Assembly: GCA_949948895.1 (NCBI GenBank)
Contig: CATLHE010000011.1
Coordinates: forward strand, 1-61,877
DNA from: an uncultured Christensenella sp.
GTDB lineage: Bacteria; Bacillota; Clostridia; Christensenellales; Pumilibacteraceae
DNA: 61,877 nucleotides
Direction: 5' to 3'
Shown: positions 1 to 61,877 of the stretch, in pieces
How the letters are laid out: every line of letters begins with the position of its first letter
Numbering within the stretch: the stretch's first letter is position 1
The notes under the pieces: generated by a model
What the model saw: the letters and a program-made list of their open reading frames with translations, nothing else
The model's database searches: none
Told to the model about the DNA's origin: nothing
Translations under genes and position numbers: made by a program

Positions 1-1
1 C

Positions 2-65
2 CTCCGATTGTGTTTTCTTGTTGGCTGCCAGACCAACTTCACTATATCACAATCGGAGTTTTTTT
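2..65 (+). terminator. Rho-independent terminator-like hairpin
   Basis: An 11-bp perfect inverted repeat (2-12 with 48-58) encloses a second short stem (GTTGG/CCAAC) and is followed by seven T residues. It would end a plus-strand transcript entering from outside the window; no gene for it is visible here. Confidence 0.6.
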
Positions 66-94
66 GTCTATTTCATCGGTGAACCTCTACTGAA

Positions 95-117
95 CCCCGC
101 GACTATCGCGGGGTTTT
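95..117 (+). terminator. GC-rich terminator hairpin
   Basis: CCCCGCGA (95-102) pairs with TCGCGGGG (106-113) across a 3-nt loop, followed by TTTT. It is a second plus-strand stop signal just after the first, shielding the convergent minus-strand methyltransferase gene. Confidence 0.6.
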
Positions 118-125
118 CGGCATAC

Positions 126-150
126 AAAAAGCCCGCGTTGCCGCGAGCCC
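126..150 (-). terminator. Terminator of the rsmF-like gene
   Basis: Read on the minus strand, GCTCGCG and CGCGGGC form a 7-bp stem (one G-U pair) with a GCAA loop, followed by five T residues. It lies 15 bp past the stop codon of the rRNA methyltransferase gene. Confidence 0.65.
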
Positions 151-164
151 GAACTTTATTATTG

Positions 165-1469
165 CTATATCCTCAATCGCCTCGGATATAGATTTTTCAT
201 GACGGTGTCGCCTGCGCCGTTGCCCGCGACCTTGACAAGCCCGAGCGCATAGCCGTCTATCGTTGCTATTTTGACTCCCGCCGACAGATTTTCCGCGCTC
301 AGCTGTTCGCCGCGAATATACATCTCCGCTTGGGTCTTAGTAAGTTCCGCCGTGCCGAACTCGTTTAATTGATCGCGGTCAAGCGCATGAACGAGCGCAT
401 GGCTCGCTTCGCCGCGCTTATGCGGATCTTTGCGAACCGCATCGAAAACGGCTACGCCCGCGCGAACGACGTTAAGCCCGTCGAGCTCGGGCAATTCCAT
501 TGGCAATATTCCCAAGTCGGTAAACCGCGCCGTTTTATAGCCGCCTACGCTTACCTCGTCAGTCTTATGTTTGGCAATCCGCTTGTCGCACGCCGTCTCG
601 ACGACCTTTTTGAGCACGCAATAAAAATGCCCCTCGCCGTCGAAGTTGTGCGGGTATATGCGCCGCGCTTCGGGTACGCCTATGCCGCGCGCCTCGCCGC
701 GCCGCAGCGGAAGATCTACGGCTACAAAACCCTTATCCAAAAGATACTCCACGTTCGCCTCGTCCTCTTCGCGCGAAAACGTGCAAGTGCTGTAAAGCAT
801 ATATCCGCCGTGAGCGACGAGTTCCGCCGCGTCGTCAAGAATGGCGCGCTGACGCTCGGCGCAGCCCGTGACTATTTCTTCCGAGTACGGCACCGATTCG
901 TATCGCATCATCCCGCCGCCGCTGCACGGCGCGTCCACTATGAGCGTGTCGAAAAATCCGTCGAATCCCGCGCGCCTATAATCCTTTGCTTCGCCTACCG
1001 TGACTACCGCGTTTTTTATGCCGAGCCGCTCGACGTTTTCCACCAATGCGCCCGCCCGCTTATAATCTGTATCGTTGCAAAATATAACGCCGCCGCGCAT
1101 AGCCGCCGCGGCTTGCGTCGCCTTACCGCCCGGCGCGGCGCAAAGATCGAGCACGCGACTGCCTATATACGGCATGAACGCGGCGACCGCGCTCTGCGCC
1201 GACGGCTCTTGCATATAGTAAAGCCCCGCATGGTACAGCGGATCGAGCGACGGCTTCACGCTCGTATAAAACCCATTCTCGCAAAGCGGGTTAGCGCGCA
1301 AGTCGTACCCGCCCGTTTTATGAGCGAGTGCGGCAAACTCTTCCGCGCTTATTTTCAAAGTATTGACGCGGAGCGCTTTATGCCGCGGCTTACCGTCGTA
1401 CGCGCGTTTAAAATCATCGTACTCCGAGCCGAGCAGGCTTTGCATTTGTTTGAAAAAATAATCGTTCAT
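165..1469 (-). CDS. rsmF: RsmF/RsmB-type 16S rRNA m5C methyltransferase
   Basis: This 434-aa protein has the hallmarks of NOL1/NOP2/Sun-family RNA cytosine-5 methyltransferases. They are the SAM-binding loop VLDLCAAPGGKATQ near residue 105, motif IV DAPCSGGGMMRY near 180 and the nucleophile motif YSTCTF near 228. Known family members attack cytosine C6 with the TC cysteine and use the PC cysteine for release. The extra C-terminal ~140 residues, ending in a PUA-like stretch (ENLSAGVKIATIDGYALGL), match RsmF-type proteins rather than short RsmB catalytic cores. It likely modifies 16S rRNA in the cytosol. It follows cysK by 8 bp with only a weak AAAG ribosome site. The target position is not deducible. 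Confidence 0.88.
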   Translation of the reverse strand: MNDYFFKQMQSLLGSEYDDFKRAYDGKPRHKALRVNTLKISAEEFAALAHKTGGYDLRANPLCENGFYTSVKPSLDPLYHAGLYYMQEPSAQSAVAAFMPYIGSRVLDLCAAPGGKATQAAAAMRGGVIFCNDTDYKRAGALVENVERLGIKNAVVTVGEAKDYRRAGFDGFFDTLIVDAPCSGGGMMRYESVPYSEEIVTGCAERQRAILDDAAELVAHGGYMLYSTCTFSREEDEANVEYLLDKGFVAVDLPLRRGEARGIGVPEARRIYPHNFDGEGHFYCVLKKVVETACDKRIAKHKTDEVSVGGYKTARFTDLGILPMELPELDGLNVVRAGVAVFDAVRKDPHKRGEASHALVHALDRDQLNEFGTAELTKTQAEMYIRGEQLSAENLSAGVKIATIDGYALGLVKVAGNGAGDTVMKNLYPRRLRI

Positions 1470-1477
1470 TCTTTATA

Positions 1478-2371
1478 TTAAACCACGGAAAGATACCGCT
1501 CCAACGAGTCGGGGAATACCGTGACTATGTTTTTGTCTTTGTGCTTTTTTGCGAGCTCGACGCACGCGCAAAGCGCCGCGCCCGACGATATTCCCGCAAG
1601 CAGTCCTTCCTTTTTCGCGAGCAGTCTCGACGCGTTCAGCGCGTCCTCGTCGCTTACCGTGATCACACCGTCGCATAAGCTCCCGTCGAAGTTTTCGGGC
1701 ACGAACCCCGCCCCGATACCCGGTATGCGGTGAACGCCCGCGGCGCCGCCGGAGAGCACCGCAGAACGCGACGGCTCCACCGCATACGCCTTTACGCGCG
1801 GGTTTTCGGCTTTTAACGCACGCGCTATGCCGCTGAACGTTCCGCCCGTACCCACCGCGGACACGAAAATATCGATATTACCGTTCATGTCATCCATGAT
1901 CTCGCGCGCCGTTTTTATGTGCGCTTTGGGGTTGTCGGGGTTGTCGAACTGCGAACACATTACGGCGTTTTCAATTGAATTTTTTATTTCTTCCGCGCGC
2001 CTGTTCGCTCCCGCCATGCCCTCTCTTTTATCGGTCAAAACGACCGTCGCGCCCAATAGCGTCATTATCTTTTTGCGCTCTTCCGTTACGTTTTCGGGCA
2101 TTACGATAGTAATGGGTATGCCGCGCGCGGCGCACGCCATGCAAAGCCCTATGCCCGTATTGCCGCTCGTTGACTCGACGACCGCGCCGACCTCGCCGCG
2201 CGATATCGCGCCGTCGAGCATGGAAAGCGCCGCTCGGTCCTTAACCGAATACGGATTGAACATTTCGAGTTTGGCATATATGTTTGCCGAGACGCCCGAG
2301 GCTTTGCAATATCGGCTCAGTCTCAGTATGGGCGTGTTGCCCACGGCTTCGGCTATGCTGTCTATTTTCAT
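1478..2371 (-). CDS. cysK: Cysteine synthase (O-acetylserine sulfhydrylase)
   Basis: The 297-aa protein is a fold-type II PLP enzyme making cysteine from O-acetylserine and sulfide. The PLP lysine is K44 in SVKDRAA, the substrate loop STSGNTG lies near residues 67-73, and the phosphate-binding loop GTGGTFSG near 175. Length is slightly short of the usual ~305 but all core motifs are present. A good ribosome site (TAGGAGAG) precedes the ATG by 4 bases. It sits 8 bp upstream of the rRNA methyltransferase and 62 bp downstream of a hypothetical gene, so the three could be cotranscribed from the 3.4-kb promoter. CysK versus CysM cannot be settled by eye; CysK is favoured. Confidence 0.92.
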   Translation of the reverse strand: MKIDSIAEAVGNTPILRLSRYCKASGVSANIYAKLEMFNPYSVKDRAALSMLDGAISRGEVGAVVESTSGNTGIGLCMACAARGIPITIVMPENVTEERKKIMTLLGATVVLTDKREGMAGANRRAEEIKNSIENAVMCSQFDNPDNPKAHIKTAREIMDDMNGNIDIFVSAVGTGGTFSGIARALKAENPRVKAYAVEPSRSAVLSGGAAGVHRIPGIGAGFVPENFDGSLCDGVITVSDEDALNASRLLAKKEGLLAGISSGAALCACVELAKKHKDKNIVTVFPDSLERYLSVV

Positions 2372-2433
2372 ATTTCTCTCCTACTCGATCCGCGTATTTT
2401 ATTCCCTATCCGTTTTTATTGCCCGACATTATT

Positions 2434-3369
2434 TTATTGCTCGACATTCTTCTTCATGAGCGTGGCGAGTTTGAGATATTTTTTTACCACTTCGGAACCG
2501 CTGCTTTCGGCATAGTCGGTAAGATCGCGGACGAGCTCCGTGAGTGCGGTCGCATCGCGGTCTTTTACTATGCACTCGGTGCGCGACGCCGCGTTCCAAT
2601 TCATTAGCCCGACGTTTTCGGGATAGTATCTGATAAGCTCGCTCGAGTACTCGGCGACAAACGCCGCGTCACCCTCCGCCATGCGTTTTTCGAACAGATC
2701 GAATATGTGCGCTCTTCGGTACTCGATAAACGGGAGATAGAACTTGCCGAGCTTGCCCTCGCCCAGCTCGCTCTCGTCGCCTATCAGCATGGAACCGCGC
2801 ACGCGCATCGCGCCGTCGTACACCGTATTATTATGCAGCATATCCCAAAGCTTTGCGTCGTATTCCTCGTCGACTGGCTCGTTTGTCGCGTCGAGATAAA
2901 AATAGTACGTGTACCACAGCGGGCGCAGTTCTTTTTTGAGACTGCACGCAAGATACGCCGCCGCGTACAGCGACACTGACGGGATGGGCTCTCTGTCCTG
3001 CGGCGGGATAACGTCGGACAGCACGAGCTTATTGTACAGCTCCGAGCCGTAATCGTACTTGATGAACTTTTTGCCGCGACGCGAATACCACCGTCCGCCG
3101 ACAGCGAGCGCGTCGTTAGATGCGTTTGTCGCGTCGAAGATCGGGTTTGTCCTGTCGTAGTCGGGATGACGCTCGGGCTCGATCAAAAAGCAGCAGCCGT
3201 ACTCGAACAGCGTGCTGTGCGGCGCGCCCACGTACTCGGGGTACACAGCGCACGCAAAACAGTATAGATTATACAAAAGCGCGCGCTTGCGCCCGTATTC
3301 GAGTTCGCTGTCGCCTATCGCTTCAAACGTCGGCTCGAACAGTTCTTTTACGGTCTCTGTTATATTCAT
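2434..3369 (-). CDS. Hypothetical cytosolic protein, 311 aa
   Basis: I do not recognise this protein. It has no signal peptide and no membrane segment, is rich in Tyr, Glu and Asp, and looks like an all-alpha soluble protein. A tyrosine-rich first half (YNLYCFACAVYPEYVG) is followed by helical segments with LFEKRMAEGDAAFVAEYSSELIRYYPENVG near 215-245, which could be a TPR-like repeat. It is the first gene after a strong minus-strand promoter (3405-3433) and precedes cysK. Coding potential is supported by the promoter, by length and by lack of a better ORF in the region. Confidence 0.7.
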   Translation of the reverse strand: MNITETVKELFEPTFEAIGDSELEYGRKRALLYNLYCFACAVYPEYVGAPHSTLFEYGCCFLIEPERHPDYDRTNPIFDATNASNDALAVGGRWYSRRGKKFIKYDYGSELYNKLVLSDVIPPQDREPIPSVSLYAAAYLACSLKKELRPLWYTYYFYLDATNEPVDEEYDAKLWDMLHNNTVYDGAMRVRGSMLIGDESELGEGKLGKFYLPFIEYRRAHIFDLFEKRMAEGDAAFVAEYSSELIRYYPENVGLMNWNAASRTECIVKDRDATALTELVRDLTDYAESSGSEVVKKYLKLATLMKKNVEQ

Positions 3370-3404
3370 GCGCTCTTTTCTCCCGAACGATAATTATTTA
3401 CCGT

Positions 3405-3433
3405 ATTATACCACGCACCGCGCGTTTTTGCAA
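3405..3433 (-). promoter_or_regulatory. Sigma-A type promoter for the 311-aa gene and cysK row
   Basis: On the minus strand TTGCAA (3428-3433) is separated by 17 bp from a perfect TATAAT (3405-3410), about 36 bp ahead of the ATG at 3369. It is divergent from the plus-strand promoter at 3469. Confidence 0.7.
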
Positions 3434-3468
3434 ACGCTTTATGTAAACGCTCAAACTATCGCATACGG

Positions 3469-3497
3469 TTTACTTTTGCCATGAATTACGGTATACT
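3469..3497 (+). promoter_or_regulatory. Promoter of the membrane protein, possibly leaderless
   Basis: TTTACT (3469-3474), a 17-bp spacer and TATACT (3492-3497) place the transcription start near 3504. That is at the ATG at 3505, and it excludes the upstream ATG at 3481, which lies inside the promoter. Confidence 0.65.
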
Positions 3498-3504
3498 AAC
3501 AGTA

Positions 3505-4566
3505 ATGTCAAGCGCGCAGAAGTTTTTGGATTTTTTCAAACGCCCCAACCGCATATTCACAGCCGTGCTGTGGGTGTCCGGTTTATCGCTGTTGGGATAC
3601 TGCATCGCCGCGGTTGTGCTGGAACTGATGCTCGTTCAAGTGCGGATCACGCTCATTATCGTGATGACGCTTATACTTTTGTATGCCGCTTACGCTACCG
3701 CGCTTCTACTCAAGCTGCCCGAAAAAGCATTGGCGCATGCCGAAAAAAACAAGCATTTGGCTAAGTTCTTGAGCAACTACAACGCGCGCACCGTGGTATA
3801 TGCGTGCGGCACTGTGCTTACCGACGTTTGCTTTGCGGTGTTCGAGATATCGATAGGATATGCGCACGGCTCGCATTGGTTCAGGATAAACGGGTTTTAC
3901 TATTTGTTTTTATGCGCAGTCCGCGTGTCGGTAATACTGTTTGCCGCGCGTCCGTTTTCCAAGGCCGAGCTTACCTCCGAAGAAAAGCGAAGCCGCGAGG
4001 TCCGAGCTTACGCGGGCGTGGGGATAGCCATGCTGTTTCTCAACAGTTTGCTTTACGCGCTGTTCGATATCATGCTCGCGGCGGGCGGGGATTTCGTCAA
4101 GCACACCGTTCTCATATACGGCACCGGCGTTTTCACATTTTATAAAATAGTGTTTGCCATCGGCGGGTTTATCAAGTCGAGGCTGTCGGACAATCTCGTT
4201 ACCAAAAACATCCGCAATATCGGCATAGTCACCGCGCTCGTGTCCGTACTCACTTTCCAGACCTCGCTTCTGGCCACATTCCCCGACACCGCGGGCTTTA
4301 ATATCGCCAACGGCACGACCGCGTCGCTGGTCGCGCTGATAAACATTGCGCTTGCATTATCCATGATAATAAAAGCGTATCGGGAAACACGAAAAGCCGA
4401 AAAGGCGCAAGCCGCCGCGCCCGAGACTCTGCCGCTGTTAAACGGCGATACCGAGTTTACGGTCACCGACATGACCGTCGCGACGGACGCGGAAGCCGCC
4501 GAGGATGAAGACTTGACGCCCGCAACCGCCGACGTTACCGAAATAGAAAACCCCGACGGGAAATAG
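3505..4566 (+). CDS. Multi-pass membrane protein of unknown function
   Basis: The 353-aa protein shows about eight hydrophobic segments in its first 310 residues, beginning with one starting VLWVSGLSLLGYCIAAVV. It then ends in a 55-residue Ala/Glu/Thr/Asp-rich cytoplasmic-type tail. I see no transporter signature or catalytic motif. The start is set at 3505 because an upstream in-frame ATG (3481) overlaps the -35/-10 spacer of a good promoter. With this start the transcript would have essentially no leader and no Shine-Dalgarno. It is one of only four plus-strand protein genes and stands alone, with its own terminator overlapping its last codons. Confidence 0.75.
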   Translation: MSSAQKFLDFFKRPNRIFTAVLWVSGLSLLGYCIAAVVLELMLVQVRITLIIVMTLILLYAAYATALLLKLPEKALAHAEKNKHLAKFLSNYNARTVVYACGTVLTDVCFAVFEISIGYAHGSHWFRINGFYYLFLCAVRVSVILFAARPFSKAELTSEEKRSREVRAYAGVGIAMLFLNSLLYALFDIMLAAGGDFVKHTVLIYGTGVFTFYKIVFAIGGFIKSRLSDNLVTKNIRNIGIVTALVSVLTFQTSLLATFPDTAGFNIANGTTASLVALINIALALSMIIKAYRETRKAEKAQAAAPETLPLLNGDTEFTVTDMTVATDAEAAEDEDLTPATADVTEIENPDGK

Positions 4567-4588
4567 CGATCTTGACGTCGGGGTTTTT
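4551..4588 (+). terminator. Terminator overlapping the end of the membrane protein gene
   Basis: CCCCGACG (4551-4558) pairs with CGTCGGGG (4576-4583), followed by TTTTT. The 5' arm lies in the last coding triplets before the stop. Confidence 0.7.
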
Positions 4589-4614
4589 GTGTTCTGTAAT
4601 TTATATTCTGTTCT

Positions 4615-5064
4615 TTATATTTTGCCCTGTGTGATAAGTTCGTCTAACAAACTCATGCAGCACGCTTTTATATCGGCATAGGATTTTTCAAAGTCGCGGG
4701 TATACCACGGGTCGACAATGTCGCGGTCTTTGCATAGCGGCTTTACTCTGTCCGCGTACTCGCCGCGGGTCATGCAGAGTATCGTGCCGCGATGCCTAAG
4801 CTCCATTACCATTACGTAATCGAACTCCGCCATGTCGGTTGCGGTTATTTTCTTTGCGGTATGCTTTGCGGTTATGCCGTGGTTTTCGAGCGTTTTCAGC
4901 GCGAGCGGGTATATGCCGTTGCCTTCCTCCTCGTCCGATACGCCGAAGCTGTCGACAATTACGCGGTCGGAAAGTCCGCGCTCATCGAGCAGGTGTTTAA
5001 ACACCGCTTCCGCCATCGGCGAGCGGCAGATGTTGCCCAGGCATACAAAAGCTATCTTCAGCAT
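4615..5064 (-). CDS. Low-molecular-weight protein-tyrosine phosphatase
   Basis: The 149-aa protein begins with the P-loop VCLGNICRS: nucleophile C8 and R14 of the CX5R signature. It also has the DPWY segment near residue 120 carrying the expected general acid Asp. Length is typical of cytosolic LMW-PTPs, which dephosphorylate tyrosine (some, arginine) residues. The start at 5064 is chosen over an upstream one because it has an AAAGGA ribosome site at good spacing and begins directly with MLKIAFVCLG as in the family. It lies 10 bp after the LOG-family gene and is probably cotranscribed with it. Partner kinase and substrate are unknown. Confidence 0.9.
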   Translation of the reverse strand: MLKIAFVCLGNICRSPMAEAVFKHLLDERGLSDRVIVDSFGVSDEEEGNGIYPLALKTLENHGITAKHTAKKITATDMAEFDYVMVMELRHRGTILCMTRGEYADRVKPLCKDRDIVDPWYTRDFEKSYADIKACCMSLLDELITQGKI

Positions 5065-5074
5065 GGTTTTTCCT

Positions 5075-5650
5075 TTATACTTCGCGCTTGTATATATCGA
5101 TTTTTTGGATATAGTTTTCGAGATAATCAATCACTGCGTCAACAGTGTCGACGCATTTATACATACCGTCAAGCTCGAAAGTGATGAATTTTTTATCAAC
5201 GACGGACCTCAAAAATACCTGCATTTCTTTATAGAATCCGTCTATGTCGTATATGACCATGGCTTTGCCGTGCCGACCCAGTTGTTTGAGCGTGAGCACT
5301 TCGAAAAACTCTTCAAACGTGCCTACACCGCCGGGCAGGATCACGAACGCGTCGGCACTGTCTTCCATGAGCATTTTGCGCTCGGACATGGTTTTGGTGT
5401 ACACGAGCTCATCGCATCCTGTATAGATCTGTTCTATGCTCTCGTCGCGGAAAAACTCGGGTATGACGCCTTTTATCTTTCCGCCGCCGCGCTTGAACCC
5501 GCGCGCCGCCGCGCCCATGAGCCCCGTAGCGCCCGCGCCGTAAACGAGCGAGTGCCCGCGCTTAGCAAGCTTTTCGCCCAGTTCTTCCGTTGTCTTGACG
5601 TACTTATCGTCTATGTGCGCGCTCGCCGCGCCGAATACGCAAATTTTCAT
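5075..5650 (-). CDS. LOG-family protein (nucleotide 5'-monophosphate phosphoribohydrolase type)
   Basis: The 191-aa protein has the Rossmann-like LOG/TIGR00730 layout: the start MKICVFGAAS, GAGATGLMGA near residues 38-47, and the diagnostic PGGVGTFEE near 107-115. Characterised relatives cleave cytokinin-type or other nucleoside monophosphates to base and ribose 5-phosphate; the bacterial substrate here is not known. The gene directly follows a perfect consensus promoter whose predicted start site is within about 2 nt of the ATG, so the mRNA may be leaderless. The phosphatase gene follows 10 bp downstream. Confidence 0.88.
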   Translation of the reverse strand: MKICVFGAASAHIDDKYVKTTEELGEKLAKRGHSLVYGAGATGLMGAAARGFKRGGGKIKGVIPEFFRDESIEQIYTGCDELVYTKTMSERKMLMEDSADAFVILPGGVGTFEEFFEVLTLKQLGRHGKAMVIYDIDGFYKEMQVFLRSVVDKKFITFELDGMYKCVDTVDAVIDYLENYIQKIDIYKREV

Positions 5651-5658
5651 ACTTTCTT

Positions 5659-5687
5659 ATTATATGCAATTTTAGTGCTTTTGTCAA
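5659..5687 (-). promoter_or_regulatory. Perfect consensus promoter of the LOG/phosphatase operon
   Basis: On the minus strand TTGACA (5682-5687), 17 bp, TATAAT (5659-5664). The ATG starts 8 nt after the -10 box, leaving no room for a Shine-Dalgarno sequence. Confidence 0.8.
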
Positions 5688-5688
5688 T

Positions 5689-5861
5689 ACTTACTTCTTT
5701 TAAACTTACTTCTTTTGACTTACTTCTTTTGGAAAAGAAGTAAGCAAGAAAACTTTAAGCGTGGGGTAATATTTTTGTTTGAGTTATACTTTTTGTTTTG
5801 CTTTTTTTCTTACATGTACTTTTGAAAAAGAAGTGAGTAAGAAATCTTTACACGTGGGAGA
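5689..5861. repeat. Short direct and inverted repeats around ACTTACTTCTTTT
   Basis: Three near-tandem copies of ACTTACTTCTTTT (about 5689-5732) are followed by the inverted form AAAAGAAGTAAG. A ~40-bp degenerate direct repeat (about 5728-5767 and 5822-5861) has the shape TTTTGGAAAAGAAGTAAG...CTTTAAGCGTGGG. The region is non-coding and AT-rich. Confidence 0.6.
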
Positions 5862-5879
5862 AATAGTTTGTTTGGATTG

Positions 5880-6235
5880 TTACGCTGTGCGGCTACGCCA
5901 AAGATTCCTCGCGAGCTCAGAATGACAAAATAAAATATGCACCACTCCTATTCGGGTGTTACGTAAAACAAATTACCCACGTAAACACACGATATACGTC
6001 AAACATTTGGTTTGGCGGAGCGCAGTGGTCTGCGCTCCCTACGATTGGGTGACAAGTGGTTTAGCATTGTCGTTCTGCGGCGGTTCGCCTGGATTCTTCG
6101 CTGACGCTCAGGATGACAAGAAAAAATTGGGGACAATTTTATTCGGGTGTAACCTTGAATTATCACTCATGCAAACACACGACAAAATCAATCTGTGATT
6201 GCAAGCTGTGCTTGGCGTCAAACATTTGGTTTGAG
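5880..6235 (+). repeat. Interspersed repeat cluster, copy A
   Basis: This non-coding block carries modules that recur in the opposite orientation at 29.1-30.0 kb. They include CTCGCGAG near 5909, CCCACGTAAACACACGA near 5976, AACATTTGGTTTG near 6003, a GCGCAGTGGTCTGCGC palindrome, CGATTGGGTGACAAGTGG and a TTCGCTGACGCTCAGGATGA unit near 6097-6116. The stretch 5943-6066 is nearly identical to the reverse complement of about 29319-29440. The right end reaches into the last codons of the phosphorylase gene. No transposase is present, so this is a MITE-like or REP-like element. Confidence 0.8.
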
Positions 6236-6967
6236 GCTTGCGGCGAGCGCGACGGCGGCTTTGACCGCGTCTATATCCGCGCGGTCCGCCGTATCGTGGT
6301 TATCGAGTATGTAGTTCGGCTCCCATTCTTCGCCCGACAGACTGTCTGCGGTAATAAAAAACTGATACAGGTTCTTACCGCGGTAATCGCACACCGTTTG
6401 GAGCGCCGAACACTCCATATCGACAGCGACGCAGCCGCGCGCTTTCATGTGCTCCGCGCGCGTTCTTGTCTCGCGATAGAACGCGTCGGTCGTCCACACT
6501 CCGCCCTTTGTATAGCTCGCGCCGAGCCCCGACAAAAACCTAGCGACCTTATCGCTATTGACAATCTCGACGTACTCGCCCTGCTCCGCATAATGCCGAC
6601 TGGTACCCTCGTCTATGTACGCTCTGTCGGGCACTACAAGATCGCGCGTCGGGATATCGGTAAGCGCGCCGCATATCCCGAACGCAACGATATTCTTAAC
6701 GCCGCTCGCCAAGACCTCCTCGACCGCGCCGACCGTCGCGGGCGCGCCGACCGAACTTTTAAAAGCGAGCAGGCGCTTCCCGCCGTGATAGAACTCGTAC
6801 ACGGTAAGCGTCGAACATCCCGGTAGCTCGCATAGCTCCTTTGCTCCGTATATCGCGATAAGCTCTCTGAACAAATGATCGCTCCAAGTAACTACCGCCG
6901 TTTCCGCGTCGCTAAGCGCGGCGCCTACGGGATCGATTATTGCGCGTTCGTCATAAAACCTTCTCAT
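6218..6967 (-). CDS. Nucleoside phosphorylase (uridine/purine phosphorylase family)
   Basis: The 249-aa protein fits the PNP/UDP phosphorylase superfamily. It has FGICGAL near residue 110, a phosphate/ribose-site region, and DMECSALQTV near 190 containing the ribose-binding Met-Glu. These enzymes split nucleosides with phosphate into base and ribose 1-phosphate in the cytosol. The start at 6967 is chosen for the GAGGAG ribosome site 7 bp upstream. Oddly, the last codons (encoding KPNV and the stop) coincide with the AAACCAAATGTTTGAC border of the interspersed repeat, so the natural C-terminus may have been replaced. Base specificity is not clear. Confidence 0.85.
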   Translation of the reverse strand: MRRFYDERAIIDPVGAALSDAETAVVTWSDHLFRELIAIYGAKELCELPGCSTLTVYEFYHGGKRLLAFKSSVGAPATVGAVEEVLASGVKNIVAFGICGALTDIPTRDLVVPDRAYIDEGTSRHYAEQGEYVEIVNSDKVARFLSGLGASYTKGGVWTTDAFYRETRTRAEHMKARGCVAVDMECSALQTVCDYRGKNLYQFFITADSLSGEEWEPNYILDNHDTADRADIDAVKAAVALAASLKPNV

Positions 6968-7032
6968 ATAATGCTCCTCATTTGCGCGCAGTTTATATAA
7001 AGCAACTAGCCGCGCGCAGTCGTAATATTTGA

Positions 7033-7059
7033 AAAAGTCCGACAAAAGTCGGACTTTCA
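7033..7059 (-). terminator. Terminator of the ftsH operon
   Basis: GTCCGAC/GTCGGAC forms a 7-bp stem with an AAAA loop, flanked by A and T runs, so it works best on minus but could act in both directions. It lies just past the stop at 7083. Confidence 0.75.
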
Positions 7060-7082
7060 TTACTGTACAATACGTTTATTAT

Positions 7083-7781
7083 TTAACCGAGCAGTTTGGC
7101 AAGTTCGCCGAGCGTCGCATACGCGTTGGTCGTATCGGCTCTGACGTTGATGCCCGTTACCTTGTACGTTTTGGAAGAAACCTCGTCGAGATCGGACTGG
7201 TTATCGAGCCTCGCATATACGTACGGGTACAGCGATATCGTACCGACCGAGCCCGCCGTATCGCCTATCAAGACCTTGACGCGGTCGAAGTAAACGGTCT
7301 CGCCGTCAACCTTGATACTCTGCGCATTGGAATAATCGAGCGATTCGCTTTCTCTGTCGTACCGTATCGTAGGATAAACAAGCTCGATCATGTACTCGGT
7401 AGAAGTCGCCTTGATATCTTTAAGCTCGCTCGCCGTAATCGATATCTTTTTGCCCGACGAATTGCGCTTAAAGTTCAATGAATAATCCCAATGTCCTTGA
7501 AGGATAGCGCCCATTATGGTAAAGTCCATATCGTCAAGCGCCGTGCGTATCTTGCTCTGCGACGTAGCGTCCGCCGCGCCCGCAGGCGCGCTCGCGCCGA
7601 GATCGTAAAACTCGTAGCGTTCGGGGCGCTCGAAATGCTTTACGGGGTCTATGCGCACCAAGCTCAACACGGCTATCGCTATCAGTATGAGCGCCGCGAC
7701 GCTCGAAACTACTATTACCGCTATGTTTGCCGCGCGGTGCGATTTGACTACCTTTACGTTTTTGGATTTTTTGACTGCCAT
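7083..7781 (-). CDS. Membrane-anchored protein of unknown function, downstream of ftsH
   Basis: The 232-aa protein has a basic N-terminus (KKSKNVKVVKSHR), a single membrane segment at about 19-41 and a ~185-residue exported domain of alternating beta-type and polar segments. This topology suggests a membrane-tethered extracytoplasmic domain. I recognise no family. It starts 29 bp after the ftsH stop with a GGACGGA ribosome site and is followed by a clear terminator, so the two genes form an operon. A role as an FtsH-associated membrane factor is only a positional inference. Confidence 0.75.
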   Translation of the reverse strand: MAVKKSKNVKVVKSHRAANIAVIVVSSVAALILIAIAVLSLVRIDPVKHFERPERYEFYDLGASAPAGAADATSQSKIRTALDDMDFTIMGAILQGHWDYSLNFKRNSSGKKISITASELKDIKATSTEYMIELVYPTIRYDRESESLDYSNAQSIKVDGETVYFDRVKVLIGDTAGSVGTISLYPYVYARLDNQSDLDEVSSKTYKVTGINVRADTTNAYATLGELAKLLG

Positions 7782-7810
7782 GATTTTATCCGTCCGAATA
7801 ATGATTTACT

Positions 7811-9943
7811 TTACTTTTTGTCCTCGCCGTTCCCGTCAAACGGGTCGCCGTCCTTTTGCGCGTCGGGCTTGGCGGTCTTGCGCTTTATAGGCTTCTTGGT
7901 TATCTTGGGCGCTTCCGCTTCGTCGGGCTTTTCGGGAACTTCCGCGGCGCTCGGCGCGTCCGTTTTATCGCTCTCGCCCGTGACTTCGGCGTTGGGCTTA
8001 TCCTTGCCGTCGCTCTCGGGTTTTATCACGGGATCGAAGTCGGACAGCTTTTTGATCGGGGCTTTTTCCATATCCGCGCGGTGCGCTTCCTTGTAGCTCA
8101 GCCGTTCTTTAAGCTCCGCTTTGACTTCTTCCGCCGATGCGCCTTTCATGAGCATATCGACTTCTTCGGCATAAATGGTCTCGCACTCCAAGAGCACGCG
8201 CGCCATATTCTCCATGACCTTGCGATTGGCGTTTAGTATCTGCACGGCTTTGGCGTGAGCCTCGTCGAGAAGCTTTTTGACCTCCGCGTCTATCTCCGCC
8301 GCGACAGCCTCCGAATACGAGTGCTGCGTCTGGTAGTCTCTGCCGAGGAACACTTCCTGACTGCCGCCGTAGTACACCGGACCGATCTTGCCCGACATGC
8401 CCCACTCGGTGACCATTTTGCGCGCGATATTGGTGGCTTGTTGAAGATCGCCTACCGCGCCCGCGGTGAAGTCTTCTATTATAAGCTCTTCCGCCGCGCG
8501 TCCGCCCATGGCTTGCGCAAGCATGCCCAAGACCTTGCTCTGCGAAATATGGTTATTGTCGTTGTCGGGACGGTACATAGTGTAGCCCGCCGCCTGACCG
8601 CGGGGAATGATCGACACTTCCTGAACGGGATCGCACGCCTTGATGTTGCGCGCCACTATTGCGTGTCCCGCTTCGTGATAAGCGGTTATGCGCTGATCGA
8701 CGGGCGTCACGAGCCGCGACTTCTTTTGCGGTCCCATGACCACTTTGTCTATGCCCTCGAACAAGTCTTCCATCGTGATACGCGTGCGGTTGTCGCGCGC
8801 AGTGAGGATAGCCGCCTCGTTCAAAAGGTTTTCTATATCCGCGCCCGAAAACCCGCCGGTAATGCGCGCGAGCGTCTGGAAATCGACGTCGGACGCGAGC
8901 GGTTTATTTCTAGCGTGCACTTTGAGTATCGCCTCTCTGCCGCGAACGTCGGGAAGATTGACATATATCTGACGGTCGAACCGTCCGGGACGCATGAGCG
9001 CGGGATCGAGGATATCCGAACGGTTTGTCGCCGCCATGACGATAATATGCTCGTCCGACTCGAAGCCGTCCATAGCTACCAAGAGCTGGTTGAGCGTTTG
9101 CTCGCGCTCGTCGTTGCCGCCGCCCATGCCTGCGCCGCGCTGACGTCCTACCGCGTCTATCTCGTCGATAAAGACGATGCACGGCGAATTCTTTTTGGCT
9201 TGATCGAACAAATCGCGAACGCGCGACGCGCCCACGCCTACGAACATCTCGACAAAGTCCGAACCCGACTTACTGAAAAACGGCACGTTCGCCTCGCCCG
9301 CTACGGCTTTGGCAAACAGAGTTTTACCCGTTCCGGGCGGGCCTACGAGCAGCACGCCGTGCGGCACGCGCGCGCCGACCGAAGTAAACTTTTGCGGGTT
9401 CTTGAGGAATTCGACTATCTCTTTGAGCTCTTCTTTTTCCTCTTCAGCGCCGGCGACGTCGGAAAATCTGACTTTGAGCTGGTTTTGCATATTGGCTTTG
9501 GTCTTGCCAAAGTCCATAGTCTGACGATTGGAATTGCTCATGGCTTTAAACATCATCACCATAAGCACTACCAAGAGTATGAGCCCGAGCGCGGGGATTA
9601 TATAATCGGTAAAGTTGGTAGCGTAGCGGTTGTTATACGACAGCGCTATTTTATTTTCCGCATTCTCGGGATCGGCGTTGAATGCGAGTACATATTCTTC
9701 CACGCCGTCGCGCACGAACACGCGATAGTCGTAGTTCTTTTTGTTTTTGTTGGTTACGAGCCTGACGTACGCAGTGTCATTTTCGATATGGATGGCAGAT
9801 ACGTTACCGGCGTCTATATCCTCGTACATGTATGTGTACGACTTTTCTTCCAGTCTTGTCGTAGAATAGACGATAACGCCGACGATGACGGCGGCGAGAA
9901 TAACGCAGATTACCGCTATTAAAACTTTGGTACTTGTCTTCAA
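7811..9943 (-). CDS. ftsH: ATP-dependent zinc metalloprotease FtsH
   Basis: The 710-aa protein has TM1 near 7-27, a ~85-residue extracytoplasmic domain and TM2 near 115-133. The AAA module carries Walker A GPPGTGKT (201-208) and Walker B VFIDEID (258-263), and the M41 protease carries HEAGH (423-427). FtsH hexamers degrade unassembled membrane proteins and short-lived regulators. The TTG at 9943 is chosen as start: GGAGGA lies 8 bp upstream, and the apparent ATG further up falls inside the promoter. The C-terminal ~95 residues are unusual, a low-complexity Pro/Lys/Asp/Ala tail ([15 protein letters not shown]) not needed for catalysis. Confidence 0.97.
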
Positions 9944-9965
9944 TAGGAAGTCCTCCGATTGAAAT

Positions 9966-9994
9966 AGTATATCACCTTTCGGGCAATTGTACAA
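9966..9994 (-). promoter_or_regulatory. ftsH promoter with extended -10
   Basis: TTGTAC (9989-9994), 17 bp, TATACT (9966-9971) with TG two bases upstream of the -10 box. The predicted leader is about 15 nt and consists mainly of the ribosome site. Confidence 0.7.
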
Positions 9995-10047
9995 GTGTTT
10001 TTAATCGTATGCCCGTATTTTAATCTTATTCTAATAGAAGGAAAAAG

Positions 10048-10947
10048 CTAAAATTCCGACGCGGCAAGCTTTTCTTCCACCTCTCGCTCGGTCGGGAAAC
10101 CCGCATAAGACGCGTTATTTTTGAGCTTAAGCGCGGCAAACGCCTCGGCGCGCTTCAACGCTTCCGTAGCGTCGTGCTTGCCGTAATAATGCAAAAACCC
10201 CGAGAACAGCGCCGCGCCTGCGCCCGCAGTTATCACATTGGGCTCGATCACGGCTTTGAGCGTCCGTATCTCGTTGCCGCGTTCCCAATACATAACTCCG
10301 TCCTCTCCAAGCCCGATCACTATTATTTTCGCCTGCGTTTTTGCGGCGAGTTTTTCCAGAAAGCTCTTGGGCGAAGTCGATATGCCCTCGTCGGACAGAA
10401 ACAGTATGTCCGAGTTTTCCATAAACTCGGCGTTAAAGGTGTCGTTGGCGTCGCTTATCGCCTGCACGTCGGTAGCTATCGGTTTATTCAGTTCGCGCGC
10501 TATCGGAATGAGCCGACGGCTGAAATTCACGTTTAAGAGGACGCACATATCGCTGTCTGCGATAGCGGCGCGGTGCGCTTCCGCGTCTATCGTTTGTTCC
10601 TGCGCGTCTTTAAGATCGCAGTACACCTGACGCCTGCCGAACGGTACTTCCTGCAATACGACCGATTCCACGGTATTCTTGAGTTTTTTGTAAACGAACC
10701 TATCGGACAGTCCCGCTTTGCCGACGGCAGACAGCACGCGCGCGCCGTTTACGTCGTCGCCTATGAGCGTTAAAAATTCCACCGAGTCGCCGAGCGCAAG
10801 AGACCCGCACGCCGTTCTGAATCCGGAGCCTGCGACCTCTGCGTTTATGCCGAAAAACGGATAATCTACGGGATAATACGTTACGGGAAATCCCCGAACC
10901 GCGAGCGTAGTTTCCACTCCCGTGAGTCCTGATACAAATAGTTTCAC
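10048..10947 (-). CDS. PfkB/ribokinase-family protein lacking the catalytic aspartate
   Basis: The 299-aa protein has the length and fold pattern of PfkB sugar or nucleoside kinases: LTLIGDDVNGARV near residue 60 and the ATP-site region VIGLGEDGVMYWERG near 210-224. In the C-terminal signature, normally DTxGAGD with Asp as catalytic base, it reads ITAGAGAALFSGF, so the base is Ala245. The N-terminal GG(x)AxN sugar motif is also absent (GSGFRTACGSLALG). It may therefore be a pseudokinase or ligand-binding relative. The GTG start at 10947 has an AAGAGG site 5 bp upstream and a good promoter behind it. The gene is monocistronic. Confidence 0.8.
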   Translation of the reverse strand: MKLFVSGLTGVETTLAVRGFPVTYYPVDYPFFGINAEVAGSGFRTACGSLALGDSVEFLTLIGDDVNGARVLSAVGKAGLSDRFVYKKLKNTVESVVLQEVPFGRRQVYCDLKDAQEQTIDAEAHRAAIADSDMCVLLNVNFSRRLIPIARELNKPIATDVQAISDANDTFNAEFMENSDILFLSDEGISTSPKSFLEKLAAKTQAKIIVIGLGEDGVMYWERGNEIRTLKAVIEPNVITAGAGAALFSGFLHYYGKHDATEALKRAEAFAALKLKNNASYAGFPTEREVEEKLAASEF

Positions 10948-11005
10948 TTTAACCTCTTGCAAAAGCAATTTCAGTTGAGCTCTATGCGTTGATGCCGTTG
11001 TTTTT

Positions 11006-11034
11006 ATTATACCCTTTTTAATGATAAAAGTAAA
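11006..11034 (-). promoter_or_regulatory. Promoter of the PfkB-like gene
   Basis: TTTACT (11029-11034), 17 bp, TATAAT (11006-11011) on minus, about 60 bp before the GTG start. It also argues against the longer reading frame that would begin inside it. Confidence 0.7.
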
Positions 11035-11067
11035 GCGATTAAAAAGCACGGCGACGCCGATATATTT

Positions 11068-11331
11068 TTATTCTTCGACTATGCTTATCACGCGCTTTGC
11101 CGACCGCAGCGGTATGGGCGTTACCTGCCCGCTAACGCCTCGTTCTACACGCACTACCGTGCCGACCGTAGGCGTACCCGCCGCGCCGCGCGGGACTTTT
11201 ACCCTGTCGCCTTCCGATACTTCCGTTTCGGAAATATACCAATACGATACGGACTCGCCATCGAACGCGACTTTGACAAACGTGTACGATCCCGCGTCCT
11301 TTATAACGCCGCCGCTCATCGAATGTATCAT
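11068..11331 (-). CDS. Small beta-rich protein, 87 aa
   Basis: This short protein is led by a strong AAAGGAG ribosome site. Its core (VKVAFDGESVSYWY, then GDRVKVPRGA and GTVVRVERG) has the 'xYxY...GDxVxVPxG...GxVxxV' pattern of small SH3/OB-like proteins of Firmicutes, similar to DUF5839-type families and to the N-terminal fold of PriA. No catalytic residues are visible. It lies after the exporter operon and before the PfkB-like gene, in the same direction, with 69 bp to the exporter stop. Function unknown. Confidence 0.65.
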   Translation of the reverse strand: MIHSMSGGVIKDAGSYTFVKVAFDGESVSYWYISETEVSEGDRVKVPRGAAGTPTVGTVVRVERGVSGQVTPIPLRSAKRVISIVEE

Positions 11332-11400
11332 TTTTAATTCTCCTTTCGATAGTTAGCGTTTTACATAGTTCCGCAACCGAACTACGCGCACCGCCGCATT

Positions 11401-13260
11401 TTAAATAATGCTGTACTGACTGTTGAACATGTCGGCATAAAAACCGTTTTTGTCCATGAGCTCGCCGTGCGTTCCGCACTCGATTATCTCGCCGTCTTTT
11501 ACCACCAATATCTCGTCGGCATTGATTATAGTGCTCAGTCTGTGCGCTATTACGAAACACGTTCTGCCCGTCATGAGCTTGTCCATGGCGCGCTGTAACA
11601 GCGTTTCGGTGCGCGTGTCTACGTTGCTCGTCGCCTCGTCGAGAATGAGTATAGGGCGGTTTGCCATAAACGCGCGCGCTATAGTGAGCAGCTGTTTCTG
11701 TCCCTGAGATATGTTTGCCGCGCCCTGCGTGATAATCGTATCGTAACCGTTGGGCATTGTCGCTATGAACCCGTCGCAAAACGCCGCTTTGCACGCGGAC
11801 TCGATCTGCTCGCGCGTCGCGTTCTCCACGCCGTACGCCACATTGTCGGCTATCGTTCCGCCAAACAGCCAAGTGTCCTGCAAGACCATATCGAAACAGT
11901 CGCGCACGCAATCGCGGTCTAGCGTTTTCGTATCCGTGCCGTCTATTAGTATGCGTCCCGAATCGGGATCGTAAAAGCGCATGAGAAGATTTACTATCGT
12001 GGTCTTGCCACCGCCTGTAGGTCCGACTATAGCTATCTTCTGCCCGCGCTTGACGCGAAGATCGAGGTCTTTTATGACGGGCGTGTCGGGCACATACCCG
12101 AAACGCACGTGTTGGAATTCCACGGCGTCGCACTCTAGTTTTGCCGTTTGAGTTTGTTCTTCTATTTCGGGAAGAGCAAGCATGCCGTATATTCTTTTGG
12201 AGGCTATCTTGGCGCGCTGAAACATTCCCATGGAGTTTGCAAGCGAGCCGAGCGGCGACGAAAGCTGCTGCGCGTACAGCACGACGGCTATGACCGCACC
12301 AACCGTTATGCCCACGCCGCCGATTATCATATACCCGCCTATCAAGCAAATAAGCGCAAACGCGACGGTCGTTATAAACGTCATGAGCGGTCCCATGGAA
12401 TTGACTATAAAATATCCGCGCTTGCCCGACTTTAAAATCCTGCCGTTTATATCGGCGTGACGTCGGCGCATAAAGCCTTCCATGCCGTATGAGCGCACGG
12501 TTTTCATGCCCGAGTACGTTTCTTCTATCACCGAATACAGCTTTCCGTTTTGGCTCATATAGCTCGTAAAATACTTGGACGAGCGTCCCGACATTATCGC
12601 CGCGACAGCCACGCATACCAAGCCGATCCCGACGATAACGAGCGCCATGTGCCAATCCTGCATAAACGCAAAAACGAGTATGAGCACGAGCTGAAAAAAT
12701 CCCGTCACGATAAGGTTGATCATATCGTGCACCGTTCCGCCTATAACCGACACGTCGTCAGTCATGCGCTCTATGAGCTCGCCCTTACTTGTTTTGTCTA
12801 TGTACGACACGGGAAGCCGCATGATCTTCTCGCTCATCTTTATGCGCAGTTTGTTGTTAAAGTGCCGCGACATGACGTTGTTCATCAGAAAAATATTAAG
12901 CACGGAAAACACGGCGTACCCGCCGTAGCACGCCGCCAAAACGACTATCTGTTTGATGAACGCATCGTTATCGAACGCTTTGCCGCCCACGTAGTCGTTT
13001 ATGATATTGACTACGTTTCCCACGTACGTGGGCGCGAGCGAAACAAGCACTACCGCAACGAGCGAGACTAGCACGCACAGCGCTATCCAGCCCGAAATGG
13101 GCTTGATGTCGCGCGCCAGAGCCTTTAACGTTTGCTTGCCGCTGAGCTCCACCACCTCGAACTTGGACGACGAAAACGATTCTTTCTCATCATTCTCGAC
13201 GCCTTCGATATTTTGGGCGCGGCTGTCGTTGTCCATCTTTTTTTCGGGACGCTTTTTCAT
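11401..13260 (-). CDS. Heterodimeric ABC exporter, half A (catalytically competent)
   Basis: The 619-aa protein fuses six N-terminal membrane helices (~70-340) to an ATPase domain. Walker A is GPTGGGKT near 411, Walker B ILILDEATS near 540 with the catalytic Glu, and the H-loop is IAHRLST. The signature is NISQGQKQ instead of LSGGQ. In heterodimeric exporters of the LmrCD/BmrCD/TM287-288 type, a degenerate signature sits on the subunit with the intact Walker B, as here. Its ATG overlaps the stop of gene B (13257) by 4 bp, which indicates coupled translation and an obligate pair. Substrate unknown: drug, peptide or lipid. It is last in a four-gene exporter row. Confidence 0.9.
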   Translation of the reverse strand: MKKRPEKKMDNDSRAQNIEGVENDEKESFSSSKFEVVELSGKQTLKALARDIKPISGWIALCVLVSLVAVVLVSLAPTYVGNVVNIINDYVGGKAFDNDAFIKQIVVLAACYGGYAVFSVLNIFLMNNVMSRHFNNKLRIKMSEKIMRLPVSYIDKTSKGELIERMTDDVSVIGGTVHDMINLIVTGFFQLVLILVFAFMQDWHMALVIVGIGLVCVAVAAIMSGRSSKYFTSYMSQNGKLYSVIEETYSGMKTVRSYGMEGFMRRRHADINGRILKSGKRGYFIVNSMGPLMTFITTVAFALICLIGGYMIIGGVGITVGAVIAVVLYAQQLSSPLGSLANSMGMFQRAKIASKRIYGMLALPEIEEQTQTAKLECDAVEFQHVRFGYVPDTPVIKDLDLRVKRGQKIAIVGPTGGGKTTIVNLLMRFYDPDSGRILIDGTDTKTLDRDCVRDCFDMVLQDTWLFGGTIADNVAYGVENATREQIESACKAAFCDGFIATMPNGYDTIITQGAANISQGQKQLLTIARAFMANRPILILDEATSNVDTRTETLLQRAMDKLMTGRTCFVIAHRLSTIINADEILVVKDGEIIECGTHGELMDKNGFYADMFNSQYSII

Positions 13261-15017
13261 CGTTCGCCTCCCGTTTGCGATACGTATATCTCTTTATAGA
13301 CGGCGTTTTGCATGAGCTCGTCGTGCGTGCCCGACGCTATCAGTCTGCCGCCGTCAAAGAGCAGGATCTTGTCGCAGTTGTACGCTGTGGAAACGCGTTG
13401 CGTCGCGATGATACAAGTCTTGCCGGAAAGAGCGGCGTTCATATTTTTGCGCACGCGCTTTTCCGTCAAATAGTCGAGCGCCGAAAAACTGTCGTCGAAC
13501 AAATATATAGGCGTATCGCGCAAAAACGCTCTCGCGAGCGCAAGCCGTTGTTTTTGCCCGCCCGAGAGATTGCTTCCGCCTTGGTCTATCTTATAGTCAA
13601 GTCCGACCTTGCGCGCAAACTCGCCAAACTCGGCGCAGTCGAGCGCGGCAAACACCTGCTCGTCGGTATACCTGCCGAGCGGATCGATATTTTCGCGCAG
13701 CGTCGCCGTAAAGAAGTCGCTCTTTTGAAACACCGTAGTCACGTTGCGGCTTATCTCGTCCACGGTGAGCGAACCTATCGACTTGCCGCCCAAAACAAGC
13801 TCGCCGCCCGTCGGCTTGGTCATGCCCGTGAACAGCATCATGAGCGTGCTCTTGCCGCTGCCCGTGCCGCCGATGAGCGCGATCTTGTCTCCGCTCTTTA
13901 CGGTAAACGTGACGGGCTCCAGCGCGTCGACGGAAGAATCGGGGTATCGGTACGACACGTCGAGCGCGATAGCCGATCCGTCCATTACGCAGTCGGCGCT
14001 GCCGCGCTCGATACGCGGGCAATCGAACACCTCGTTCATGCGCCCGACCGACACGCGCACGCGCGGGAACTGCACTATCGCCCATGCCGACGTGAAAATG
14101 GCGCTCATTATCATGGAAAGATATTGCAACAGCTGAACTATCCCGCCCGTATTTACCGCTATGCCCGCAGTGATACGCTTAGCGCCGATAAACAGCACGA
14201 GCACCGTCACTATGTTCATTATAAACACGGCGATGGGCGACATGACCGACATAGTCACGTTTGTTTTGACAAAGTTGGTCGCCATCACGTTGGTGGCGTC
14301 CGCCATGCGCGCATGCTCGTACGGCTCGCGATTGAAAGCGCGTATCACGCGTATACCCGAAAGCCGTTCGTGAACTATCGCGTTTTGCTTGTCCAAATAC
14401 AGGTTGGAACGTTTTTGAAGCGGTTTTACAAGACGCGTCACGCACACTATCATTACGATTATAAGCGGTATAAACACTATCATCACGGACGCAAGAACGC
14501 CGTCGATACGTATCGCCATAACGCACCCGACTATGATATACACGGGCACTGTGACCGCCGCGTTCAGCGCGAGCGCCAAAAAATCCATGATGCCGAGTAT
14601 GTCGTAAGTGGATCTGTCGAGCATCGCCGCTACGCCTATCCGCCCGATATCGGCAACGGAAATATTGCTCGCGTGCTCGAATATAGCCGACCGCATGGCC
14701 GCCGTCAGTTCGTTGGATAGCACGGCGGACAGTTTTGTTGCGCCGAGTATGAACCCGAGCGACAGGAGCGCCGCGCCCAACATGACGGCGCAAGTGATCA
14801 TGAGATCGGTGGGCGCAGAGTTAGCGCCGAGCGCATTTATCTGCTCTACCGCAACGTCCATTAAAAGCGGTTGAATAAGATTGCACGCGCAACAACAGCA
14901 CAGCAAAAACAAGTACCCGAATACGTGCCGCCTGAACGGTTTTAAAAGTGTTATATATCTACTTAGTTTACTCATAAGTTTTCCGTCGCGTCGTCGGCAT
15001 TTTTTACTGCGTCTCAC
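13257..15017 (-). CDS. Heterodimeric ABC exporter, half B (degenerate ATP site)
   Basis: The 586-aa protein has six membrane helices followed by an ATPase domain. Walker A is GGTGSGKST near 383 and the signature is a canonical NLSGGQKQR near 481. Walker B ends LFDDSFSALD, so the catalytic Glu is Asp, and the H-loop is IATQRVST, so His is Gln. These two losses match the degenerate-site subunit of TM287-type exporters and complement half A exactly. The start is uncertain: GTG at 15017 overlaps the previous stop as GTGA, while ATG at 14975 gives a more usual N-terminus (MSKLSRYITLLKPFR). Confidence 0.9.
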   Translation of the reverse strand: MRRSKKCRRRDGKLMSKLSRYITLLKPFRRHVFGYLFLLCCCCACNLIQPLLMDVAVEQINALGANSAPTDLMITCAVMLGAALLSLGFILGATKLSAVLSNELTAAMRSAIFEHASNISVADIGRIGVAAMLDRSTYDILGIMDFLALALNAAVTVPVYIIVGCVMAIRIDGVLASVMIVFIPLIIVMIVCVTRLVKPLQKRSNLYLDKQNAIVHERLSGIRVIRAFNREPYEHARMADATNVMATNFVKTNVTMSVMSPIAVFIMNIVTVLVLFIGAKRITAGIAVNTGGIVQLLQYLSMIMSAIFTSAWAIVQFPRVRVSVGRMNEVFDCPRIERGSADCVMDGSAIALDVSYRYPDSSVDALEPVTFTVKSGDKIALIGGTGSGKSTLMMLFTGMTKPTGGELVLGGKSIGSLTVDEISRNVTTVFQKSDFFTATLRENIDPLGRYTDEQVFAALDCAEFGEFARKVGLDYKIDQGGSNLSGGQKQRLALARAFLRDTPIYLFDDSFSALDYLTEKRVRKNMNAALSGKTCIIATQRVSTAYNCDKILLFDGGRLIASGTHDELMQNAVYKEIYVSQTGGER

Positions 15018-16858
15018 TCGTCCTTCGCGACGCTCGCCGTGATACTGTCCTCTTTAAACTGTTTCATGTACAGATTGAAGTACGCGCCGCGCCGACGCAA
15101 AAGCTCGTCGTGCGTTCCGCGCTCCACTATTTTTCCGTCGTCGACAACGAGTATGATATCGGCGGAACGAATGGTGGAAAGCCTGTGCGCTATGACAAAA
15201 CTCGTTCTGCCCGTCATCAGTTTTTCTATCGCGCCCTGTATGAGTTTTTCGGTGAGCGTGTCGATAGACGAAGTAGCTTCGTCCAGAATGAATATAGCGG
15301 GGTCCACGAGTATGGCGCGGGCAAACGACAAAAGCTGTTTCTCTCCCGTCGAGAGCGTATTACCGCCTTCGCCGACTACCGTGTCGTAACCCTTTTCCAT
15401 GCGCGCCATTACGCCTTCGGCATTGACGCTTTTTATGGCGGCGTCGAGTTCTTCGTCGGTGGCGTCGGCGCGCCCGTACGTGAGATTTTCCCTTACGGTG
15501 CCCGAGAACAAGTGCGGCGTTTGCAATACGTAGCCTATGTTGCTATGCAGCCATTGCACCGACCGCGCGCGCGCGTCTTTGCCGTCAATGAGTATTCTTC
15601 CTTCCGTCGGCTCGAAAAACCTGCACACGAGATTGACGAGAGTGGACTTACCCGCGCCCGTCTCGCCCACGATGGCGACGTTGGTGCCCTGCGGCACTTT
15701 GAGATCGAAGTGTTCGAGCACGTACTCCTCGCCGTCCGGATATTTAAACGTGACGTCGTCAAACTCTATATCGCCGTGAAGCGCTTCCCAATTCTCGCGT
15801 TTCTCGTTGAAACTGTCGCCGTACTTTTCTATTACTTCGGGCGTATCTTTAACGTCGCTCACGCTCGTGGTAAGCGCAGTAAACCGCTCGATATTGACCT
15901 TTATGGATATGAGGTCGGCAATGACTTCCACCAACCACGATATGGGATCGACAATGCCCTGCGCATACGTCATGAACACCGACAGCGTGCCTATCATGAT
16001 AACGCCGTCCATAGTGATGACTCCGCCGTACCACAGCACCAACGCGAGCGCGACGGACGCGGCAAACGCTATCACCGACGAGAACAGCGCGCGGTGATGT
16101 CCCAACCTCGTGCCCTTTTTCTTCATTGCGTCGGTGCGCGCGAAAAACCCTGCGTCCAGCTTATCCTCGACGGCAAGCGTTTTGGACGCCGCCGCGCCGG
16201 TAATGCCCTCGTTGAACCCGCCCGTTATCTCCGAGTTGATCTCGCGCACTTCGCGGTTGAGTTTTGTCAACCTGCGCTGAAAGTATATCGACACCAATAC
16301 GACGAGCGGCACTATCACCAAAACGCACAGCGCGAGTATCGCATTGAGCGAAAACATGACGATAGCCGCGCCTATGGCGTACGTGAGCGTCCATGCGCCC
16401 TGATACGTATCCCAAGCGACGGTGCCGCCTATGACCGCAGTATCGCTCATGACGCGCGCGTGCAGCTTGCCTACGGCGTTTTGGTTGTAGTACGACACCG
16501 ACAGCGTTTGCAAGTGATTGAACGCCGTCCTTCGCATATCGCGGAGCAAGAACATCTCGCACTTACACGCGCCGTACGCGCCGAAATAATCGATGACCGC
16601 CGACACGACAAGAAGCGCCGCGTAAAGCACTGTAAACACGGGAAGCCCCGCTACAGTTTGGTTTTTGATGAAGTTGTCTATCGCGTACTTTTGGAACAAC
16701 GGCAAAATTATGTTGATCACGCCTACGGCGATATTGGCGAATATCATGATAAAGAATATCGCTTTATACCGTCCGACGTACGGTCTGAGCTTGCCCAATC
16801 CGAAAAACCTGAGTTTTTTGGCGGGCTCGTTTTTTTCCGCGGTCTTGATATCAGCCAT
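15014..16858 (-). CDS. Second heterodimeric ABC exporter, half C (competent)
   Basis: The 614-aa protein has six membrane helices (~30-320) and an ATPase domain with Walker A GETGAGKST near 397. Walker B is FILDEATSSID with the catalytic Glu, and the H-loop is IAHRLST. Its signature is TLSTGEKQ, a mild deviation from LSGGQ. It therefore plays the same role as half A and pairs with half D immediately upstream, overlapping that stop by 8 bp. The two exporter pairs appear to be an ancient duplication of one pair, but the pairs are diverged in sequence. Substrate unknown. Confidence 0.9.
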   Translation of the reverse strand: MADIKTAEKNEPAKKLRFFGLGKLRPYVGRYKAIFFIMIFANIAVGVINIILPLFQKYAIDNFIKNQTVAGLPVFTVLYAALLVVSAVIDYFGAYGACKCEMFLLRDMRRTAFNHLQTLSVSYYNQNAVGKLHARVMSDTAVIGGTVAWDTYQGAWTLTYAIGAAIVMFSLNAILALCVLVIVPLVVLVSIYFQRRLTKLNREVREINSEITGGFNEGITGAAASKTLAVEDKLDAGFFARTDAMKKKGTRLGHHRALFSSVIAFAASVALALVLWYGGVITMDGVIMIGTLSVFMTYAQGIVDPISWLVEVIADLISIKVNIERFTALTTSVSDVKDTPEVIEKYGDSFNEKRENWEALHGDIEFDDVTFKYPDGEEYVLEHFDLKVPQGTNVAIVGETGAGKSTLVNLVCRFFEPTEGRILIDGKDARARSVQWLHSNIGYVLQTPHLFSGTVRENLTYGRADATDEELDAAIKSVNAEGVMARMEKGYDTVVGEGGNTLSTGEKQLLSFARAILVDPAIFILDEATSSIDTLTEKLIQGAIEKLMTGRTSFVIAHRLSTIRSADIILVVDDGKIVERGTHDELLRRRGAYFNLYMKQFKEDSITASVAKDE

Positions 16859-18674
16859 GCCTCGCCTCCTCTTTAAGTTCGTCGGGAAGATCCATTTGCA
16901 GATCGTATATGCGCTTATAAATGCCGTCCTTTGCCATGAGCTCGGCGTGCGTTCCGCTCTCCGCTATCTCGCCGTTATCGAGCACGATTATATTGTCCGC
17001 GTGCATGACCGTAGTCAGTCTGTGCGCGATTATGACCGTCGTAGTGCCCTCGCATTCCGTTTTGAGGTGCGCGCGGATCTTGGCGTCGGTATCGCTGTCC
17101 ACGGCGGAAAGCGAATCGTCGAATATCATGTACGGCAGATCGCGAATGATGGTCCGAGCGATAGCGACGCGCTGTTTCTGTCCGCCCGAAAGCGTCACGC
17201 CGCGCTCGCCGACCACAGTGTCGTAGCCGTTTGCAAAACTCTCTATTGCTTCGTCCACGCACGCGACGGACGCGGCACGCTTGACGTTTTCCATCGAGCC
17301 GTCCGCTGCCGCAAGCGCGATATTCTCGCCCACGGTGCGCGAGTAAACGTATCCTTCCTGTAACACGAGTCCGATATTGTTGCGTAGCGTCGCCGGCGAA
17401 ATGTCGTTTATATCGCGCCCGCCTATCGTTATTTTACCACCCGTCGGCGCGTACAGCCCGTCCATGAGCGCGGCTACGGTCGACTTGCCGCTGCCCGTGC
17501 CGCCTATGATACCGAGCGTTGTGCCCTGCGGAACGGTAAAGCTCACGCCGCGCAAAACGGGCTTATCGGCAAGGTACTCGAACGACACGTTATCAAAAAC
17601 TATATCGCCCGATATCTTCCCCTCGTTGATTCCGTAAACTTCTTCCTCGGCGTTCATCACCTGCCCGATACGCGTGAGCGCAACGTTGGCTTTGCTGAGG
17701 TTGGATATTATCCTGCCCAGCTCGCGCACGGGACCTATCATCATCGTATTGTACGAAATAAACGCCACGAGATCGCCCGCCGTCATGCCGCCGTTCACGC
17801 AAAAAACGGTGCCTATCACTATGATAAACAGTAACTGAATGCCTGCGATAAAATCGCTCGACACCCAAAACAGCGCCATCTTTTTGAGCAGTTTCACCCA
17901 CAGCGAGGTGTAGTATGTATTTTGTTTTTCAAACTTATCGCGCTCGTAACGCTCCTTGCCGAAAGCGCGTACTACGCGCACGCCCGTCAGGTTTTCCTGC
18001 GCTATCGTGGACAGCACGCCTTCCTGCTCGTCGCATTCTTTAAACCTTTTGCTGACGCGCACAAAATACACGAGCGAGTACCCTATTATAACGGGTATAA
18101 ACGCCGTGGCGATAGCGGCGAGCTTGACGTCCGTCAAAAACATGAATACGAGCGACAGCGTCAAAAGCATGGTTATGCGCACAAGCGTAAAGAGCTGCTG
18201 CGAAACAAAGTTGGATATGTTGTCCGCATCGGAAGTACAGCGCTGTATTATGTCGCCCGTATTGTTTTCGAGCTGCCAGGACAAAGGCAAACGCTGTATA
18301 TGCGAAAACAGCTCGTTGCGCATTCTCCGCATGAGCGTCTCGTTGGCGCGACGGTTAAAATACAGACTGCAATAGCGGCAGATAAGCATTGCCGCGGCGA
18401 TCGTCATTATGGCGAGTGCTATGAGCCAGATATCGTCTCTTATCCGCTCGACGCCGCCGAACGCGCCCGCTATCGTGCCGACAAGCCCAGAAACGGGCTG
18501 ATCGTCTATAACGTTGTCGATGGTGAACTTGATTATCTGCGGAATGACGGTGGTAAGAAAGGTCATTATCATGCTCGCCGTTATGCAAAGCACAAACAAA
18601 TGAACGCTTCCCTTCAAAAAATACCCAAGCATTCCCGCATTGGTCAATTTTTTATTTTCCGTTTTATTTCTCAT
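16851..18674 (-). CDS. Second heterodimeric ABC exporter, half D (degenerate ATP site)
   Basis: The 607-aa protein is the first gene of the four-gene exporter operon. The ATPase domain has Walker A GGTGSGKST near 387, canonical TLSGGQKQR near 489, and Walker B ending MIFDDSLSAVD, so the catalytic Glu is Asp. Unlike half B the H-loop His is kept (IAHRLTT). It should form the degenerate site with half C. A strong promoter lies about 50 bp upstream (18722-18750) and no regulator gene is adjacent, so control is not evident. BmrCD-like multidrug export is the nearest family guess. Confidence 0.9.
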   Translation of the reverse strand: MRNKTENKKLTNAGMLGYFLKGSVHLFVLCITASMIMTFLTTVIPQIIKFTIDNVIDDQPVSGLVGTIAGAFGGVERIRDDIWLIALAIMTIAAAMLICRYCSLYFNRRANETLMRRMRNELFSHIQRLPLSWQLENNTGDIIQRCTSDADNISNFVSQQLFTLVRITMLLTLSLVFMFLTDVKLAAIATAFIPVIIGYSLVYFVRVSKRFKECDEQEGVLSTIAQENLTGVRVVRAFGKERYERDKFEKQNTYYTSLWVKLLKKMALFWVSSDFIAGIQLLFIIVIGTVFCVNGGMTAGDLVAFISYNTMMIGPVRELGRIISNLSKANVALTRIGQVMNAEEEVYGINEGKISGDIVFDNVSFEYLADKPVLRGVSFTVPQGTTLGIIGGTGSGKSTVAALMDGLYAPTGGKITIGGRDINDISPATLRNNIGLVLQEGYVYSRTVGENIALAAADGSMENVKRAASVACVDEAIESFANGYDTVVGERGVTLSGGQKQRVAIARTIIRDLPYMIFDDSLSAVDSDTDAKIRAHLKTECEGTTTVIIAHRLTTVMHADNIIVLDNGEIAESGTHAELMAKDGIYKRIYDLQMDLPDELKEEARHG

Positions 18675-18721
18675 TATTTACTCATTCTGAAAAACGCACA
18701 AATACGCGTTTAAACCGTAAC

Positions 18722-18750
18722 AGTATACAACGCTATATATGTGCGGTCAA
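18722..18750 (-). promoter_or_regulatory. Promoter of the four-gene exporter operon
   Basis: TTGACC (18745-18750), 17 bp, TATACT (18722-18727) on minus. The predicted leader is about 40 nt. Confidence 0.7.
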
Positions 18751-18777
18751 GCGAATACTATACTATGCAACGTAAAT

Positions 18778-18806
18778 ATCGGACGCTTATACGGCGCCCG
18801 ATATAT
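18778..18806 (-). terminator. Possible terminator after the opp gene row
   Basis: ATCGGACGC and GCGCCCGAT form an imperfect stem directly after the stop of the small membrane protein. The following T tract is poor, so this is only a candidate. Confidence 0.35.
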
Positions 18807-18807
18807 T

Positions 18808-19197
18808 TTACACATTGTTATAAGCTATCAAAAGCGCAACGGCAACGACAAGAAACCCGATCCCCACGATAAGCATGAATCCGAAGCTGCGCTTCTTTTC
18901 TTTTTTGGATTCCGCATACTCGTAGAAATCTTTGTACTTGCCTTTTGCTCCGCGTCTGAACAGATCGATCAGCTTTATTATGCCGTACGAGAGCATATAA
19001 AACGCTCCGCCGTTACTGCAAAATACGAGCAAACCGACGCCGAATATCAAGACGCCCGCGACGAAAAACGCGTCGCAAAGCGTCCCTAAAACCACTTGGG
19101 TGCTCGAAGCCGACCATATTTGCAGTCCGCAAATCACGGTCACTACGACCAATGCCCCGATAACGGCGGTAATGATATACGGCAAAACTCGCTTCAT
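18808..19197 (-). CDS. Small membrane protein, DUF3899-like
   Basis: The 129-aa protein has three to four hydrophobic segments (~8-28, 38-62 and 105-125). A central polar loop RRGAKGKYKDFYEYAESKK separates a glycine-rich second helix pair from the last helix. The GxLIFGVGLLVFCSNGG...YGIIKLIDLF plus KYKDFYEY pattern matches what I recall of DUF3899 proteins of Firmicutes; this match is from memory. Its ATG overlaps the oppF stop as TAATG, so it is translationally coupled to the peptide importer and may assist it. No function is known. Confidence 0.7.
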   Translation of the reverse strand: MKRVLPYIITAVIGALVVVTVICGLQIWSASSTQVVLGTLCDAFFVAGVLIFGVGLLVFCSNGGAFYMLSYGIIKLIDLFRRGAKGKYKDFYEYAESKKEKKRSFGFMLIVGIGFLVVAVALLIAYNNV

Positions 19198-20480
19198 TAC
19201 TTATCGAGCTCCGCCTTATATTTATCAAATTCGGCTTGGTTACAATATATAAAATGTCCGGGCGATACTTCCCGCATGGTGGGAAGATCTGTAGAGTAAT
19301 CGTGTTCCGCAAGCGGATTGTACACGAACCGCTTTCTGTTCTTTTCGTACTCGGGATCGGGAAGAGGTATAGCCGACAGCAACGACCGCGTATACGGATG
19401 CAACGGGTGCTCGAAAAGCTCGTCGCTCGGCGCAAGCTCGACCATTTTACCAAAGTACATAACGCCGATACGGTCGGAGAAATACTTAACGACCGAAAGA
19501 TCGTGCGCTATGAACAGTATGGTAAGACCCAAGCGCTCTTTGAGCTCGTTCAAAAGGTTTATGACCTGCGCCTGAACGGACACGTCGAGCGCGGATACGG
19601 GCTCGTCGGCTATGATGAGCTCGGGCTCCATGATAACGGAGCGCGCAATGCCTATACGCTGACGCTGACCGCCCGAAAACTCGTGCGGATAGCGGTCGGC
19701 ATGCTCTCTTACCAAACCGACTTTTTCGAGTATGGCGTACACCTTTTCGTCGATATACTTTTTGTCGCGAATGCCTTTTATCACGAGCCCTTCCGATATG
19801 ATGTCCCTTACCGTCATGCGCGGATTGAGCGACGCTATGGGGTCTTGGAAGATCATTTGAATGCTGTTGACTATTCGCTCGTTTTTGGCAATGCGTATCT
19901 TGGACTTGTACTCGCGCGCTATCTTTTCGCGCTCTTCCTCGTCGTCGCAATCGGCAAGCTCGGCGTCGCGCTCGGCTATGAGCTGAGCCACCACGCCGGA
20001 AGCATAGTCCTTATCGCAGTATTTATGGTCGTGCTTGGCGGACGCCATAGCCGCGGTATTTTCGGCTACTATCCTCGCGCACTTATCGCGCGATTCGGCA
20101 ATGAGCGCGTCATACTTGGTCTTGACTTCCGCTTCGTCCGCGCCGCCATCTATCTCGGCACGGCTGTTCTTTTTGAGCTCCGCGACCGTGGCTTTGCACT
20201 CTTCGCGCGCCGCCTTGATCGCCGACTTATACGAGCGCACGCCCGCGCAAATACGCTGACCTTTAAAGTAAACGTTGCCCGATGTAATGTCGTAAAGCTT
20301 GATTATGGACCGTCCGGTCGTCGTCTTACCGCAACCCGACTCGCCGACGAGCCCGAAAACTTCACCCTTTTTGATCTCGAAGTTTACGTCGTCGACCGCC
20401 TTGAGATCGTAGCCCGGTCCCATCGGAAAGTACTGGCAGAGGTGTTCTACCTTCAACAAAGTTTCATCGTTGTTTTCCAT
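19197..20480 (-). CDS. oppF: Oligopeptide ABC transporter ATPase OppF with internal insertion
   Basis: The 427-aa protein is about 100 residues longer than typical OppF. It has Walker A GESGCGKT (46-53), Q-loop FQDP (211-214), signature FSGGQ (268-272), Walker B LIIADE (288-293), and the HPYTRSLLSAIP segment typical of Opp ATPases. The extra length sits between Walker A and the Q-loop: residues ~80-203 are a charged Ala/Glu/Lys helical block. The frame is continuous and the flanking core is intact, so it is an insertion rather than a misassembly. It powers peptide uptake with OppD on the OppBC channel. A 12-bp gap separates it from oppD. Confidence 0.92.
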   Translation of the reverse strand: MENNDETLLKVEHLCQYFPMGPGYDLKAVDDVNFEIKKGEVFGLVGESGCGKTTTGRSIIKLYDITSGNVYFKGQRICAGVRSYKSAIKAAREECKATVAELKKNSRAEIDGGADEAEVKTKYDALIAESRDKCARIVAENTAAMASAKHDHKYCDKDYASGVVAQLIAERDAELADCDDEEEREKIAREYKSKIRIAKNERIVNSIQMIFQDPIASLNPRMTVRDIISEGLVIKGIRDKKYIDEKVYAILEKVGLVREHADRYPHEFSGGQRQRIGIARSVIMEPELIIADEPVSALDVSVQAQVINLLNELKERLGLTILFIAHDLSVVKYFSDRIGVMYFGKMVELAPSDELFEHPLHPYTRSLLSAIPLPDPEYEKNRKRFVYNPLAEHDYSTDLPTMREVSPGHFIYCNQAEFDKYKAELDK

Positions 20481-20492
20481 TCGTCACACCTC

Positions 20493-23261
20493 TCACTCGT
20501 TGCCGCCGTCGGTCTTGCCGTCCGCGGGCTCGGTCGCCTTGGCGGTCGTCTTTTTCGCGGTCGGTTTCTTTGCCGCAGTCGCCGCAGGCTTTTTCGCCGC
20601 GGCGGGTTTATCCGCCGCAGTCTTGGCTGTCGTCGTCTTTTTTGCGGTAGTTGTTTTTGCCGTCGAACCCGCGGGCTTTTTCGCCGCAGACGACTTCGCC
20701 GTTGTTGTCTTAGTCGCAGTAGTCTTAGTCGTTGTCGACTTTGCCGCAGTTGTCTTAGCCGCAGTTGTCTTAGTCGATTTTGTCGCAGAGGCGCTCTTTG
20801 CGGGAGCTTTGCGCGCGGTCGACTTTTTGGTATCTTTCGCTGTTTCGTCGGTAGTCGCAAGTGTCTCGTCCGTGGAAACGGTATCGCCGTTTACGGTGTC
20901 GTCCACTATGCCGCGTTTAAGATCTTCCAAAATTACGTTGGGTTCTTCGACCGTCTCACCGCTCGCGGACTTCACTGCTTCCGCGTGCTTTTCCACCGCT
21001 TCCGCCGCTTCGACGCTTGCTTCGGAGTTCACCGATTCGGCATTTTTCGCGAGTTCCGTCGCACGCGTCATACGCGCAATGCGGTCGGTGATTATCTTGG
21101 GCGGATCGATCTTGGGCGCGTTGGGGTGCAACAGCCAGGTTGCCGCCGAGTGCGTGTCGGATATCTTGAACATGGGCGGCTGACGCTCGAAATCTATCTG
21201 CATGGCGTACTTATTGCGCTCCGCAAACGCGTCGCCCTTGGGCGGGTAGATCATGTTGGGCGGAGTGCCCGGTATCGCCTCGAGTTTTTCTTTGGTATCG
21301 AGGTCGGGCATGGAAGACAAAAGCGCCCAAGTGTACGGGTGCGCGGGAGAATAGAAAATATCGTGAGCCGTGCCTATCTCCACTATCTTGCCCGCGTACA
21401 TGACCGCGACTCTGTCCGCCATGTTCGCGACGACGCCGAGGTCGTGCGTAATGAATATGACGGAGAGCTGACGCTCTTCCTTGACCTTGTTAATAAGCTC
21501 GAGTATCTGCGACTGTATGGTAACGTCGAGCGCCGTCGTGGGCTCGTCGCAAATAAGGATATCGGGGTTTACGGCGAGCGCTATCGCTATGACTATGCGC
21601 TGACGCATACCGCCCGAAAACTCAAACGGGTATTGTCTGTAGCGCTTGCGCGGTTCGGGTATACCCACCTCTTCCAAAAGCTTGAGCGCTCTGGCTTTTG
21701 CCATTGCTCGCGTCATCTTGTGCGCGACGCCCGACGCTTTGAGCTTGAGGTAATCGATCATGTCCACGGCGCGCGCGTCGAAGTCGGTGTCCGCAAACTT
21801 TTCTATATCGCGCTCGTACTTGGCTTTTATGCGCTCGATAAGATTGACTATACCGCCTCTTGCGCCCTCGACGTCCACAAGGTCTTTATCGATGACCTTC
21901 CATTCGGGCGTCTTGCCGCTTTCGACTTTTTTATTGTAGCTCGCCGTCTGTTTGGCGTAGCGTTTTTCTTCCTTGGCGTTACGGGCGATACCGTCGTAAT
22001 AACCGTGGATAGCCGAGCGCAGGCTCGTGCGGAACGTATAAGCGATATTGTCTTTTACTGTCTCCAGCCTGTCGATACCGTCTTCTACCGCGGCTATGAG
22101 CGCGCGCGCGGCGGCTTTGGCGTCCGCCCTTTCAAACTCCGACTTAAACACGCCTATCTCGCGCTCGATCACGGCAAGCGCCGCTTTTTTGCGCTCCGTG
22201 GCGTTCTTGGCGGAATAAATGATACCTTCTTTCGCCACTTTGATAAACTCGAGCATAAAGTTATCGTCGAGGTACTTATGCAAGTACTCGTTGAGTTCTT
22301 TTACGGGCATGTCGGGCAAAGGCTGACCGGAAAAAGTCAGATAATACCCTATCGAGAAGAAGTTGGGCTCGTCGAAGCTTGCCGCTTCGTCCAAGATCGC
22401 CTTGACGCTCGCAAGCGTCTTTGCGACTTCCGCATAATCGGTATTGTCGACTATCTTGGAATTGCGACGCAAAAGAAGCTTTGCGGTATTGGTTATCTTG
22501 GTGACGACAGGCGTCTGAACGAGCTTTTTAAGCGTAAACAAAAGCCCCGCGAGCTCTTCCGCTCTGTCCTTTACCACAAAATCGTTACGGCTCTTTTCGG
22601 CGCGCTTGATCGCCGTTTTGACGTCGCGGACCACTCCGTCAAACGCGTTCTTTTCTATACGGAACAAAATATCTTCGATATCGGATATGGCTTCCGTGCA
22701 GTTTTCACGCGCGTCGAGATATGCTATTTCAAGCTCCAAGTGCTTGCGCTCGAACGTATCGAAATTTTTGCATAACTCTTTGTTCTTGGCGCAAGCCTCG
22801 GGCGTTTTTCCGCGCGCAGAATCCATACAGCCGTTAAGGCGCGAGAGCATGGAGTTAAAGTCCTTGCGGCTGCGTCTTTGGCTGAGTCTGCCCTTTATTA
22901 GCATGGCTTCGGTCATTTGCTTACCGACGCGCATGATGGGGTTAAGGCTTGAAAGCGGGTCTTGGAAGATCATGGCGATCTTGTCGCCGCGGATCTTACA
23001 AAACTCCTCTTCCGATATTTTCATCAGGTCCTGCCCGTCGTAAAGTATCTCGCCACCCTCTTTGAGCGCGTTGTTCGCGAGTATGCCGAGTATGGCGCGC
23101 GACGTGACCGATTTGCCGGAACCCGACTCGCCGACAATAGCGAGCGTTTCGCCCTTTTTCAGATCGAAATTGATCTCGCGAACCGCCTGGACTTTACCGC
23201 TGTCCGTGCGGAACGATATTTTAAGATTGCGCACTGCGAGCTTTGTTTCTTTTGTTTCCAC
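20493..23261 (-). CDS. oppD: Oligopeptide ABC transporter ATPase OppD with ~390-residue insertion and Lys-rich tail
   Basis: The 922-aa protein is almost three times normal OppD length. The core is intact: Walker A GESGSGKS (44-51), Q-loop FQDP (99-102), signature FSGGMRQR (548-555), Walker B ILICDE (568-573), H-loop ITHD (604-607), and the HPYTWALLSSMP region. Residues ~128-518 are a long charged, helix-prone insertion in the helical subdomain, between MLIKGRLSQRR and AMAKARALKLLEEVG. After ~730 comes a Glu/Ala region, then a histone H1-like Lys/Thr/Ala tail (~795-910). GTG at 23261 is chosen as start for its GGAGGG site; it follows the oppC stop at once. Confidence 0.92.
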   Translation of the reverse strand: METKETKLAVRNLKISFRTDSGKVQAVREINFDLKKGETLAIVGESGSGKSVTSRAILGILANNALKEGGEILYDGQDLMKISEEEFCKIRGDKIAMIFQDPLSSLNPIMRVGKQMTEAMLIKGRLSQRRSRKDFNSMLSRLNGCMDSARGKTPEACAKNKELCKNFDTFERKHLELEIAYLDARENCTEAISDIEDILFRIEKNAFDGVVRDVKTAIKRAEKSRNDFVVKDRAEELAGLLFTLKKLVQTPVVTKITNTAKLLLRRNSKIVDNTDYAEVAKTLASVKAILDEAASFDEPNFFSIGYYLTFSGQPLPDMPVKELNEYLHKYLDDNFMLEFIKVAKEGIIYSAKNATERKKAALAVIEREIGVFKSEFERADAKAAARALIAAVEDGIDRLETVKDNIAYTFRTSLRSAIHGYYDGIARNAKEEKRYAKQTASYNKKVESGKTPEWKVIDKDLVDVEGARGGIVNLIERIKAKYERDIEKFADTDFDARAVDMIDYLKLKASGVAHKMTRAMAKARALKLLEEVGIPEPRKRYRQYPFEFSGGMRQRIVIAIALAVNPDILICDEPTTALDVTIQSQILELINKVKEERQLSVIFITHDLGVVANMADRVAVMYAGKIVEIGTAHDIFYSPAHPYTWALLSSMPDLDTKEKLEAIPGTPPNMIYPPKGDAFAERNKYAMQIDFERQPPMFKISDTHSAATWLLHPNAPKIDPPKIITDRIARMTRATELAKNAESVNSEASVEAAEAVEKHAEAVKSASGETVEEPNVILEDLKRGIVDDTVNGDTVSTDETLATTDETAKDTKKSTARKAPAKSASATKSTKTTAAKTTAAKSTTTKTTATKTTTAKSSAAKKPAGSTAKTTTAKKTTTAKTAADKPAAAKKPAATAAKKPTAKKTTAKATEPADGKTDGGNE

Positions 23262-23262
23262 T

Positions 23263-24825
23263 TTAACCCTCCGATCCGCGTAAGCTGGGGTTGAACGCAT
23301 CGCGCAAGCCGTTACCGAACAAGTTGAAGCTTAGCATAAGGAGCATCAGGAACAACGACGGGAACAGCGCTACGTGCGGGAAAGTCGACATGACCGCCTG
23401 ACCGGAACTTATCAAAGTTCCCACCGACGTGATGTTGCCGGTAGACAAATTGATTATGCCGAGATACGTAAGACTGACCTCGGAATAGATCATGGACGGT
23501 ATGACTAGCGCACAGCTTGTGACGAGCGTGCCTATCGCGTTGGGGAATATATGCTTGAACATAAGCCGTCTATCCTTCGCGCCGAGCGTCCGCGCCGCCA
23601 AAACGTATTCTTGATTTTTAAACCGATAGAACTGCATACGTGTGGTGCTAGCCATGCCTATCCACCCCGTTAGGAAGAACGATAGGAACAGCACCAAAAT
23701 ATGGCTCGCACCGCCCATGTGATATTTGAGTAGAGTTATGACTATCATCATCGGTATAGCCGACAGGATATCGGAAATACGCTCCATTATAAGGTCGCGC
23801 TTTCCCCCGTAATACCCTTCTATCGATCCGTATATCGCGCCGACGAGCATATTGACCACGGCAACGACAATGGCGAATATAAACGAGAACCGAGCGCCCG
23901 ACGATAAGCACGTCAAAATATCGTGTCCGAGCGAATCGCAACCCAAAAGGAACTTGGGCTCTTTTATCCCGTCGCGCGCTATCTCCGCATGGTAGTATTT
24001 GTAGTATTCGTAATAGTTTACGCGAACTTCGTAGCCCGCGCCCGCGATGCGCGAATAGGTGTAATAGTATTTCTCACCGTCAATGGTAACGCCTTCGTCG
24101 CCCTCGATACGCATTTTGGAGGTATATCCGTCGTTGGTGGTCTCGCCGACAAGGTACTTACCGTAGGCGGGCGTTATCGACCAGCCGTCGTCGCCGTATA
24201 CTATCTCCGTCTTGCCGCCCTTGCTTCGGGTGACAAAGTAATAGTTGGCGTCCAGCTTATCCGTCGCGTCCGTCGGTCTGTTTGCCGTGGGCACCATGGG
24301 ATATATTATCTGCACGTCGTGCTTATCCTGATACTCTTGGATAGCTTCGTACTCGGAAGGTGTAAGCGTCTTGTATATAACGCCGACTTTGTGTATACTG
24401 TTCAGCCTGTACGTATAATTGCCGTCGTCGACCGTGTACTCTTGATTTTTTATAGCGTTATGACCGGACTCCTCGCCCATAGCGTAAAAAACGCGCGTGG
24501 TCTTTTTGCCTTGGGTAACTTCCTTACATCCGTCCCAAAACGACGTATTCTCGAACGCCTTGTTATACGGCATCGCGCAGTAATACATCTGATCGGTATA
24601 GGATACGCTGTACTGCGTGCAGAACGGCACTATTATCGCAAAAAGCACGAGCAATAAAATGATGACCGCGGCGACAACCGAGCCTTTGTTGCGGCGGAAC
24701 CTTCTGAACGCGTCTCTGAGGTAACCGACGTGCTTTGTCTCCAGCGGTTTGTCGTGCATTATATCTCTGTCCGCGACAAACTCGAACTTCTCTTGCGGGA
24801 TAGAATTTATATCGAAAGCTTCCAT
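23263..24825 (-). CDS. oppC: Oligopeptide ABC transporter permease OppC with large external loop
   Basis: The 520-aa protein has a cytoplasmic N-terminus, TM1 (~49-69) and then a ~215-residue extracytoplasmic insertion (~75-290), rich in Tyr, Asp and Gly. The usual OppC junction motif follows (LLGCDSLGHDILT, ~293-305) and five more membrane segments. The EAA loop EYVLAARTLGAKDRRLMFKH contacts the ATPases. Typical OppC is ~300 aa, so the loop is the whole difference and may dock the enlarged OppA. It sits 1 bp after oppB and 1 bp before oppD. Confidence 0.92.
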   Translation of the reverse strand: MEAFDINSIPQEKFEFVADRDIMHDKPLETKHVGYLRDAFRRFRRNKGSVVAAVIILLLVLFAIIVPFCTQYSVSYTDQMYYCAMPYNKAFENTSFWDGCKEVTQGKKTTRVFYAMGEESGHNAIKNQEYTVDDGNYTYRLNSIHKVGVIYKTLTPSEYEAIQEYQDKHDVQIIYPMVPTANRPTDATDKLDANYYFVTRSKGGKTEIVYGDDGWSITPAYGKYLVGETTNDGYTSKMRIEGDEGVTIDGEKYYYTYSRIAGAGYEVRVNYYEYYKYYHAEIARDGIKEPKFLLGCDSLGHDILTCLSSGARFSFIFAIVVAVVNMLVGAIYGSIEGYYGGKRDLIMERISDILSAIPMMIVITLLKYHMGGASHILVLFLSFFLTGWIGMASTTRMQFYRFKNQEYVLAARTLGAKDRRLMFKHIFPNAIGTLVTSCALVIPSMIYSEVSLTYLGIINLSTGNITSVGTLISSGQAVMSTFPHVALFPSLFLMLLMLSFNLFGNGLRDAFNPSLRGSEG

Positions 24826-24826
24826 T

Positions 24827-25834
24827 CTACTTAGCCCCCATTCTTATTCTGGGATCGATAAAGCCGTAGCTTATATCGACGATGATACCCGCCAAAAGCC
24901 CTACCAAACAGTAGAAGCCCGACAAAAACATGAAAAAGTCGTAATCCTTCGAGTTTATGGCGTCGAGATACAATCCGCCGACGCCGGGTATAGAGAACAT
25001 GCGCTCTATTATGAGCGAGCCCGAAAGCACCGCGATAAACTCGGAAAGTATGGACGGAAAAATAACTACCATGGAGTTGCGCATGGCGTGGCGCAAAGTC
25101 GCCTGCCCGCGAGTAAGCCCCTTGGTACGCGCAAGCAGCATGTAGTCGTTGGTGAGGACTTCGGAAAGCTCCGCGCGCGTAAACCTTGCATAGCCGGCGA
25201 TAGACCCGAGGCACAGCGAGAACACCGCGGGGAACATACTTTTGAACATGGCCAGACTGAAATAATCCGTGCCCGATTCCATGAGAAGCGGGAACCAATC
25301 CAGTTTAAAGCAAAAAACATACTGTATCACCAATGCGAAAACTATACTGGGCACGGATACCAACAGTATGATTATAACGTTTATCACCTGGTCTTGCCAC
25401 TTATTCTTTTTGAGCGCCGCGAATATGCCGAGTCCCAAACCGATGGGAACGCCTATAAGCGTGGAATAAATGTTTATAAGTATGGTGGGCGGGAGTTTTT
25501 CAATGAACACGTCCCACACCCCTGCGTTTTTATACTCCGAAATCGTGATACCCACGCCGAAATCGCCGGAAGTAAAGATACGCACAAGATAATTCCAAAG
25601 CTGGGTCAAGATGGGCACGCGGTCGTAGCCCACGACGTTGCCGTTTTTCCAAACGAGATTCGTTATGTACCCTCTGCCCTCCAACCGCAGGTACGAAAGG
25701 TTGGGATCTTCGCCCAAAGCCCTGGGTACCGAAAGCGGCAAAAGCTTGATAAGTACGAAACAGATCAACATGATAATGGAAAAAGTCATTATCATGAGAC
25801 CCAAGCGTTTCAGCACATATTTAAACATGTACAT
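24827..25834 (-). CDS. oppB: Oligopeptide ABC transporter permease OppB
   Basis: The 335-aa protein has normal OppB length and layout. It starts MYMFKYVLKRLGLMIMTFS with TM1, continues with an extracytoplasmic loop (~35-110) and five further membrane segments, and has the EAA motif DYMLLARTKGLTRGQATLRH near residue 215. It forms the importer channel with OppC. ATG at 25834 is preferred over TTG at 25840 because AAAGGAG then has 9-bp spacing. It is the first gene after a likely promoter at 25872-25898, separate from that of oppA. Confidence 0.95.
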   Translation of the reverse strand: MYMFKYVLKRLGLMIMTFSIIMLICFVLIKLLPLSVPRALGEDPNLSYLRLEGRGYITNLVWKNGNVVGYDRVPILTQLWNYLVRIFTSGDFGVGITISEYKNAGVWDVFIEKLPPTILINIYSTLIGVPIGLGLGIFAALKKNKWQDQVINVIIILLVSVPSIVFALVIQYVFCFKLDWFPLLMESGTDYFSLAMFKSMFPAVFSLCLGSIAGYARFTRAELSEVLTNDYMLLARTKGLTRGQATLRHAMRNSMVVIFPSILSEFIAVLSGSLIIERMFSIPGVGGLYLDAINSKDYDFFMFLSGFYCLVGLLAGIIVDISYGFIDPRIRMGAK

Positions 25835-25871
25835 TGGCAATTTCTCCTTTTATCAAAATTGCGTGCGATAT

Positions 25872-25898
25872 ATTATAACATTAAAAAGCAAAAGTCAA
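25872..25898 (-). promoter_or_regulatory. Probable promoter of oppB-oppC-oppD-oppF
   Basis: TTGACT (25893-25898) lies 15 bp from TATAAT (25872-25877), or 17 bp from the overlapping TAATAT. It is about 35 bp before the oppB start, giving the inner opp genes a promoter separate from that of oppA. Confidence 0.55.
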
Positions 25899-26157
25899 TG
25901 ACTTTTACCGCTGTCGCGGATATTGCTTCGCAATACGCTTTTTTGTTGAAATACGGCGCGAAAATGCCATTGCAAGCAAGCGTTTCGCTTGTATTATAAC
26001 ATATTTAAAAGCCGCGGTCAAACATTTATACGACGATAAACATATCGCGCTATCCCGTACAATACGACCGAACCGTGCTCCGACGCGACAAAAAATCGCC
26101 GCGTCAAACTCGCGTCATTTCACACGCAAACGTATGTACATTAGTAAAATACAATGA
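25899..26157. other. Non-coding gap between oppA and oppB
   Basis: About 260 bp without a gene. It contains short imperfect hairpins (GCGGATATTGCTTCGCAATACGC, about 25916-25940, and GCAAGCAAGCGTTTCGCTTG, about 25974-25993). I see no ORF, RNA gene or repeat shared with the rest of the window. Confidence 0.5.
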
Positions 26158-26182
26158 GGGGCGGATCGCATGTATCCGCCCC
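26158..26182 (-). terminator. Hairpin after oppA
   Basis: GGGGCGGAT (26158-26166) pairs perfectly with ATCCGCCCC (26174-26182). The minus-strand sequence after it is only moderately T-rich. It may partly end transcription after the abundant lipoprotein mRNA or protect its 3' end. Confidence 0.5.
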
Positions 26183-26209
26183 CACCGCACATTACTTTAG
26201 ACCCGTAAA

Positions 26210-28870
26210 TTACTCAGTCTTCTTGTATTCGGAAGAAAGGTCGTTTTTATGGTCGCTGACGTACTGTTTCCACTCGTCATAGCTGTAATTTACTCTCAAG
26301 TACTGCATACCGCCGTAGCTCATGAAAGTGTTGTATACGTCTGCGACGTAGCTGTACTTAGCGCTCAAAAGGCTGGCGCTGTTCTGCGAGGTCGTAGGCA
26401 TGCAGTAGTATTGAGTAAGCGCATACTCTTCGAGTTTGGCGAGAAGCTCGAGCTTATACTCGATGGGCGCGCCGGAAAAATCCTTATTGACGGGCTGACT
26501 GTTGGTAGCGGCTTTGCCGCAAAGGCAGTTCCACCAGTTGAGAACGGACATTGTGGCGGACTCGCCGTCGAGATAGTTCTGATCGGGATCGGTGCCGAGA
26601 AGGTTGAAGGTCATAAACTCTTTGGAAGTATCCCACCAAGGCGTGAACGATTTTTCGGGATTGATATAAGCTTCCATCAAGCCGAACGGGTCGAAGACCA
26701 TGCCGCCCCAGCCGCCGCCGCACCAATCGTAGTTGCCCATTACAAACTCATCATACCAGGCATCTCCGAACGACGCGTCGAACACGAATTCGATCTTGCC
26801 CTCGAGCTTGGTGCCCTTTACGATGTTGTCGAGCATGTCGGAAAGGTAGTTAAAGTCGAGGCGCGCGCCTTCGTTATCTGCGCCAGTGCCGTATTTGATC
26901 TGGATCTTTTTGGAAGAATCGTAGCCGTACTTTTCTTTATCTGCGACCATGATGTCGTACGCTTCGTCCACAAGCTGTCTCGCCTGCTCGATATCATAGC
27001 CCTTAAGGGTGTCGTAAGCTTCGTCGAGATCGAGATCACGTATCTGAGCGTTGGACTCGAGCGACCATTTGCCGTTGTTTTCCACGTAGCCGTAAGCGCG
27101 AAGCAACGCTTTCTTGCCCTGATCGGTATAACGGTAAACGCCCTTATTTTCTATATCGTGATAGTACAGGTCGTTGAGGTAGCCGTACGCCGACTGATGA
27201 GCGGTGGTCGTTCTGCTGTTGTAGTCGTCGCGGTTCATGCCCAAAGAGAGCGCTTTGCGGAATTCCTTTATGGCAAGAATGGTGTTGTTTCTGTCGCCGT
27301 TTTTAAGCACTTCGAGGTCGCTGAAAACATTGACGGAGAACGTAGTAGAGCCGGGGGCGGATATCGCATACTTCGAGTTGCGGTAATCGTCCTTATGCTC
27401 GACGTCTATGCCTATCTCGTCGATACGACCGGAGAGGAAGCTCATCCATTGCGTTGATTTTTCCGCGATCTTCTCGCAGTTGATCTTTGTTACAAGGTAC
27501 TGGTCTTTATACTGCTCCATATTGTAGCCGTACCAGTACTCGTTTCTTTCGAGGGTGTAGCTCTTGCCCGATTGGAAACTGGTCAGTTTGTACGGACCCC
27601 AGCTCGCCGTGGTTGCAAGCGAGCTGTTGTAGTTGGTCGTCCACAGCGTCTCGCCTTGACCGGGCTCTTTTTTGGTGGTCTCGTAAAGCGATCTCTTGAC
27701 GAGCGGAAAGCTCGAAAGCTCGTAAGCGAGATGATAGGAATATCCGTCGGCGGGATCGTCGTTATTGTAGATGTGATACGCGTCGGTAAAGCACGCTACA
27801 AACTTGTAGTCGCCCGTAACAAAGAATCCGACGTTCTTGAAATCCATCTCGGGGAAAGTGTAATTGGTGAGCGTGAAGTAAAGCGCAAGCTCGGGCGCTT
27901 CGTCCAAACCTACTCCGTACCAACTCTTCGCCCACGCATTGAAGTTTGCGGTGAGCGTCGCGTCTTCTTTGATCTGCTTCATGGTCTTGCCTTCGAGCGA
28001 CATAACTTGCTCTACGGTAACCCCACTAAACTCGTAAACGGATATAGCTTTCGAAACGATCTGTTCCGCAGTCAGATCTTTTGTAAAGTAGGATGCGTGT
28101 TGACCGGTCTCCAAATCGTTTCTTATAAAGTTTACCGCTCCGCCGCGTTCGCTGTTTTGGTCAGAGCTGCCCATGGTGAATATAAGCGCCTCGTCGAGAG
28201 TTGCGGTGTAAGCGCTGTCGTCATACGGGGTCTTGGCGGCGAACCAACCGGACTTGCCTTGGTTAAAGTAGTTCTTGGCGCCGACGAGAGCGACGTTTTG
28301 ATAATACGAATTCGCGCGGTAGTGAGCGAATTTGGGGTCGAGCTGTTCTTTCATCGTGTAAACGAAATCTTCCGCTTTGATAGCGGTGCCGTCGTCCCAT
28401 TTAAGGTCGGTACGAAGCTCTATCTCGAAGCAGTGGTTTGCCGTGGCAAACTCGTTTTCATCGGTCGCTTCGTTATACTCGGTAATGCCCCACTTCTCGG
28501 CGTATTGATCGGTCACGTCTTTAATGCCTTTCGCCGCCGAAAGCTGAATGGAATATCCGCCGTCGACTATGGCGTCGGGGTTGATCTTGCCGTCTACGAA
28601 CTTGCCGCCTTTGGCTTCGTCCCATTCATAATCGAACTCAAACAACGGGCTGGACAAATAGTTCATTATTTGCGTGTCGTTATTATCTTGGTAAGTAAGC
28701 TCGTTCCAGTTGGACGGCATTACTATCGTATACGAGTTATATCCGTCCTTTATTGCCGCGAGTTTATTGCCGTCGTCGCCGTTGCCGCACGCAACGAGCG
28801 CGCCCGCCGTGCTGCCGAGCATCGTGACGGCGCACGCCGCCGCAATGAGTTTTTTCAAGGTCTTTTTCAT
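26210..28870 (-). CDS. oppA: Oligopeptide-binding lipoprotein OppA, enlarged
   Basis: The 886-aa protein is a family 5 solute-binding protein. It has a basic start and signal helix, then the lipobox ALVACGNG, so Cys would be lipidated and the protein anchored outside the membrane. Family landmarks include LRTDLKWDDGTAIKAEDFVYT near 155-175 and an A-R-Q-LVDEAYD-type C-lobe helix near 645. Typical OppA is 540-600 aa; the extra ~300 residues are spread through the domains, parallel to the large OppC loop. ATG at 28870 has GGAGG 5 bp upstream. Consensus promoter and long leader lie upstream. Confidence 0.93.
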   Translation of the reverse strand: MKKTLKKLIAAACAVTMLGSTAGALVACGNGDDGNKLAAIKDGYNSYTIVMPSNWNELTYQDNNDTQIMNYLSSPLFEFDYEWDEAKGGKFVDGKINPDAIVDGGYSIQLSAAKGIKDVTDQYAEKWGITEYNEATDENEFATANHCFEIELRTDLKWDDGTAIKAEDFVYTMKEQLDPKFAHYRANSYYQNVALVGAKNYFNQGKSGWFAAKTPYDDSAYTATLDEALIFTMGSSDQNSERGGAVNFIRNDLETGQHASYFTKDLTAEQIVSKAISVYEFSGVTVEQVMSLEGKTMKQIKEDATLTANFNAWAKSWYGVGLDEAPELALYFTLTNYTFPEMDFKNVGFFVTGDYKFVACFTDAYHIYNNDDPADGYSYHLAYELSSFPLVKRSLYETTKKEPGQGETLWTTNYNSSLATTASWGPYKLTSFQSGKSYTLERNEYWYGYNMEQYKDQYLVTKINCEKIAEKSTQWMSFLSGRIDEIGIDVEHKDDYRNSKYAISAPGSTTFSVNVFSDLEVLKNGDRNNTILAIKEFRKALSLGMNRDDYNSRTTTAHQSAYGYLNDLYYHDIENKGVYRYTDQGKKALLRAYGYVENNGKWSLESNAQIRDLDLDEAYDTLKGYDIEQARQLVDEAYDIMVADKEKYGYDSSKKIQIKYGTGADNEGARLDFNYLSDMLDNIVKGTKLEGKIEFVFDASFGDAWYDEFVMGNYDWCGGGWGGMVFDPFGLMEAYINPEKSFTPWWDTSKEFMTFNLLGTDPDQNYLDGESATMSVLNWWNCLCGKAATNSQPVNKDFSGAPIEYKLELLAKLEEYALTQYYCMPTTSQNSASLLSAKYSYVADVYNTFMSYGGMQYLRVNYSYDEWKQYVSDHKNDLSSEYKKTE

Positions 28871-28979
28871 ATCTACCTCCAAATGGTTGAATACTTTGTC
28901 GGGAAGCGCGCCTCGCGCGTTCGCTTGGTTGCGAGGATCGTCGGTTTTCGCAGTTAAGCGACGGATCCGTTTAAAATTT

Positions 28980-29027
28980 TTTAAATAAAAATAAAGCGTA
29001 GCCCGACCTCGCTGTCGCGTTCTACGC
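28980..29027 (-). promoter_or_regulatory. Terminator-like hairpin in the oppA leader (candidate attenuator)
   Basis: Within the ~165-nt oppA leader, GCGTAG (minus strand, 29027-29022) pairs with CTACGC (29001-28996) around an inner CGAC/GTCG stem, followed by TTTATTTTTATTT. It lies between promoter and gene, so readthrough must occur for oppA to be expressed. Confidence 0.45.
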
Positions 29028-29043
29028 CGAATCCTTATGTGGT

Positions 29044-29072
29044 ATTATACACATATCAACCGTGTTTGTCAA
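29044..29072 (-). promoter_or_regulatory. Perfect consensus promoter of oppA
   Basis: TTGACA (29067-29072), 17 bp, TATAAT (29044-29049) with TG upstream of the -10 box. The start site is about 29037, giving a leader of about 165 nt. Confidence 0.8.
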
Positions 29073-29154
29073 ATAAAGTCGCCTGCATTTTTCGATTTTT
29101 TTTATTAATTATCGATTTTTTTATATTGCACATATCTTATTTATATTATTCGTG

Positions 29155-29990
29155 CGGGCTTACGCCCTAGATCCTTCGGCTTCGCCTCAGGATGACAGAA
29201 TAATATCGTGGGATATTCGGTTCAATGTCTGTCTTTGTTCAATTCGTTACATATTATCCTATTGTCATTCTGAGCCATAGGCGAAGAATCCAGGCGACCC
29301 GCCGCAGAACGACGACGCTAAACCACTTGTCACCCAATCGTAGGGAGGGCAGACCACTGCGCTCCGCAAACCAAATGTTTGACGATTGTCGTGTGTTTAC
29401 GTGGGTAATTTGTTTTACGTAACACCCGAAATAGGAGTGGTGCATATTTTCTTTTGTCATTCCGAACTCGCGAGGAATCTTTGGCGTAGCCGCAGAACGA
29501 CAACGCCAAACCACTTGTCACCCAATCGTAGGGAGCGCAGACCACTGCGCCCCGCTTATGCCGCGCCGAATGAACCATAAGCGGCGGGCACGGGTCTTTC
29601 CGCCATACGAAACGGTATCTTACGTTACTGCAATTATTCGGTTGAAACAATAAATTAACACAAAAGTCGACACACGACATTCGTCCAACATTTGGTTGGC
29701 GGGCTTACGCCCTAGATCCTTCGGCTTCGCCTCAGGATGACAAGCCGAAGGCTTGGCGTCTGTCGTGTATGTACGTGGATGGGGATTGTATGGTACACCC
29801 GAAAAAGAACGGACATGATTTTAACTTGTCATTCCGAGCTTGCGAGGAATCTTTGGCGTAGCCGCAGAACGACAACGCCGAACCAATCGCAACCTATAAA
29901 CGTTACCGCACTTATTCGGGTGTAACAATAAACAAACCAATTATGCAAACACACGGCAGACGCCAAGCCTTTGGCTTGCGTTCCCTACGG
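29155..29990 (-). repeat. Interspersed repeat cluster, copies B and C
   Basis: This non-coding stretch between the oppA promoter and coaX is a mosaic of the same modules as at 5.9-6.2 kb, mainly reversed. It includes TCGGCTTCGCCTCAGGATGA (twice: near 29168 and 29720), CCACTTGTCACCCAATCGTA (twice: near 29323 and 29512) and GAGGAATCTTTGGCGTAGCC (twice: near 29472 and 29845). AACATTTGGTTGGCGGGC and the TATTCGGGTGTAAC module also occur. Copies are mutually 85-100% alike over 20-120 bp. No transposase gene is present. Confidence 0.8.
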
Positions 29991-30002
29991 TCATTTAAAT
30001 GC

Positions 30003-30776
30003 TTACCGTTCGCTATTCCTTTTATATATCTCGTACAGCCCCTCGACGGCAAGGTTTTTGTCGACGGTATCGAACATCGGGTCTACTGCCTGCACGAGCG
30101 CGGCGAGCCCGCCCGTCGCCAGCATTTTCGCGTTTTTCAGTCCGAGCTCGGTCTTAATGCGTTCGGCGATATACCGTATCTGCCCCGCCGCGCCGAGTAT
30201 CACGCCGCTCTTGATCGCGTCGGCAGTGGACTTGCCTATCGCAGAGCTCGGCACGTCCGGCTCGACGCACGGGAGTTTTGCCGTGCACTTGACGAGGCAC
30301 GCCATAGTCGATTTTATACCGAGCGTGATAGCGCCGCCCGCGAACGCGCCGTCGGCGTTCACTACGTTTACGGTAGTCGCCGTACCGAAATCGACGAGTA
30401 TGAACGGCGCGCCGTACTTTTTGACCGCCGCGACGCATGTGACGATGCGATCGCTGCCGAGGCTCGACGGATCGGCATAATCTATCTCGATGCCGATATC
30501 CGTTTCTGCGGTGACCGTTATGGGGCGAACGCCGAAAACGCATTCCGCGGCATCGGCTACCGCCGCGCTCGCTCGCGGAATGACGGACGACATCGCGGAA
30601 CCTGTGACTTCAAAGCCCTGCGGGAGCTCGGCGGCACAGCGCATAAACAGCCGCGCCGTTTCTTCCGCCGTGCGGTCCTCGTCGCTCGGAATGGCGAAAA
30701 AGCGGTCGAGCGTGCCGCTCGTTCCGAAAAAACCGAGCTTGGTATTGGTGTTTCCGACGTCTATGGCGAGTATCAT
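30003..30776 (-). CDS. coaX: Type III pantothenate kinase
   Basis: The 257-aa protein begins MILAIDVGNTNTKLGFFG, the ASKHA-fold phosphate-1 motif of CoaX. It also has LVDFGTATTVNVV near 120-133 and a GGAITLGIKST stretch near 140. CoaX phosphorylates pantothenate, the first step of coenzyme A synthesis, is cytosolic and needs a monovalent cation. An AGAGGA ribosome site lies 6 bp before the ATG. It is followed only by the repeat cluster, and the pyrophosphatase gene upstream is 134 bp away. CoA supply suits the CoA-dependent cluster nearby, but this link is only positional. Confidence 0.93.
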   Translation of the reverse strand: MILAIDVGNTNTKLGFFGTSGTLDRFFAIPSDEDRTAEETARLFMRCAAELPQGFEVTGSAMSSVIPRASAAVADAAECVFGVRPITVTAETDIGIEIDYADPSSLGSDRIVTCVAAVKKYGAPFILVDFGTATTVNVVNADGAFAGGAITLGIKSTMACLVKCTAKLPCVEPDVPSSAIGKSTADAIKSGVILGAAGQIRYIAERIKTELGLKNAKMLATGGLAALVQAVDPMFDTVDKNLAVEGLYEIYKRNSER

Positions 30777-30910
30777 TTTTTATCCTCTATTGTTTTAACG
30801 CAGGTTTTGCGCCGCATAGTTGCGTATATGTTAAACCGCAAGCTTGCGCTCACGGTCCAACTGTGATATATGGAGATTTTAAGGGGTAGCATTGTTGTGT
30901 CGGACGGCGG

Positions 30911-31444
30911 CTATTTGCGATCGAACGTTTCCGCGTAGTGGTCTATCGCTTTCTGCACGATCTTGAGCGCGGCAAACGCGCCCTGCACCTCGTTTACCAC
31001 CGTCGTTTTGTCTTCCAGCTGTTTGTACACCTCGAAGAAGTGCTTGATCTCGCTGAAAAGGTGTTTGGGAAGCTGACTTATATCCTTGTTGCCGTTGTAT
31101 ATGGGATCGGCAAACGGAATGGCTATGATCTTGTCGTCGTGCTTTCCGCCGTCCTGCATGGACATCACGCCTATCGGATAGCATCTGACGAGCGTGAGCG
31201 GCACGAGCACTTCCGTGCAAATGATGAGCACGTCAAGCGGATCGTCGTCGTCGGCGTACGTTCTCGGTATAAACCCGTAATTGAGCGGGTACTGCGTCGA
31301 GGAGAACAGCACGCGGTCGAGCTTGATAAGTCCCGTCGATTTGTCCAGCTCGTACTTGCACTTGCTGCCCTTGGGGACTTCCACCACCGCCATGAAGTCG
31401 TCGGCTTTTATTCTTGTTTTTTCAATGTCATGCCAAATATTCAT
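30911..31444 (-). CDS. ppa: Inorganic pyrophosphatase, family I
   Basis: The 177-aa protein matches soluble family I pyrophosphatases. It has EVPKGSKCKYELDK near 22-35, YPLNYGFIPRTY near 52-63 and the metal-binding acidic stretch ADDDDPLDVLI near 64-74, then a PIGVMSMQDGGKHDDKIIA segment. It hydrolyses pyrophosphate in the cytosol and drives biosynthesis, including CoA ligase reactions. No clear Shine-Dalgarno is visible before the ATG (CATTAAAAAATG). It appears to be monocistronic. Confidence 0.95.
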   Translation of the reverse strand: MNIWHDIEKTRIKADDFMAVVEVPKGSKCKYELDKSTGLIKLDRVLFSSTQYPLNYGFIPRTYADDDDPLDVLIICTEVLVPLTLVRCYPIGVMSMQDGGKHDDKIIAIPFADPIYNGNKDISQLPKHLFSEIKHFFEVYKQLEDKTTVVNEVQGAFAALKIVQKAIDHYAETFDRK

Positions 31445-31555
31445 TTTTTAATGCACTGTTGCGGTACGTAGCGAGAGCTCACGTTTGTCCGCCGTGCCGC
31501 TTCCCGTTTGCACGGGTCACGGGTTTTATTGTTTTACGGTTATCGCTTTACGACG

Positions 31556-32371
31556 TTAAATAACGTATTCCGTGTCTTTGACGTTGACGAAGCCGAGTAT
31601 GAGCGACGCAAACAGCAACGGCTTTTCGTACATGCTCGCGTGTCCGCAGTCGGGCAACACAACGTACTGCGCGCCCTTTATTTGCGAAGCGATAAAGTCC
31701 TGTTCGGGTCTCGGCAACAGCACGTCGTCCTCGCAAGCGACCACGAGCGTCGGGCAGGTTATCTTTTTGATATCCGCCGAACAGTCGTGGTAGTCGGAAC
31801 TTATGACGAGCCGTTTCATTCGCGCTTGAAAACCCCTATCGCCAAACAGCGGCGCAAGCTTTTTTTCGCGGGCGCGCATCCATTCCAAACGCTCGGAATA
31901 GAACTTCGCGCTATATATAACGGGTATCGTCGCGTCGTAGTACGCCGCGCCGTCGCCGCTCTCGCCTATGCGGTTCCAGCCCCTGCCTACGTCGCGCAAG
32001 CGGTCGCACGTTTTTGCCGTGGTGTTAAAGAGGAGCAGGCGGTCCACCCGCGACGGGTACTTGACGGCAAGCTTGAGCGCGACCTCGCCGCCGTACGATA
32101 TGCCCATGACGCTCGCGCTTTTAAGCTTTAACTCGTCCATAAGCTTTGCCACGAGCTCGACTTGAAGCGCTTGGTCGTAGTTTTCCGTCATGTCCGCGCT
32201 CTTGCCCTGATCCAAAAAATCGACGAGCACAAGCATGTTTTGCTCCGACAGCGACGGTATAAACGCTTTCCAGCTCGCCGTGCTCATCATTATGCCGTTG
32301 AGCAGTATTATCGGCTTGCCTTTGCCGTGCGTTTCGTAATATATTTGTTTGTCGTTGAATGAAAAATACAT
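31556..32371 (-). CDS. Alpha/beta hydrolase (esterase/lipase type) coupled to CoA-transferase
   Basis: The 271-aa protein is a classical alpha/beta hydrolase. It has an oxyanion-side segment LLNGIMMSTASW near 27, the nucleophile elbow GISYGGE near 93, an acid in ACEDDVLL near 215 and His in PDCGHAS near 243. The start at 32371 overlaps the CoA-transferase stop as TGATG, so the two are translated together. Substrates could be esters or thioesters linked to the transferase product. It is the last gene of the 31.5-44 kb metabolic row. A longer frame reaching 32734 runs antisense through the transferase gene and is spurious. Confidence 0.88.
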   Translation of the reverse strand: MYFSFNDKQIYYETHGKGKPIILLNGIMMSTASWKAFIPSLSEQNMLVLVDFLDQGKSADMTENYDQALQVELVAKLMDELKLKSASVMGISYGGEVALKLAVKYPSRVDRLLLFNTTAKTCDRLRDVGRGWNRIGESGDGAAYYDATIPVIYSAKFYSERLEWMRAREKKLAPLFGDRGFQARMKRLVISSDYHDCSADIKKITCPTLVVACEDDVLLPRPEQDFIASQIKGAQYVVLPDCGHASMYEKPLLFASLILGFVNVKDTEYVI

Positions 32372-33681
32372 CAGTATACTATACCAAGATCGTGCGCTTC
32401 CTTGGTCAGTTGGTCTCTGAACTTGGGATGCGCTACGGAGATTATGCGCTCGACGCGCTCTTTTATTGACGTGCCGCGAAGATTGACTACGCCGTACTCG
32501 GTAACGAGATAGTGAAGGTCGTTTCGCGAAAGCGTGACTGCCGCGCCGGGCTTGAGCTGAGTGACTATCTTGCTCGTCTCTTCCTTCTCGCCCGTCTTGG
32601 GGTTTCTTACCATTGCGGTTGAGTACAGCGCGATAAACGATCTGCCGTTCTTGCTCTTTTGCGCGCCGCACGCCGTATCCGACTGACCGCCGCTTCCCGA
32701 GAACTGCATGGAACCTATGCTCTCGCTGCAGCACTGACCGGTAACGTCCACTTCAATCGTGGTGTTTATGGATACCTGATTATCGTTTTGCGCTATGACC
32801 ATCGGGTCGTTGACGTACCCGCCGTCCATGATCTCGCACGCGGGGTTGTCGTCGAGATAGTCGTATAGTTCGCGCGTGCCCATTGCAAACGCCGCGACCA
32901 TTTTTCCTACGTTGCGCTGCTTTTTACTGCCGTTTATCACGCCCGCTTTAGCTAGCTGCGCCATGCCCGTCGTAAGCATTTCCGTATGCACGCCGAGGTT
33001 CTTTTTACCGAAGAGCGACGCCGCGACGGCATTGGGTATGCCGCCGATACCGAGCTGCAAGCAGTCGCCGTCGTTGATATACTCGGCTATGTACTTGCCG
33101 ATGATAAGGTCTTTCTCGGAAGGCGGAACGTCGGGTATCTCGGGGATATCGTAATCGGTCTCGATAAAGTAGTCCACCTCGCTCTCGTGCATTTGCACGT
33201 CGCCGAACGTTCTGGGCAGTTTGGGATTTATCTCCAATATGATATAGTCGCAGTCCGCCATGACGCGCTTTTCGTAGGTATTGGACAGCGACAGCGACAC
33301 GTATCCGTGCTTATCGGGCGGCGTGCAGTTGCCTATATAAATGTTGGTCCTGCGATGGTCGAGCCGCTTGATCGCCGCCAAGTGCAAATGATTGGGGATA
33401 AACGAAACGTTGCCGTTTTTATGCGCTTTGCGCATTGCGGGCGAATAGAACCACCCGTCAAGCGAAAAGCTCTCTTTGTACGCGGGGTTTTGGAAAAATT
33501 CGTAATCGCCCATGGGCAGGCAGTTTGTGACGTTTACGTTTTTGACTTTTTTGGCTATTTCGTGCAAGTGCGTCAAAAACTCGCGTCCCTCGGCGCAACC
33601 GAGTCCCGTCACGATATTGCAATCGGACTTGACGAGTTCCAACGCCTTTTTGACCGATATTACTTTTTTGCGGTAGTCCAT
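32371..33681 (-). CDS. Acetyl-CoA hydrolase/transferase family CoA-transferase
   Basis: The 436-aa protein is of the size and type of 4-hydroxybutyrate or butyryl-CoA:acetate CoA-transferases (AbfT/But group). It has an N-terminal GLGCAEGREFLTHL segment, then LQLGIGGIPNAVAASL near 205 and LGVHTEML near 230, whose Glu corresponds to the glutamyl-CoA-forming residue in AbfT. Near the end comes TEYGVVNLRGTS, about residue 400. It would move CoA between short-chain acids with no ATP cost. A GAGGGA site precedes the ATG. A ~400-bp gap with a structured inverted repeat separates it from the solute-binding gene upstream; donor and acceptor acids cannot be told from motifs. Confidence 0.9.
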   Translation of the reverse strand: MDYRKKVISVKKALELVKSDCNIVTGLGCAEGREFLTHLHEIAKKVKNVNVTNCLPMGDYEFFQNPAYKESFSLDGWFYSPAMRKAHKNGNVSFIPNHLHLAAIKRLDHRRTNIYIGNCTPPDKHGYVSLSLSNTYEKRVMADCDYIILEINPKLPRTFGDVQMHESEVDYFIETDYDIPEIPDVPPSEKDLIIGKYIAEYINDGDCLQLGIGGIPNAVAASLFGKKNLGVHTEMLTTGMAQLAKAGVINGSKKQRNVGKMVAAFAMGTRELYDYLDDNPACEIMDGGYVNDPMVIAQNDNQVSINTTIEVDVTGQCCSESIGSMQFSGSGGQSDTACGAQKSKNGRSFIALYSTAMVRNPKTGEKEETSKIVTQLKPGAAVTLSRNDLHYLVTEYGVVNLRGTSIKERVERIISVAHPKFRDQLTKEAHDLGIVY

Positions 33682-33695
33682 ATTATCCCTCTTTA

Positions 33696-33895
33696 TTATC
33701 GTTTTGTGTGTTGTCCGCCGAGTGCGCCTTGCTCGGCGTTTGCGGCGCTACGGGGCGGCGACCCTGGTAGAACACGCCCTAAGCGGCTCTTTTGCGCCCT
33801 GTCTGCGTTAAGCTCGCTAGTAGTAGCACCGAGGCTACGACGTCGCTCGCTTGCCTTGACATAGCTACAAAATAGCTCGCTTAGGGTACATGGTA
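33696..33895. other. Non-coding region beyond the CoA-transferase start
   Basis: GC-rich sequence with short internal repeats (CGAGTGCGCCTTGCTCGGCG near 33719; repeated AGCTCGCT). There is no convincing ORF or promoter. Together with the inverted repeat to its right it makes a ~390-bp break inside an otherwise tight gene row. Confidence 0.45.
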
Positions 33896-34004
33896 TTTTT
33901 ACGAGCAAAATCGCGAGGCTAGATGTGCAGAGCGGCGCGAAGGCGTACTCGGTAGTACATCGAGCGACGCTCCGCGCGTATAGACCGCGATTTTGCCGTA
34001 AAAA
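33896..34004. repeat. Long inverted-repeat element with nested palindromes
   Basis: Arms TTTTTACGAGCAAAATCGCG (33896-33915) and CGCGATTTTGCCGTAAAAA (33986-34004) pair over 19 bp with a single bulge. Inside are a second pair GAGCGGCGC/GCGACGCTC and a central GTACT/AGTAC. The whole ~109-bp unit can fold into one long hairpin. It is either a MITE-like insertion or a structured RNA within the operon. Confidence 0.65.
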
Positions 34005-34027
34005 CGTGTTATACAGGGGTCGCAGCC

Positions 34028-34053
34028 CCGTCCGTCGGGGTCTCCCCCGACGG
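34028..34053. other. Perfect hairpin CCGTCGGGG/CCCCGACGG
   Basis: A 9-bp GC-rich stem with a TCTC loop about 25 bp after the stop of the solute-binding lipoprotein gene. There is no T run on either strand, so it could be an mRNA 3'-end stabiliser or processing structure rather than a terminator. Confidence 0.5.
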
Positions 34054-34078
34054 TGTGTGCTTGAATAATGATTACAGT

Positions 34079-35581
34079 TTAGTCAAACGTCGTAAGCGTG
34101 TGAATTACTTTGCTCTGCGTCGCCCCAACGTATGATCCTTCGTATTCTGTTGCGTAGAGCTGATTGAGCGAGAACGCCTGAACGCCGAGACGCTGTCCGT
34201 TCTGATACGAAATGGTGTCCGCAAGCGCAATGTCTATAACCGCGCTTTCCATAGCGTCCACGTAATTGGTGCGCGTGAGCGCTTTGTCGCCGAGCATTTC
34301 CAGACCTTGGCAGAACAGATCGCCCGCGATATAGCCTGCAAGTGCAAACGCGTCGTAGCTGAGCGTAAACGGCGTGAACCCGAGCGACGCGGAAGGCAAA
34401 CCGTCGGGCACTTCCGTGCCGTAATTGAACAGGTCTTCCGCTACGCCCCAATATTCTTCGTTGAATCCGGGAACGCCGTTATCGTAAAGATTGGGCGCGC
34501 CGAGCATAGCCGCCAAAGCTTTGTAGCTATCGTACAGTCCGCCGGCGTTGCTGTATTTATAACCCGCAAGAGGGTCGTCGGTTATATCGATCCAGCCTTG
34601 CGTATGGATAGCGTTGATGATGTTCGCATACGTGTCGTCAAAGACTGCCGCGCCGTTGACATTCTTATCGAAATACGCCGTCGCCGCATTGTTGTACGAC
34701 GTAAGGATCTTTACGTTGTCCTTGGTGTAGCCCGCGTCCATGAGCGCGCTGACCGTTTTTACGTAGTCGGCGACGACTGCGATTATAACGACGTCGCAAC
34801 CCTCGTTTTTGAGCGCAGCAGCCGCTGTGCCGTAACCCGTTTCCGTATCGCTGACCTTTTGATATTTGATATTGTTCTTTTGCTCAGCGGGAAGCGTGCT
34901 CGCGCCTTTTTGAATACCTTTGAGGATATTCGCGCTCGCGTCCTCGTTATTGGAGATAACGCCGACTTTGGTAGCCGCAAGACCGCCGTCGGCGGTCGCC
35001 GCAAACGCGCGCTTGATAAGTACTCTGCCCTCGGTACTGCTTATAGGCTGTACGGGGAATATGAATCTGTCGTTGCCCGTGGCTTTGTCTTTTGCCATTA
35101 CCTCGTTGCCCGCCGCCGCGTATACCATGGGAACGCCCGCGTCTTTTATTATGTCGTTATTTACGTTTACCGCGTACGTGCCGTAGTTGCCGACTATGGC
35201 GAACACTTCGTCCTCTTCTATAAGGCGTTGAGTATACGTGACCACGTCACCGACGTTGCCGCCGTCGTCGTAGTGCTTTAACGCAACCTTGAGCCCGCTC
35301 ACGTCTTTGCCGTCGTACTTGCCGCTGAATCCGCCGCCCTTGTTGTATTTATGGAACGCCGCTTCTATTCCGTAGTTGAACGGCACGCCTATAGACGCTT
35401 GCGCGCCGGTAGTGGCCGCAGTGTTGCCGACGTAGATCGTGGTGGAAGTTACGCCTTTATACTTCATGGGATCGGTGGCTTCGTCGTCGCCGTTGCCGCA
35501 CGCCGCAAGGCAGGGCGTAATAGCCGCACAGACTGCAAGAGCCGCGATAGCGACGGTTTTGGTCTTTGTAGTTTTTTTCAT
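34079..35581 (-). CDS. LIV-type solute-binding lipoprotein (Peripla_BP_6)
   Basis: The 500-aa protein has a basic start and signal helix ending in the lipobox CLAACGNG. A type I two-lobe binding fold of the LivJ/amide-urea group follows: VGNTAATTGAQASIGVPFNYG near 50-70 has the expected N-lobe TG motif, and AIVGNYGTYAV is near 127. It delivers its ligand to the LivHM channel encoded just upstream in the operon. At 500 aa it is longer than LivJ (~370). AAGGAG lies 6 bp before the ATG. The ligand may be an amino acid, amide or short-chain acid. Confidence 0.9.
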   Translation of the reverse strand: MKKTTKTKTVAIAALAVCAAITPCLAACGNGDDEATDPMKYKGVTSTTIYVGNTAATTGAQASIGVPFNYGIEAAFHKYNKGGGFSGKYDGKDVSGLKVALKHYDDGGNVGDVVTYTQRLIEEDEVFAIVGNYGTYAVNVNNDIIKDAGVPMVYAAAGNEVMAKDKATGNDRFIFPVQPISSTEGRVLIKRAFAATADGGLAATKVGVISNNEDASANILKGIQKGASTLPAEQKNNIKYQKVSDTETGYGTAAAALKNEGCDVVIIAVVADYVKTVSALMDAGYTKDNVKILTSYNNAATAYFDKNVNGAAVFDDTYANIINAIHTQGWIDITDDPLAGYKYSNAGGLYDSYKALAAMLGAPNLYDNGVPGFNEEYWGVAEDLFNYGTEVPDGLPSASLGFTPFTLSYDAFALAGYIAGDLFCQGLEMLGDKALTRTNYVDAMESAVIDIALADTISYQNGQRLGVQAFSLNQLYATEYEGSYVGATQSKVIHTLTTFD

Positions 35582-35678
35582 GATTTACTCCTTTTGCCCT
35601 GTCGGGCTTTTGTTTGCGGTTTACGCCCGCGTGCGTTGTTTGACTTTTTTAGTTAGACGCGGTCATCGGTCTGCCGCA

Positions 35679-36566
35679 TCAATCGACGAGAAACTTTTTG
35701 ATATCTTCCGTCAGCTTATCGGGACAGTCTATCAATGGCGAGTGTCCGCAGTTCGTGTACGCAATCAGCTTGCTGTTTTTTATACCGTTTACGTTTTCCA
35801 TGACCATCCAATCGGGAACGGTGAGGTCTTTGTCCGCCATGGTCACGGCCACGGGGCACTCTATGTCTTTTACGCTCCCGTCGCCGCGCGTATATGCGGT
35901 GTTGGTATCCGACATGTTCAGCGTGGCAAGCGCCCAATCGAGATCGATAAGACACCGCTCTTTAAGCGTTTCCGCCATGTATACTTCGTTGTCTTCCGTC
36001 GTCGGCTTGTTCACCGTATAAATAACGGTGTTCCAGATATTGGTCATTGCCGCCGCGTTTTTCGTTTCGAAAATATCGAGCATGGGCTTGACCTGAACGG
36101 GGTCTGTCGCGAGTTCTTCTTTATTGGCGTAGGCTTTGCCGTAATCGCTCGTGAAATCCTTTTTCTTTTTGAATATCGGATAACCGCGATAGCTCGCGCC
36201 CTCGACCAAAAACAGCTTTTTCACTTTGTCTTTGTGATGCGCCGCAAGCATAAGCGCTACCGCGCCGCCCGCCGACCACGCGACTATATGAGTCGCGGTT
36301 TTGAGCCCTATCTTTTCCATGAACTCCGCTACGTCGTCGGCGAGATCTTTCATGCCGTCGAAACGCTCGTTATAACTGCTGTCCCCGAACCCGCGAAGAT
36401 CGAGCGCGATACAGCGGAAATCGTCTTTTAACCGCTCTATCGCGGGAAGCCAATGCACGCCGCTGCTCATATTGCCGTGGATGAACAAGACGGGCTCGCC
36501 CTTGCCCTCGTCCAAGTATGCGTACGTTTCCGATTTGAGTTTGACGGTCTTTTTGGTAAATTCCAT
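35679..36566 (-). CDS. Alpha/beta hydrolase within the liv operon
   Basis: The 295-aa protein has FIHGNMSSGVHW (oxyanion HG) near 28, DLRGFGDSS near 55, the nucleophile elbow AWSAGGAVAL near 97, Asp in MADKDLTVPDW near 235 and the catalytic His in TNCGHSPLID near 270. It is probably a cytosolic esterase, as there is no signal peptide. The second ATG (36566) has better ribosome spacing than 36569. It lies 11 bp after livF and about 100 bp before the solute-binding gene. Being embedded between transporter genes suggests that it acts on the imported compound. Confidence 0.9.
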   Translation of the reverse strand: MEFTKKTVKLKSETYAYLDEGKGEPVLFIHGNMSSGVHWLPAIERLKDDFRCIALDLRGFGDSSYNERFDGMKDLADDVAEFMEKIGLKTATHIVAWSAGGAVALMLAAHHKDKVKKLFLVEGASYRGYPIFKKKKDFTSDYGKAYANKEELATDPVQVKPMLDIFETKNAAAMTNIWNTVIYTVNKPTTEDNEVYMAETLKERCLIDLDWALATLNMSDTNTAYTRGDGSVKDIECPVAVTMADKDLTVPDWMVMENVNGIKNSKLIAYTNCGHSPLIDCPDKLTEDIKKFLVD

Positions 36567-36577
36567 CATGTGCTCCT

Positions 36578-37327
36578 TTACGACTTGTTGCCGCCGAGGT
36601 ACGCGTCTATAAGACGCTCGTTAGTGATAAGCTCCGACGCAGGACCTTGCATGCTTATCTTGCCGAGTTCCAATACGTATGCGTAATCCGCGATCTTGAG
36701 CGTTGCGAGCGCGTTTTGCTCGACTATGAGTATGGTCGTGCCTTCCGCGCGGATCTTGACCAATGCGTCGAATATATCTTTGATCAGAAGGGGCGCAAGT
36801 CCGAGCGACGGTTCGTCCAAAAGCAACACTTTGGGGCTTGCCATTAGCGCGCGACCTATCGCGAGCATTTGCTGTTCTCCGCCCGAAAGCGTATTGGACT
36901 GCTGTTTTGCGCGTTCACGCAGTCTCGGGAAAAGGTCGTAGACCATTTCGAAGTTGGCGCGCATTCTCGCTCTCGCGCTTTGCTTTATGCCGTTTTCGGT
37001 CTTGGATTTCAGCGAGTACGCGCCCGCGCGCAGGTTTTCTTCTACGGTAAGCCCGTTGAACACGAATCTGCCCTCGGGCGACTGCGTCAGCCCTTTCTTG
37101 ACTATCGCGTACGCGCGCTTGTTGATTATGTTTTCGCCGTCGAGGAGTATCTCGCCCTTGCCCTTGATAAGCCCGCTTATCGTTTTGAGCGTTGTCGTTT
37201 TACCCGCGCCGTTCGCGCCGAGCAGCGCGACAATGGTGCCCTTTTGTACGTCTACGTCTATGCCCGAAAGCGCCTGTATGGGTCCGTAATTGACTCGGAG
37301 ATTTTTTATTTGAAGTATGCCGTCCAT
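36578..37327 (-). CDS. livF: LIV-type ABC transporter ATPase LivF
   Basis: The 249-aa protein is a compact LivF: Walker A GANGAGKTT near 36, signature LSGGEQQMLAIGRAL near 138-152, Walker B VLLLDEPSLGL near 158, and the short C-terminus ending IDAYLGGNKS. It pairs with LivG to drive LivHM. ATG at 37327 overlaps the livG stop as TGATG, showing coupled translation. It has no insertion or tail, which contrasts with its partner. Confidence 0.95.
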   Translation of the reverse strand: MDGILQIKNLRVNYGPIQALSGIDVDVQKGTIVALLGANGAGKTTTLKTISGLIKGKGEILLDGENIINKRAYAIVKKGLTQSPEGRFVFNGLTVEENLRAGAYSLKSKTENGIKQSARARMRANFEMVYDLFPRLRERAKQQSNTLSGGEQQMLAIGRALMASPKVLLLDEPSLGLAPLLIKDIFDALVKIRAEGTTILIVEQNALATLKIADYAYVLELGKISMQGPASELITNERLIDAYLGGNKS

Positions 37328-38970
37328 CACTCGCCCTCCTTAGTCTTTTTCGCGCGTTTTGCCGCCGCGGGCTTTTTAGGCGCGACAGTTTTCTTCGGGC
37401 TTTCCGCATTTTTATCGGCTTTCTCGGTCGGCTCTTCTACGCTCGCCGCGTCCGCTTTTTCTTCCGTCGCATCGTGTTCTTCGCCACTCGTCGCGTCGGG
37501 CTGTTCTTCCGCCGCGTCCGTTTTTTCTTCCGCCGCGGGCTCGTCTTGATCGTCGCTCACGCCGAGGTACGCTTCCTGCACCGCTTTATCGCTCTGCACT
37601 TCGCGCGGCGTACCGATAGCGAGCGTCTTGCCGAACGAGATGGCGAGGATTCTGTCGCATATGGACATTACGAGCGACATGTCGTGTTCTACGAGGAAGA
37701 CCGCGCAACCGAACTCGTCGCGGATCTTTACTATGGTGTCGGCGAGCGCCGCGGTCTCGGTATTGTTGAGACCCGCCGCCGGCTCGTCCAAGATTATGAG
37801 TTTGGGGTTTGCCATGAGCGCGCGGGCTATTTCCACTTTTTTGAGTATTCCGTACGGAAGCCCCATAGCCGGCCACGCCGCGTAGTTTTCCAAACCCATG
37901 AATTTGAGAATACCCATCGCCTTGGACTTTAATATATCGTCCTCGCGACGCACCGTCGGAATGCCGAGCGCCTGCACGAACATGCCCGATCTGTAATTTC
38001 TGGTGCATGCGACCAACAGGTTTTCGAGTACCGATATCTCTCTCACGAGCTCCACGTTTTGGAACGTTCTGGAAATGCCTTCGAGTATTACGTCGTGGAC
38101 TTTGAACCGCCTGAGATCGATCGCTTCGCCGTCCTTGTTGCGGAAATACATGTTTCCGCCCGTCGCGTTGTAAAAGCGCGTTATGCAGTTGAATACCGTC
38201 GTTTTGCCCGCGCCGTTCGGTCCGATGAGCCCGAATATCTCGCCCGCTTTTACGTCGAACGTGAGGTCGTCTACGGCTTTGAGCCCGCCGAAGTACATTT
38301 TGAGATTTTCCACGCGCAAGAGCACGTCGTCGGGAAGCTCTATATCCGATTTGACTTTCGCCCTCAGTTCTTTTTCTTTGGCTTCGTACTTTTCGCGCTT
38401 ACTGCGCAATTTTGCGGTGCGACGCTCGACGTATTCCGCGCCGCGTTTTTCGGTCTCCGCTTTGTACTCGTCAAACTCTTTCTCGCACGCTTCCTTTAAC
38501 GCCTGGTATTCGGCGTCGTCGGAAGCGGGGTTCTGCTCCAAAAACTTTTTCTTTTGTTCTTCGAGCTTGGCTATATATTCGACGCGTTTGCCGTCGAGCG
38601 CCGCCGTCTTTTGCGCGAGCGCGTCGAGCGCGGCGTCATGATCCTCGCCGTTCTTTTGCGCTTTGAACACCGCTTTTGCCGCCGAATGATACGCCGCGCG
38701 GTACGACATGAAATGCCGCACGTCATAGCGACGCAGTTTGTCGCTTAAAAGTTCGTCTATATATTCTTCTTTGTCGCACGCCTTGAACGCCGAGGCTTTC
38801 AGGCGGTTGTTCAAGCTTTTTTGCTTGGCGGAAAGACGCGACGCCGTTTTGCGCTCCTGCATGACGGGCAGTTCCGATAGCTCGGTATCCGTCCACTCGC
38901 GGGACTGCCGCGCTTTCAGCAATCGTGTCTCTATAAGGCGTGCGGTCAGTTTATCAAATATCTTTGCCAT
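37327..38970 (-). CDS. livG: LIV-type ABC transporter ATPase LivG with N-terminal helical domain and C-terminal tail
   Basis: The 547-aa protein is twice the usual size. Residues 1-215 are a highly charged, coiled-coil-like Lys/Glu/Ala region. The LivG core follows: Walker A GPNGAGKT (250-257), Q-loop FQN (303-305), Walker B LIILDE (391-396) and H-loop VEHD (427-430). The signature is LPYGILKKVEIARA (371-384), where LivG usually has LSYGQQR, so the usual Ser and Gln are changed. After 472 comes an acidic Glu/Asp/Ala tail ending in a Lys/Pro/Ala cluster. AAGGAG precedes the ATG, and the start overlaps the livM end by 17 bp. Confidence 0.93.
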   Translation of the reverse strand: MAKIFDKLTARLIETRLLKARQSREWTDTELSELPVMQERKTASRLSAKQKSLNNRLKASAFKACDKEEYIDELLSDKLRRYDVRHFMSYRAAYHSAAKAVFKAQKNGEDHDAALDALAQKTAALDGKRVEYIAKLEEQKKKFLEQNPASDDAEYQALKEACEKEFDEYKAETEKRGAEYVERRTAKLRSKREKYEAKEKELRAKVKSDIELPDDVLLRVENLKMYFGGLKAVDDLTFDVKAGEIFGLIGPNGAGKTTVFNCITRFYNATGGNMYFRNKDGEAIDLRRFKVHDVILEGISRTFQNVELVREISVLENLLVACTRNYRSGMFVQALGIPTVRREDDILKSKAMGILKFMGLENYAAWPAMGLPYGILKKVEIARALMANPKLIILDEPAAGLNNTETAALADTIVKIRDEFGCAVFLVEHDMSLVMSICDRILAISFGKTLAIGTPREVQSDKAVQEAYLGVSDDQDEPAAEEKTDAAEEQPDATSGEEHDATEEKADAASVEEPTEKADKNAESPKKTVAPKKPAAAKRAKKTKEGE

Positions 38971-40036
38971 ACCTGCACTCCTTGATCTTTCGTATCAGTT
39001 TTTTGATACCGTTTTTAGCCTCGCGAACGAGCTGCGCCGCGCCGCCGGGATAGAACATGACAACGAGTATCACGAGTATTCCCGAGATAAACGTTATCAC
39101 TACCGGATTGTCCACAAAGAATTGGACGCGGCTCAATAGCACCGTCTGCAAGCCGTACATTATAAACGTTCCGAACACCGCGCCCCATACCGATCGGTAC
39201 CCGCCGATAATGACGGCGGCGAGGATATTGAGCGACGTTATGAGCGCATAGAACCCTGCGCTGTTGGACGCTTGCGCCGCGCGAATGACTATCATCAGCA
39301 TTATGCCGGTAAGCGACGCGTAGACCGTGCAAATTATAAACGCGGTCAAACGGTATTTCATGAGGCTCACGCCCATTGCCTGCGCCGCGGACGTGCTGTT
39401 TTTCATGGCGAGCATCGCCCGTCCCGTCGGACTGTTTATTATGTTTTGCGTTATTATCATGACGATGACGAGCGCCACCGTTACGATGAATATGCCCGAG
39501 CTGCGCTGTACGGAGTTACCGAACAGGTAGAACTTGGAACTGATTATAGTGTCCTGCAAAACCACGAACAGGTTGCGCAGTATCTCGGACAGTCCGAGCG
39601 TGAGTATGCAAAGGTATATGCCCTCTATGCGGAGCGATATAAACCCGACTATCGCGCCTATTACCACCGCTATTCCCACGGCGGCGACGAGCGCGAATAT
39701 GAACGGGAGATTTGCCACCGTCATTACGTAATAAATGGAATACGTACCTATGCCTATGAACCCGCCCGTGCCGAGCGAAGCAAGCCCCGAGTAGCCCATG
39801 AGCAGGCAGAACCCGACGGACGCTATCGAATAGGCGAACGTGGTCGCGAGCCCCGTCGAAAGCGAGTACGGCAAGACCTTTTTTACGGACAGGTTGCCGA
39901 TGATGAGCATGATTATCCCGAAGATGATAAAGTAGTACATCGGGTTTTTGATCACGCGTTTCAAGCCGAGCGTCAGTCGGCTTGGCGCGAGCGGGCTTTT
40001 GTTCAAGCCGTAATTTTTAAGCAAATACCCTTTCAT
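38954..40036 (-). CDS. livM: LIV-type ABC transporter permease LivM
   Basis: The 360-aa permease has a ~30-residue cytoplasmic lead and then about nine hydrophobic segments. The family LivM region reads GYSGLASLGTGGFIGIGTYS near 77-96, the usual GxxSLGxxxFxGxGAY motif. The ATP-coupling loop lies around GRAMLAMKNSTSAAQAMGVS near 210-229. ATG at 40036 follows the livH stop directly (TAGcATG) with AAGGTG upstream, preferred over the longer frame. It forms the channel with LivH. Confidence 0.93.
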   Translation of the reverse strand: MKGYLLKNYGLNKSPLAPSRLTLGLKRVIKNPMYYFIIFGIIMLIIGNLSVKKVLPYSLSTGLATTFAYSIASVGFCLLMGYSGLASLGTGGFIGIGTYSIYYVMTVANLPFIFALVAAVGIAVVIGAIVGFISLRIEGIYLCILTLGLSEILRNLFVVLQDTIISSKFYLFGNSVQRSSGIFIVTVALVIVMIITQNIINSPTGRAMLAMKNSTSAAQAMGVSLMKYRLTAFIICTVYASLTGIMLMIVIRAAQASNSAGFYALITSLNILAAVIIGGYRSVWGAVFGTFIMYGLQTVLLSRVQFFVDNPVVITFISGILVILVVMFYPGGAAQLVREAKNGIKKLIRKIKECRYGKDI

Positions 40037-40037
40037 G

Positions 40038-40949
40038 CTACACCTTCTTGACCGTGCGCTTGCCAAACAAGCCTTGCGGCTTGAAGAATATGGCTATAAG
40101 CGACAGTGCGTAAACGATGACCATTGCCCAGCCCGACAGCGACGGTATGCCTACCGTATTGCCGAACCAGGTAATTAGACTGCTTGCGAGCGGAATAAGT
40201 ATAGCCGCGACGACGGGACCGTAAAAAGTTGCGAACCCACCGAGTATTCCAGCAAGAAAGGCGTTGACTTGGTAATTGGTCATTATATATACATGGCTTA
40301 TCTCGGTGGAGTTGGAAGCCGCCATTGCCGCGGCAAACGCGCCGAGCGCGCCCGCAAGCCCCCACGAGATCGCAGTCACGATGTGGGTGTTTATGCCTAC
40401 CATTTCCGCGACGTATTCGTTGGACGCCGTCGCGCGGACGGAAAGTCCCCACTTACTGTACCTTAACAATACGAATATCAAAACGACTATCGCGATCGTT
40501 ATGCCGAGACATACGAGCGCATTGTTGGTAACGGTGACTTGCTCGCCGCCCACCGTAAACGACTGATTGCCCTCGACAAACTTGCCGAACTTGGGCGTTT
40601 GCGCGCCGAATATGAGCGGCGTCGCGCCGACGATTATGGATATCAATCCCATCGTTATTATCTGTTTTCCCAAGCCGTTCACGTACCTGCCGCGGCGGAA
40701 TATCACCACGTCCACGAATATCGCTATCGCCATGGCGGCGACCGCGCCTATGGGCACGGCGAGCCAAATAGACAGCCCCGCGGAGTTGAGACACTTTGCC
40801 GCAACGTACGCGCCGAATGCCGAAATAACGCCCTGCGCGAAGTTGGTCGTGTAAGACGTTTTGAATATCACGGTGATGGCAAGCGTTACTATCACCGTGA
40901 TACATATCGGCAATATGACGATAAATAAATTGTTAAGGAAATACGCCAT
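40038..40949 (-). CDS. livH: LIV-type ABC transporter permease LivH
   Basis: The 303-aa protein has about eight membrane segments and the LivH-type motif NFAQGVISAFGAYVA near 36-50. Its coupling loop is KWGLSVRATASNEYVAEMVGI near 165-185. It is the first transporter gene after the biosynthetic-type enzymes; 6 bp separate it from the KAS III-like gene, so the enzymes and the importer are one transcript. A degenerate GGGGAT ribosome site lies upstream. Confidence 0.94.
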   Translation of the reverse strand: MAYFLNNLFIVILPICITVIVTLAITVIFKTSYTTNFAQGVISAFGAYVAAKCLNSAGLSIWLAVPIGAVAAMAIAIFVDVVIFRRGRYVNGLGKQIITMGLISIIVGATPLIFGAQTPKFGKFVEGNQSFTVGGEQVTVTNNALVCLGITIAIVVLIFVLLRYSKWGLSVRATASNEYVAEMVGINTHIVTAISWGLAGALGAFAAAMAASNSTEISHVYIMTNYQVNAFLAGILGGFATFYGPVVAAILIPLASSLITWFGNTVGIPSLSGWAMVIVYALSLIAIFFKPQGLFGKRTVKKV

Positions 40950-40955
40950 ATACTT

Positions 40956-41975
40956 TTATCCCCATTTGATAATGTTAGCCGACCATACGTATCCGATACC
41001 GGCAGCTACCATGCTGACGACCGAACCGTCTTTTACCTTGCCGGACTTTAACGCAAGCTCCAACGAAAGTATTTGGTCGCACTGACCGACGTGACCGTAA
41101 TCCTCCAAATATATAGACTGTTCTTCCGTAAGTCCGAGATCTTTCAACATTCCCAAGTGTCCGCTGCGCTTCATGTGCAGTATGGACAGATAATCGATGT
41201 CCGCGCGCGTCATTTTCGCCTGAGCGAGACTGTCGTCTATGCACTTGTACCAATTGGGAACGCTGACCTCGTTGAGGCGGTTCTTCATTTTGACGGGATC
41301 GAGAAGACGAAGGCTCTTGTACCCTTCCTGTATATTGTCGGGCGTAAACGGATGCGCTATACCGCCGATCTCGACGCCCGCAGTCCTAGCAATGGAGCCG
41401 TCGCTTATTATCTTGCTGCCGAGAAGCAGGTTTTTGCCGTAGTTCTTTTTGAGTATGATAGCCGCGCCGCCCGCCGAAAGGTTGTACATCATGGACATAT
41501 TTTTATCGGTATAGTCCACGAAATCGCCGTTTCGGTAGCCGCCGCAGATCATGACGGTGTCTATGCTGTCGTCGGCTACGAGCATGTCGCGCGCGATCTT
41601 CATTGCCGATACGCACGTGCAGCAGCGGTTTTGAACGTCTATGCCCCAAGCGTTGACCGCGCCTATGGCGTCCTGTATGTAGCACGCGGAAGTGGTGAGC
41701 GGATACTCCTTCCACTCCTCGCCCATGCACAGTATAACGTCTATATCCTTGGGATCGACGCCCGTATTTTTGAGACAGTTCTTAGCGGCTTTGACGCCCA
41801 TTTCCTGAGTGCCGTCGCCGTCGCCGGGCAAGAATTTCTTTTTTATGCCGAGTTTTTGAACGACGGCGTCTTCAGTCCATACGCCCTTGGTCGCGTCGCT
41901 TATTTCCTTTGCGGTCATGATGCGCTCGGGAAGATACGTGCCTACGCCTACGATACCTACATTGATTTTCGACAT
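40956..41975 (-). CDS. KAS III/thiolase-like condensing enzyme with altered triad
   Basis: The 339-aa protein has FabH-type length and order. The nucleophile region is DVQNRCCTCVSAM, with C118 aligning to FabH Cys112, and the His region is ILHMKRSGH (H267). At the position of the FabH Asn in YGNTS it reads YGHVGQCD, giving H295 instead of Asn. The last strand motif SMVAAGIGYVW matches FabH. The HQAN loop is also lost. So it may be not a fatty-acid initiator but an acyltransferase or acyl-CoA condensing enzyme. AAGGAG lies 6 bp before the ATG; fabG-like and livH genes flank it closely. Confidence 0.82.
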   Translation of the reverse strand: MSKINVGIVGVGTYLPERIMTAKEISDATKGVWTEDAVVQKLGIKKKFLPGDGDGTQEMGVKAAKNCLKNTGVDPKDIDVILCMGEEWKEYPLTTSACYIQDAIGAVNAWGIDVQNRCCTCVSAMKIARDMLVADDSIDTVMICGGYRNGDFVDYTDKNMSMMYNLSAGGAAIILKKNYGKNLLLGSKIISDGSIARTAGVEIGGIAHPFTPDNIQEGYKSLRLLDPVKMKNRLNEVSVPNWYKCIDDSLAQAKMTRADIDYLSILHMKRSGHLGMLKDLGLTEEQSIYLEDYGHVGQCDQILSLELALKSGKVKDGSVVSMVAAGIGYVWSANIIKWG

Positions 41976-41992
41976 AACGGTCTCCTTATTTA

Positions 41993-42712
41993 TCAGAGTC
42001 TCATTCCGCCGTTGACGGCTATGGTCTGACCTGTCACGTAACTGGCGTCGTCACTCGCAAGGAACAGCGCGGCTTTGGCTATCTCTTCGGGCTGACCGAG
42101 CCTGCCGAGCATCGTCTGCTTGGCGAACTTCTCGAGAAGCTCGGGCGGAACGGTCTTCATCATGTCGGTCATGATGTATCCCGGCGCTATCGCGTTGACG
42201 CGAACGGGCACGCCCTTTCTCGCAAACTCTTTCGCCCAGGTCATTGTAAGTCCGATAACGCCCGCTTTGGTAGCGGCGTAGTTGGCTTGACCTATATTTC
42301 CGAACTGACCCACGACCGACGAGATATTGATTATACTGCCGCCGCCGATCTCTTCCATGTGCGGACCGATATGGCGCGTAAGATTGAACACGCCCGTGAG
42401 GTTGACGGAAATGACCGCGTTCCACATATCGTCGGTCATCTTGCGCGTCATAGCGTCGCGCGTGATACCCGCGTTGTTTACGAGGATATCGATCTTTCCG
42501 TACTTTTCGATCACTTTATCGCAAAACGCCTTGCACGCCGCGCTGTCCGACACGTTGAGCTGGAAATACTCTACGTTGGGATTTTCGTACGTGAGCGGCA
42601 TCATGTCCACCGCTATCACCTTTGCGCCGTTTGCGGCAAACAGCATAGCCATTTCTCCGCCCAAGCCTTTTGCTCCGCCCGTGACTACCGCCACTTTGTT
42701 TTTAAGTCTCAT
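41993..42712 (-). CDS. 3-oxoacyl-ACP / acetoacetyl-CoA reductase, SDR family
   Basis: The 239-aa protein is a short-chain dehydrogenase of FabG/PhaB type. The cofactor loop is TGGAKGLGGEM near 10-20, NNAGITRD near 83, catalytic Ser in NISSVVGQFG near 133-141, and YAATK near 149-153 supplies Tyr and Lys. It reduces 3-ketoacyl thioesters to (R)-3-hydroxyacyl forms. Next to a thiolase, an acetoacetyl-CoA reductase role (PhaB-like) is as likely as fatty acid synthesis; no fabD, acpP or fabF is present. The second ATG (42712) is chosen for spacing from AAGGAG. The gap to the next gene is 17 bp. Confidence 0.9.
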   Translation of the reverse strand: MRLKNKVAVVTGGAKGLGGEMAMLFAANGAKVIAVDMMPLTYENPNVEYFQLNVSDSAACKAFCDKVIEKYGKIDILVNNAGITRDAMTRKMTDDMWNAVISVNLTGVFNLTRHIGPHMEEIGGGSIINISSVVGQFGNIGQANYAATKAGVIGLTMTWAKEFARKGVPVRVNAIAPGYIMTDMMKTVPPELLEKFAKQTMLGRLGQPEEIAKAALFLASDDASYVTGQTIAVNGGMRL

Positions 42713-42819
42713 CATTGCTCCTTATTTTGTCGGCATCGGTTTCTATTCCGCCCGAGGCGTTACGATGCCGTTATGTTATTGTTTATCGTTTTGCCGATCT
42801 TCTTTTCGGCATAGCGTAT

Positions 42820-44022
42820 TTACGCTCTTTTGAGCACCACAGCCGTGCCCATACCGCCGCCTATGCAGAGCGACGCGAGCCCGAGTTTTTTATCGCTTCT
42901 TATCATCTCGTGAACGAGACTGACTATAATGCGGTTGCCGCTCGCCCCGACGGGATGACCGAGCGCTATCGCGCCGCCGTTTACGTTGGTCTTGTCCAAA
43001 ATGGCTTTTTTATCGACCTTGTAAAATTCGGAAAGCTCGCGCACAACGCCGAGCGACTGCGCGGCGAACGCCTCGTTGAGCTCCAATACGTCCATATCGG
43101 AAAGCGTGACGCCCGCGTTTTTGAGCGCATTTTTAATGGCGGGAACGGGACCGAGACCCATGACTTGCGGATCGACGCCGCCCTGCCCCACTCCGACGAG
43201 TTCCGCCAAGGGTTTGAGTTTGTACTTTTTGACCGCCGCTTCGCTGACGATCATCACAAAGCTCGCGCCGTCGTTTATGCCCGACGCATTGCCCGCCGTG
43301 ACCGTGCCCTCTTTCTTGAACGCCGTCCTAAGTCCCGCGAGTTTTTCGGGATTGGTCGCGCGATTGGGGTACTCGTCGCGAGAGAATACCGTATCGCCCT
43401 TTTTACCTTTTATAGTAATTGGAACTATCTCATCGTCGAACACTCCGCCGTCGACCGCTTTTATCGCTTTGTTCTGCGATTCCATCGCAAAAGCGTCCTG
43501 CTCTTCGCGGGTGATGCCGTACTTTTCGGATATGTTTTCGGCGGTGATGCCCATATGCACTCCGCTGTACGCGTCGGTGAGCGAGTCGTAGATCATGTGA
43601 TCCAAAACGTTCATATTACCCATCTTGTGTCCAGACCTACTGGTAGCAGGTATGAGCATGGGCGCGCGCGACATGGATTCTATACCGCCAGCTATTATGA
43701 CGTCCGCCATGCCCGCTTTGACGGAAGCGTACGCATTGATAACGCTCTTCATGCCGCTTCCGCAAACCATGTTGAGAGAATACGCGGGAACGCTGTCGGG
43801 TATCCCCGCTTTAATAGCCACCTGCCGTCCGGGTCCCTGACCGAGGGACGCCGACAAAACGTTACCGACAACGACCTCGTCTATATCTTGGGGCGGTACC
43901 GCCGTATCGGCAAGCAAACTCTTGACGACCTCCGCTCCGAACTCGGTCGCGGGAACGTCTTTAAGCGCCCCGAGCATACTCGCGATCGCAGTGCGCTTGG
44001 CAGCCGCAATGTAAACTCTCAT
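42820..44022 (-). CDS. Acetyl-CoA C-acetyltransferase (thiolase II)
   Basis: The 400-aa thiolase has acyl-accepting C87 in NMVCGSGMKS, GGIESMSRAP near 105, the His motif GGAIALGHPVGASG near 345-358 and the second Cys motif CIGGGMGTA near 377. It joins two acetyl-CoA to acetoacetyl-CoA, or the reverse. The start at 44022 has GGAGGA 5 bp upstream; a longer frame runs into the operator and is unlikely. It is the first gene after the consensus promoter and palindrome at 44047-44107, so it heads the enzyme-transporter row. Synthetic versus degradative direction cannot be read from motifs. Confidence 0.94.
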   Translation of the reverse strand: MRVYIAAAKRTAIASMLGALKDVPATEFGAEVVKSLLADTAVPPQDIDEVVVGNVLSASLGQGPGRQVAIKAGIPDSVPAYSLNMVCGSGMKSVINAYASVKAGMADVIIAGGIESMSRAPMLIPATSRSGHKMGNMNVLDHMIYDSLTDAYSGVHMGITAENISEKYGITREEQDAFAMESQNKAIKAVDGGVFDDEIVPITIKGKKGDTVFSRDEYPNRATNPEKLAGLRTAFKKEGTVTAGNASGINDGASFVMIVSEAAVKKYKLKPLAELVGVGQGGVDPQVMGLGPVPAIKNALKNAGVTLSDMDVLELNEAFAAQSLGVVRELSEFYKVDKKAILDKTNVNGGAIALGHPVGASGNRIIVSLVHEMIRSDKKLGLASLCIGGGMGTAVVLKRA

Positions 44023-44046
44023 ATCTTCCTCCGCTATTGATTTTTC

Positions 44047-44074
44047 AAAAATATGAATGGTCATTCATATTTTT
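44047..44074. promoter_or_regulatory. FadR-like palindromic operator at the thiolase promoter
   Basis: A perfect inverted repeat has 13-bp arms: AAAAATATGAATG (44047-44059) and CATTCATATTTTT (44062-44074), with a 2-bp centre. Its core ATGAATGxxCATTCAT resembles the B. subtilis FadR (TetR-family, acyl-CoA-responsive) site. It covers about +1 to +25 of the thiolase transcript. The TetR gene at 44255 faces it. Confidence 0.8.
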
Positions 44075-44078
44075 TGCC

Positions 44079-44107
44079 ATTATAACACCGACAGAGGGCA
44101 ATGTCAA
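44079..44107 (-). promoter_or_regulatory. Perfect consensus promoter of the thiolase-liv row
   Basis: TTGACA (44102-44107), 17 bp, TATAAT (44079-44084) on minus. The predicted start, about 44072, falls in the palindrome at 44047-44074, so a bound repressor would block initiation. Confidence 0.85.
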
Positions 44108-44158
44108 TACCTATTTCAAAAGTTTTTTATTAAATTTTAAATTTATTACGGCGTTAGG

Positions 44159-44188
44159 TTGACAACCGCGGCGGTTTGGTATTAATAT
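44159..44188 (+). promoter_or_regulatory. Probable promoter of the TetR regulator
   Basis: TTGACA (44159-44164) with TAATAT (44183-44188) at 18 bp. A second -10-like TATAAT lies at 44204-44209. It diverges from the thiolase promoter about 50 bp away. Confidence 0.55.
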
Positions 44189-44254
44189 TGACGTGCATGT
44201 TTTTATAATAGATCGCCTCTTCTTACTGGTCGAAGGCAACATCGCGGAGAAAAA

Positions 44255-44893
44255 ATGGATGAGCTTGTAAAAAAACCGAAATCGAGAACGGCGCTGAAGA
44301 GCTTTAATAAGCTTGTATCGGCGGCGGAGAAAGTCATATACGAAAAAGGATACTTTAACAGCACGGTAAACGATATCGTAGCGGAAGCCGAGCTCGGCAC
44401 CGGTACTTTTTACATATACTTCGACAGCAAATACGCGATGTACGTGTACCTTTTGAGAAAATACGCGAGCGAACTCAAAATGACGCTTACTTTAAATATA
44501 AAGGATTGCAAGACTCGCCTCGATAAAGAGACGATAGGCATACGCACGTTCATACGCCATGCGATCGACAATCCGCGTTGCTATAACCTTATATGGGAAT
44601 CGCTGTACGTCGACCGCAACCTGTTCTTCGATTATTACAGATCTTTCGCAGACGGTTACGTTCGCGGACTCGCCCGCGCTCAGGACGAGATCGACCCCGC
44701 GCTCGATCTCGAGACCGTGGCGTACTGCTTGATAGGCATATCCAACTTTGTCGGTCTGCAAGCCATAACAAGCGAAAACATATCCAACGACCGCGTCGAG
44801 CAAATGGTGGAAACCATCAGGTGCATGCTTCAAAACGGCGTATTTAAAAAACTCGACAGTCAAACCGAAACGGCAAAAGACGCCGCGCAGTAA
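44255..44893 (+). CDS. TetR/AcrR-family regulator, FadR-like
   Basis: The 212-aa protein has a TetR helix-turn-helix at ~25-68 (KVIYEKGYFNSTVNDIVAEA, then ELGTGTFYIYFDSKY). An all-helical C-terminal ligand domain follows, with a NPRCYNLIWESLYVDRNLFFDYY segment near 110-132. A GGAG site lies 8 bp before the ATG. It is divergent from the thiolase-liv row, whose promoter carries a FadR-like palindrome. It is therefore most likely the local repressor, relieved by an acyl-CoA; this is inference from layout and operator, not from ligand residues. Confidence 0.88.
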   Translation: MDELVKKPKSRTALKSFNKLVSAAEKVIYEKGYFNSTVNDIVAEAELGTGTFYIYFDSKYAMYVYLLRKYASELKMTLTLNIKDCKTRLDKETIGIRTFIRHAIDNPRCYNLIWESLYVDRNLFFDYYRSFADGYVRGLARAQDEIDPALDLETVAYCLIGISNFVGLQAITSENISNDRVEQMVETIRCMLQNGVFKKLDSQTETAKDAAQ

Positions 44894-45183
44894 TGGCGCA
44901 TCAAAAAGCGCGTAGTAGCATGCGAGTAGGTATTCCAGCCACTGCTCATTGAAGCTGTCGCGGTATATGTACGTGTACACCGTTTGCGATACTTTGCGCA
45001 GAACGCGCGCGGCGAGCGTAGTCGGGTCTGCGTCGCCCGACGAGTTGAGCGTGAGCTCTAAGTTCTCGCCAAGCTCGTTTAACACGCCGCGCTCGGTCAG
45101 TACGTAGCGGTGCGCATTGTAGTCGTAGGTCATGATCTCGTCGTCTTGCGGTAAGACAAACGGCGAGTTTACGGGTTTATCCA
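44894..45183 (-). pseudogene. Truncated phage structural-gene fragment
   Basis: From ATG 45183 (with GGAGAT upstream) the frame encodes a sequence starting MDKPVNSPFVLPQDDEI, then MTYDYNAHRYVLTERGVL and VSQTVYTYIYRDS near residue 70. That is the N-terminal pattern of a small phage head-tail region protein that I recall from Firmicutes prophages. After roughly 90 residues the frame runs antisense into the TetR gene, so the C-terminal half is missing. I treat it as a prophage remnant cut at the TetR 3' end. Confidence 0.6.
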
Positions 45184-45216
45184 TAAGGAAATCTCCTTTA
45201 ATTTTTTGATAATGTG

Positions 45217-45245
45217 TTGACATTGGGTATTAAATGGCGTATAAT
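45217..45245 (+). promoter_or_regulatory. Perfect consensus promoter with no protein gene downstream
   Basis: TTGACA (45217-45222), 17 bp, TATAAT (45240-45245). Transcription would start near 45252 and meet a strong terminator about 100 nt later. Confidence 0.8.
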
Positions 45246-45251
45246 ATAAGA

Positions 45252-45358
45252 AATAAAAGTGTGACAGCAGAAATTTACCGCTTAGCTGCTAAGGAATGGA
45301 AGGGATGCGGGCTTCCCACACTTTACAAAAAGCACTGTCATATTGACGGTGCTTTTTT
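45252..45358 (+). ncRNA. Candidate structured small RNA
   Basis: Between a perfect promoter and a strong terminator lies ~107 nt with a three-way-junction design. The closing stem is AAAGTGTG (45256-45263) with CACACTTT (45317-45324). The first arm is AGCAG/CTGCT (45266-45270 and 45286-45290), the second is GGAAG/CTTCC (45298-45302 and 45312-45316), and the terminator hairpin follows. No ORF fits. I do not recognise it as a known riboswitch or sRNA. Its terminator is antisense to the end of the phage nuclease gene. Confidence 0.5.
45330..45358. terminator. Strong bidirectional terminator
   Basis: AAGCACTGTCA and TGACGGTGCTT pair (one G-U) around a TAT loop, with seven T residues on plus and an A run giving TTTTT on minus. 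The minus-strand nuclease gene ends inside the stem. Confidence 0.8.
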
Positions 45359-45880
45359 TCGTGTTTTATAAGCAGTTAGCAAATATGTAATTTTATTTCC
45401 GTGGTATTCAGGAGCAATAACAGCCATTTTTCCATTGTACCAATATTCATAGTTTCCTTTATCATTTACTTTAACGAATACACCTTTCTCAATAGTATCT
45501 GAAATTTCTTTTACATAGTTTTCGCCGTCAATTCCTTGAGCGTCTCTCTGCATAATTATGTGTTGTATTCCTAAAGAATTATCGCCACACAATAAATCTA
45601 TATCGCCTATATCATCACGATGGAATGCGCCTTTAACATGCCCGCGCCGTTCTTTCAAAAGCTTATTGACAGCGTCTTGCCCAGTGTAGCCTTTAAACTC
45701 ATCGCCGAGTAGCTCGTCAAGCTCAGCGCGACTGCCGTATGCCTCTGTCTGCTTTCCCCATGCCTTTTGCGGAATAGTCGCCGCTACTTTCCTTGCGCTC
45801 GGCAGACTGCTTACCTCGCCGTTGCCGTCGGTGAATTTCCCGTCGTCGTCGCGCGGGTGGTCTTCTTCTTTAAATGCCAT
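45338..45880 (-). CDS. Phage-type BECR-fold nuclease-like protein (PBECR family)
   Basis: The 180-aa protein begins MAFKEEDHPRDDDGKFTDG, a lead common in phage head and MuF-type polyvalent proteins. It ends in a domain with HRDDIGDIDLLCGDNSLGIQHIIMQRD, VKEISDTIEKG and VIAPEYHGNKITYLLTAYK, the layout of the phage Barnase-EndoU-ColicinE5/RelE-like (PBECR) nucleases. These are toxin-type RNases carried by phages. AAAGGAG lies 7 bp before ATG 45880. The protein may be only a fragment of a larger virion protein, as it lacks a MuF domain. Adjacent fragments show prophage decay. Confidence 0.6.
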   Translation of the reverse strand: MAFKEEDHPRDDDGKFTDGNGEVSSLPSARKVAATIPQKAWGKQTEAYGSRAELDELLGDEFKGYTGQDAVNKLLKERRGHVKGAFHRDDIGDIDLLCGDNSLGIQHIIMQRDAQGIDGENYVKEISDTIEKGVFVKVNDKGNYEYWYNGKMAVIAPEYHGNKITYLLTAYKTRKKAPSI

Positions 45881-45945
45881 GATAACTCCTTTAATGGTAC
45901 GGGGTTTGCTATCGCGCAAGCCCCGATAAAAGCGGTGTTTGAATA

Positions 45946-46134
45946 CTATTCGGTTTTGCCGTCGGTCGAAGCCGTAGACTTCGGCGCTTTTGCCGCCGTT
46001 CTTGCCGCGGGCGCGGTAAGTGCTTGGGTAAGCGTCTTGGTCGCAAGCGCAGTGTCTGCCGCCGTTATGTTCAGCGTCGCCGCGGTATAGTCGGGCGCGG
46101 TTGTTTGCACCGTTGCAGCTTCCGATTCATGCAT
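45946..46134 (-). pseudogene. Short Ala/Thr-rich phage-like fragment
   Basis: A 62-codon frame rich in Ala and Thr (TALATKTLTQALTAPAARTA) runs upstream of the nuclease gene in the same direction. It lacks a recognisable ribosome site and could be the tail of a virion gene whose front is gone. It is listed because its composition differs from a random antisense frame, but support is weak. Confidence 0.3.
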
Positions 46135-46194
46135 ACGATGTGAGAAGATATATAGCAAATCGACAAATAAAGCGATGAGAAGATAGGAAAACAG

Positions 46195-46223
46195 TTGACA
46201 AATACGATAATCGATAGTATAAT
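46195..46223 (+). promoter_or_regulatory. Perfect consensus promoter of the initiator tRNA
   Basis: TTGACA (46195-46200), 17 bp, TATAAT (46218-46223), 12 bp before the mature tRNA 5' end. Confidence 0.85.
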
Positions 46224-46235
46224 ATTAAAGAATGA

Positions 46236-46292
<57 letters not shown>

Positions 46293-46313
<21 letters not shown>

Positions 46314-46339
46314 AAAGCCCCTCGAAGCGAAAGCTTCGG
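46293..46339 (+). repeat. 47-bp direct repeat, copy 1 (tRNA 3' end plus terminator)
   Basis: The last 21 nt of the tRNA with CCA, plus most of the terminator hairpin, are repeated exactly at 46469-46515, 176 bp further on. Duplication of a tRNA 3' end is the usual footprint of tRNA-targeted integration, or of tandem duplication. Confidence 0.85.
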
Positions 46340-46348
46340 GGGGTATTT
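46317..46348 (+). terminator. Terminator of the initiator tRNA
   Basis: CCCCTCGAAGC and GCTTCGGGGGG pair around a GAAA tetraloop; TATTTTTATTT follows. Confidence 0.8.
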
Positions 46349-46388
46349 TTATTTGGGCGGGACGCAGAACCGTAGGCGCAAGCGAAAA

Positions 46389-46413
46389 GCAAACAGTCCT
46401 GTGGACTGTTTGC
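46389..46413. other. Perfect 11-bp hairpin in the tRNA-adjacent insertion
   Basis: GCAAACAGTCC and GGACTGTTTGC pair around a TGT loop in the ~130-bp segment between the two 47-bp repeats. There is no T run, so it is not a terminator. It may be an end or core of a small inserted element. Confidence 0.55.
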
Positions 46414-46468
46414 CGCGAGCGCGCAAGCGGCTATGCCGCGAAGCGTGCGGGTTGTGCAACAACACGCG

Positions 46469-46515
46469 CAAGTCCCGCCCCCGCTACCAAAAGCCCCTCG
46501 AAGCGAAAGCTTCGG
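46469..46515 (+). repeat. 47-bp direct repeat, copy 2 (att-like)
   Basis: An identical 47-bp copy of the tRNA 3' end and its terminator stem, with no tRNA body before it. It can be read as the distal attachment site of a lost element. The terminator copy ends GGAGGGC rather than GGGGGG. Confidence 0.8.
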
Positions 46516-46859
46516 AGGGCTTATTATGTTATAATATGCTTTAACCGACAACGTAAATTCGCATAACATTTTGAATCATAGAAAATGCCATCAATAAACG
46601 GTAACTATGTAAAAAAATAATACGAAACATATCCTATTTATATTTTAATATTTGACAATATCGTGTTAATTATCAAAAAATATCTGCGTTCGACATGATC
46701 CGCCATATGTAGCGTGCCCTATCATTTTATTTCCATATATGGTATTTGCCTGTATTTTATTAAAACATATAAAGACCGCCCCGCCGCCGTGCGCATGCTC
46801 GAAAAGTACCCGAAATATCGAATTTTTATACAATATTTCGCTAAAATGTATGAATTATA
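46516..46859. other. AT-rich non-coding region before the giant gene
   Basis: About 340 bp with no ORF of note. It contains an inverted repeat CGAAATAT/ATATTTCG at 46811-46840, with 8-bp arms and a 14-bp spacer, just upstream of the giant-gene promoter and placed like an operator. Otherwise nothing is seen. Confidence 0.5.
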
Positions 46860-46888
46860 TTGACATTGAAAACCTAAAATGTTAAAAT
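46860..46888 (+). promoter_or_regulatory. Promoter of the giant repeat protein
   Basis: TTGACA (46860-46865), 17 bp, TAAAAT (46883-46888), giving a leader of about 36 nt. Confidence 0.7.
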
Positions 46889-46930
46889 AGAGACGTATTT
46901 CATATACACATTCCGATTTTCGGTGAAATT

Positions 46931-49900
46931 ATGGCATCAAGACCTTTAATAAAAGGCAGACCGCGTTATACGCGGCGTCGCCTTATAACTATATTCATAC
47001 TATGTACAATACTTGCAGTCACGGTTTTGACCGGATTTTCGTCCGGACTGAACAGCGACAGCACGATTTACACTCCCGACGGCGAGCGCATTGTCATGTG
47101 GCAGGAGTTGCCGAGTTCGGGCACGCCCGAGGACTTCGATCTTTTAACCGATCTTCGGTATTCGGCGCAAAAATTGTACACGTCCAAATATTTCAAGGGC
47201 GAATCGCAGGGCGATGTTATAGCAAACGTCGGTATGGGCATTAAATACACTCAGCACGTGCACAACACGCGTATCGTCAAAGACGGAGTGATTTTTTCGG
47301 AAGCCATATCGTCTTCGTCGCTCAAAAGCGTAGCGGATCAGCGTTATATAGACGGCGACAACGTTCTCATACGCCCCGCTTCGTCCATCAATGGCGGCAA
47401 CGCGACTTTCGGAAACACAGTAAACAAGATACCGCTCGAAACGTACTACGCTCGCTACGGCGCGCGCGCGAACGAGCTTTCCAAATACGTAATCAACAAC
47501 TCGACGATAAAATCGGTCAAGGACGAGAACGCGGGCAAAGCGCAAAAAAACGCCGAGCGCGACGGCAGCGACGAGGGGCAAGACACAGACGGCGAGATAA
47601 CGTTTGACGTGCCGCAAAAGCTTGTCGCGGACGAAGACGGCAACTACAAGTTCACGCTCACGCTCGATCCGACGGAATCGACAAAATACTACCGCAACGA
47701 AGTAAGGACTCTCGCCTCCGCGGACGAGAACCCCGTTTTTTATTCCGTATCGATCACTATTACCATCGACGGTAAGTTCAATCCAATAAAAGTCACCTCG
47801 CGCGAAAACTACGACATAGCGATACCCGTTCTCGGCGCGATGAACTGCACTTCCACGCTTACCGAAGTATTTACCGATATCGGCGACGAGACCAAGGACA
47901 TACCCGACAGAGAATTTTTCGAATCGCATATAGACGACGCGGGCTCGGGCGACGGACCGATACAGCAGCTCTCGCCCGCCGACTATCTCGCCGCGGCGTT
48001 CGGAGATTATCTCGACGGCAGTAAAGCGCTCGATCTCACCGCCGACCTCGATATAGCGGGCGTCAAACTAGACAAGCTCAAGCTGTCCGTGGATATGGCT
48101 ACCATGAATATCCGCGCCAAGCTCGGCAAGCTAAACATTCAGTACATAAACGACAAAGTATATCTTACGCTCAACGGCATAAAGGGCTTTATGTCCGTAT
48201 CGGCGTTTGCCGATATTATCGACGACCCTGCGGTCGGCGCGCTCTTGGGCGGGCTCAACCTTCCCGACTTTGACGAACTGCTCGGCGGCGACCTTCTTTC
48301 CACCGTTTTCGCAGACTGCGAAATGACGACGGCGGACGGCATTACTTGCATACGCCTGCCGTTCGACCTTACCGAAGACATATCGGTCGACGCGTCGTTA
48401 TACATAGCCGACGACGGAATGGAACTCCGCAAGATAACGGGCACGGTCAAAGCGTTCGGGATCGAAGTAACGGTAGACGCCGCGCCCGCGAAAAACCTTT
48501 CGTTCCCCGCGATAGACGGAAGCTACAAAGACCTTTCCGCCGTAGCGGACTTTATCCCCGCCGCCATGCACACGGCAATGGGCTCGACCTACGGCATTAC
48601 GGGAAGCATAAACGTAAACGGACTGACCGTCGGTATCGACGCTTACCTAGACCGCGAAGACGGCATAAAAGCGGACGCGTCGCTGTCCGTTCTCGGTCAG
48701 AATCTCGATATCAAATACATAAACGACACGCTCTACGCCAAACTCGGCAACCTCGGCGTGAAAGCGACCGCGGAGCAGATCCCCACGCTCATCGACGCTC
48801 TCTCGGAGCTTATCACGCTCGATACGAGCAAGCTCGATATGCTGTTGAAGCTTCTGCCCGATACTGTCGATGAATGGCTCGGCACGGTACAATCGCTTGA
48901 CGTGACGGACTCCTCGCTGTCCGTCGGGATCAACATAATCGGCATACCCGTAAATATCGAACTCAAAAAGAACGCCGACGCACTCATAGGGCTTTACGCG
49001 TCGATAAACGTGAACATGTTCGGCGTCAAACTCGACGCGACCGTCGATCTTGCCGTGACCTCGCCCGAAAAACGCGAAGTGACGGCTGAGGGCGAATACA
49101 TAGACGCGGTCGACTTACTGCCCGCGCTCGACACCGTTTTGAGCATAATCGAAGAAGGCGGCGTGACCGTCGACGCGAGCTTGAATTACGGCGAGCTCAA
49201 GACCGACGCTACCGTCAAAATAAACGCAAGCGGTATGGCGCTGTCCGTACCCGCTATCGAGATCGGCGGCGCAAGCATATCGCTCGACGCGGCAGTAATA
49301 GACGGCACGGCGTATATAGCCGTCGGCGGCTCGGTCGAGCTGGCGTTCCGTTCCGATATAAACGAGTTAAAAGAAACGCTCGCCGCTCTAAAAGGCATAC
49401 TGCCAGAAGAAATAAGCGGTTTCATAAATACGCTGATTGACGCGCTTTCTTCGTCCGACATCGGCTCGATAACGGATATATTGCAGACAAGCAACTTGGA
49501 TATACAAGCGGTTTTCGATACTCTGTTATCGTCGATCGGTCCCGCTAAAGCGACCGACGGTGTGCTAACTGCTGTAGTTTCCTTCAACGGTGTTTCGCTC
49601 GCCGTTTCCGCGGCGACCGATCTCTCGCGTATTACGGTGGACACGGTAGTAAACGGAACTTTCCTTTCCGCCGCCATGAAAATTACGGCAGGGGCGGAGT
49701 TTAACCTTGCCGCGGCTGACTATATCCCGCTCGAAAATCTCGTACCTGTTATAAACGCGGTGCTACCGTATGCTACGGAAGACGGCATAACGGCAAGTTT
49801 CACGGTAAACGCGCTCGGCACTACGATAGACGGCGCGCTCATATTCATAATGCCTACGACGACGACCGAGCTATGCATATCGGCGCGCGTCGATATCGGA

Positions 49901-52900
49901 GACGTATACATCTCGCTTGCGCTAACGGGCGGCAATATCTACGTCGATCTTAACAACGGCATAAAACTTACCTGCGGCACGAGCGCGAGCGAGCTCGACA
50001 GACTCGCAAACGATCTCAAGCCCGTGCTCGACGCGCTTGGCGCACAGAACACGCCCAACGCCGTGATTTCCGCGCTTAAAAGCATAATCGACGACCCCAT
50101 GAAACTCTTGAACGCCAAGATCGCGCTCGGCAACGCCGAAAACAACGGCTTGCGCCTGACGCTCGATCTGACCGAAGCGGGGCTCGATATTACGGCGGAA
50201 GCAGAGCTTTCGGTACAAAACGGCAAGCTCGACGCTATAATTCTTAACGCGACGGCGTTTGAAAACGATATAAATATCAAACTCGACGCGGAGACCGACG
50301 AATACGGTAAACTCATATCGCTAGCTACGGAGATAGACGAAAAAACTCCCGCCGCCATAACACTCGGCGCGGCGCAAAGCGCCGATATCGCGATAAGCGG
50401 CGATTACGTATCTATTCTCGACCTCACACGCTACGTAGCTCCCCTGCTCGAGCTCATCTCGCCCATGCAGTCGGCAAAAGCGATAACGCTCAGCCTTGAC
50501 GCTTTGCTCCGCGTGGACGACGGCGACGCCGCCGAGTTCGGCGGAAGCGTCACGATCGCGCTCTCGCCCGAGCTCGCCGTGGAAGCGGACGTATTTATGT
50601 TTAAGAACACCGCAGACGCGGAGCATCTGTACGTCAAATACGTAGGCGGCGTTCTGTACTTGCGCTCGGGCAATATCAAACTCAAGTTCGACACGGCGAC
50701 GGACACCGACAGGATATACGATATGATAGCGTCCAAGCTGCCCAAGTATCTCGCCGACGAGCTCGCAAAGCTATTCGGCAAAATGGACGGCGCGAGCGCG
50801 TTCAGCGATATCGGACTTTTGATAGAACGCATAAAAGCGATAGCCGCCGCGACTTCGCCCGAAGAGATAGTAAATCTTTTGCTTACCGACCTCGGCGGGC
50901 TCAAGACTGACAGCGCGCTCAAAACAATGCTCGACATGATCTCCGTCAAAAAGCGCGCGGGCTCGGATAACGTAACGTTTACCGTCGACCTTATGGGAAT
51001 TGGCATAAACATAACGCCCGCGCTCGTTAGCTCGGACGGCAACGCGTCCGCCGCGCTCGGCTCAGTCGATATAGACGCATCGATAAGCATCGGCAAAAAC
51101 GTTTACCTTGCCGCAAGCGTATACGGCATAACGCCCAAGGCGGACGAAGTCTCGGTGATTTCGCCCGAAGACGCCAGCGAATACGTATCGATAGCCGAGT
51201 TCACCGATACTATCGACAGCGTACTCGGCACGTTCACGGCACGCGACAAAGACGGCAATATTACGTTTGAGATAACCGACCTCGACTTTGCCTACAACGA
51301 AAAGGACGGTAAAGACAGCGAGGGCAACGCCGTCAAAGGCTCTTCCGTTACAGTTAAAAATATCGAGGGCAAAAAAGCGCTCAGAGGCAGGTTCGCGCCC
51401 GTTTACAAACTCGGCGAAGACGGTATGCCCGTAACTGACGCCGACGGCGAAAAAATCGTAATGCGTTACGAGTTCTCGCTCGAAGCGCATATAACGCTCA
51501 CCATAGGCGACGGCGGCGACACCGGTCCAATCGATCTGGAACTGTACTTGACGCGCGACGGCAAAGCCTGTCTCGATTACTTCGAAACGAAAACGCAGCA
51601 CGGCGAGCGCGTGACTATCGATTACGAATCGGTCATGCAGATAGTGGCGGCGGTTCTCGACATTATCGCGGTAGACAACGAAACGGTGGAAAAACTCGTA
51701 GGCGATTACCGTCAACCCATAGACACTACGGTATTTAAGTCTATGGACATTGTCGGACTCGACTCGCTCAAAACCACGCTGACCAACCTTGTCGTGGCGG
51801 CGGACGATTTGAAAGCGGTAGTAAACGACTTTAACGCCATGCTCGACACGATAAACACCGCGGGCAGCATCGAAAACCTCAAAACGCTCATGCCGCAGTT
51901 AAAAACCGACTTTGACGGAGCGATAGCAAAACTCAAATCGATATTGGCTATGTTCGGCGGCGGCGATTCCCCGAAAAACTCCGATGGTAAGAGCGCGGCG
52001 GAACTGTACAAACAAATAGTAAACGGCGTAACGTTCCGTAAGACGGTAGACCCCGACACGCAGGAGACCGTAGTAGGCGCGGACGTGGAAAACTCCGTAA
52101 CTGTAGGCACGGAAGGTCAAGCGTCTATAGACGTTTCGAGAAAGAACAACGCACTCACCCGCTTGCAGATCAAAGGTCTGGACGTCGATACCGCGCTTGT
52201 CGCGGGCGATATAAGATTTACCGCAGGCGAAACTTTCGACACGCCGATAGCCCTGCCCGACGCGATAGACGCTCCGACTACGCCAAATACGAGCTACTCC
52301 AACTTCTCCGATATCAAGCATTTGCTGTTTGACGTCATGAACACAGCCAACCTTATGGAGTATGAAATAGGCGATTCAAACAGCTATGCTTCCGACAGGA
52401 TCGAGCTTGGCATCAAGCTTTTGGGCGTGGAATCCATCAATATAAAATTCTCGTACAATATACGCGTCAAGCTCGTCGATCAAGGCGAAGGCGCAGAGCC
52501 TCGGTTCAAGACCATGGCTATAGTCGAGTTCGTATTCAGAGACTGCACCGCGGCGGGCGCGACGGTTGTGCCCAACTGCACGACAAGGCTTTATTTCTAC
52601 GACAATACGTTCTATATCCAAGGCATTGAGTCATGGTCGAAAAAACTCGTTTGGTTCCATTACGAATACACGTTCAACACCGTATTCGTCAAGTACGGGC
52701 TCGACGAATTCACGCAAATGATGAGCTCGGATATGTCGAGATTCCTTAATGAATTCGTATTCTATCTCATGCCTTTGTCCACAGACTTTTCGATAGCGGG
52801 CGTAGATCTCAAAGCGCAGATAGCGGATTCGGTAAGCGCCCCGCCGACTTCTGTCGGCACGCCTACGATAGCAACGGTATATAAGGGCTATACGTACAAC

Positions 52901-53299
52901 GAGGGCAAGCACGAGCTCAAGCTAGGTCTCACCGAGCTCACGGGCAACAGCATGCTCGGCGACGTGAACGTATCTCTGACTGGCGCAAACGACGGCGACG
53001 ACAACATTCTCGACAATTATATCTCAAACCTGTCGGTAACGCTGTCGCTCGTAAACAACGCCGCTTGCACAATCAACCTCAGAGTGTACGCGTCGCTACG
53101 CAACGTAGAAGGATACGAACTCGACGGAGTAAACCGCATAAGAAGCAGAGGCCTTTCCAATGTGAAAGCGCAAAGTTACGACAGCACGGGTTGCGACCCG
53201 CTAGCGAGCGACGCCGTCGCAAGCGGTAACGGCTACACGATAGACGCCGTGCTCTCGTCGCTCATTCCCTCTACGAATTGGGATCCGATCTGGACGTAA
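46931..53299 (+). CDS. Giant (2122-aa) secreted or membrane-anchored beta-repeat protein
   Basis: I do not recognise this family. A basic start (RPRYTRRR) and one hydrophobic segment (~19-38) export it. After a ~330-residue front domain with a Lys/Glu/Asp-rich linker come about five degenerate repeats of ~190-240 residues. Each is marked by a beta hairpin like YINDKVYLTLNG (~405), YINDTLYAKLGN (~595), IDGTAYIAVGG (~790), GNIYVDLNNG (~1000) and VGGVLYLRSGN (~1237). Each hairpin is followed by a helical Leu-rich stretch and long amphipathic strands. The strand-hairpin-helix unit resembles LolA/LppX-type lipid-binding folds. A C-terminal third (~1500-2122) differs. It is monocistronic, with its own promoter and terminator. 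Confidence 0.85.
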   Translation: MASRPLIKGRPRYTRRRLITIFILCTILAVTVLTGFSSGLNSDSTIYTPDGERIVMWQELPSSGTPEDFDLLTDLRYSAQKLYTSKYFKGESQGDVIANVGMGIKYTQHVHNTRIVKDGVIFSEAISSSSLKSVADQRYIDGDNVLIRPASSINGGNATFGNTVNKIPLETYYARYGARANELSKYVINNSTIKSVKDENAGKAQKNAERDGSDEGQDTDGEITFDVPQKLVADEDGNYKFTLTLDPTESTKYYRNEVRTLASADENPVFYSVSITITIDGKFNPIKVTSRENYDIAIPVLGAMNCTSTLTEVFTDIGDETKDIPDREFFESHIDDAGSGDGPIQQLSPADYLAAAFGDYLDGSKALDLTADLDIAGVKLDKLKLSVDMATMNIRAKLGKLNIQYINDKVYLTLNGIKGFMSVSAFADIIDDPAVGALLGGLNLPDFDELLGGDLLSTVFADCEMTTADGITCIRLPFDLTEDISVDASLYIADDGMELRKITGTVKAFGIEVTVDAAPAKNLSFPAIDGSYKDLSAVADFIPAAMHTAMGSTYGITGSINVNGLTVGIDAYLDREDGIKADASLSVLGQNLDIKYINDTLYAKLGNLGVKATAEQIPTLIDALSELITLDTSKLDMLLKLLPDTVDEWLGTVQSLDVTDSSLSVGINIIGIPVNIELKKNADALIGLYASINVNMFGVKLDATVDLAVTSPEKREVTAEGEYIDAVDLLPALDTVLSIIEEGGVTVDASLNYGELKTDATVKINASGMALSVPAIEIGGASISLDAAVIDGTAYIAVGGSVELAFRSDINELKETLAALKGILPEEISGFINTLIDALSSSDIGSITDILQTSNLDIQAVFDTLLSSIGPAKATDGVLTAVVSFNGVSLAVSAATDLSRITVDTVVNGTFLSAAMKITAGAEFNLAAADYIPLENLVPVINAVLPYATEDGITASFTVNALGTTIDGALIFIMPTTTTELCISARVDIGDVYISLALTGGNIYVDLNNGIKLTCGTSASELDRLANDLKPVLDALGAQNTPNAVISALKSIIDDPMKLLNAKIALGNAENNGLRLTLDLTEAGLDITAEAELSVQNGKLDAIILNATAFENDINIKLDAETDEYGKLISLATEIDEKTPAAITLGAAQSADIAISGDYVSILDLTRYVAPLLELISPMQSAKAITLSLDALLRVDDGDAAEFGGSVTIALSPELAVEADVFMFKNTADAEHLYVKYVGGVLYLRSGNIKLKFDTATDTDRIYDMIASKLPKYLADELAKLFGKMDGASAFSDIGLLIERIKAIAAATSPEEIVNLLLTDLGGLKTDSALKTMLDMISVKKRAGSDNVTFTVDLMGIGINITPALVSSDGNASAALGSVDIDASISIGKNVYLAASVYGITPKADEVSVISPEDASEYVSIAEFTDTIDSVLGTFTARDKDGNITFEITDLDFAYNEKDGKDSEGNAVKGSSVTVKNIEGKKALRGRFAPVYKLGEDGMPVTDADGEKIVMRYEFSLEAHITLTIGDGGDTGPIDLELYLTRDGKACLDYFETKTQHGERVTIDYESVMQIVAAVLDIIAVDNETVEKLVGDYRQPIDTTVFKSMDIVGLDSLKTTLTNLVVAADDLKAVVNDFNAMLDTINTAGSIENLKTLMPQLKTDFDGAIAKLKSILAMFGGGDSPKNSDGKSAAELYKQIVNGVTFRKTVDPDTQETVVGADVENSVTVGTEGQASIDVSRKNNALTRLQIKGLDVDTALVAGDIRFTAGETFDTPIALPDAIDAPTTPNTSYSNFSDIKHLLFDVMNTANLMEYEIGDSNSYASDRIELGIKLLGVESINIKFSYNIRVKLVDQGEGAEPRFKTMAIVEFVFRDCTAAGATVVPNCTTRLYFYDNTFYIQGIESWSKKLVWFHYEYTFNTVFVKYGLDEFTQMMSSDMSRFLNEFVFYLMPLSTDFSIAGVDLKAQIADSVSAPPTSVGTPTIATVYKGYTYNEGKHELKLGLTELTGNSMLGDVNVSLTGANDGDDNILDNYISNLSVTLSLVNNAACTINLRVYASLRNVEGYELDGVNRIRSRGLSNVKAQSYDSTGCDPLASDAVASGNGYTIDAVLSSLIPSTNWDPIWT

Positions 53300-53316
53300 T
53301 CGAAAATGGATTACAT

Positions 53317-53348
53317 AAAACAGCCTCCCGACATGAGAGGCTGTTTTT
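53317..53348. terminator. Terminator between the giant gene and asparaginase
   Basis: AAAACAGCCTC (53317-53327) pairs with GAGGCTGTTTT (53337-53347), followed by T. It mainly ends the plus-strand giant transcript but has A/T runs on both sides. Confidence 0.8.
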
Positions 53349-53369
53349 GATTTGCTTATATATAATAGT

Positions 53370-54272
53370 TTACAGTCTGTCCACGATCTCGCCGCACGCG
53401 TTTTTGAGCACGAACGCGGAAAGATCCTTTACTTTGTTCTTAAGCCCGATTAGCACTTTTATGTACAGCGCGGTCTGCGTTATGCCGTGGCACTGCACGA
53501 CATTATCCACGAAAAACTGTCCGTCGTACTTTTTGCGCCCCGCCGTCATGAACATGGGTATATCCGAATGCGCTTTGGCAAACCGATTGAAGTCGTCGGC
53601 ATTGACCGTGCCCGAATGATAGGCACAGTGCACTACCGCCGAATATCCGTCTATATTAAACGATGAATAGTCGAGCCCGACGTACGGAGATATCATAAGC
53701 ACGTTATGCCCTTCCAGATCGAAATTCATGCCGCGCATAAGACCGGTGTCGCGAAAGTCCCAATCGCCGAGGGAATGGTATGTATGTTCGTGCAAGTGCG
53801 CGGGCAAAAGCCTCGCGCCGTGATGGACCTGCGGCGCGAACCCCGCGTTTTTATAAACGACGAACACGCCGGGCTTGCGGCTGTTGAGGAACGTTTTTGC
53901 CGAATGCAAAACGTCGAACCCGTTGCTGTCGGGCTCGGTAAGAGGCAGATCCGCAGAACAGATAACGATGGGTATTTTGGTATCGGCAAAAGCATACGAA
54001 AGATACGCCGAAGAAAATGCAAGTGTATCCGTCCCGTGCGTGACTATTATACCGTCGGGCGAAGTTTCGAGCGCGCGCTCGGTAATACGCCTAAACTTAT
54101 TGAGATCGGCGTAACCCATGCGCTCGCTATGTATCGACAAAGAATCGAACACCGACTCCGCGCCCACAATGGACGCTATTTGGTCGGTGGCTTGGTTCGA
54201 CAGCTTGATTATGCCGTCAGCATTTTTTCGGCTGCCTATCGTGCCGCCCGTTGCAACAAGAGCAATCTTCAT
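53370..54272 (-). CDS. L-asparaginase
   Basis: The 300-aa protein has both asparaginase threonine motifs: ATGGTIGS at residues 7-14, with the nucleophile Thr10, and VTHGTDTLAFS near 77-87. The ICSADLPLTEPDSNG segment is also typical. It hydrolyses asparagine to aspartate and ammonia. There is no signal peptide, so it should be the cytosolic (AnsA-like) type; length is ~25 short of E. coli AnsA. Its ATG overlaps the Nudix stop as ATGA, so the two are cotranslated. Glutaminase side activity cannot be judged. Confidence 0.9.
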   Translation of the reverse strand: MKIALVATGGTIGSRKNADGIIKLSNQATDQIASIVGAESVFDSLSIHSERMGYADLNKFRRITERALETSPDGIIVTHGTDTLAFSSAYLSYAFADTKIPIVICSADLPLTEPDSNGFDVLHSAKTFLNSRKPGVFVVYKNAGFAPQVHHGARLLPAHLHEHTYHSLGDWDFRDTGLMRGMNFDLEGHNVLMISPYVGLDYSSFNIDGYSAVVHCAYHSGTVNADDFNRFAKAHSDIPMFMTAGRKKYDGQFFVDNVVQCHGITQTALYIKVLIGLKNKVKDLSAFVLKNACGEIVDRL

Positions 54273-54883
54273 TTTTCGCCTCGCATTTTTTCCGTAAGAA
54301 AGCAGATTATTTTGGCATGGTCAAAAGCCAGTGCGCCGCGCTCGATCACTTCGGACTTGTTTATATCGACAAGCCCGCACTTATCGAACGCGAGTTTAAC
54401 CTTAACTGAAAACTCGTCTACGCCGTCGGCAAAGAACCGCATTACGGCGAGATCGTCTCGCCTCTCGTAGGTAAAGTCAAAAACTTTGGCGTCGCTCGCA
54501 TCGTCGCCGCCCGCAGCGTTCACGCCGTCCTTTATGCGCGCCGCAAACACGACGGTGATATTGCGCCAACGCGGATCGCGCCCCGGAGTAGATACCGTAA
54601 CGAGCTGAGAAAGCGCCATATCTTTAACGCCCGTTTCTTCAAACAGCTCGCGAGCCACCGCCGTCTCGCAGTCCTCGTTTTCCTCGACAAACCCGCCCGG
54701 GAAAGCCCAATCCCCTATAAACGGATGACCGCCGCGCTTAATCAAAAGGATCTTTCCGCCGCTTTTTGCTACGTCGTGCAAAATTGCGTCAACGGTAACA
54801 GACGGGCGAAAATACTTCGTCACGTCATAGAGCCGCAAAAACTGCTCTTCCGTCAATCCGTTCCTGTCCTTAGCCGTTGCCAC
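54269..54883 (-). CDS. Nudix hydrolase
   Basis: The 204-aa protein has a complete Nudix box near residues 68-90, GGFVEENEDC followed by ARELFEETG, with all metal-binding Glu present. The preceding GDWAFPGG motif and an N-terminal VTVDAIL strand are usual for ADP-ribose or NAD-type Nudix enzymes, as is the C-terminal helical extension. The start is GTG at 54883, with little ribosome site visible. A promoter with 17-bp spacing lies upstream, so it leads a two-gene operon with asparaginase. The substrate is probably a nucleotide-sugar or ADP-ribose. Confidence 0.9.
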   Translation of the reverse strand: MATAKDRNGLTEEQFLRLYDVTKYFRPSVTVDAILHDVAKSGGKILLIKRGGHPFIGDWAFPGGFVEENEDCETAVARELFEETGVKDMALSQLVTVSTPGRDPRWRNITVVFAARIKDGVNAAGGDDASDAKVFDFTYERRDDLAVMRFFADGVDEFSVKVKLAFDKCGLVDINKSEVIERGALAFDHAKIICFLTEKMRGEK

Positions 54884-54949
54884 TCCGCATTTGCCCCTGT
54901 CGATCTCTTGCCTACGCCGATTGGAAACCCATCGACGTCGATTACGAAT

Positions 54950-54978
54950 ATTTTAGCATTTACGCATTAAAATATCAA
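54950..54978 (-). promoter_or_regulatory. Promoter of the Nudix-asparaginase operon
   Basis: TTGATA (54973-54978), 17 bp, TAAAAT (54950-54955) on minus, ~65 bp before the GTG start. Confidence 0.65.
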
Positions 54979-55030
54979 GTTTTTTTACGCACTTATCGGA
55001 GTTATTCTATCGCCTATTTTACGGCAAAAC

Positions 55031-55058
55031 AAAAACGAGACGTAACGTCCCGTTTCTT
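55031..55058 (-). terminator. Terminator of the Myb-like gene
   Basis: ACGGGACG and CGTCTCGT form an 8-bp stem with a G-U pair on minus, followed by TTTTTGTTTT, ~20 bp after the stop. Confidence 0.65.
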
Positions 55059-55076
55059 TTTGTCGGCATATAAGCG

Positions 55077-55652
55077 TTAAGTCAGTTTTTCTATCAGCGA
55101 TAAAAACGTTCCCACCTTGCTCTCGTCGAGCGCAGCTATATATTCTGTAAGCCGCACGAAATTATCCGCTTGGTTTTCGCGCACGTACGGGTTTACGTAA
55201 GCGACGCCGCGCGCGTCAAGCTCGCGCATGACCGCCTCCACGTCCTTACGATGCGAGCGCAGGACGGAGCGGTATTTGTTTTGGAGCCGAAGCGCCTTTT
55301 TCCCGTCGCCGCCCGCAAGCTCGAATATCGTCGCGCGAACGGATTTTCCGCCCGCCTTGTTTACGAGCACCGTCTCTATGAGCGTGCGTATCTCATTGTC
55401 GGTAAACGGCACGAACGCGTCGCGCTTGACGCCCACCGTCTTAATACCGAGCTTTGTCGCTATCTCGGGCACAAGCTCGAAAGTGCGAGCCTGTCCGTAA
55501 TAATAATTGCGCACGGAATTGACCGACCGCCCCGTTTTTTTAGCCATAGCCAAAAACGCTTCGGACAGGCTTTTACCGCCGTCGCGCGCCGTACCGCACA
55601 GCATAAACAGCTCGCGCGTTTCTTTTATCGTCCATTCGGAATTTTTCTTCAT
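55077..55652 (-). CDS. Tandem Myb/SANT-like DNA-binding protein (RsfA-like)
   Basis: The 191-aa protein contains two similar helical modules. The first reads WTIKETRELF, then GKSLSEAFLAMAKKTGRSVNSVRNYYYGQAR (~8-55); the second FTDNEIRTLIETVL, then GKSVRATIFELAGGDGKKALRLQNKYRSVLR (~78-130). Each has the Trp/Phe-start, three-helix, GRxxxSVRN-type layout of the Myb-like domain in the prespore regulator RsfA/YlbO. It is likely a transcription factor. ATG 55652 has GAGGAGG 5 bp upstream. The family match is by pattern only; a link to sporulation is not shown. Confidence 0.65.
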   Translation of the reverse strand: MKKNSEWTIKETRELFMLCGTARDGGKSLSEAFLAMAKKTGRSVNSVRNYYYGQARTFELVPEIATKLGIKTVGVKRDAFVPFTDNEIRTLIETVLVNKAGGKSVRATIFELAGGDGKKALRLQNKYRSVLRSHRKDVEAVMRELDARGVAYVNPYVRENQADNFVRLTEYIAALDESKVGTFLSLIEKLT

Positions 55653-55732
55653 AATGACCTCCTCGAACGATAATTGACGTTTACGCCCATTCGTATACAT
55701 ATAAACCGCAAAAACGGCATATATTTTCGCAT

Positions 55733-56272
55733 ATGGAACTTCATATAAAAAGCGAATTCGATTGCGTATATCTCATAAACGGCGTGTTTTCCGAACGCGC
55801 GGAATGCCTGACTATGTCGGAATACGACGTAGTGTACATAACGGCGTTGCCGCTCAAACACACGCTCTTGCCGTACACCGTCAAACTGTGCGGCGCGGAG
55901 CCGTACACGAGCGAGCTTGCGAGCGGCGTGCGGCTCGATAACGATCATTACGTTTTGTCGCTCGCGCCGAGATACGTTATAGTATACGGCAACGCGCAAG
56001 CCCTGCCGCCGCCGTCCACGCCGATAGCACGGTTTTTCTCGCTAGTCAAAAACGGCGACCTTACCGCCGCTTACGCCATGCTCTCGGAAACGTTGCGGGC
56101 GTCCGTACAAAAGAGCGCTCTACCCGCATTTTTCGAGGGCTACGACCGCATAGTCGAATGTACATGGGACGACGGAAATAAGTTTTATCTCATAGATAAA
56201 AACGGCGCAGCAAAACTCCACTCGTACACGTTGAGAGACGAATTTATAGACGACATCATAGAACCCGATTGA
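55733..56272 (+). CDS. Hypothetical protein, 179 aa
   Basis: I do not recognise this protein. It has a beta-rich first half (MELHIKSEFDCVYLINGVF, then YVIVYGNAQAL near 82-92) and a helical second half, STPIARFFSLVKNGDLTAAYAMLSETLRAS (~95-125). It is soluble with no signal peptide. It diverges from the Myb-like gene 80 bp away. No Shine-Dalgarno is visible before the ATG, and a TATATT box ends 7 bp upstream, so it could be leaderless. It has its own terminator. Confidence 0.65.
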   Translation: MELHIKSEFDCVYLINGVFSERAECLTMSEYDVVYITALPLKHTLLPYTVKLCGAEPYTSELASGVRLDNDHYVLSLAPRYVIVYGNAQALPPPSTPIARFFSLVKNGDLTAAYAMLSETLRASVQKSALPAFFEGYDRIVECTWDDGNKFYLIDKNGAAKLHSYTLRDEFIDDIIEPD

Positions 56273-56275
56273 AAG

Positions 56276-56302
56276 AAAAATCCCGCGCCGCGGGATTTTT
56301 TG
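56276..56302. terminator. Terminator after the 179-aa gene
   Basis: AAATCCCGC/GCGGGATTT with a GCC loop and six T residues; it is symmetric and usable in both directions. Confidence 0.8.
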
Positions 56303-56372
56303 TTTGATACGCAACTACGACTTCGTATCGAGCATATCGGATTTATAAAAGTCCGACAATATAGACCGCGCG

Positions 56373-57116
56373 CTATCGGCTGTTTCTTCTGCTGCTGAGG
56401 AGCAGTCTCGCGATAAAGTACACGAACTGCAAGGACGTCATCATAAACGACGCAACGTAAGTCATAGCCGCCGCTTTGAGCACTTTTTTGACGCCCACGA
56501 GTTCGTCGGGCAAAAGACACGTCTTAAGGTATTTGTACGCGCGCCTGCTCGCGTCGAACTCCGTGGGGAGCGTGACTAGCGAGAACAAGAGCGAGAGCCC
56601 CATGACCGACGCGCCCGCGATAACGAGTATGCGCCCCACAAGCGTATAAGTCGACGCAAACCCGAGAATGTAACCGACTATGAATATAGGCCACATAAGT
56701 CCGCTTGCAAAGTTGATTATAGGAACGAGCTTGAGCCGCGCCGACGAAAAGAAGTATTTTTTTGCGTGCTGTACGGCATGTCCCGCTTCATGGCATGCAA
56801 CGCCGATAGCGCCCACTGCGGCGGAGTCGCGCACCGTTTCGGATAGCGCTATCGTGTGCGTTTTGGGATTGAAGTGATCGGTAAGCGAACCGCGTACGGC
56901 GGTAAACTTGACCGACACACCGTTATCGGCAAGAAAGCTTTTGGCATAGCCTTGCGCGGAAATCCCCGACGAGCACGGCACGCGGGTATACTTATTAAAT
57001 ACCGAGCTGACCCGTACTTGCACTATCACGCCTATTATCAAAAACGGAATGAATAGGCACGCGCATATCATGTACGCGGCATACGTAGGGTCTGAAAAAA
57101 GTTCCGGTAATGTCAT
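56373..57116 (-). CDS. YugP-type membrane zinc metallopeptidase
   Basis: The 247-aa protein has an N-terminal membrane segment (~12-34), a soluble part with the zinc site HEAGHAVQHA near 109-118, and two hydrophobic segments (~130-180). The family motif TLPTEFDASRRAY near 182-194 and a further membrane stretch near the end match the YugP/neutral zinc metallopeptidase family. The family's substrate is unknown; it is membrane-bound with the active site probably cytosolic. AAAGGAGG lies 10 bp before the ATG. An 18-bp palindrome (57139-57156) lies 22 bp upstream of the start. Confidence 0.92.
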   Translation of the reverse strand: MTLPELFSDPTYAAYMICACLFIPFLIIGVIVQVRVSSVFNKYTRVPCSSGISAQGYAKSFLADNGVSVKFTAVRGSLTDHFNPKTHTIALSETVRDSAAVGAIGVACHEAGHAVQHAKKYFFSSARLKLVPIINFASGLMWPIFIVGYILGFASTYTLVGRILVIAGASVMGLSLLFSLVTLPTEFDASRRAYKYLKTCLLPDELVGVKKVLKAAAMTYVASFMMTSLQFVYFIARLLLSSRRNSR

Positions 57117-57138
57117 GGCTAATAGCCTCCTTTTGACA

Positions 57139-57156
57139 ATTTACTTGTAAGTAAAT
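57139..57156. promoter_or_regulatory. Operator-like palindrome upstream of the YugP gene
   Basis: ATTTACTT (57139-57146), GT, AAGTAAAT (57149-57156) form perfect 8-bp arms. It sits just ahead of the YugP ribosome site, near the TetR-ABC operon, and has the size of a TetR-family operator. Confidence 0.5.
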
Positions 57157-57162
57157 ACTGAG

Positions 57163-57311
57163 TGCGCGCAAGCACGTAGCTCGCTCTATGTCGATGCATA
57201 TATAATCGGGGCTTGGCGGCGTAGGCGCGGCACAGACGGGCAACAGGCGCGGCGCGCATGCAGGAGTGTAGACCCACCTACATGACTGCATGCGCGCAAG
57301 CACGTAGCTCG
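57163..57311. repeat. Pair of 21-bp direct repeats (57163-57183 and 57291-57311)
   Basis: TGCGCGCAAGCACGTAGCTCG occurs twice, 128 bp apart; each copy is followed by a related TCTatGTC(c)GATGCATA extension. The copies flank the palindromic block described next and point to an element inserted or duplicated between the YugP and permease genes. Confidence 0.75.
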
Positions 57312-57339
57312 TTCTGCGTCCGATGCATACGCCGCCAAG
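57212..57339. repeat. Nested inverted-repeat element adjoining the permease stop codon
   Basis: Outer arms CTTGGCGGCGTA (57212-57223) and TACGCCGCCAAG (57328-57339) pair exactly and end one base before the permease stop codon. Inner arms GCGCGCATGCAG (57252-57263) and CTGCATGCGCGC (57286-57297) pair exactly, and inside them TGTAG/CTACA. It can fold as one long stem and may serve as a terminator-like or mobile structure. Confidence 0.75.
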
Positions 57340-59901
57340 TTATTCGACGCTCTTTAACGCCTCCACCATCGATATCCTTTTCATGCGCGTATTCAACAGC
57401 AGAGTCGCTATAAGGCTGAATATAAATGTAAGCGCTATACAGCCGAGCGCTACATACCACGTAAGCATTCCAGAGATAAACACGTTAAACGACTTGGTAA
57501 GATCGACCAGCCATACGAGTAGACCGTAGCCGAGCGGAAGACCCAAGATACAGCCGAGCCCCGTGATGACCATATTTTCGGCTATAAGCATGTTTGCCGT
57601 TTCGCCGCGTTTATAACCGAGCACCATGAGCGTCGCTATCTCGCGCGTTCTCTCTTTGAGGTTTGTCGCCGTAATATTGTAAATAACTGCGATAGCGAGC
57701 GCCGCCGCGCCTACCACGAAAATTATGACCGCGTAGTCCAAGAGCGACATTTTCTTGACCAAAGCGTCGTAATTGGATCTGAACGTCGAAACGTCTCTTA
57801 CCGCCTCGTTGGCATGGAGCGCGGAGATCGCCTCTTCCGCGTTTGCCCACGGCAAGAGCTTGGCGTACGAAGTGTCCGCGAGCAAACCCACTCCGTTGTT
57901 TTCAAACACGCTGTACGCGCAGTACGCTTTTTGGTCGAAATACTCGCGCGCCACAGCCGTCACTTTTATCTCGAAGTCTATGGGGCGGTTATCCAAAGAA
58001 TACCCCGTAACGCGCACGGTGTCGCCCGCTTTTACGCCAAGCTCCGCTGCGGTCATCTCGGGCAGAACGAATGTATCGTCACGGAACACTATTCGCTTTT
58101 TACCTTTTATATCGGTATAAAGGCGTATGCAATCGGCGTCGGCATAACGGTAATATTTTTCGTCGGCATACGTAGGTATCGCCATCACGGTTAGGTCGGC
58201 GGTCTTGCCATTGTATTCGAAACGCCCCGAAAAATCGGGCACAAACGTGAGGTTGCGCATGTACTCGTGTCCGTCGCCCGACGCGATATCGTCATAAATC
58301 TCGTCCATTGTGAGATCGACTGCGATATCGGTTGTTATCGTCATATCGTACCCCGTCGAAGCGTCGTAACTGTCGAACGACTGCGCCATATTGTCTTTAA
58401 GCCCGACGAGCGCTATGAGGAGCGCCAAGCACCCCACTATGCCCACCGACGAGAGCAGCATTTTTGTCTTGTGCAAAAACATGTTGCGAAGATTCATTTT
58501 CGCGCCGAACCCCAGCCGTTTCCAAAGCCCCGTCCAACGCTCCGCGAGGATTCGGCGCGTCTTTTTGGGCGGCTTCGGACGCATGGTCTGCGCGGGCGCG
58601 GTGCGTAGCGTTTTGTAACAGGATAAAAACGCCGATAGGCATGCAAGCGACGCACTTATTATCACACCCAAAAACAAGTATAAAACGCCTATATGCTGAG
58701 GAGTGGGCGGCATGGCAAACTGCCGCGCGTATATCATATTCAATAGCCACGGGATAAACAGTATACCCACAGTACCGCCTACGAATCCGCCTATGAGGCA
58801 GGCGAACAGCGCATAGAAAATATACGAAAAATACACGGCGCCCTTGCCTATGCCGAGAGCCTGTATAATGCCTATCTGCATGCGCTGGTTGTCAACCGTT
58901 TTGGATAGCGATATAACGGTTATCGCCGCGGCAACGGCAAAGAATATCATGGGAAGTACCGCCGCTATCGCCGCTATCGTGTCGTTCACGGCGTCGAACG
59001 CAGTCACCGACGGAAAGCTGTCGCGCTCGAGCGAATACTTATAAAGCCCCGCCGCCGCGGTAGGGTCTAAAAATATCATGTCGAAGTTATCAGGCGTAAG
59101 AGTATACTTTCCGAAAAGTTTTTCGTAATCGACGTTCTTACCTATGACGGCGACGCTCGTAAACACGTCGACGCCATCCGCATGCGGGAGCGGTATGGTC
59201 TGAGTGCCCATAGGAGTCACCATATCGATAACGGCGTCATCCGTAAACTGCGCTATCTCGCCATAGTTGACTTTTGCCATGATAAACGAATCTGTCGCCG
59301 CCGACGTGTTCATCATATTGACTTTGAATATCGTATCGGCGGAATGATAAAGCCCGCACACCGTGAACGCATAAGTCACTCTCTCGTATTCGGGTACGTA
59401 TTGCACGGAAGGCGAAACGCTGAGCGTCATCTTTTTAAGCGCATTGATCTCGAATTCTATTATATCGCCCGCTTTCACGCCGTGCTTATCGGCAAACACG
59501 TCATCGATGATTATCTCGCGCGCGCCGTCCTTGGGCAGTCTGCCGCTTGTCATATACGGCTCGTCTATGCCGTCCGTGAGCGTAGTGACGGTAATATCGA
59601 GCATGATGCCGTCTATACTTTGGGTACGTGTATAATACGTATCGTAGCCCGCCGCCTTTTTTACGCCGTCCGCTGCCGCTATCTCGTTTACCGCGGTCGA
59701 GTTGACATACATGTACTCTGCTCGCGCGGAAGCCAAGTTTTGCGAAGCGTAATAGTCCTTTACCTGATCGGTGACCGCCGCAGACGCTGCCGCAATGCCC
59801 GCAAAAAACAAGCACCCGATAAATATTATAACGAGTATGGATATAAAGCTTCCTATGGTCTCGCGAATATCGCGGAACGTTTTTAAAAACAGGTACTTAA
59901 T
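57340..59901 (-). CDS. FtsX-like ABC transporter permease, probable ATT start
   Basis: The 853-aa permease has the MacB/FtsX duplicated layout. TM1 is near the N-terminus (SFISILVIIFIGCLFFAG), followed by a ~230-residue external domain and three TMs (~295-420). A linker, a second TM, a second external domain and three C-terminal TMs follow, with a NLKERTREIATLMVLGYKRGE motif near 750. The first common start codon (TTG 59811) would delete TM1. Upstream the frame reads IKYLFLKTFRDIRETIG back to ATT at 59901, 6 bp after AGGAG, with a stop codon just before. ATT initiation is therefore proposed. It partners the ATPase gene 9 bp upstream. Confidence 0.85.
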   Translation of the reverse strand: MKYLFLKTFRDIRETIGSFISILVIIFIGCLFFAGIAAASAAVTDQVKDYYASQNLASARAEYMYVNSTAVNEIAAADGVKKAAGYDTYYTRTQSIDGIMLDITVTTLTDGIDEPYMTSGRLPKDGAREIIIDDVFADKHGVKAGDIIEFEINALKKMTLSVSPSVQYVPEYERVTYAFTVCGLYHSADTIFKVNMMNTSAATDSFIMAKVNYGEIAQFTDDAVIDMVTPMGTQTIPLPHADGVDVFTSVAVIGKNVDYEKLFGKYTLTPDNFDMIFLDPTAAAGLYKYSLERDSFPSVTAFDAVNDTIAAIAAVLPMIFFAVAAAITVISLSKTVDNQRMQIGIIQALGIGKGAVYFSYIFYALFACLIGGFVGGTVGILFIPWLLNMIYARQFAMPPTPQHIGVLYLFLGVIISASLACLSAFLSCYKTLRTAPAQTMRPKPPKKTRRILAERWTGLWKRLGFGAKMNLRNMFLHKTKMLLSSVGIVGCLALLIALVGLKDNMAQSFDSYDASTGYDMTITTDIAVDLTMDEIYDDIASGDGHEYMRNLTFVPDFSGRFEYNGKTADLTVMAIPTYADEKYYRYADADCIRLYTDIKGKKRIVFRDDTFVLPEMTAAELGVKAGDTVRVTGYSLDNRPIDFEIKVTAVAREYFDQKAYCAYSVFENNGVGLLADTSYAKLLPWANAEEAISALHANEAVRDVSTFRSNYDALVKKMSLLDYAVIIFVVGAAALAIAVIYNITATNLKERTREIATLMVLGYKRGETANMLIAENMVITGLGCILGLPLGYGLLVWLVDLTKSFNVFISGMLTWYVALGCIALTFIFSLIATLLLNTRMKRISMVEALKSVE

Positions 59902-59910
59902 GGCTTTCTC

Positions 59911-60612
59911 CTACCACTCGATGGTATCGACCGAAACGCGATGCTCGTTGAGCTCTACGCTGTCGACTTTGCCGCTCTTTACGCGTATGACTTTATCCGC
60001 CATGGGCGCAATCGCGCTGTTGTGCGTAATGAGTATGACCGTCTTTTTATATTCCTCGTTGACCGTTTCCAACAACTTTAACACCATTTTGCCTGTCTTG
60101 TAATCGAGCGCGCCCGTCGGCTCGTCGCAAAGCAACAACAACGGATTTTTGGCTACCGCGCGCGCTATCGCCACGCGTTGCTGTTCGCCGCCTGAAAGCT
60201 GGCTGGGAAAGTTTTGCGCGCGATCGGATAAACCCACGTCCTCGAGCGTCTTTTTCGCGTCCAAATGATTGGGCGAAACGGATGTGGCGAACTCGACGTT
60301 TTCAAGCGCGTTGAGGTTGGTGATAAGATTGTAAAACTGAAACACAAACCCTACTTTCTCGCGCCTGTAAGTCGTCAGCTTTTTGGCGTTGTATTTTGTT
60401 ATATCCTCTCCCGATACTATCACTTCGCCGTCCGTCGCGCTGTCCATACCGCCGAGTATATTGAGTATAGTGGACTTGCCCGCGCCGCTCGCGCCGAGAA
60501 CGACGACAAACTCGCCCTCGTCAATCGTGAAATCGACGCCCGAGAGCGCGGGGATCTCCACCTCCCCGAGCCGATAAATTTTTGTTACGTTCTTAAATTC
60601 GATAAGGCTCAT
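59911..60612 (-). CDS. ABC transporter ATPase, LolD/MacB type
   Basis: The 233-aa protein is a stand-alone ATPase of the MacB/LolD class. It has Walker [10 protein letters not shown] near 39, Q-loop FQFYNLI near 90, signature [14 protein letters not shown] near 139, Walker [13 protein letters not shown] near 160 and H-loop ITHNSAI near 196. It pairs with the FtsX-like permease next to it. Such pairs use mechanotransmission to move or extract peptides or drugs, not channel transport. The start is 3 bp after the TetR stop. Confidence 0.93.
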
Positions 60613-60615
60613 ACG

Positions 60616-61134
60616 TCATTCTCCGTCGAACACGCCCAAACTTTTAAGAGCGGACTCGGTTTTTATTTTGCCGTAAAACGCGTACCACTTGGACGCAAGC
60701 TCGTCTGTCGGCAACAGCGCGGTAAGATCGGTAAATATACCTTTGATAAGCTCTTTCAGCTCGTCCGCGCCTTTTACGCCCCGAATAGCGAAAACTCTTG
60801 ACGAAACAAAGTCGAAGTACACGCCGTCCTCTGTGGCAAACTCTTTTAAAACGCTTTCTATCTCCTTGAACTTTTCGGGCTCGGACACGTCGCTCTTGAC
60901 GACGAGCGCCAATTCGCCGCGCAACAGCTTGAGCCGTTCTGCGGCAAGCGCGCACACTATCTCGTCTTTGCTCTCGAAATACACGTACACGGTAGCTTTG
61001 GAATATCCCGCCTCTTTGGACAGAAGATTCATATTCATGCCGTCGTACCCGAGCTCTACGAGCAGTCTGTCAGCCGCCGACATAAGCGTGCGCCTATGAT
61101 ATTTGGCGACTGCGGCTTTTTTCTCTTCCGACAT
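60616..61134 (-). CDS. TetR/AcrR-family regulator of the ABC operon
   Basis: The 172-aa protein has the TetR recognition region MNMNLLSKEAGYSKATVYVYFESKDEI near residues 35-61, and a helical ligand domain after it. It is the first gene of a three-gene operon (TetR, ATPase, permease) and very likely represses its own promoter and the efflux-type pair. ATG 61134 is preferred, as the longer start overlaps the -10 box. No perfect palindrome is seen in its own promoter. Confidence 0.88.
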   Translation of the reverse strand: MSEEKKAAVAKYHRRTLMSAADRLLVELGYDGMNMNLLSKEAGYSKATVYVYFESKDEIVCALAAERLKLLRGELALVVKSDVSEPEKFKEIESVLKEFATEDGVYFDFVSSRVFAIRGVKGADELKELIKGIFTDLTALLPTDELASKWYAFYGKIKTESALKSLGVFDGE

Positions 61135-61167
61135 TTCGTCCGCCTCGTTATAAGTATCGTATAGCGT

Positions 61168-61196
61168 ATTGTACACCATTTTCTCTCATAAGTCAA
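61168..61196 (-). promoter_or_regulatory. Promoter of the TetR-ABC operon
   Basis: TTGACT (61191-61196), 17 bp, TACAAT (61168-61173) on minus, ~34 bp before the ATG. Confidence 0.7.
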
Positions 61197-61220
61197 TATG
61201 CTCTTGCGTTTTGTTACAAC

Positions 61221-61254
61221 ATAAAACGGGCGCAGGTAATACTCCCGCGCCCGT
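61221..61254 (-). terminator. Terminator of the collagen-like gene
   Basis: ACGGGCGC and GCGCCCGT form an 8-bp stem (61226-61254) followed on minus by TTTTATGTTGT, ~40 bp after the stop codon. Confidence 0.6.
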
Positions 61255-61296
61255 ATATAATAACGCACCGATAAAGCGTATCCGCTATTCGATTTT

Positions 61297-61877
61297 TCAG
61301 GTCTCCAACAACCCCGCCGCACGAAGAGACGCCAATAACGCATTAAGAGTATCCCCTACCTGAGCGGGCGTGGGCGTGCTCGGAGCATCAGCTACCGCTT
61401 CCGCAGGCGTCACGGTTCCCGCAGGTCCGGTAGCGCCCGTCGCACCTGTTGCACCTGTGGCACCTGTGGCACCTGTGGCACCTGTGGCACCCGTAACGCC
61501 TTGTATACCCTGTATGCCTTGAGGTCCCGTCGCGCCCGTGGCTCCCGTCGCACCTACTGCGCCGTCTGCACCGGTAGCACCCGTAACGCCTTGTATGCCC
61601 TGTATACCTTGAGGTCCGGTCGCACCTGTCGCTCCCGTCGCACCTACTGCGCCGTCTGCGCCAGTGGCACCCGTAACGCCTTGTATACCCTGTATGCCTT
61701 GAGGTCCCGTAGCGCCCGTGGCTCCCGTCGCGCCTACTGCGCCATCTGCGCCGGTGGCACCCGTAACGCCTTGTATACCCTGTATGCCTTGAGGTCCCGT
61801 TGCGCCCGTTGCACCCGTTGCGCCTGTCGCTCCCGTGGCACCTACTGCGCCCACGGCGCCGGTGGCACCCGTAACGC
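61297..61877 (-). CDS. Collagen-like Gly-X-Y repeat protein (3' part, runs off the window)
   Basis: The frame is open to the window edge, so the N-terminus is missing. About 150 visible residues are Gly-X-Y triplets, mainly GAT, GPQ, GIQ and GVT, in a 30-residue (90-bp) tandem unit. The last ~40 residues form a cap ([20 protein letters not shown], then [13 protein letters not shown]), similar to C-terminal caps of Firmicutes collagen-like surface proteins and phage head fibres. It may be an exosporium, surface or phage-derived fibre; neither is proven. GXY repeats would form a triple helix. Confidence 0.9.
61500..61877 (-). repeat. 90-bp tandem repeats in the collagen-like gene
   Basis: At least three full and one partial 90-bp units encode GAV(GAT)3 GPQ(GIQ)2 GVT GAT GAD. 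Units differ mainly at synonymous positions (gtg/gta, cct/ccc), which suggests selection on the protein as well as slippage. Confidence 0.85.

Follow-up and report, generated by a model that had tools for sequence, protein, structure and literature searches.

The butyrate-producing acetyl-CoA pathway is Thl-Hbd-Crt-Bcd-EtfAB. 3-Hydroxybutyrate is a building block of bioplastic and a ketone body, and it and its oligomers can come from the poly(3-hydroxybutyrate) (PHB) of dead bacteria, from bioplastics and possibly from host ketone bodies. In Clostridium homopropionicum, the passages of the source that we draw on describe the dismutation of 3-hydroxybutyrate, with C2 and C4 products, as central (PMC4591306), and in Ilyobacter polytropus the corresponding passages describe use of the monomer only, not of the polymer (PMC3035301). 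Neither organism has a gene cluster for 3-hydroxybutyrate described in these passages, and in the literature searched we found neither a gene-level account of anaerobic uptake and fermentation of 3-hydroxybutyrate or its oligomers nor a published description of the locus analysed here.

The locus lies in a window of 61,877 nucleotides (the whole stretch of DNA that was analysed) from an uncultured Christensenella sp. We propose that it encodes a TetR-controlled system of an anaerobe for the import of (R)-3-hydroxybutyrate or its short oligo-esters and their dismutation to acetate and butyrate, and we put the probability of this reading at about 0.5.

Gene content of the cluster

The first-pass annotation had described eleven minus-strand genes and a divergent TetR gene; profile matches confirmed the family of each, and all are intact (Table 1). 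It had also described the spacing as tight with overlaps, and this held with one exception, a gap of 397 nt that separates the genes of the binding protein and the CoA-transferase: the other intergenic gaps are short, the hydrolase 2 start at 32371 overlaps the CoA-transferase stop as TGATG and LivF (start at GTG 37330 or ATG 37327) overlaps LivG. For the thiolase, the very probable start is the ATG at 44022 (MRVYIAAAK), which stands behind GGAGG; a start at 44064 was rejected, as that position falls within the operator.

Table 1. Features of the cluster, from its head to its last gene
Feature	Position	Strand	Remarks
TetR-family regulator	44255..44893	+	PF00440, 43.5 bits; divergent at cluster head
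Promoter-like TTGACA-17-TATAAT of the enzyme/liv operon	44079..44107	-	12/12 consensus; directly upstream of operator
Palindromic operator TGAATGGTCATTCA (TGAAT-N4-ATTCA)	44054..44067	.	sole TGAATGNNCATTCA site in the 1.86 Mb genome
Thiolase (acetyl-CoA C-acyltransferase), 400 aa	42820..44022	-	PF00108/PF02803; TIGR01930 above cut-off
SDR, 3-oxoacyl/acetoacetyl-CoA reductase-like	41993..42715	-	PF13561; FabG and acetoacetyl-CoA reductase models mostly below cut-offs
KAS3, KAS III-like orphan enzyme, PRK06840 type	40956..41975	-	Cys118-His267-His295, Glu86
LivH permease	40038..40949	-	PF02653
LivM permease	38954..40036	-	PF02653; start at 40036
LivG ATPase	37327..38970	-	PF00005 at residues 234-398; PF12399
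LivF ATPase	36578..37330	-	PF00005
Hydrolase 1, intracellular short-chain PHA depolymerase family (alpha/beta hydrolase)	35679..36569	-	NF050089; Ser99, Asp248, His276
LIV-type solute-binding lipoprotein	34079..35581	-	PF13458; lipobox Cys28
CoA-transferase, Cat1/4-hydroxybutyrate/butyrate-acetate type	32371..33681	-	PF13336/PF02550
Hydrolase 2, PcaD-like alpha/beta hydrolase	31556..32371	-	PF00561; PcaD 105 bits, below cut-off

The transport genes have the composition of a LIV (HAAT) ABC importer, with PF02653 twice, PF00005 twice and a PF13458 binding lipoprotein whose lipobox cysteine is invariant across 24 aligned sequences. LivG carries a charged N-terminal extension of about 200 aa, also present in relatives, and a C-terminal extension. 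The binding protein matched no NCBIfam model at E <= 0.001, and its best PDB match is weak.

Conservation of gene order and of the operator

The first-pass annotation had taken these genes for one pathway and named a neighbourhood search as a check. When we collected 80 loci by similarity to KAS3, we found that the gene order is kept in relatives, and the loss of order that was to speak against a single pathway did not occur. LivHMGF is complete in 54 of the 80 loci, with LivH on the same strand behind KAS3 in 45 of these, divergent and adjacent in six and elsewhere in three; half of the loci (40/80) are colinear from KAS3 through hydrolase 2, and 40 of 80 have a TetR homologue (at least 60 bits). 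In 36 loci, both flanks reach 9.5 kb or more; all of these have the CoA-transferase, 26 the liv genes and 15 the thiolase, so that KAS3 and the CoA-transferase are the most constant pair of the cluster. Fusibacter-type loci keep this pair beside arginine deiminase, ornithine carbamoyltransferase and an amino-acid-kinase-family gene, and have no close homologues of the thiolase, the SDR, either hydrolase or the liv genes.

Independently of this collection, we drew 297 genomes from the order, the own genome among them. KAS3 (E<=1e-60) is present in 10 of these; hydrolase 1 (E<=1e-25) is present in eight, all KAS3-positive (Fisher p 3e-14), and the CoA-transferase (E<=1e-60) is present in 37, which include all 10. 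In the four drawn genomes that were read out (L100-L103), thiolase, SDR, KAS3, LivHMGF, binding protein, CoA-transferase and hydrolase 2 follow in the same order; within the stretches taken, hydrolase 1 is absent from L103 and a TetR match from L102. The arrangement across related loci is not due to chance. Carrier records are titled Clostridia, Tenericutes/Acholeplasmataceae, Erysipelotrichaceae and Synergistaceae.

The operator palindrome at the cluster head follows a consensus promoter. A search for TTGACA-17-TATAAT returned 19 sites where 13.8 were expected, and two further 12/12 promoter-like sites lie on the plus strand at 45217 and 46195. The operator half-site ranks best of 1024 half-sites. 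Of 26 testable relatives with the thiolase as head gene, 25 have this class of operator upstream of the thiolase, as compared to 1/32 for the CoA-transferase, 1/16 for the binding protein and 1/32 for KAS3; in loci headed by another gene it is mostly missing (KAS3 gaps 1/32, SDR gaps 4/15). Among the four independently drawn loci, it is found near the thiolase in L100 and L103 and not in L101 or L102. In Acholeplasma granularum (L031), the thiolase operon forms a transcription unit of its own, apart from the liv genes, and both units have the operator at their heads. This shared operator type at operon heads, both heads of L031 included, suggests indirectly that the expression of enzyme and liv genes is not unlinked.

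Predicted ester hydrolysis, a second operon and the proposed pathway

Hydrolase 1 scores 314.8 bits against the model for intracellular short-chain PHA depolymerases (NF050089; cut-off 300), and its nearest solved structures are the poly(3-hydroxybutyrate) depolymerases 8ynv/8ynw (217 bits; next match 63 bits). The Ser99/Asp248/His276 triad aligns to that of 8ynv and is invariant in 36 sequences. When we scored 36 aligned homologues, the window protein included, 29 reached NF050089 at E<=2e-89 (about the cut-off) and seven missed the depolymerase threshold. In the own genome (94.5% complete), we found no match to the PhaC-type synthase models TIGR01836 or PF07167. Since hydrolase 1 sits in an import cluster and no PHB synthase was detected, its substrate is probably imported rather than drawn from a storage granule.

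Elsewhere in the own genome, a MaoC hydratase, an acyl-CoA dehydrogenase and EtfBA stand together in a second operon, which is also preceded by the operator palindrome and could supply the reductive half of the pathway. Such an operator (at most one mismatch) is found before MaoC in two of nine KAS3-positive genomes with MaoC, the own genome and G142. MaoC is present in 13 of the 297 genomes, in 9/10 that are KAS3-positive as compared to 4/287 that are KAS3-negative (Fisher p 2e-13), and the MaoC, acyl-CoA dehydrogenase and EtfBA genes adjoin the cluster in L012 and, by eye, in L023 and L079. The PhaZ family match, and the co-occurrence of MaoC and of the acyl-CoA dehydrogenase and EtfBA genes beside it, support and refine the acetoacetyl-CoA/3-hydroxyacyl-CoA chemistry suggested earlier. 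The second operon and the depolymerase identity had been missed in the first-pass annotation.

By family, the gene set for 3-hydroxybutyrate dismutation is complete: CoA activation, 3-hydroxyacyl-CoA dehydrogenase, thiolase, hydratase, and acyl-CoA dehydrogenase with Etf. In the proposed pathway, TetR would repress both operons through TGAAT-N4-ATTCA just downstream of the promoter, and would leave the operator when bound by an inducer, for which an acyl-CoA or the imported acid is the probable candidate. The binding lipoprotein and LivHMGF would bring in 3-hydroxybutyrate oligomers or monomers, and the PhaZ-type hydrolase, perhaps with hydrolase 2, is predicted from its family to cleave ester bonds to give 3-hydroxybutyrate. 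The CoA-transferase would then form 3-hydroxybutyryl-CoA, spending acetyl-CoA or butyryl-CoA. Judging by their families, the SDR would oxidise one part to acetoacetyl-CoA, which the thiolase would split into two acetyl-CoA, while the MaoC hydratase (which we take by family to be (R)-type in its stereochemistry) and acyl-CoA dehydrogenase/EtfBA would turn the other part into butyryl-CoA; the net result would be a dismutation of 3-hydroxybutyrate to acetate and butyrate.

We favour this reading because the neighbourhood is conserved in both the KAS3-selected loci and the four independently drawn genomes; because hydrolase 1 belongs to the PhaZ family; because hydrolase 1 and MaoC co-occur with KAS3, with MaoC genes adjoining the cluster in relatives; because the operator stands at thiolase heads and before the own MaoC operon; and because C. 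homopropionicum carries a KAS3-CoA-transferase-MaoC core while the own genome has no detected PhaC. In that organism (L051), the core adjoins two CoA-transferase subunits and a TIGR00366 gene, presumably AtoE-like, and the 16.8 kb examined show no homologue of the liv genes, the thiolase, the SDR or hydrolase 1. Against the 3-hydroxybutyrate reading stand the constancy of the KAS3-CoA-transferase pair and the Fusibacter-type and C. homopropionicum loci without liv, thiolase and SDR genes, as well as a CoA-transferase that is nearest in solved structures to 4-hydroxybutyrate enzymes and scores below the butyrate-acetate cut-off, the patchy operator and the hydrolase 1 homologues below the depolymerase threshold. 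Plain dismutation also has no assigned step for KAS3 or hydrolase 2.

Competing readings and comparison with known systems

The proposed pathway, reversed, is ordinary butyrate formation from acetyl-CoA, and the cluster could be a butyrate-forming module whose LIV permease supplies acetyl-CoA by importing an amino acid or an organic acid. Thiolase, reductase and CoA-transferase together with MaoC, acyl-CoA dehydrogenase and EtfBA make a complete butyrate route, and the best NCBIfam model for the CoA-transferase is butyryl-CoA:acetate CoA-transferase (TIGR03948), though at 309 bits below its cut-off of 674.8; the superfamily models PF13336/PF02550 match, and the closest solved structure is 3gk7 (310 bits), among the 4-hydroxybutyrate CoA-transferases. 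However, this leaves hydrolase 2 unexplained, as well as a PhaZ-family hydrolase that, at E<=1e-25 in the 297 genomes, is confined to KAS3-positive ones. In our judgement, a regulated, patchy cluster (2/20 genomes of the genus, the own included and some incomplete) is also what one would expect of substrate catabolism more than of core fermentation. We consider this module unlikely.

It is also doubtful, in our view, that the substrate is another small acid or ester, such as a beta-keto acid, beta-diketone or branched hydroxy acid, on which KAS3 makes or splits a C-C bond, with 3-hydroxybutyryl-CoA chemistry only downstream. KAS3 is a member of the PRK06840 family (470 bits against NF005308, cut-off 315) and scores 116 bits against the FabH model TIGR00747, short of the cut-off of 292. 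Its Glu86 aligns at or near what we take to be the catalytic Glu position of HMG-CoA synthases, and this fits such a reaction, as do the constancy of the KAS3-CoA-transferase pair and a Sedimentibacter locus (L080) in which KAS3, CoA-transferase and hydrolase 2 are combined with a different LIV set. In contrast, no gene that we saw suggests such a substrate, and 3-hydroxybutyrate is favoured by the depolymerase, the SDR, MaoC and the comparison with C. homopropionicum.

Within the 3-hydroxybutyrate reading, KAS3 likely transfers an acyl group, by thiolysis or condensation, with a C4 acyl-CoA as its substrate. A quite improbable variant is an oligo-ester thiolase, in which the Cys would attack the ester carbonyl of 3-acyloxybutyryl-CoA (the CoA-activated oligomer), free 3-hydroxybutyryl-CoA and transfer the rest of the acyl chain to CoA. 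In this way, oligo-3-hydroxybutyrate taken up by the cell would be broken down to 3-hydroxybutyryl-CoA with its ester energy kept. KAS III folds such as CerJ perform O-acyl transfer, and we know of no oligo-ester thiolase reaction described for the fold.

Mobilisation of an internal PHB store is very improbable: the combination of a thiolase, an SDR like acetoacetyl-CoA reductase and a depolymerase of intracellular type recalls a PHB cycle, but the own genome, 94.5% complete, has no PhaC match and the cluster includes an importer. LIV families are common amino-acid importers, yet an ordinary branched-chain amino-acid importer merely lying beside unrelated acyl-CoA genes is highly unlikely given the 54/80 loci with LivHMGF, 45 of them with LivH immediately behind KAS3, and the operator on both separate operons of L031.

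Under the 3-hydroxybutyrate reading, the cluster offers a testable set of importer, regulator, operator and enzymes across several groups of anaerobes. The orphan PRK06840 condensing-enzyme family gains a metabolic context, so that the search for its reaction can focus on a small number of C4 acyl-CoA substrates. Where KAS III/FabH enzymes have Cys-His-Asn, KAS3 has Cys118 and His267 aligned with FabH-like proteins and, at the Asn position, His295 (at least 97% of 85 rows), a conserved third residue in a GHxGQxD motif. Hydrolase 1 is like the intracellular short-chain PHA depolymerases (NF050089, 8ynv/8ynw) in score, triad and alignment across residues 12-293; in contrast to that family, it sits in an import and fermentation cluster of a genome without a detected PHB synthase. 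The locus and its second operon share acetyl-CoA to butyryl-CoA chemistry and acyl-CoA dehydrogenase/EtfBA with the Thl-Hbd-Crt-Bcd-EtfAB pathway, whereas they have an SDR reductase, a MaoC hydratase and a tie to an importer and ester hydrolases. As far as the cited passages describe dismutation in I. polytropus and C. homopropionicum (PMC3035301, PMC4591306), acetate and butyrate arise from 3-hydroxybutyrate as predicted here, and the latter shares the KAS3-CoA-transferase-MaoC core; to these systems the present cluster adds a LIV importer, a PhaZ-type hydrolase, a second hydrolase and a TetR regulator.

Gene content and conservation of the cluster

The first-pass annotation had listed eleven genes and their families at 31556–44893: a thiolase, an SDR reductase, a KAS III-like enzyme (KAS3), LivHMGF, a solute-binding lipoprotein, a CoA-transferase and two hydrolases. 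We found this list to hold: all eleven are intact minus-strand genes with a TetR gene divergent from them, and the TGATG overlaps that had been claimed are seen at LivG/LivF and at CoA-transferase/hydrolase 2. The sole long gap in the cluster (397 nt) extends from the binding-protein gene to the CoA-transferase gene. The only promoter match seen there on the minus strand, 9/12, lies at the gap edge. The gap also contains the 10-mer TACTACCGAG (minus strand), which recurs upstream of the MaoC operon described below; these two intergenic places perhaps represent a small intergenic repeat family. LivG has a charged N-terminal extension of about 205 residues and a C-terminal tail; LivG ORFs of 430–530 aa are present in 14 relatives, with similarity in the extension detectable in four, and many other relatives have LivG of ordinary length (about 262–280 aa). 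Elsewhere in the window, a PBECR1 phage-nuclease-like ORF near a tRNA-Met gene is possibly a mobile-element scar, and a 2122-aa open frame with a hydrophobic N-terminal stretch (by eye) has no Pfam match.

Coordinates of features in the window, the own genome and related loci
Feature	Sequence	Position	Strand	Basis or remark
Thiolase start	window	44022	-	ribosome-binding site
LivM start	window	40036	-	sequence reading
Hydrolase 2 start	window	32371	-	sequence reading
LivG	window	37327-38970	-	
Promoter match, 12/12	window	44107-44079	-	
ATGAATGGTCATTCAT	window	44053-44068		
Long gap	window	33682-34078		
Promoter match, 9/12	window	34104-34076	-	
PBECR1-like ORF	window	45338-46313		
2122-aa open frame	window	46931-53299		
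10-mer, second place	L099 (own genome, C21)	6868		
Palindrome before MaoC operon	own genome, C21	7058		
MaoC to EtfA	L099	7146-10495		
Divergent hydrolase 1 paralogue	L023	3877-4947		
Divergent hydrolase 1 paralogue	L028	7921-8991		
Divergent hydrolase 1 paralogue	L029	7930-8988		
Fusibacter-type locus without liv genes	L066			neighbours by Pfam
Fusibacter-type locus without liv genes	L081			neighbours by clustering

To sample related loci, KAS3 was queried against one genome per species, which gave 142 relatives; the best 80 were kept, and gene presence was scored by tblastn above fixed bit thresholds. Among these best 80 of 142, we found LivH in 63, LivM in 59, LivG in 60 and LivF in 55 (the complete set in 54), CoA-transferase in 67, SDR in 55, binding protein in 53, hydrolase 2 in 52, TetR in 40, thiolase in 37 and hydrolase 1 in 36. 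Both flanks reach at least 9.5 kb in only 36 of the 80; in these, CoA-transferase is present in all 36, the liv genes and binding protein in 26, hydrolase 2 in 25, SDR in 23, TetR in 20, hydrolase 1 in 18 and thiolase in 15. Conservation of gene order, the check that had been proposed, was found: 40 of the best 80 keep KAS3-LivHMGF-binding protein-CoA-transferase-hydrolase 2 colinear. LivH lies behind KAS3 on the same strand in 45 of the 54 full-liv loci, divergent and adjacent in 6 and elsewhere in 3. By record title, carriers among the best 80 include Clostridia, Tenericutes/Acholeplasmataceae, Erysipelotrichaceae, Synergistaceae and others. Carriers of environmental origin that are in culture include Clostridium homopropionicum DSM 5847 and Anaerocolumna aminovalerica DSM 1283. 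Within the genus the distribution is patchy: the cluster is in 2 of 20 genomes, a count to which the own genome belongs, and some of the 20 assemblies are incomplete.

Co-occurrence was counted in a sample drawn independently of neighbourhood, 297 genomes of the order with the own genome among them. KAS3 is present in 10 (E ≤ 1e-60). Hydrolase 1 (E ≤ 1e-25) is found in 8, all among the KAS3-positive genomes (8/10 compared to 0/287); CoA-transferase (E ≤ 1e-60) in 37, including all 10; and MaoC (E ≤ 1e-15) in 13 (9/10 KAS3-positive and 4/287 KAS3-negative genomes). One KAS3-positive genome, G111 (73% complete), lacks a MaoC match. Fisher p values with KAS3, uncorrected for genome relatedness, are 3e-14 for hydrolase 1, 3e-10 for CoA-transferase and 2e-13 for MaoC. 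Four drawn genomes whose loci were read out (L100–L103) keep the window's gene order, hydrolase 1 excepted: in L100 it occupies the same place as in the window, between the binding-protein and CoA-transferase genes; L101 and L102 have it behind hydrolase 2, and the L103 locus lacks it.

A second operon and a putative shared operator

In the own genome, MaoC hydratase and acyl-CoA dehydrogenase each have one match over the cut-offs, and the two are adjacent on contig C21, followed by EtfB and EtfA. The same four genes stand directly upstream of thiolase in L012 and border the cluster in L023 and L079 (by eye); parts of the set adjoin it in L013, L045, L069 and L084 (by eye). In L050, an acetate kinase family gene is placed between thiolase and SDR.

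A minus-strand promoter match at the cluster head, TTGACA-17-TATAAT, is perfect (12/12), and ATGAATGGTCATTCAT lies directly behind it, ahead of the thiolase start. The palindrome class ATGAAT-N4-ATTCA occurs at three places in the own genome: the cluster head, before the MaoC operon, and on contig C13. Across relatives, TGAAT-N4-ATTCA (at most one mismatch) is present in 25 of 26 gaps upstream of thiolase, as compared to an average of 0.97 of 26 for 29 other half-site arrangements, and its half-site ranks first among all 1024 (25 gaps; next 11). Before other genes it is found in 1/32 gaps for CoA-transferase, 1/16 for binding protein and 1/32 for KAS3. In Acholeplasma granularum (L031), where the liv and thiolase operons are separate, it stands at both heads; L079 carries it in the region that separates the divergent MaoC and KAS3 operons. 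A general operator rule is opposed by three observations: the palindrome is in only 4 of 15 gaps before SDR; it is near thiolase in L100 and L103 but not in L101 or L102 among the four independently drawn loci; and, of nine KAS3-positive genomes with MaoC, the own genome and G142 only have it before MaoC with at most one mismatch (G254 has a variant with two). These counts make thiolase-headed clusters well supported as a regulon, and the second operon a member mainly in the own genome. We infer TetR binding and its inducer.

Enzymes and the best reading of the pathway

Hydrolase 1, of the PHA-depolymerase family, passes NCBIfam equivalog NF050089 (intracellular short-chain PHA depolymerases; 314.8 bits, cut-off 300). 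Among solved structures it scores highest, 217 bits, with the poly(3-hydroxybutyrate) depolymerases 8ynv/8ynw; an esterase follows at 63. Ser99, Asp248 and His276 are invariant in 36 aligned homologues including the window's, 29 of which reach E ≤ 2e-89, about the NF050089 cut-off. Three loci carry a longer (352–356 aa) divergent paralogue on the opposite strand near the EtfA or SDR gene. The CoA-transferase (PF13336/PF02550) is closest to solved 4-hydroxybutyrate CoA-transferases and falls short of the NCBIfam butyrate-acetate equivalog cut-off. Acetoacetyl-CoA chemistry fits SDR and thiolase. Hydrolase 2 resembles PcaD, with a score short of that model's cut-off.

In Clostridium homopropionicum (L051), a KAS3-CoA-transferase-MaoC core has CoA-transferase subunits and a TIGR00366 gene as neighbours; according to PMC4591306, the metabolism of this species is centred on 3-hydroxybutyrate dismutation. 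The reading that best fits these data is that the cluster serves to take up and ferment 3-hydroxybutyrate or its oligo-esters. It draws on the gene content, the match of hydrolase 1 to depolymerases, the reductive operon that co-occurs, the operator and this core. The genes, their families and linkage, the conservation of the operator and the co-occurrence are observed, whereas the transported substrate, the direction and stereochemistry of the pathway and the step of KAS3 are inferred. Against this reading, Fusibacter-type loci have the KAS3-CoA-transferase pair without the remaining cluster genes, next to arginine deiminase, ornithine carbamoyltransferase, an amino-acid-kinase-family gene and a sigma54-type activator, a context that a pure 3-hydroxybutyrate scheme leaves unexplained. 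In Sedimentibacter hydroxybenzoicus (L080), a distant LIV set, possibly recruited independently, precedes KAS3-CoA-transferase-hydrolase 2 (LivG 30% and LivF 40% identical to the window's).

We found no description of the composite locus, the operator or the KAS III-like member in the open-licence PMC papers searched; the chemistry and every protein class of the cluster are already known.
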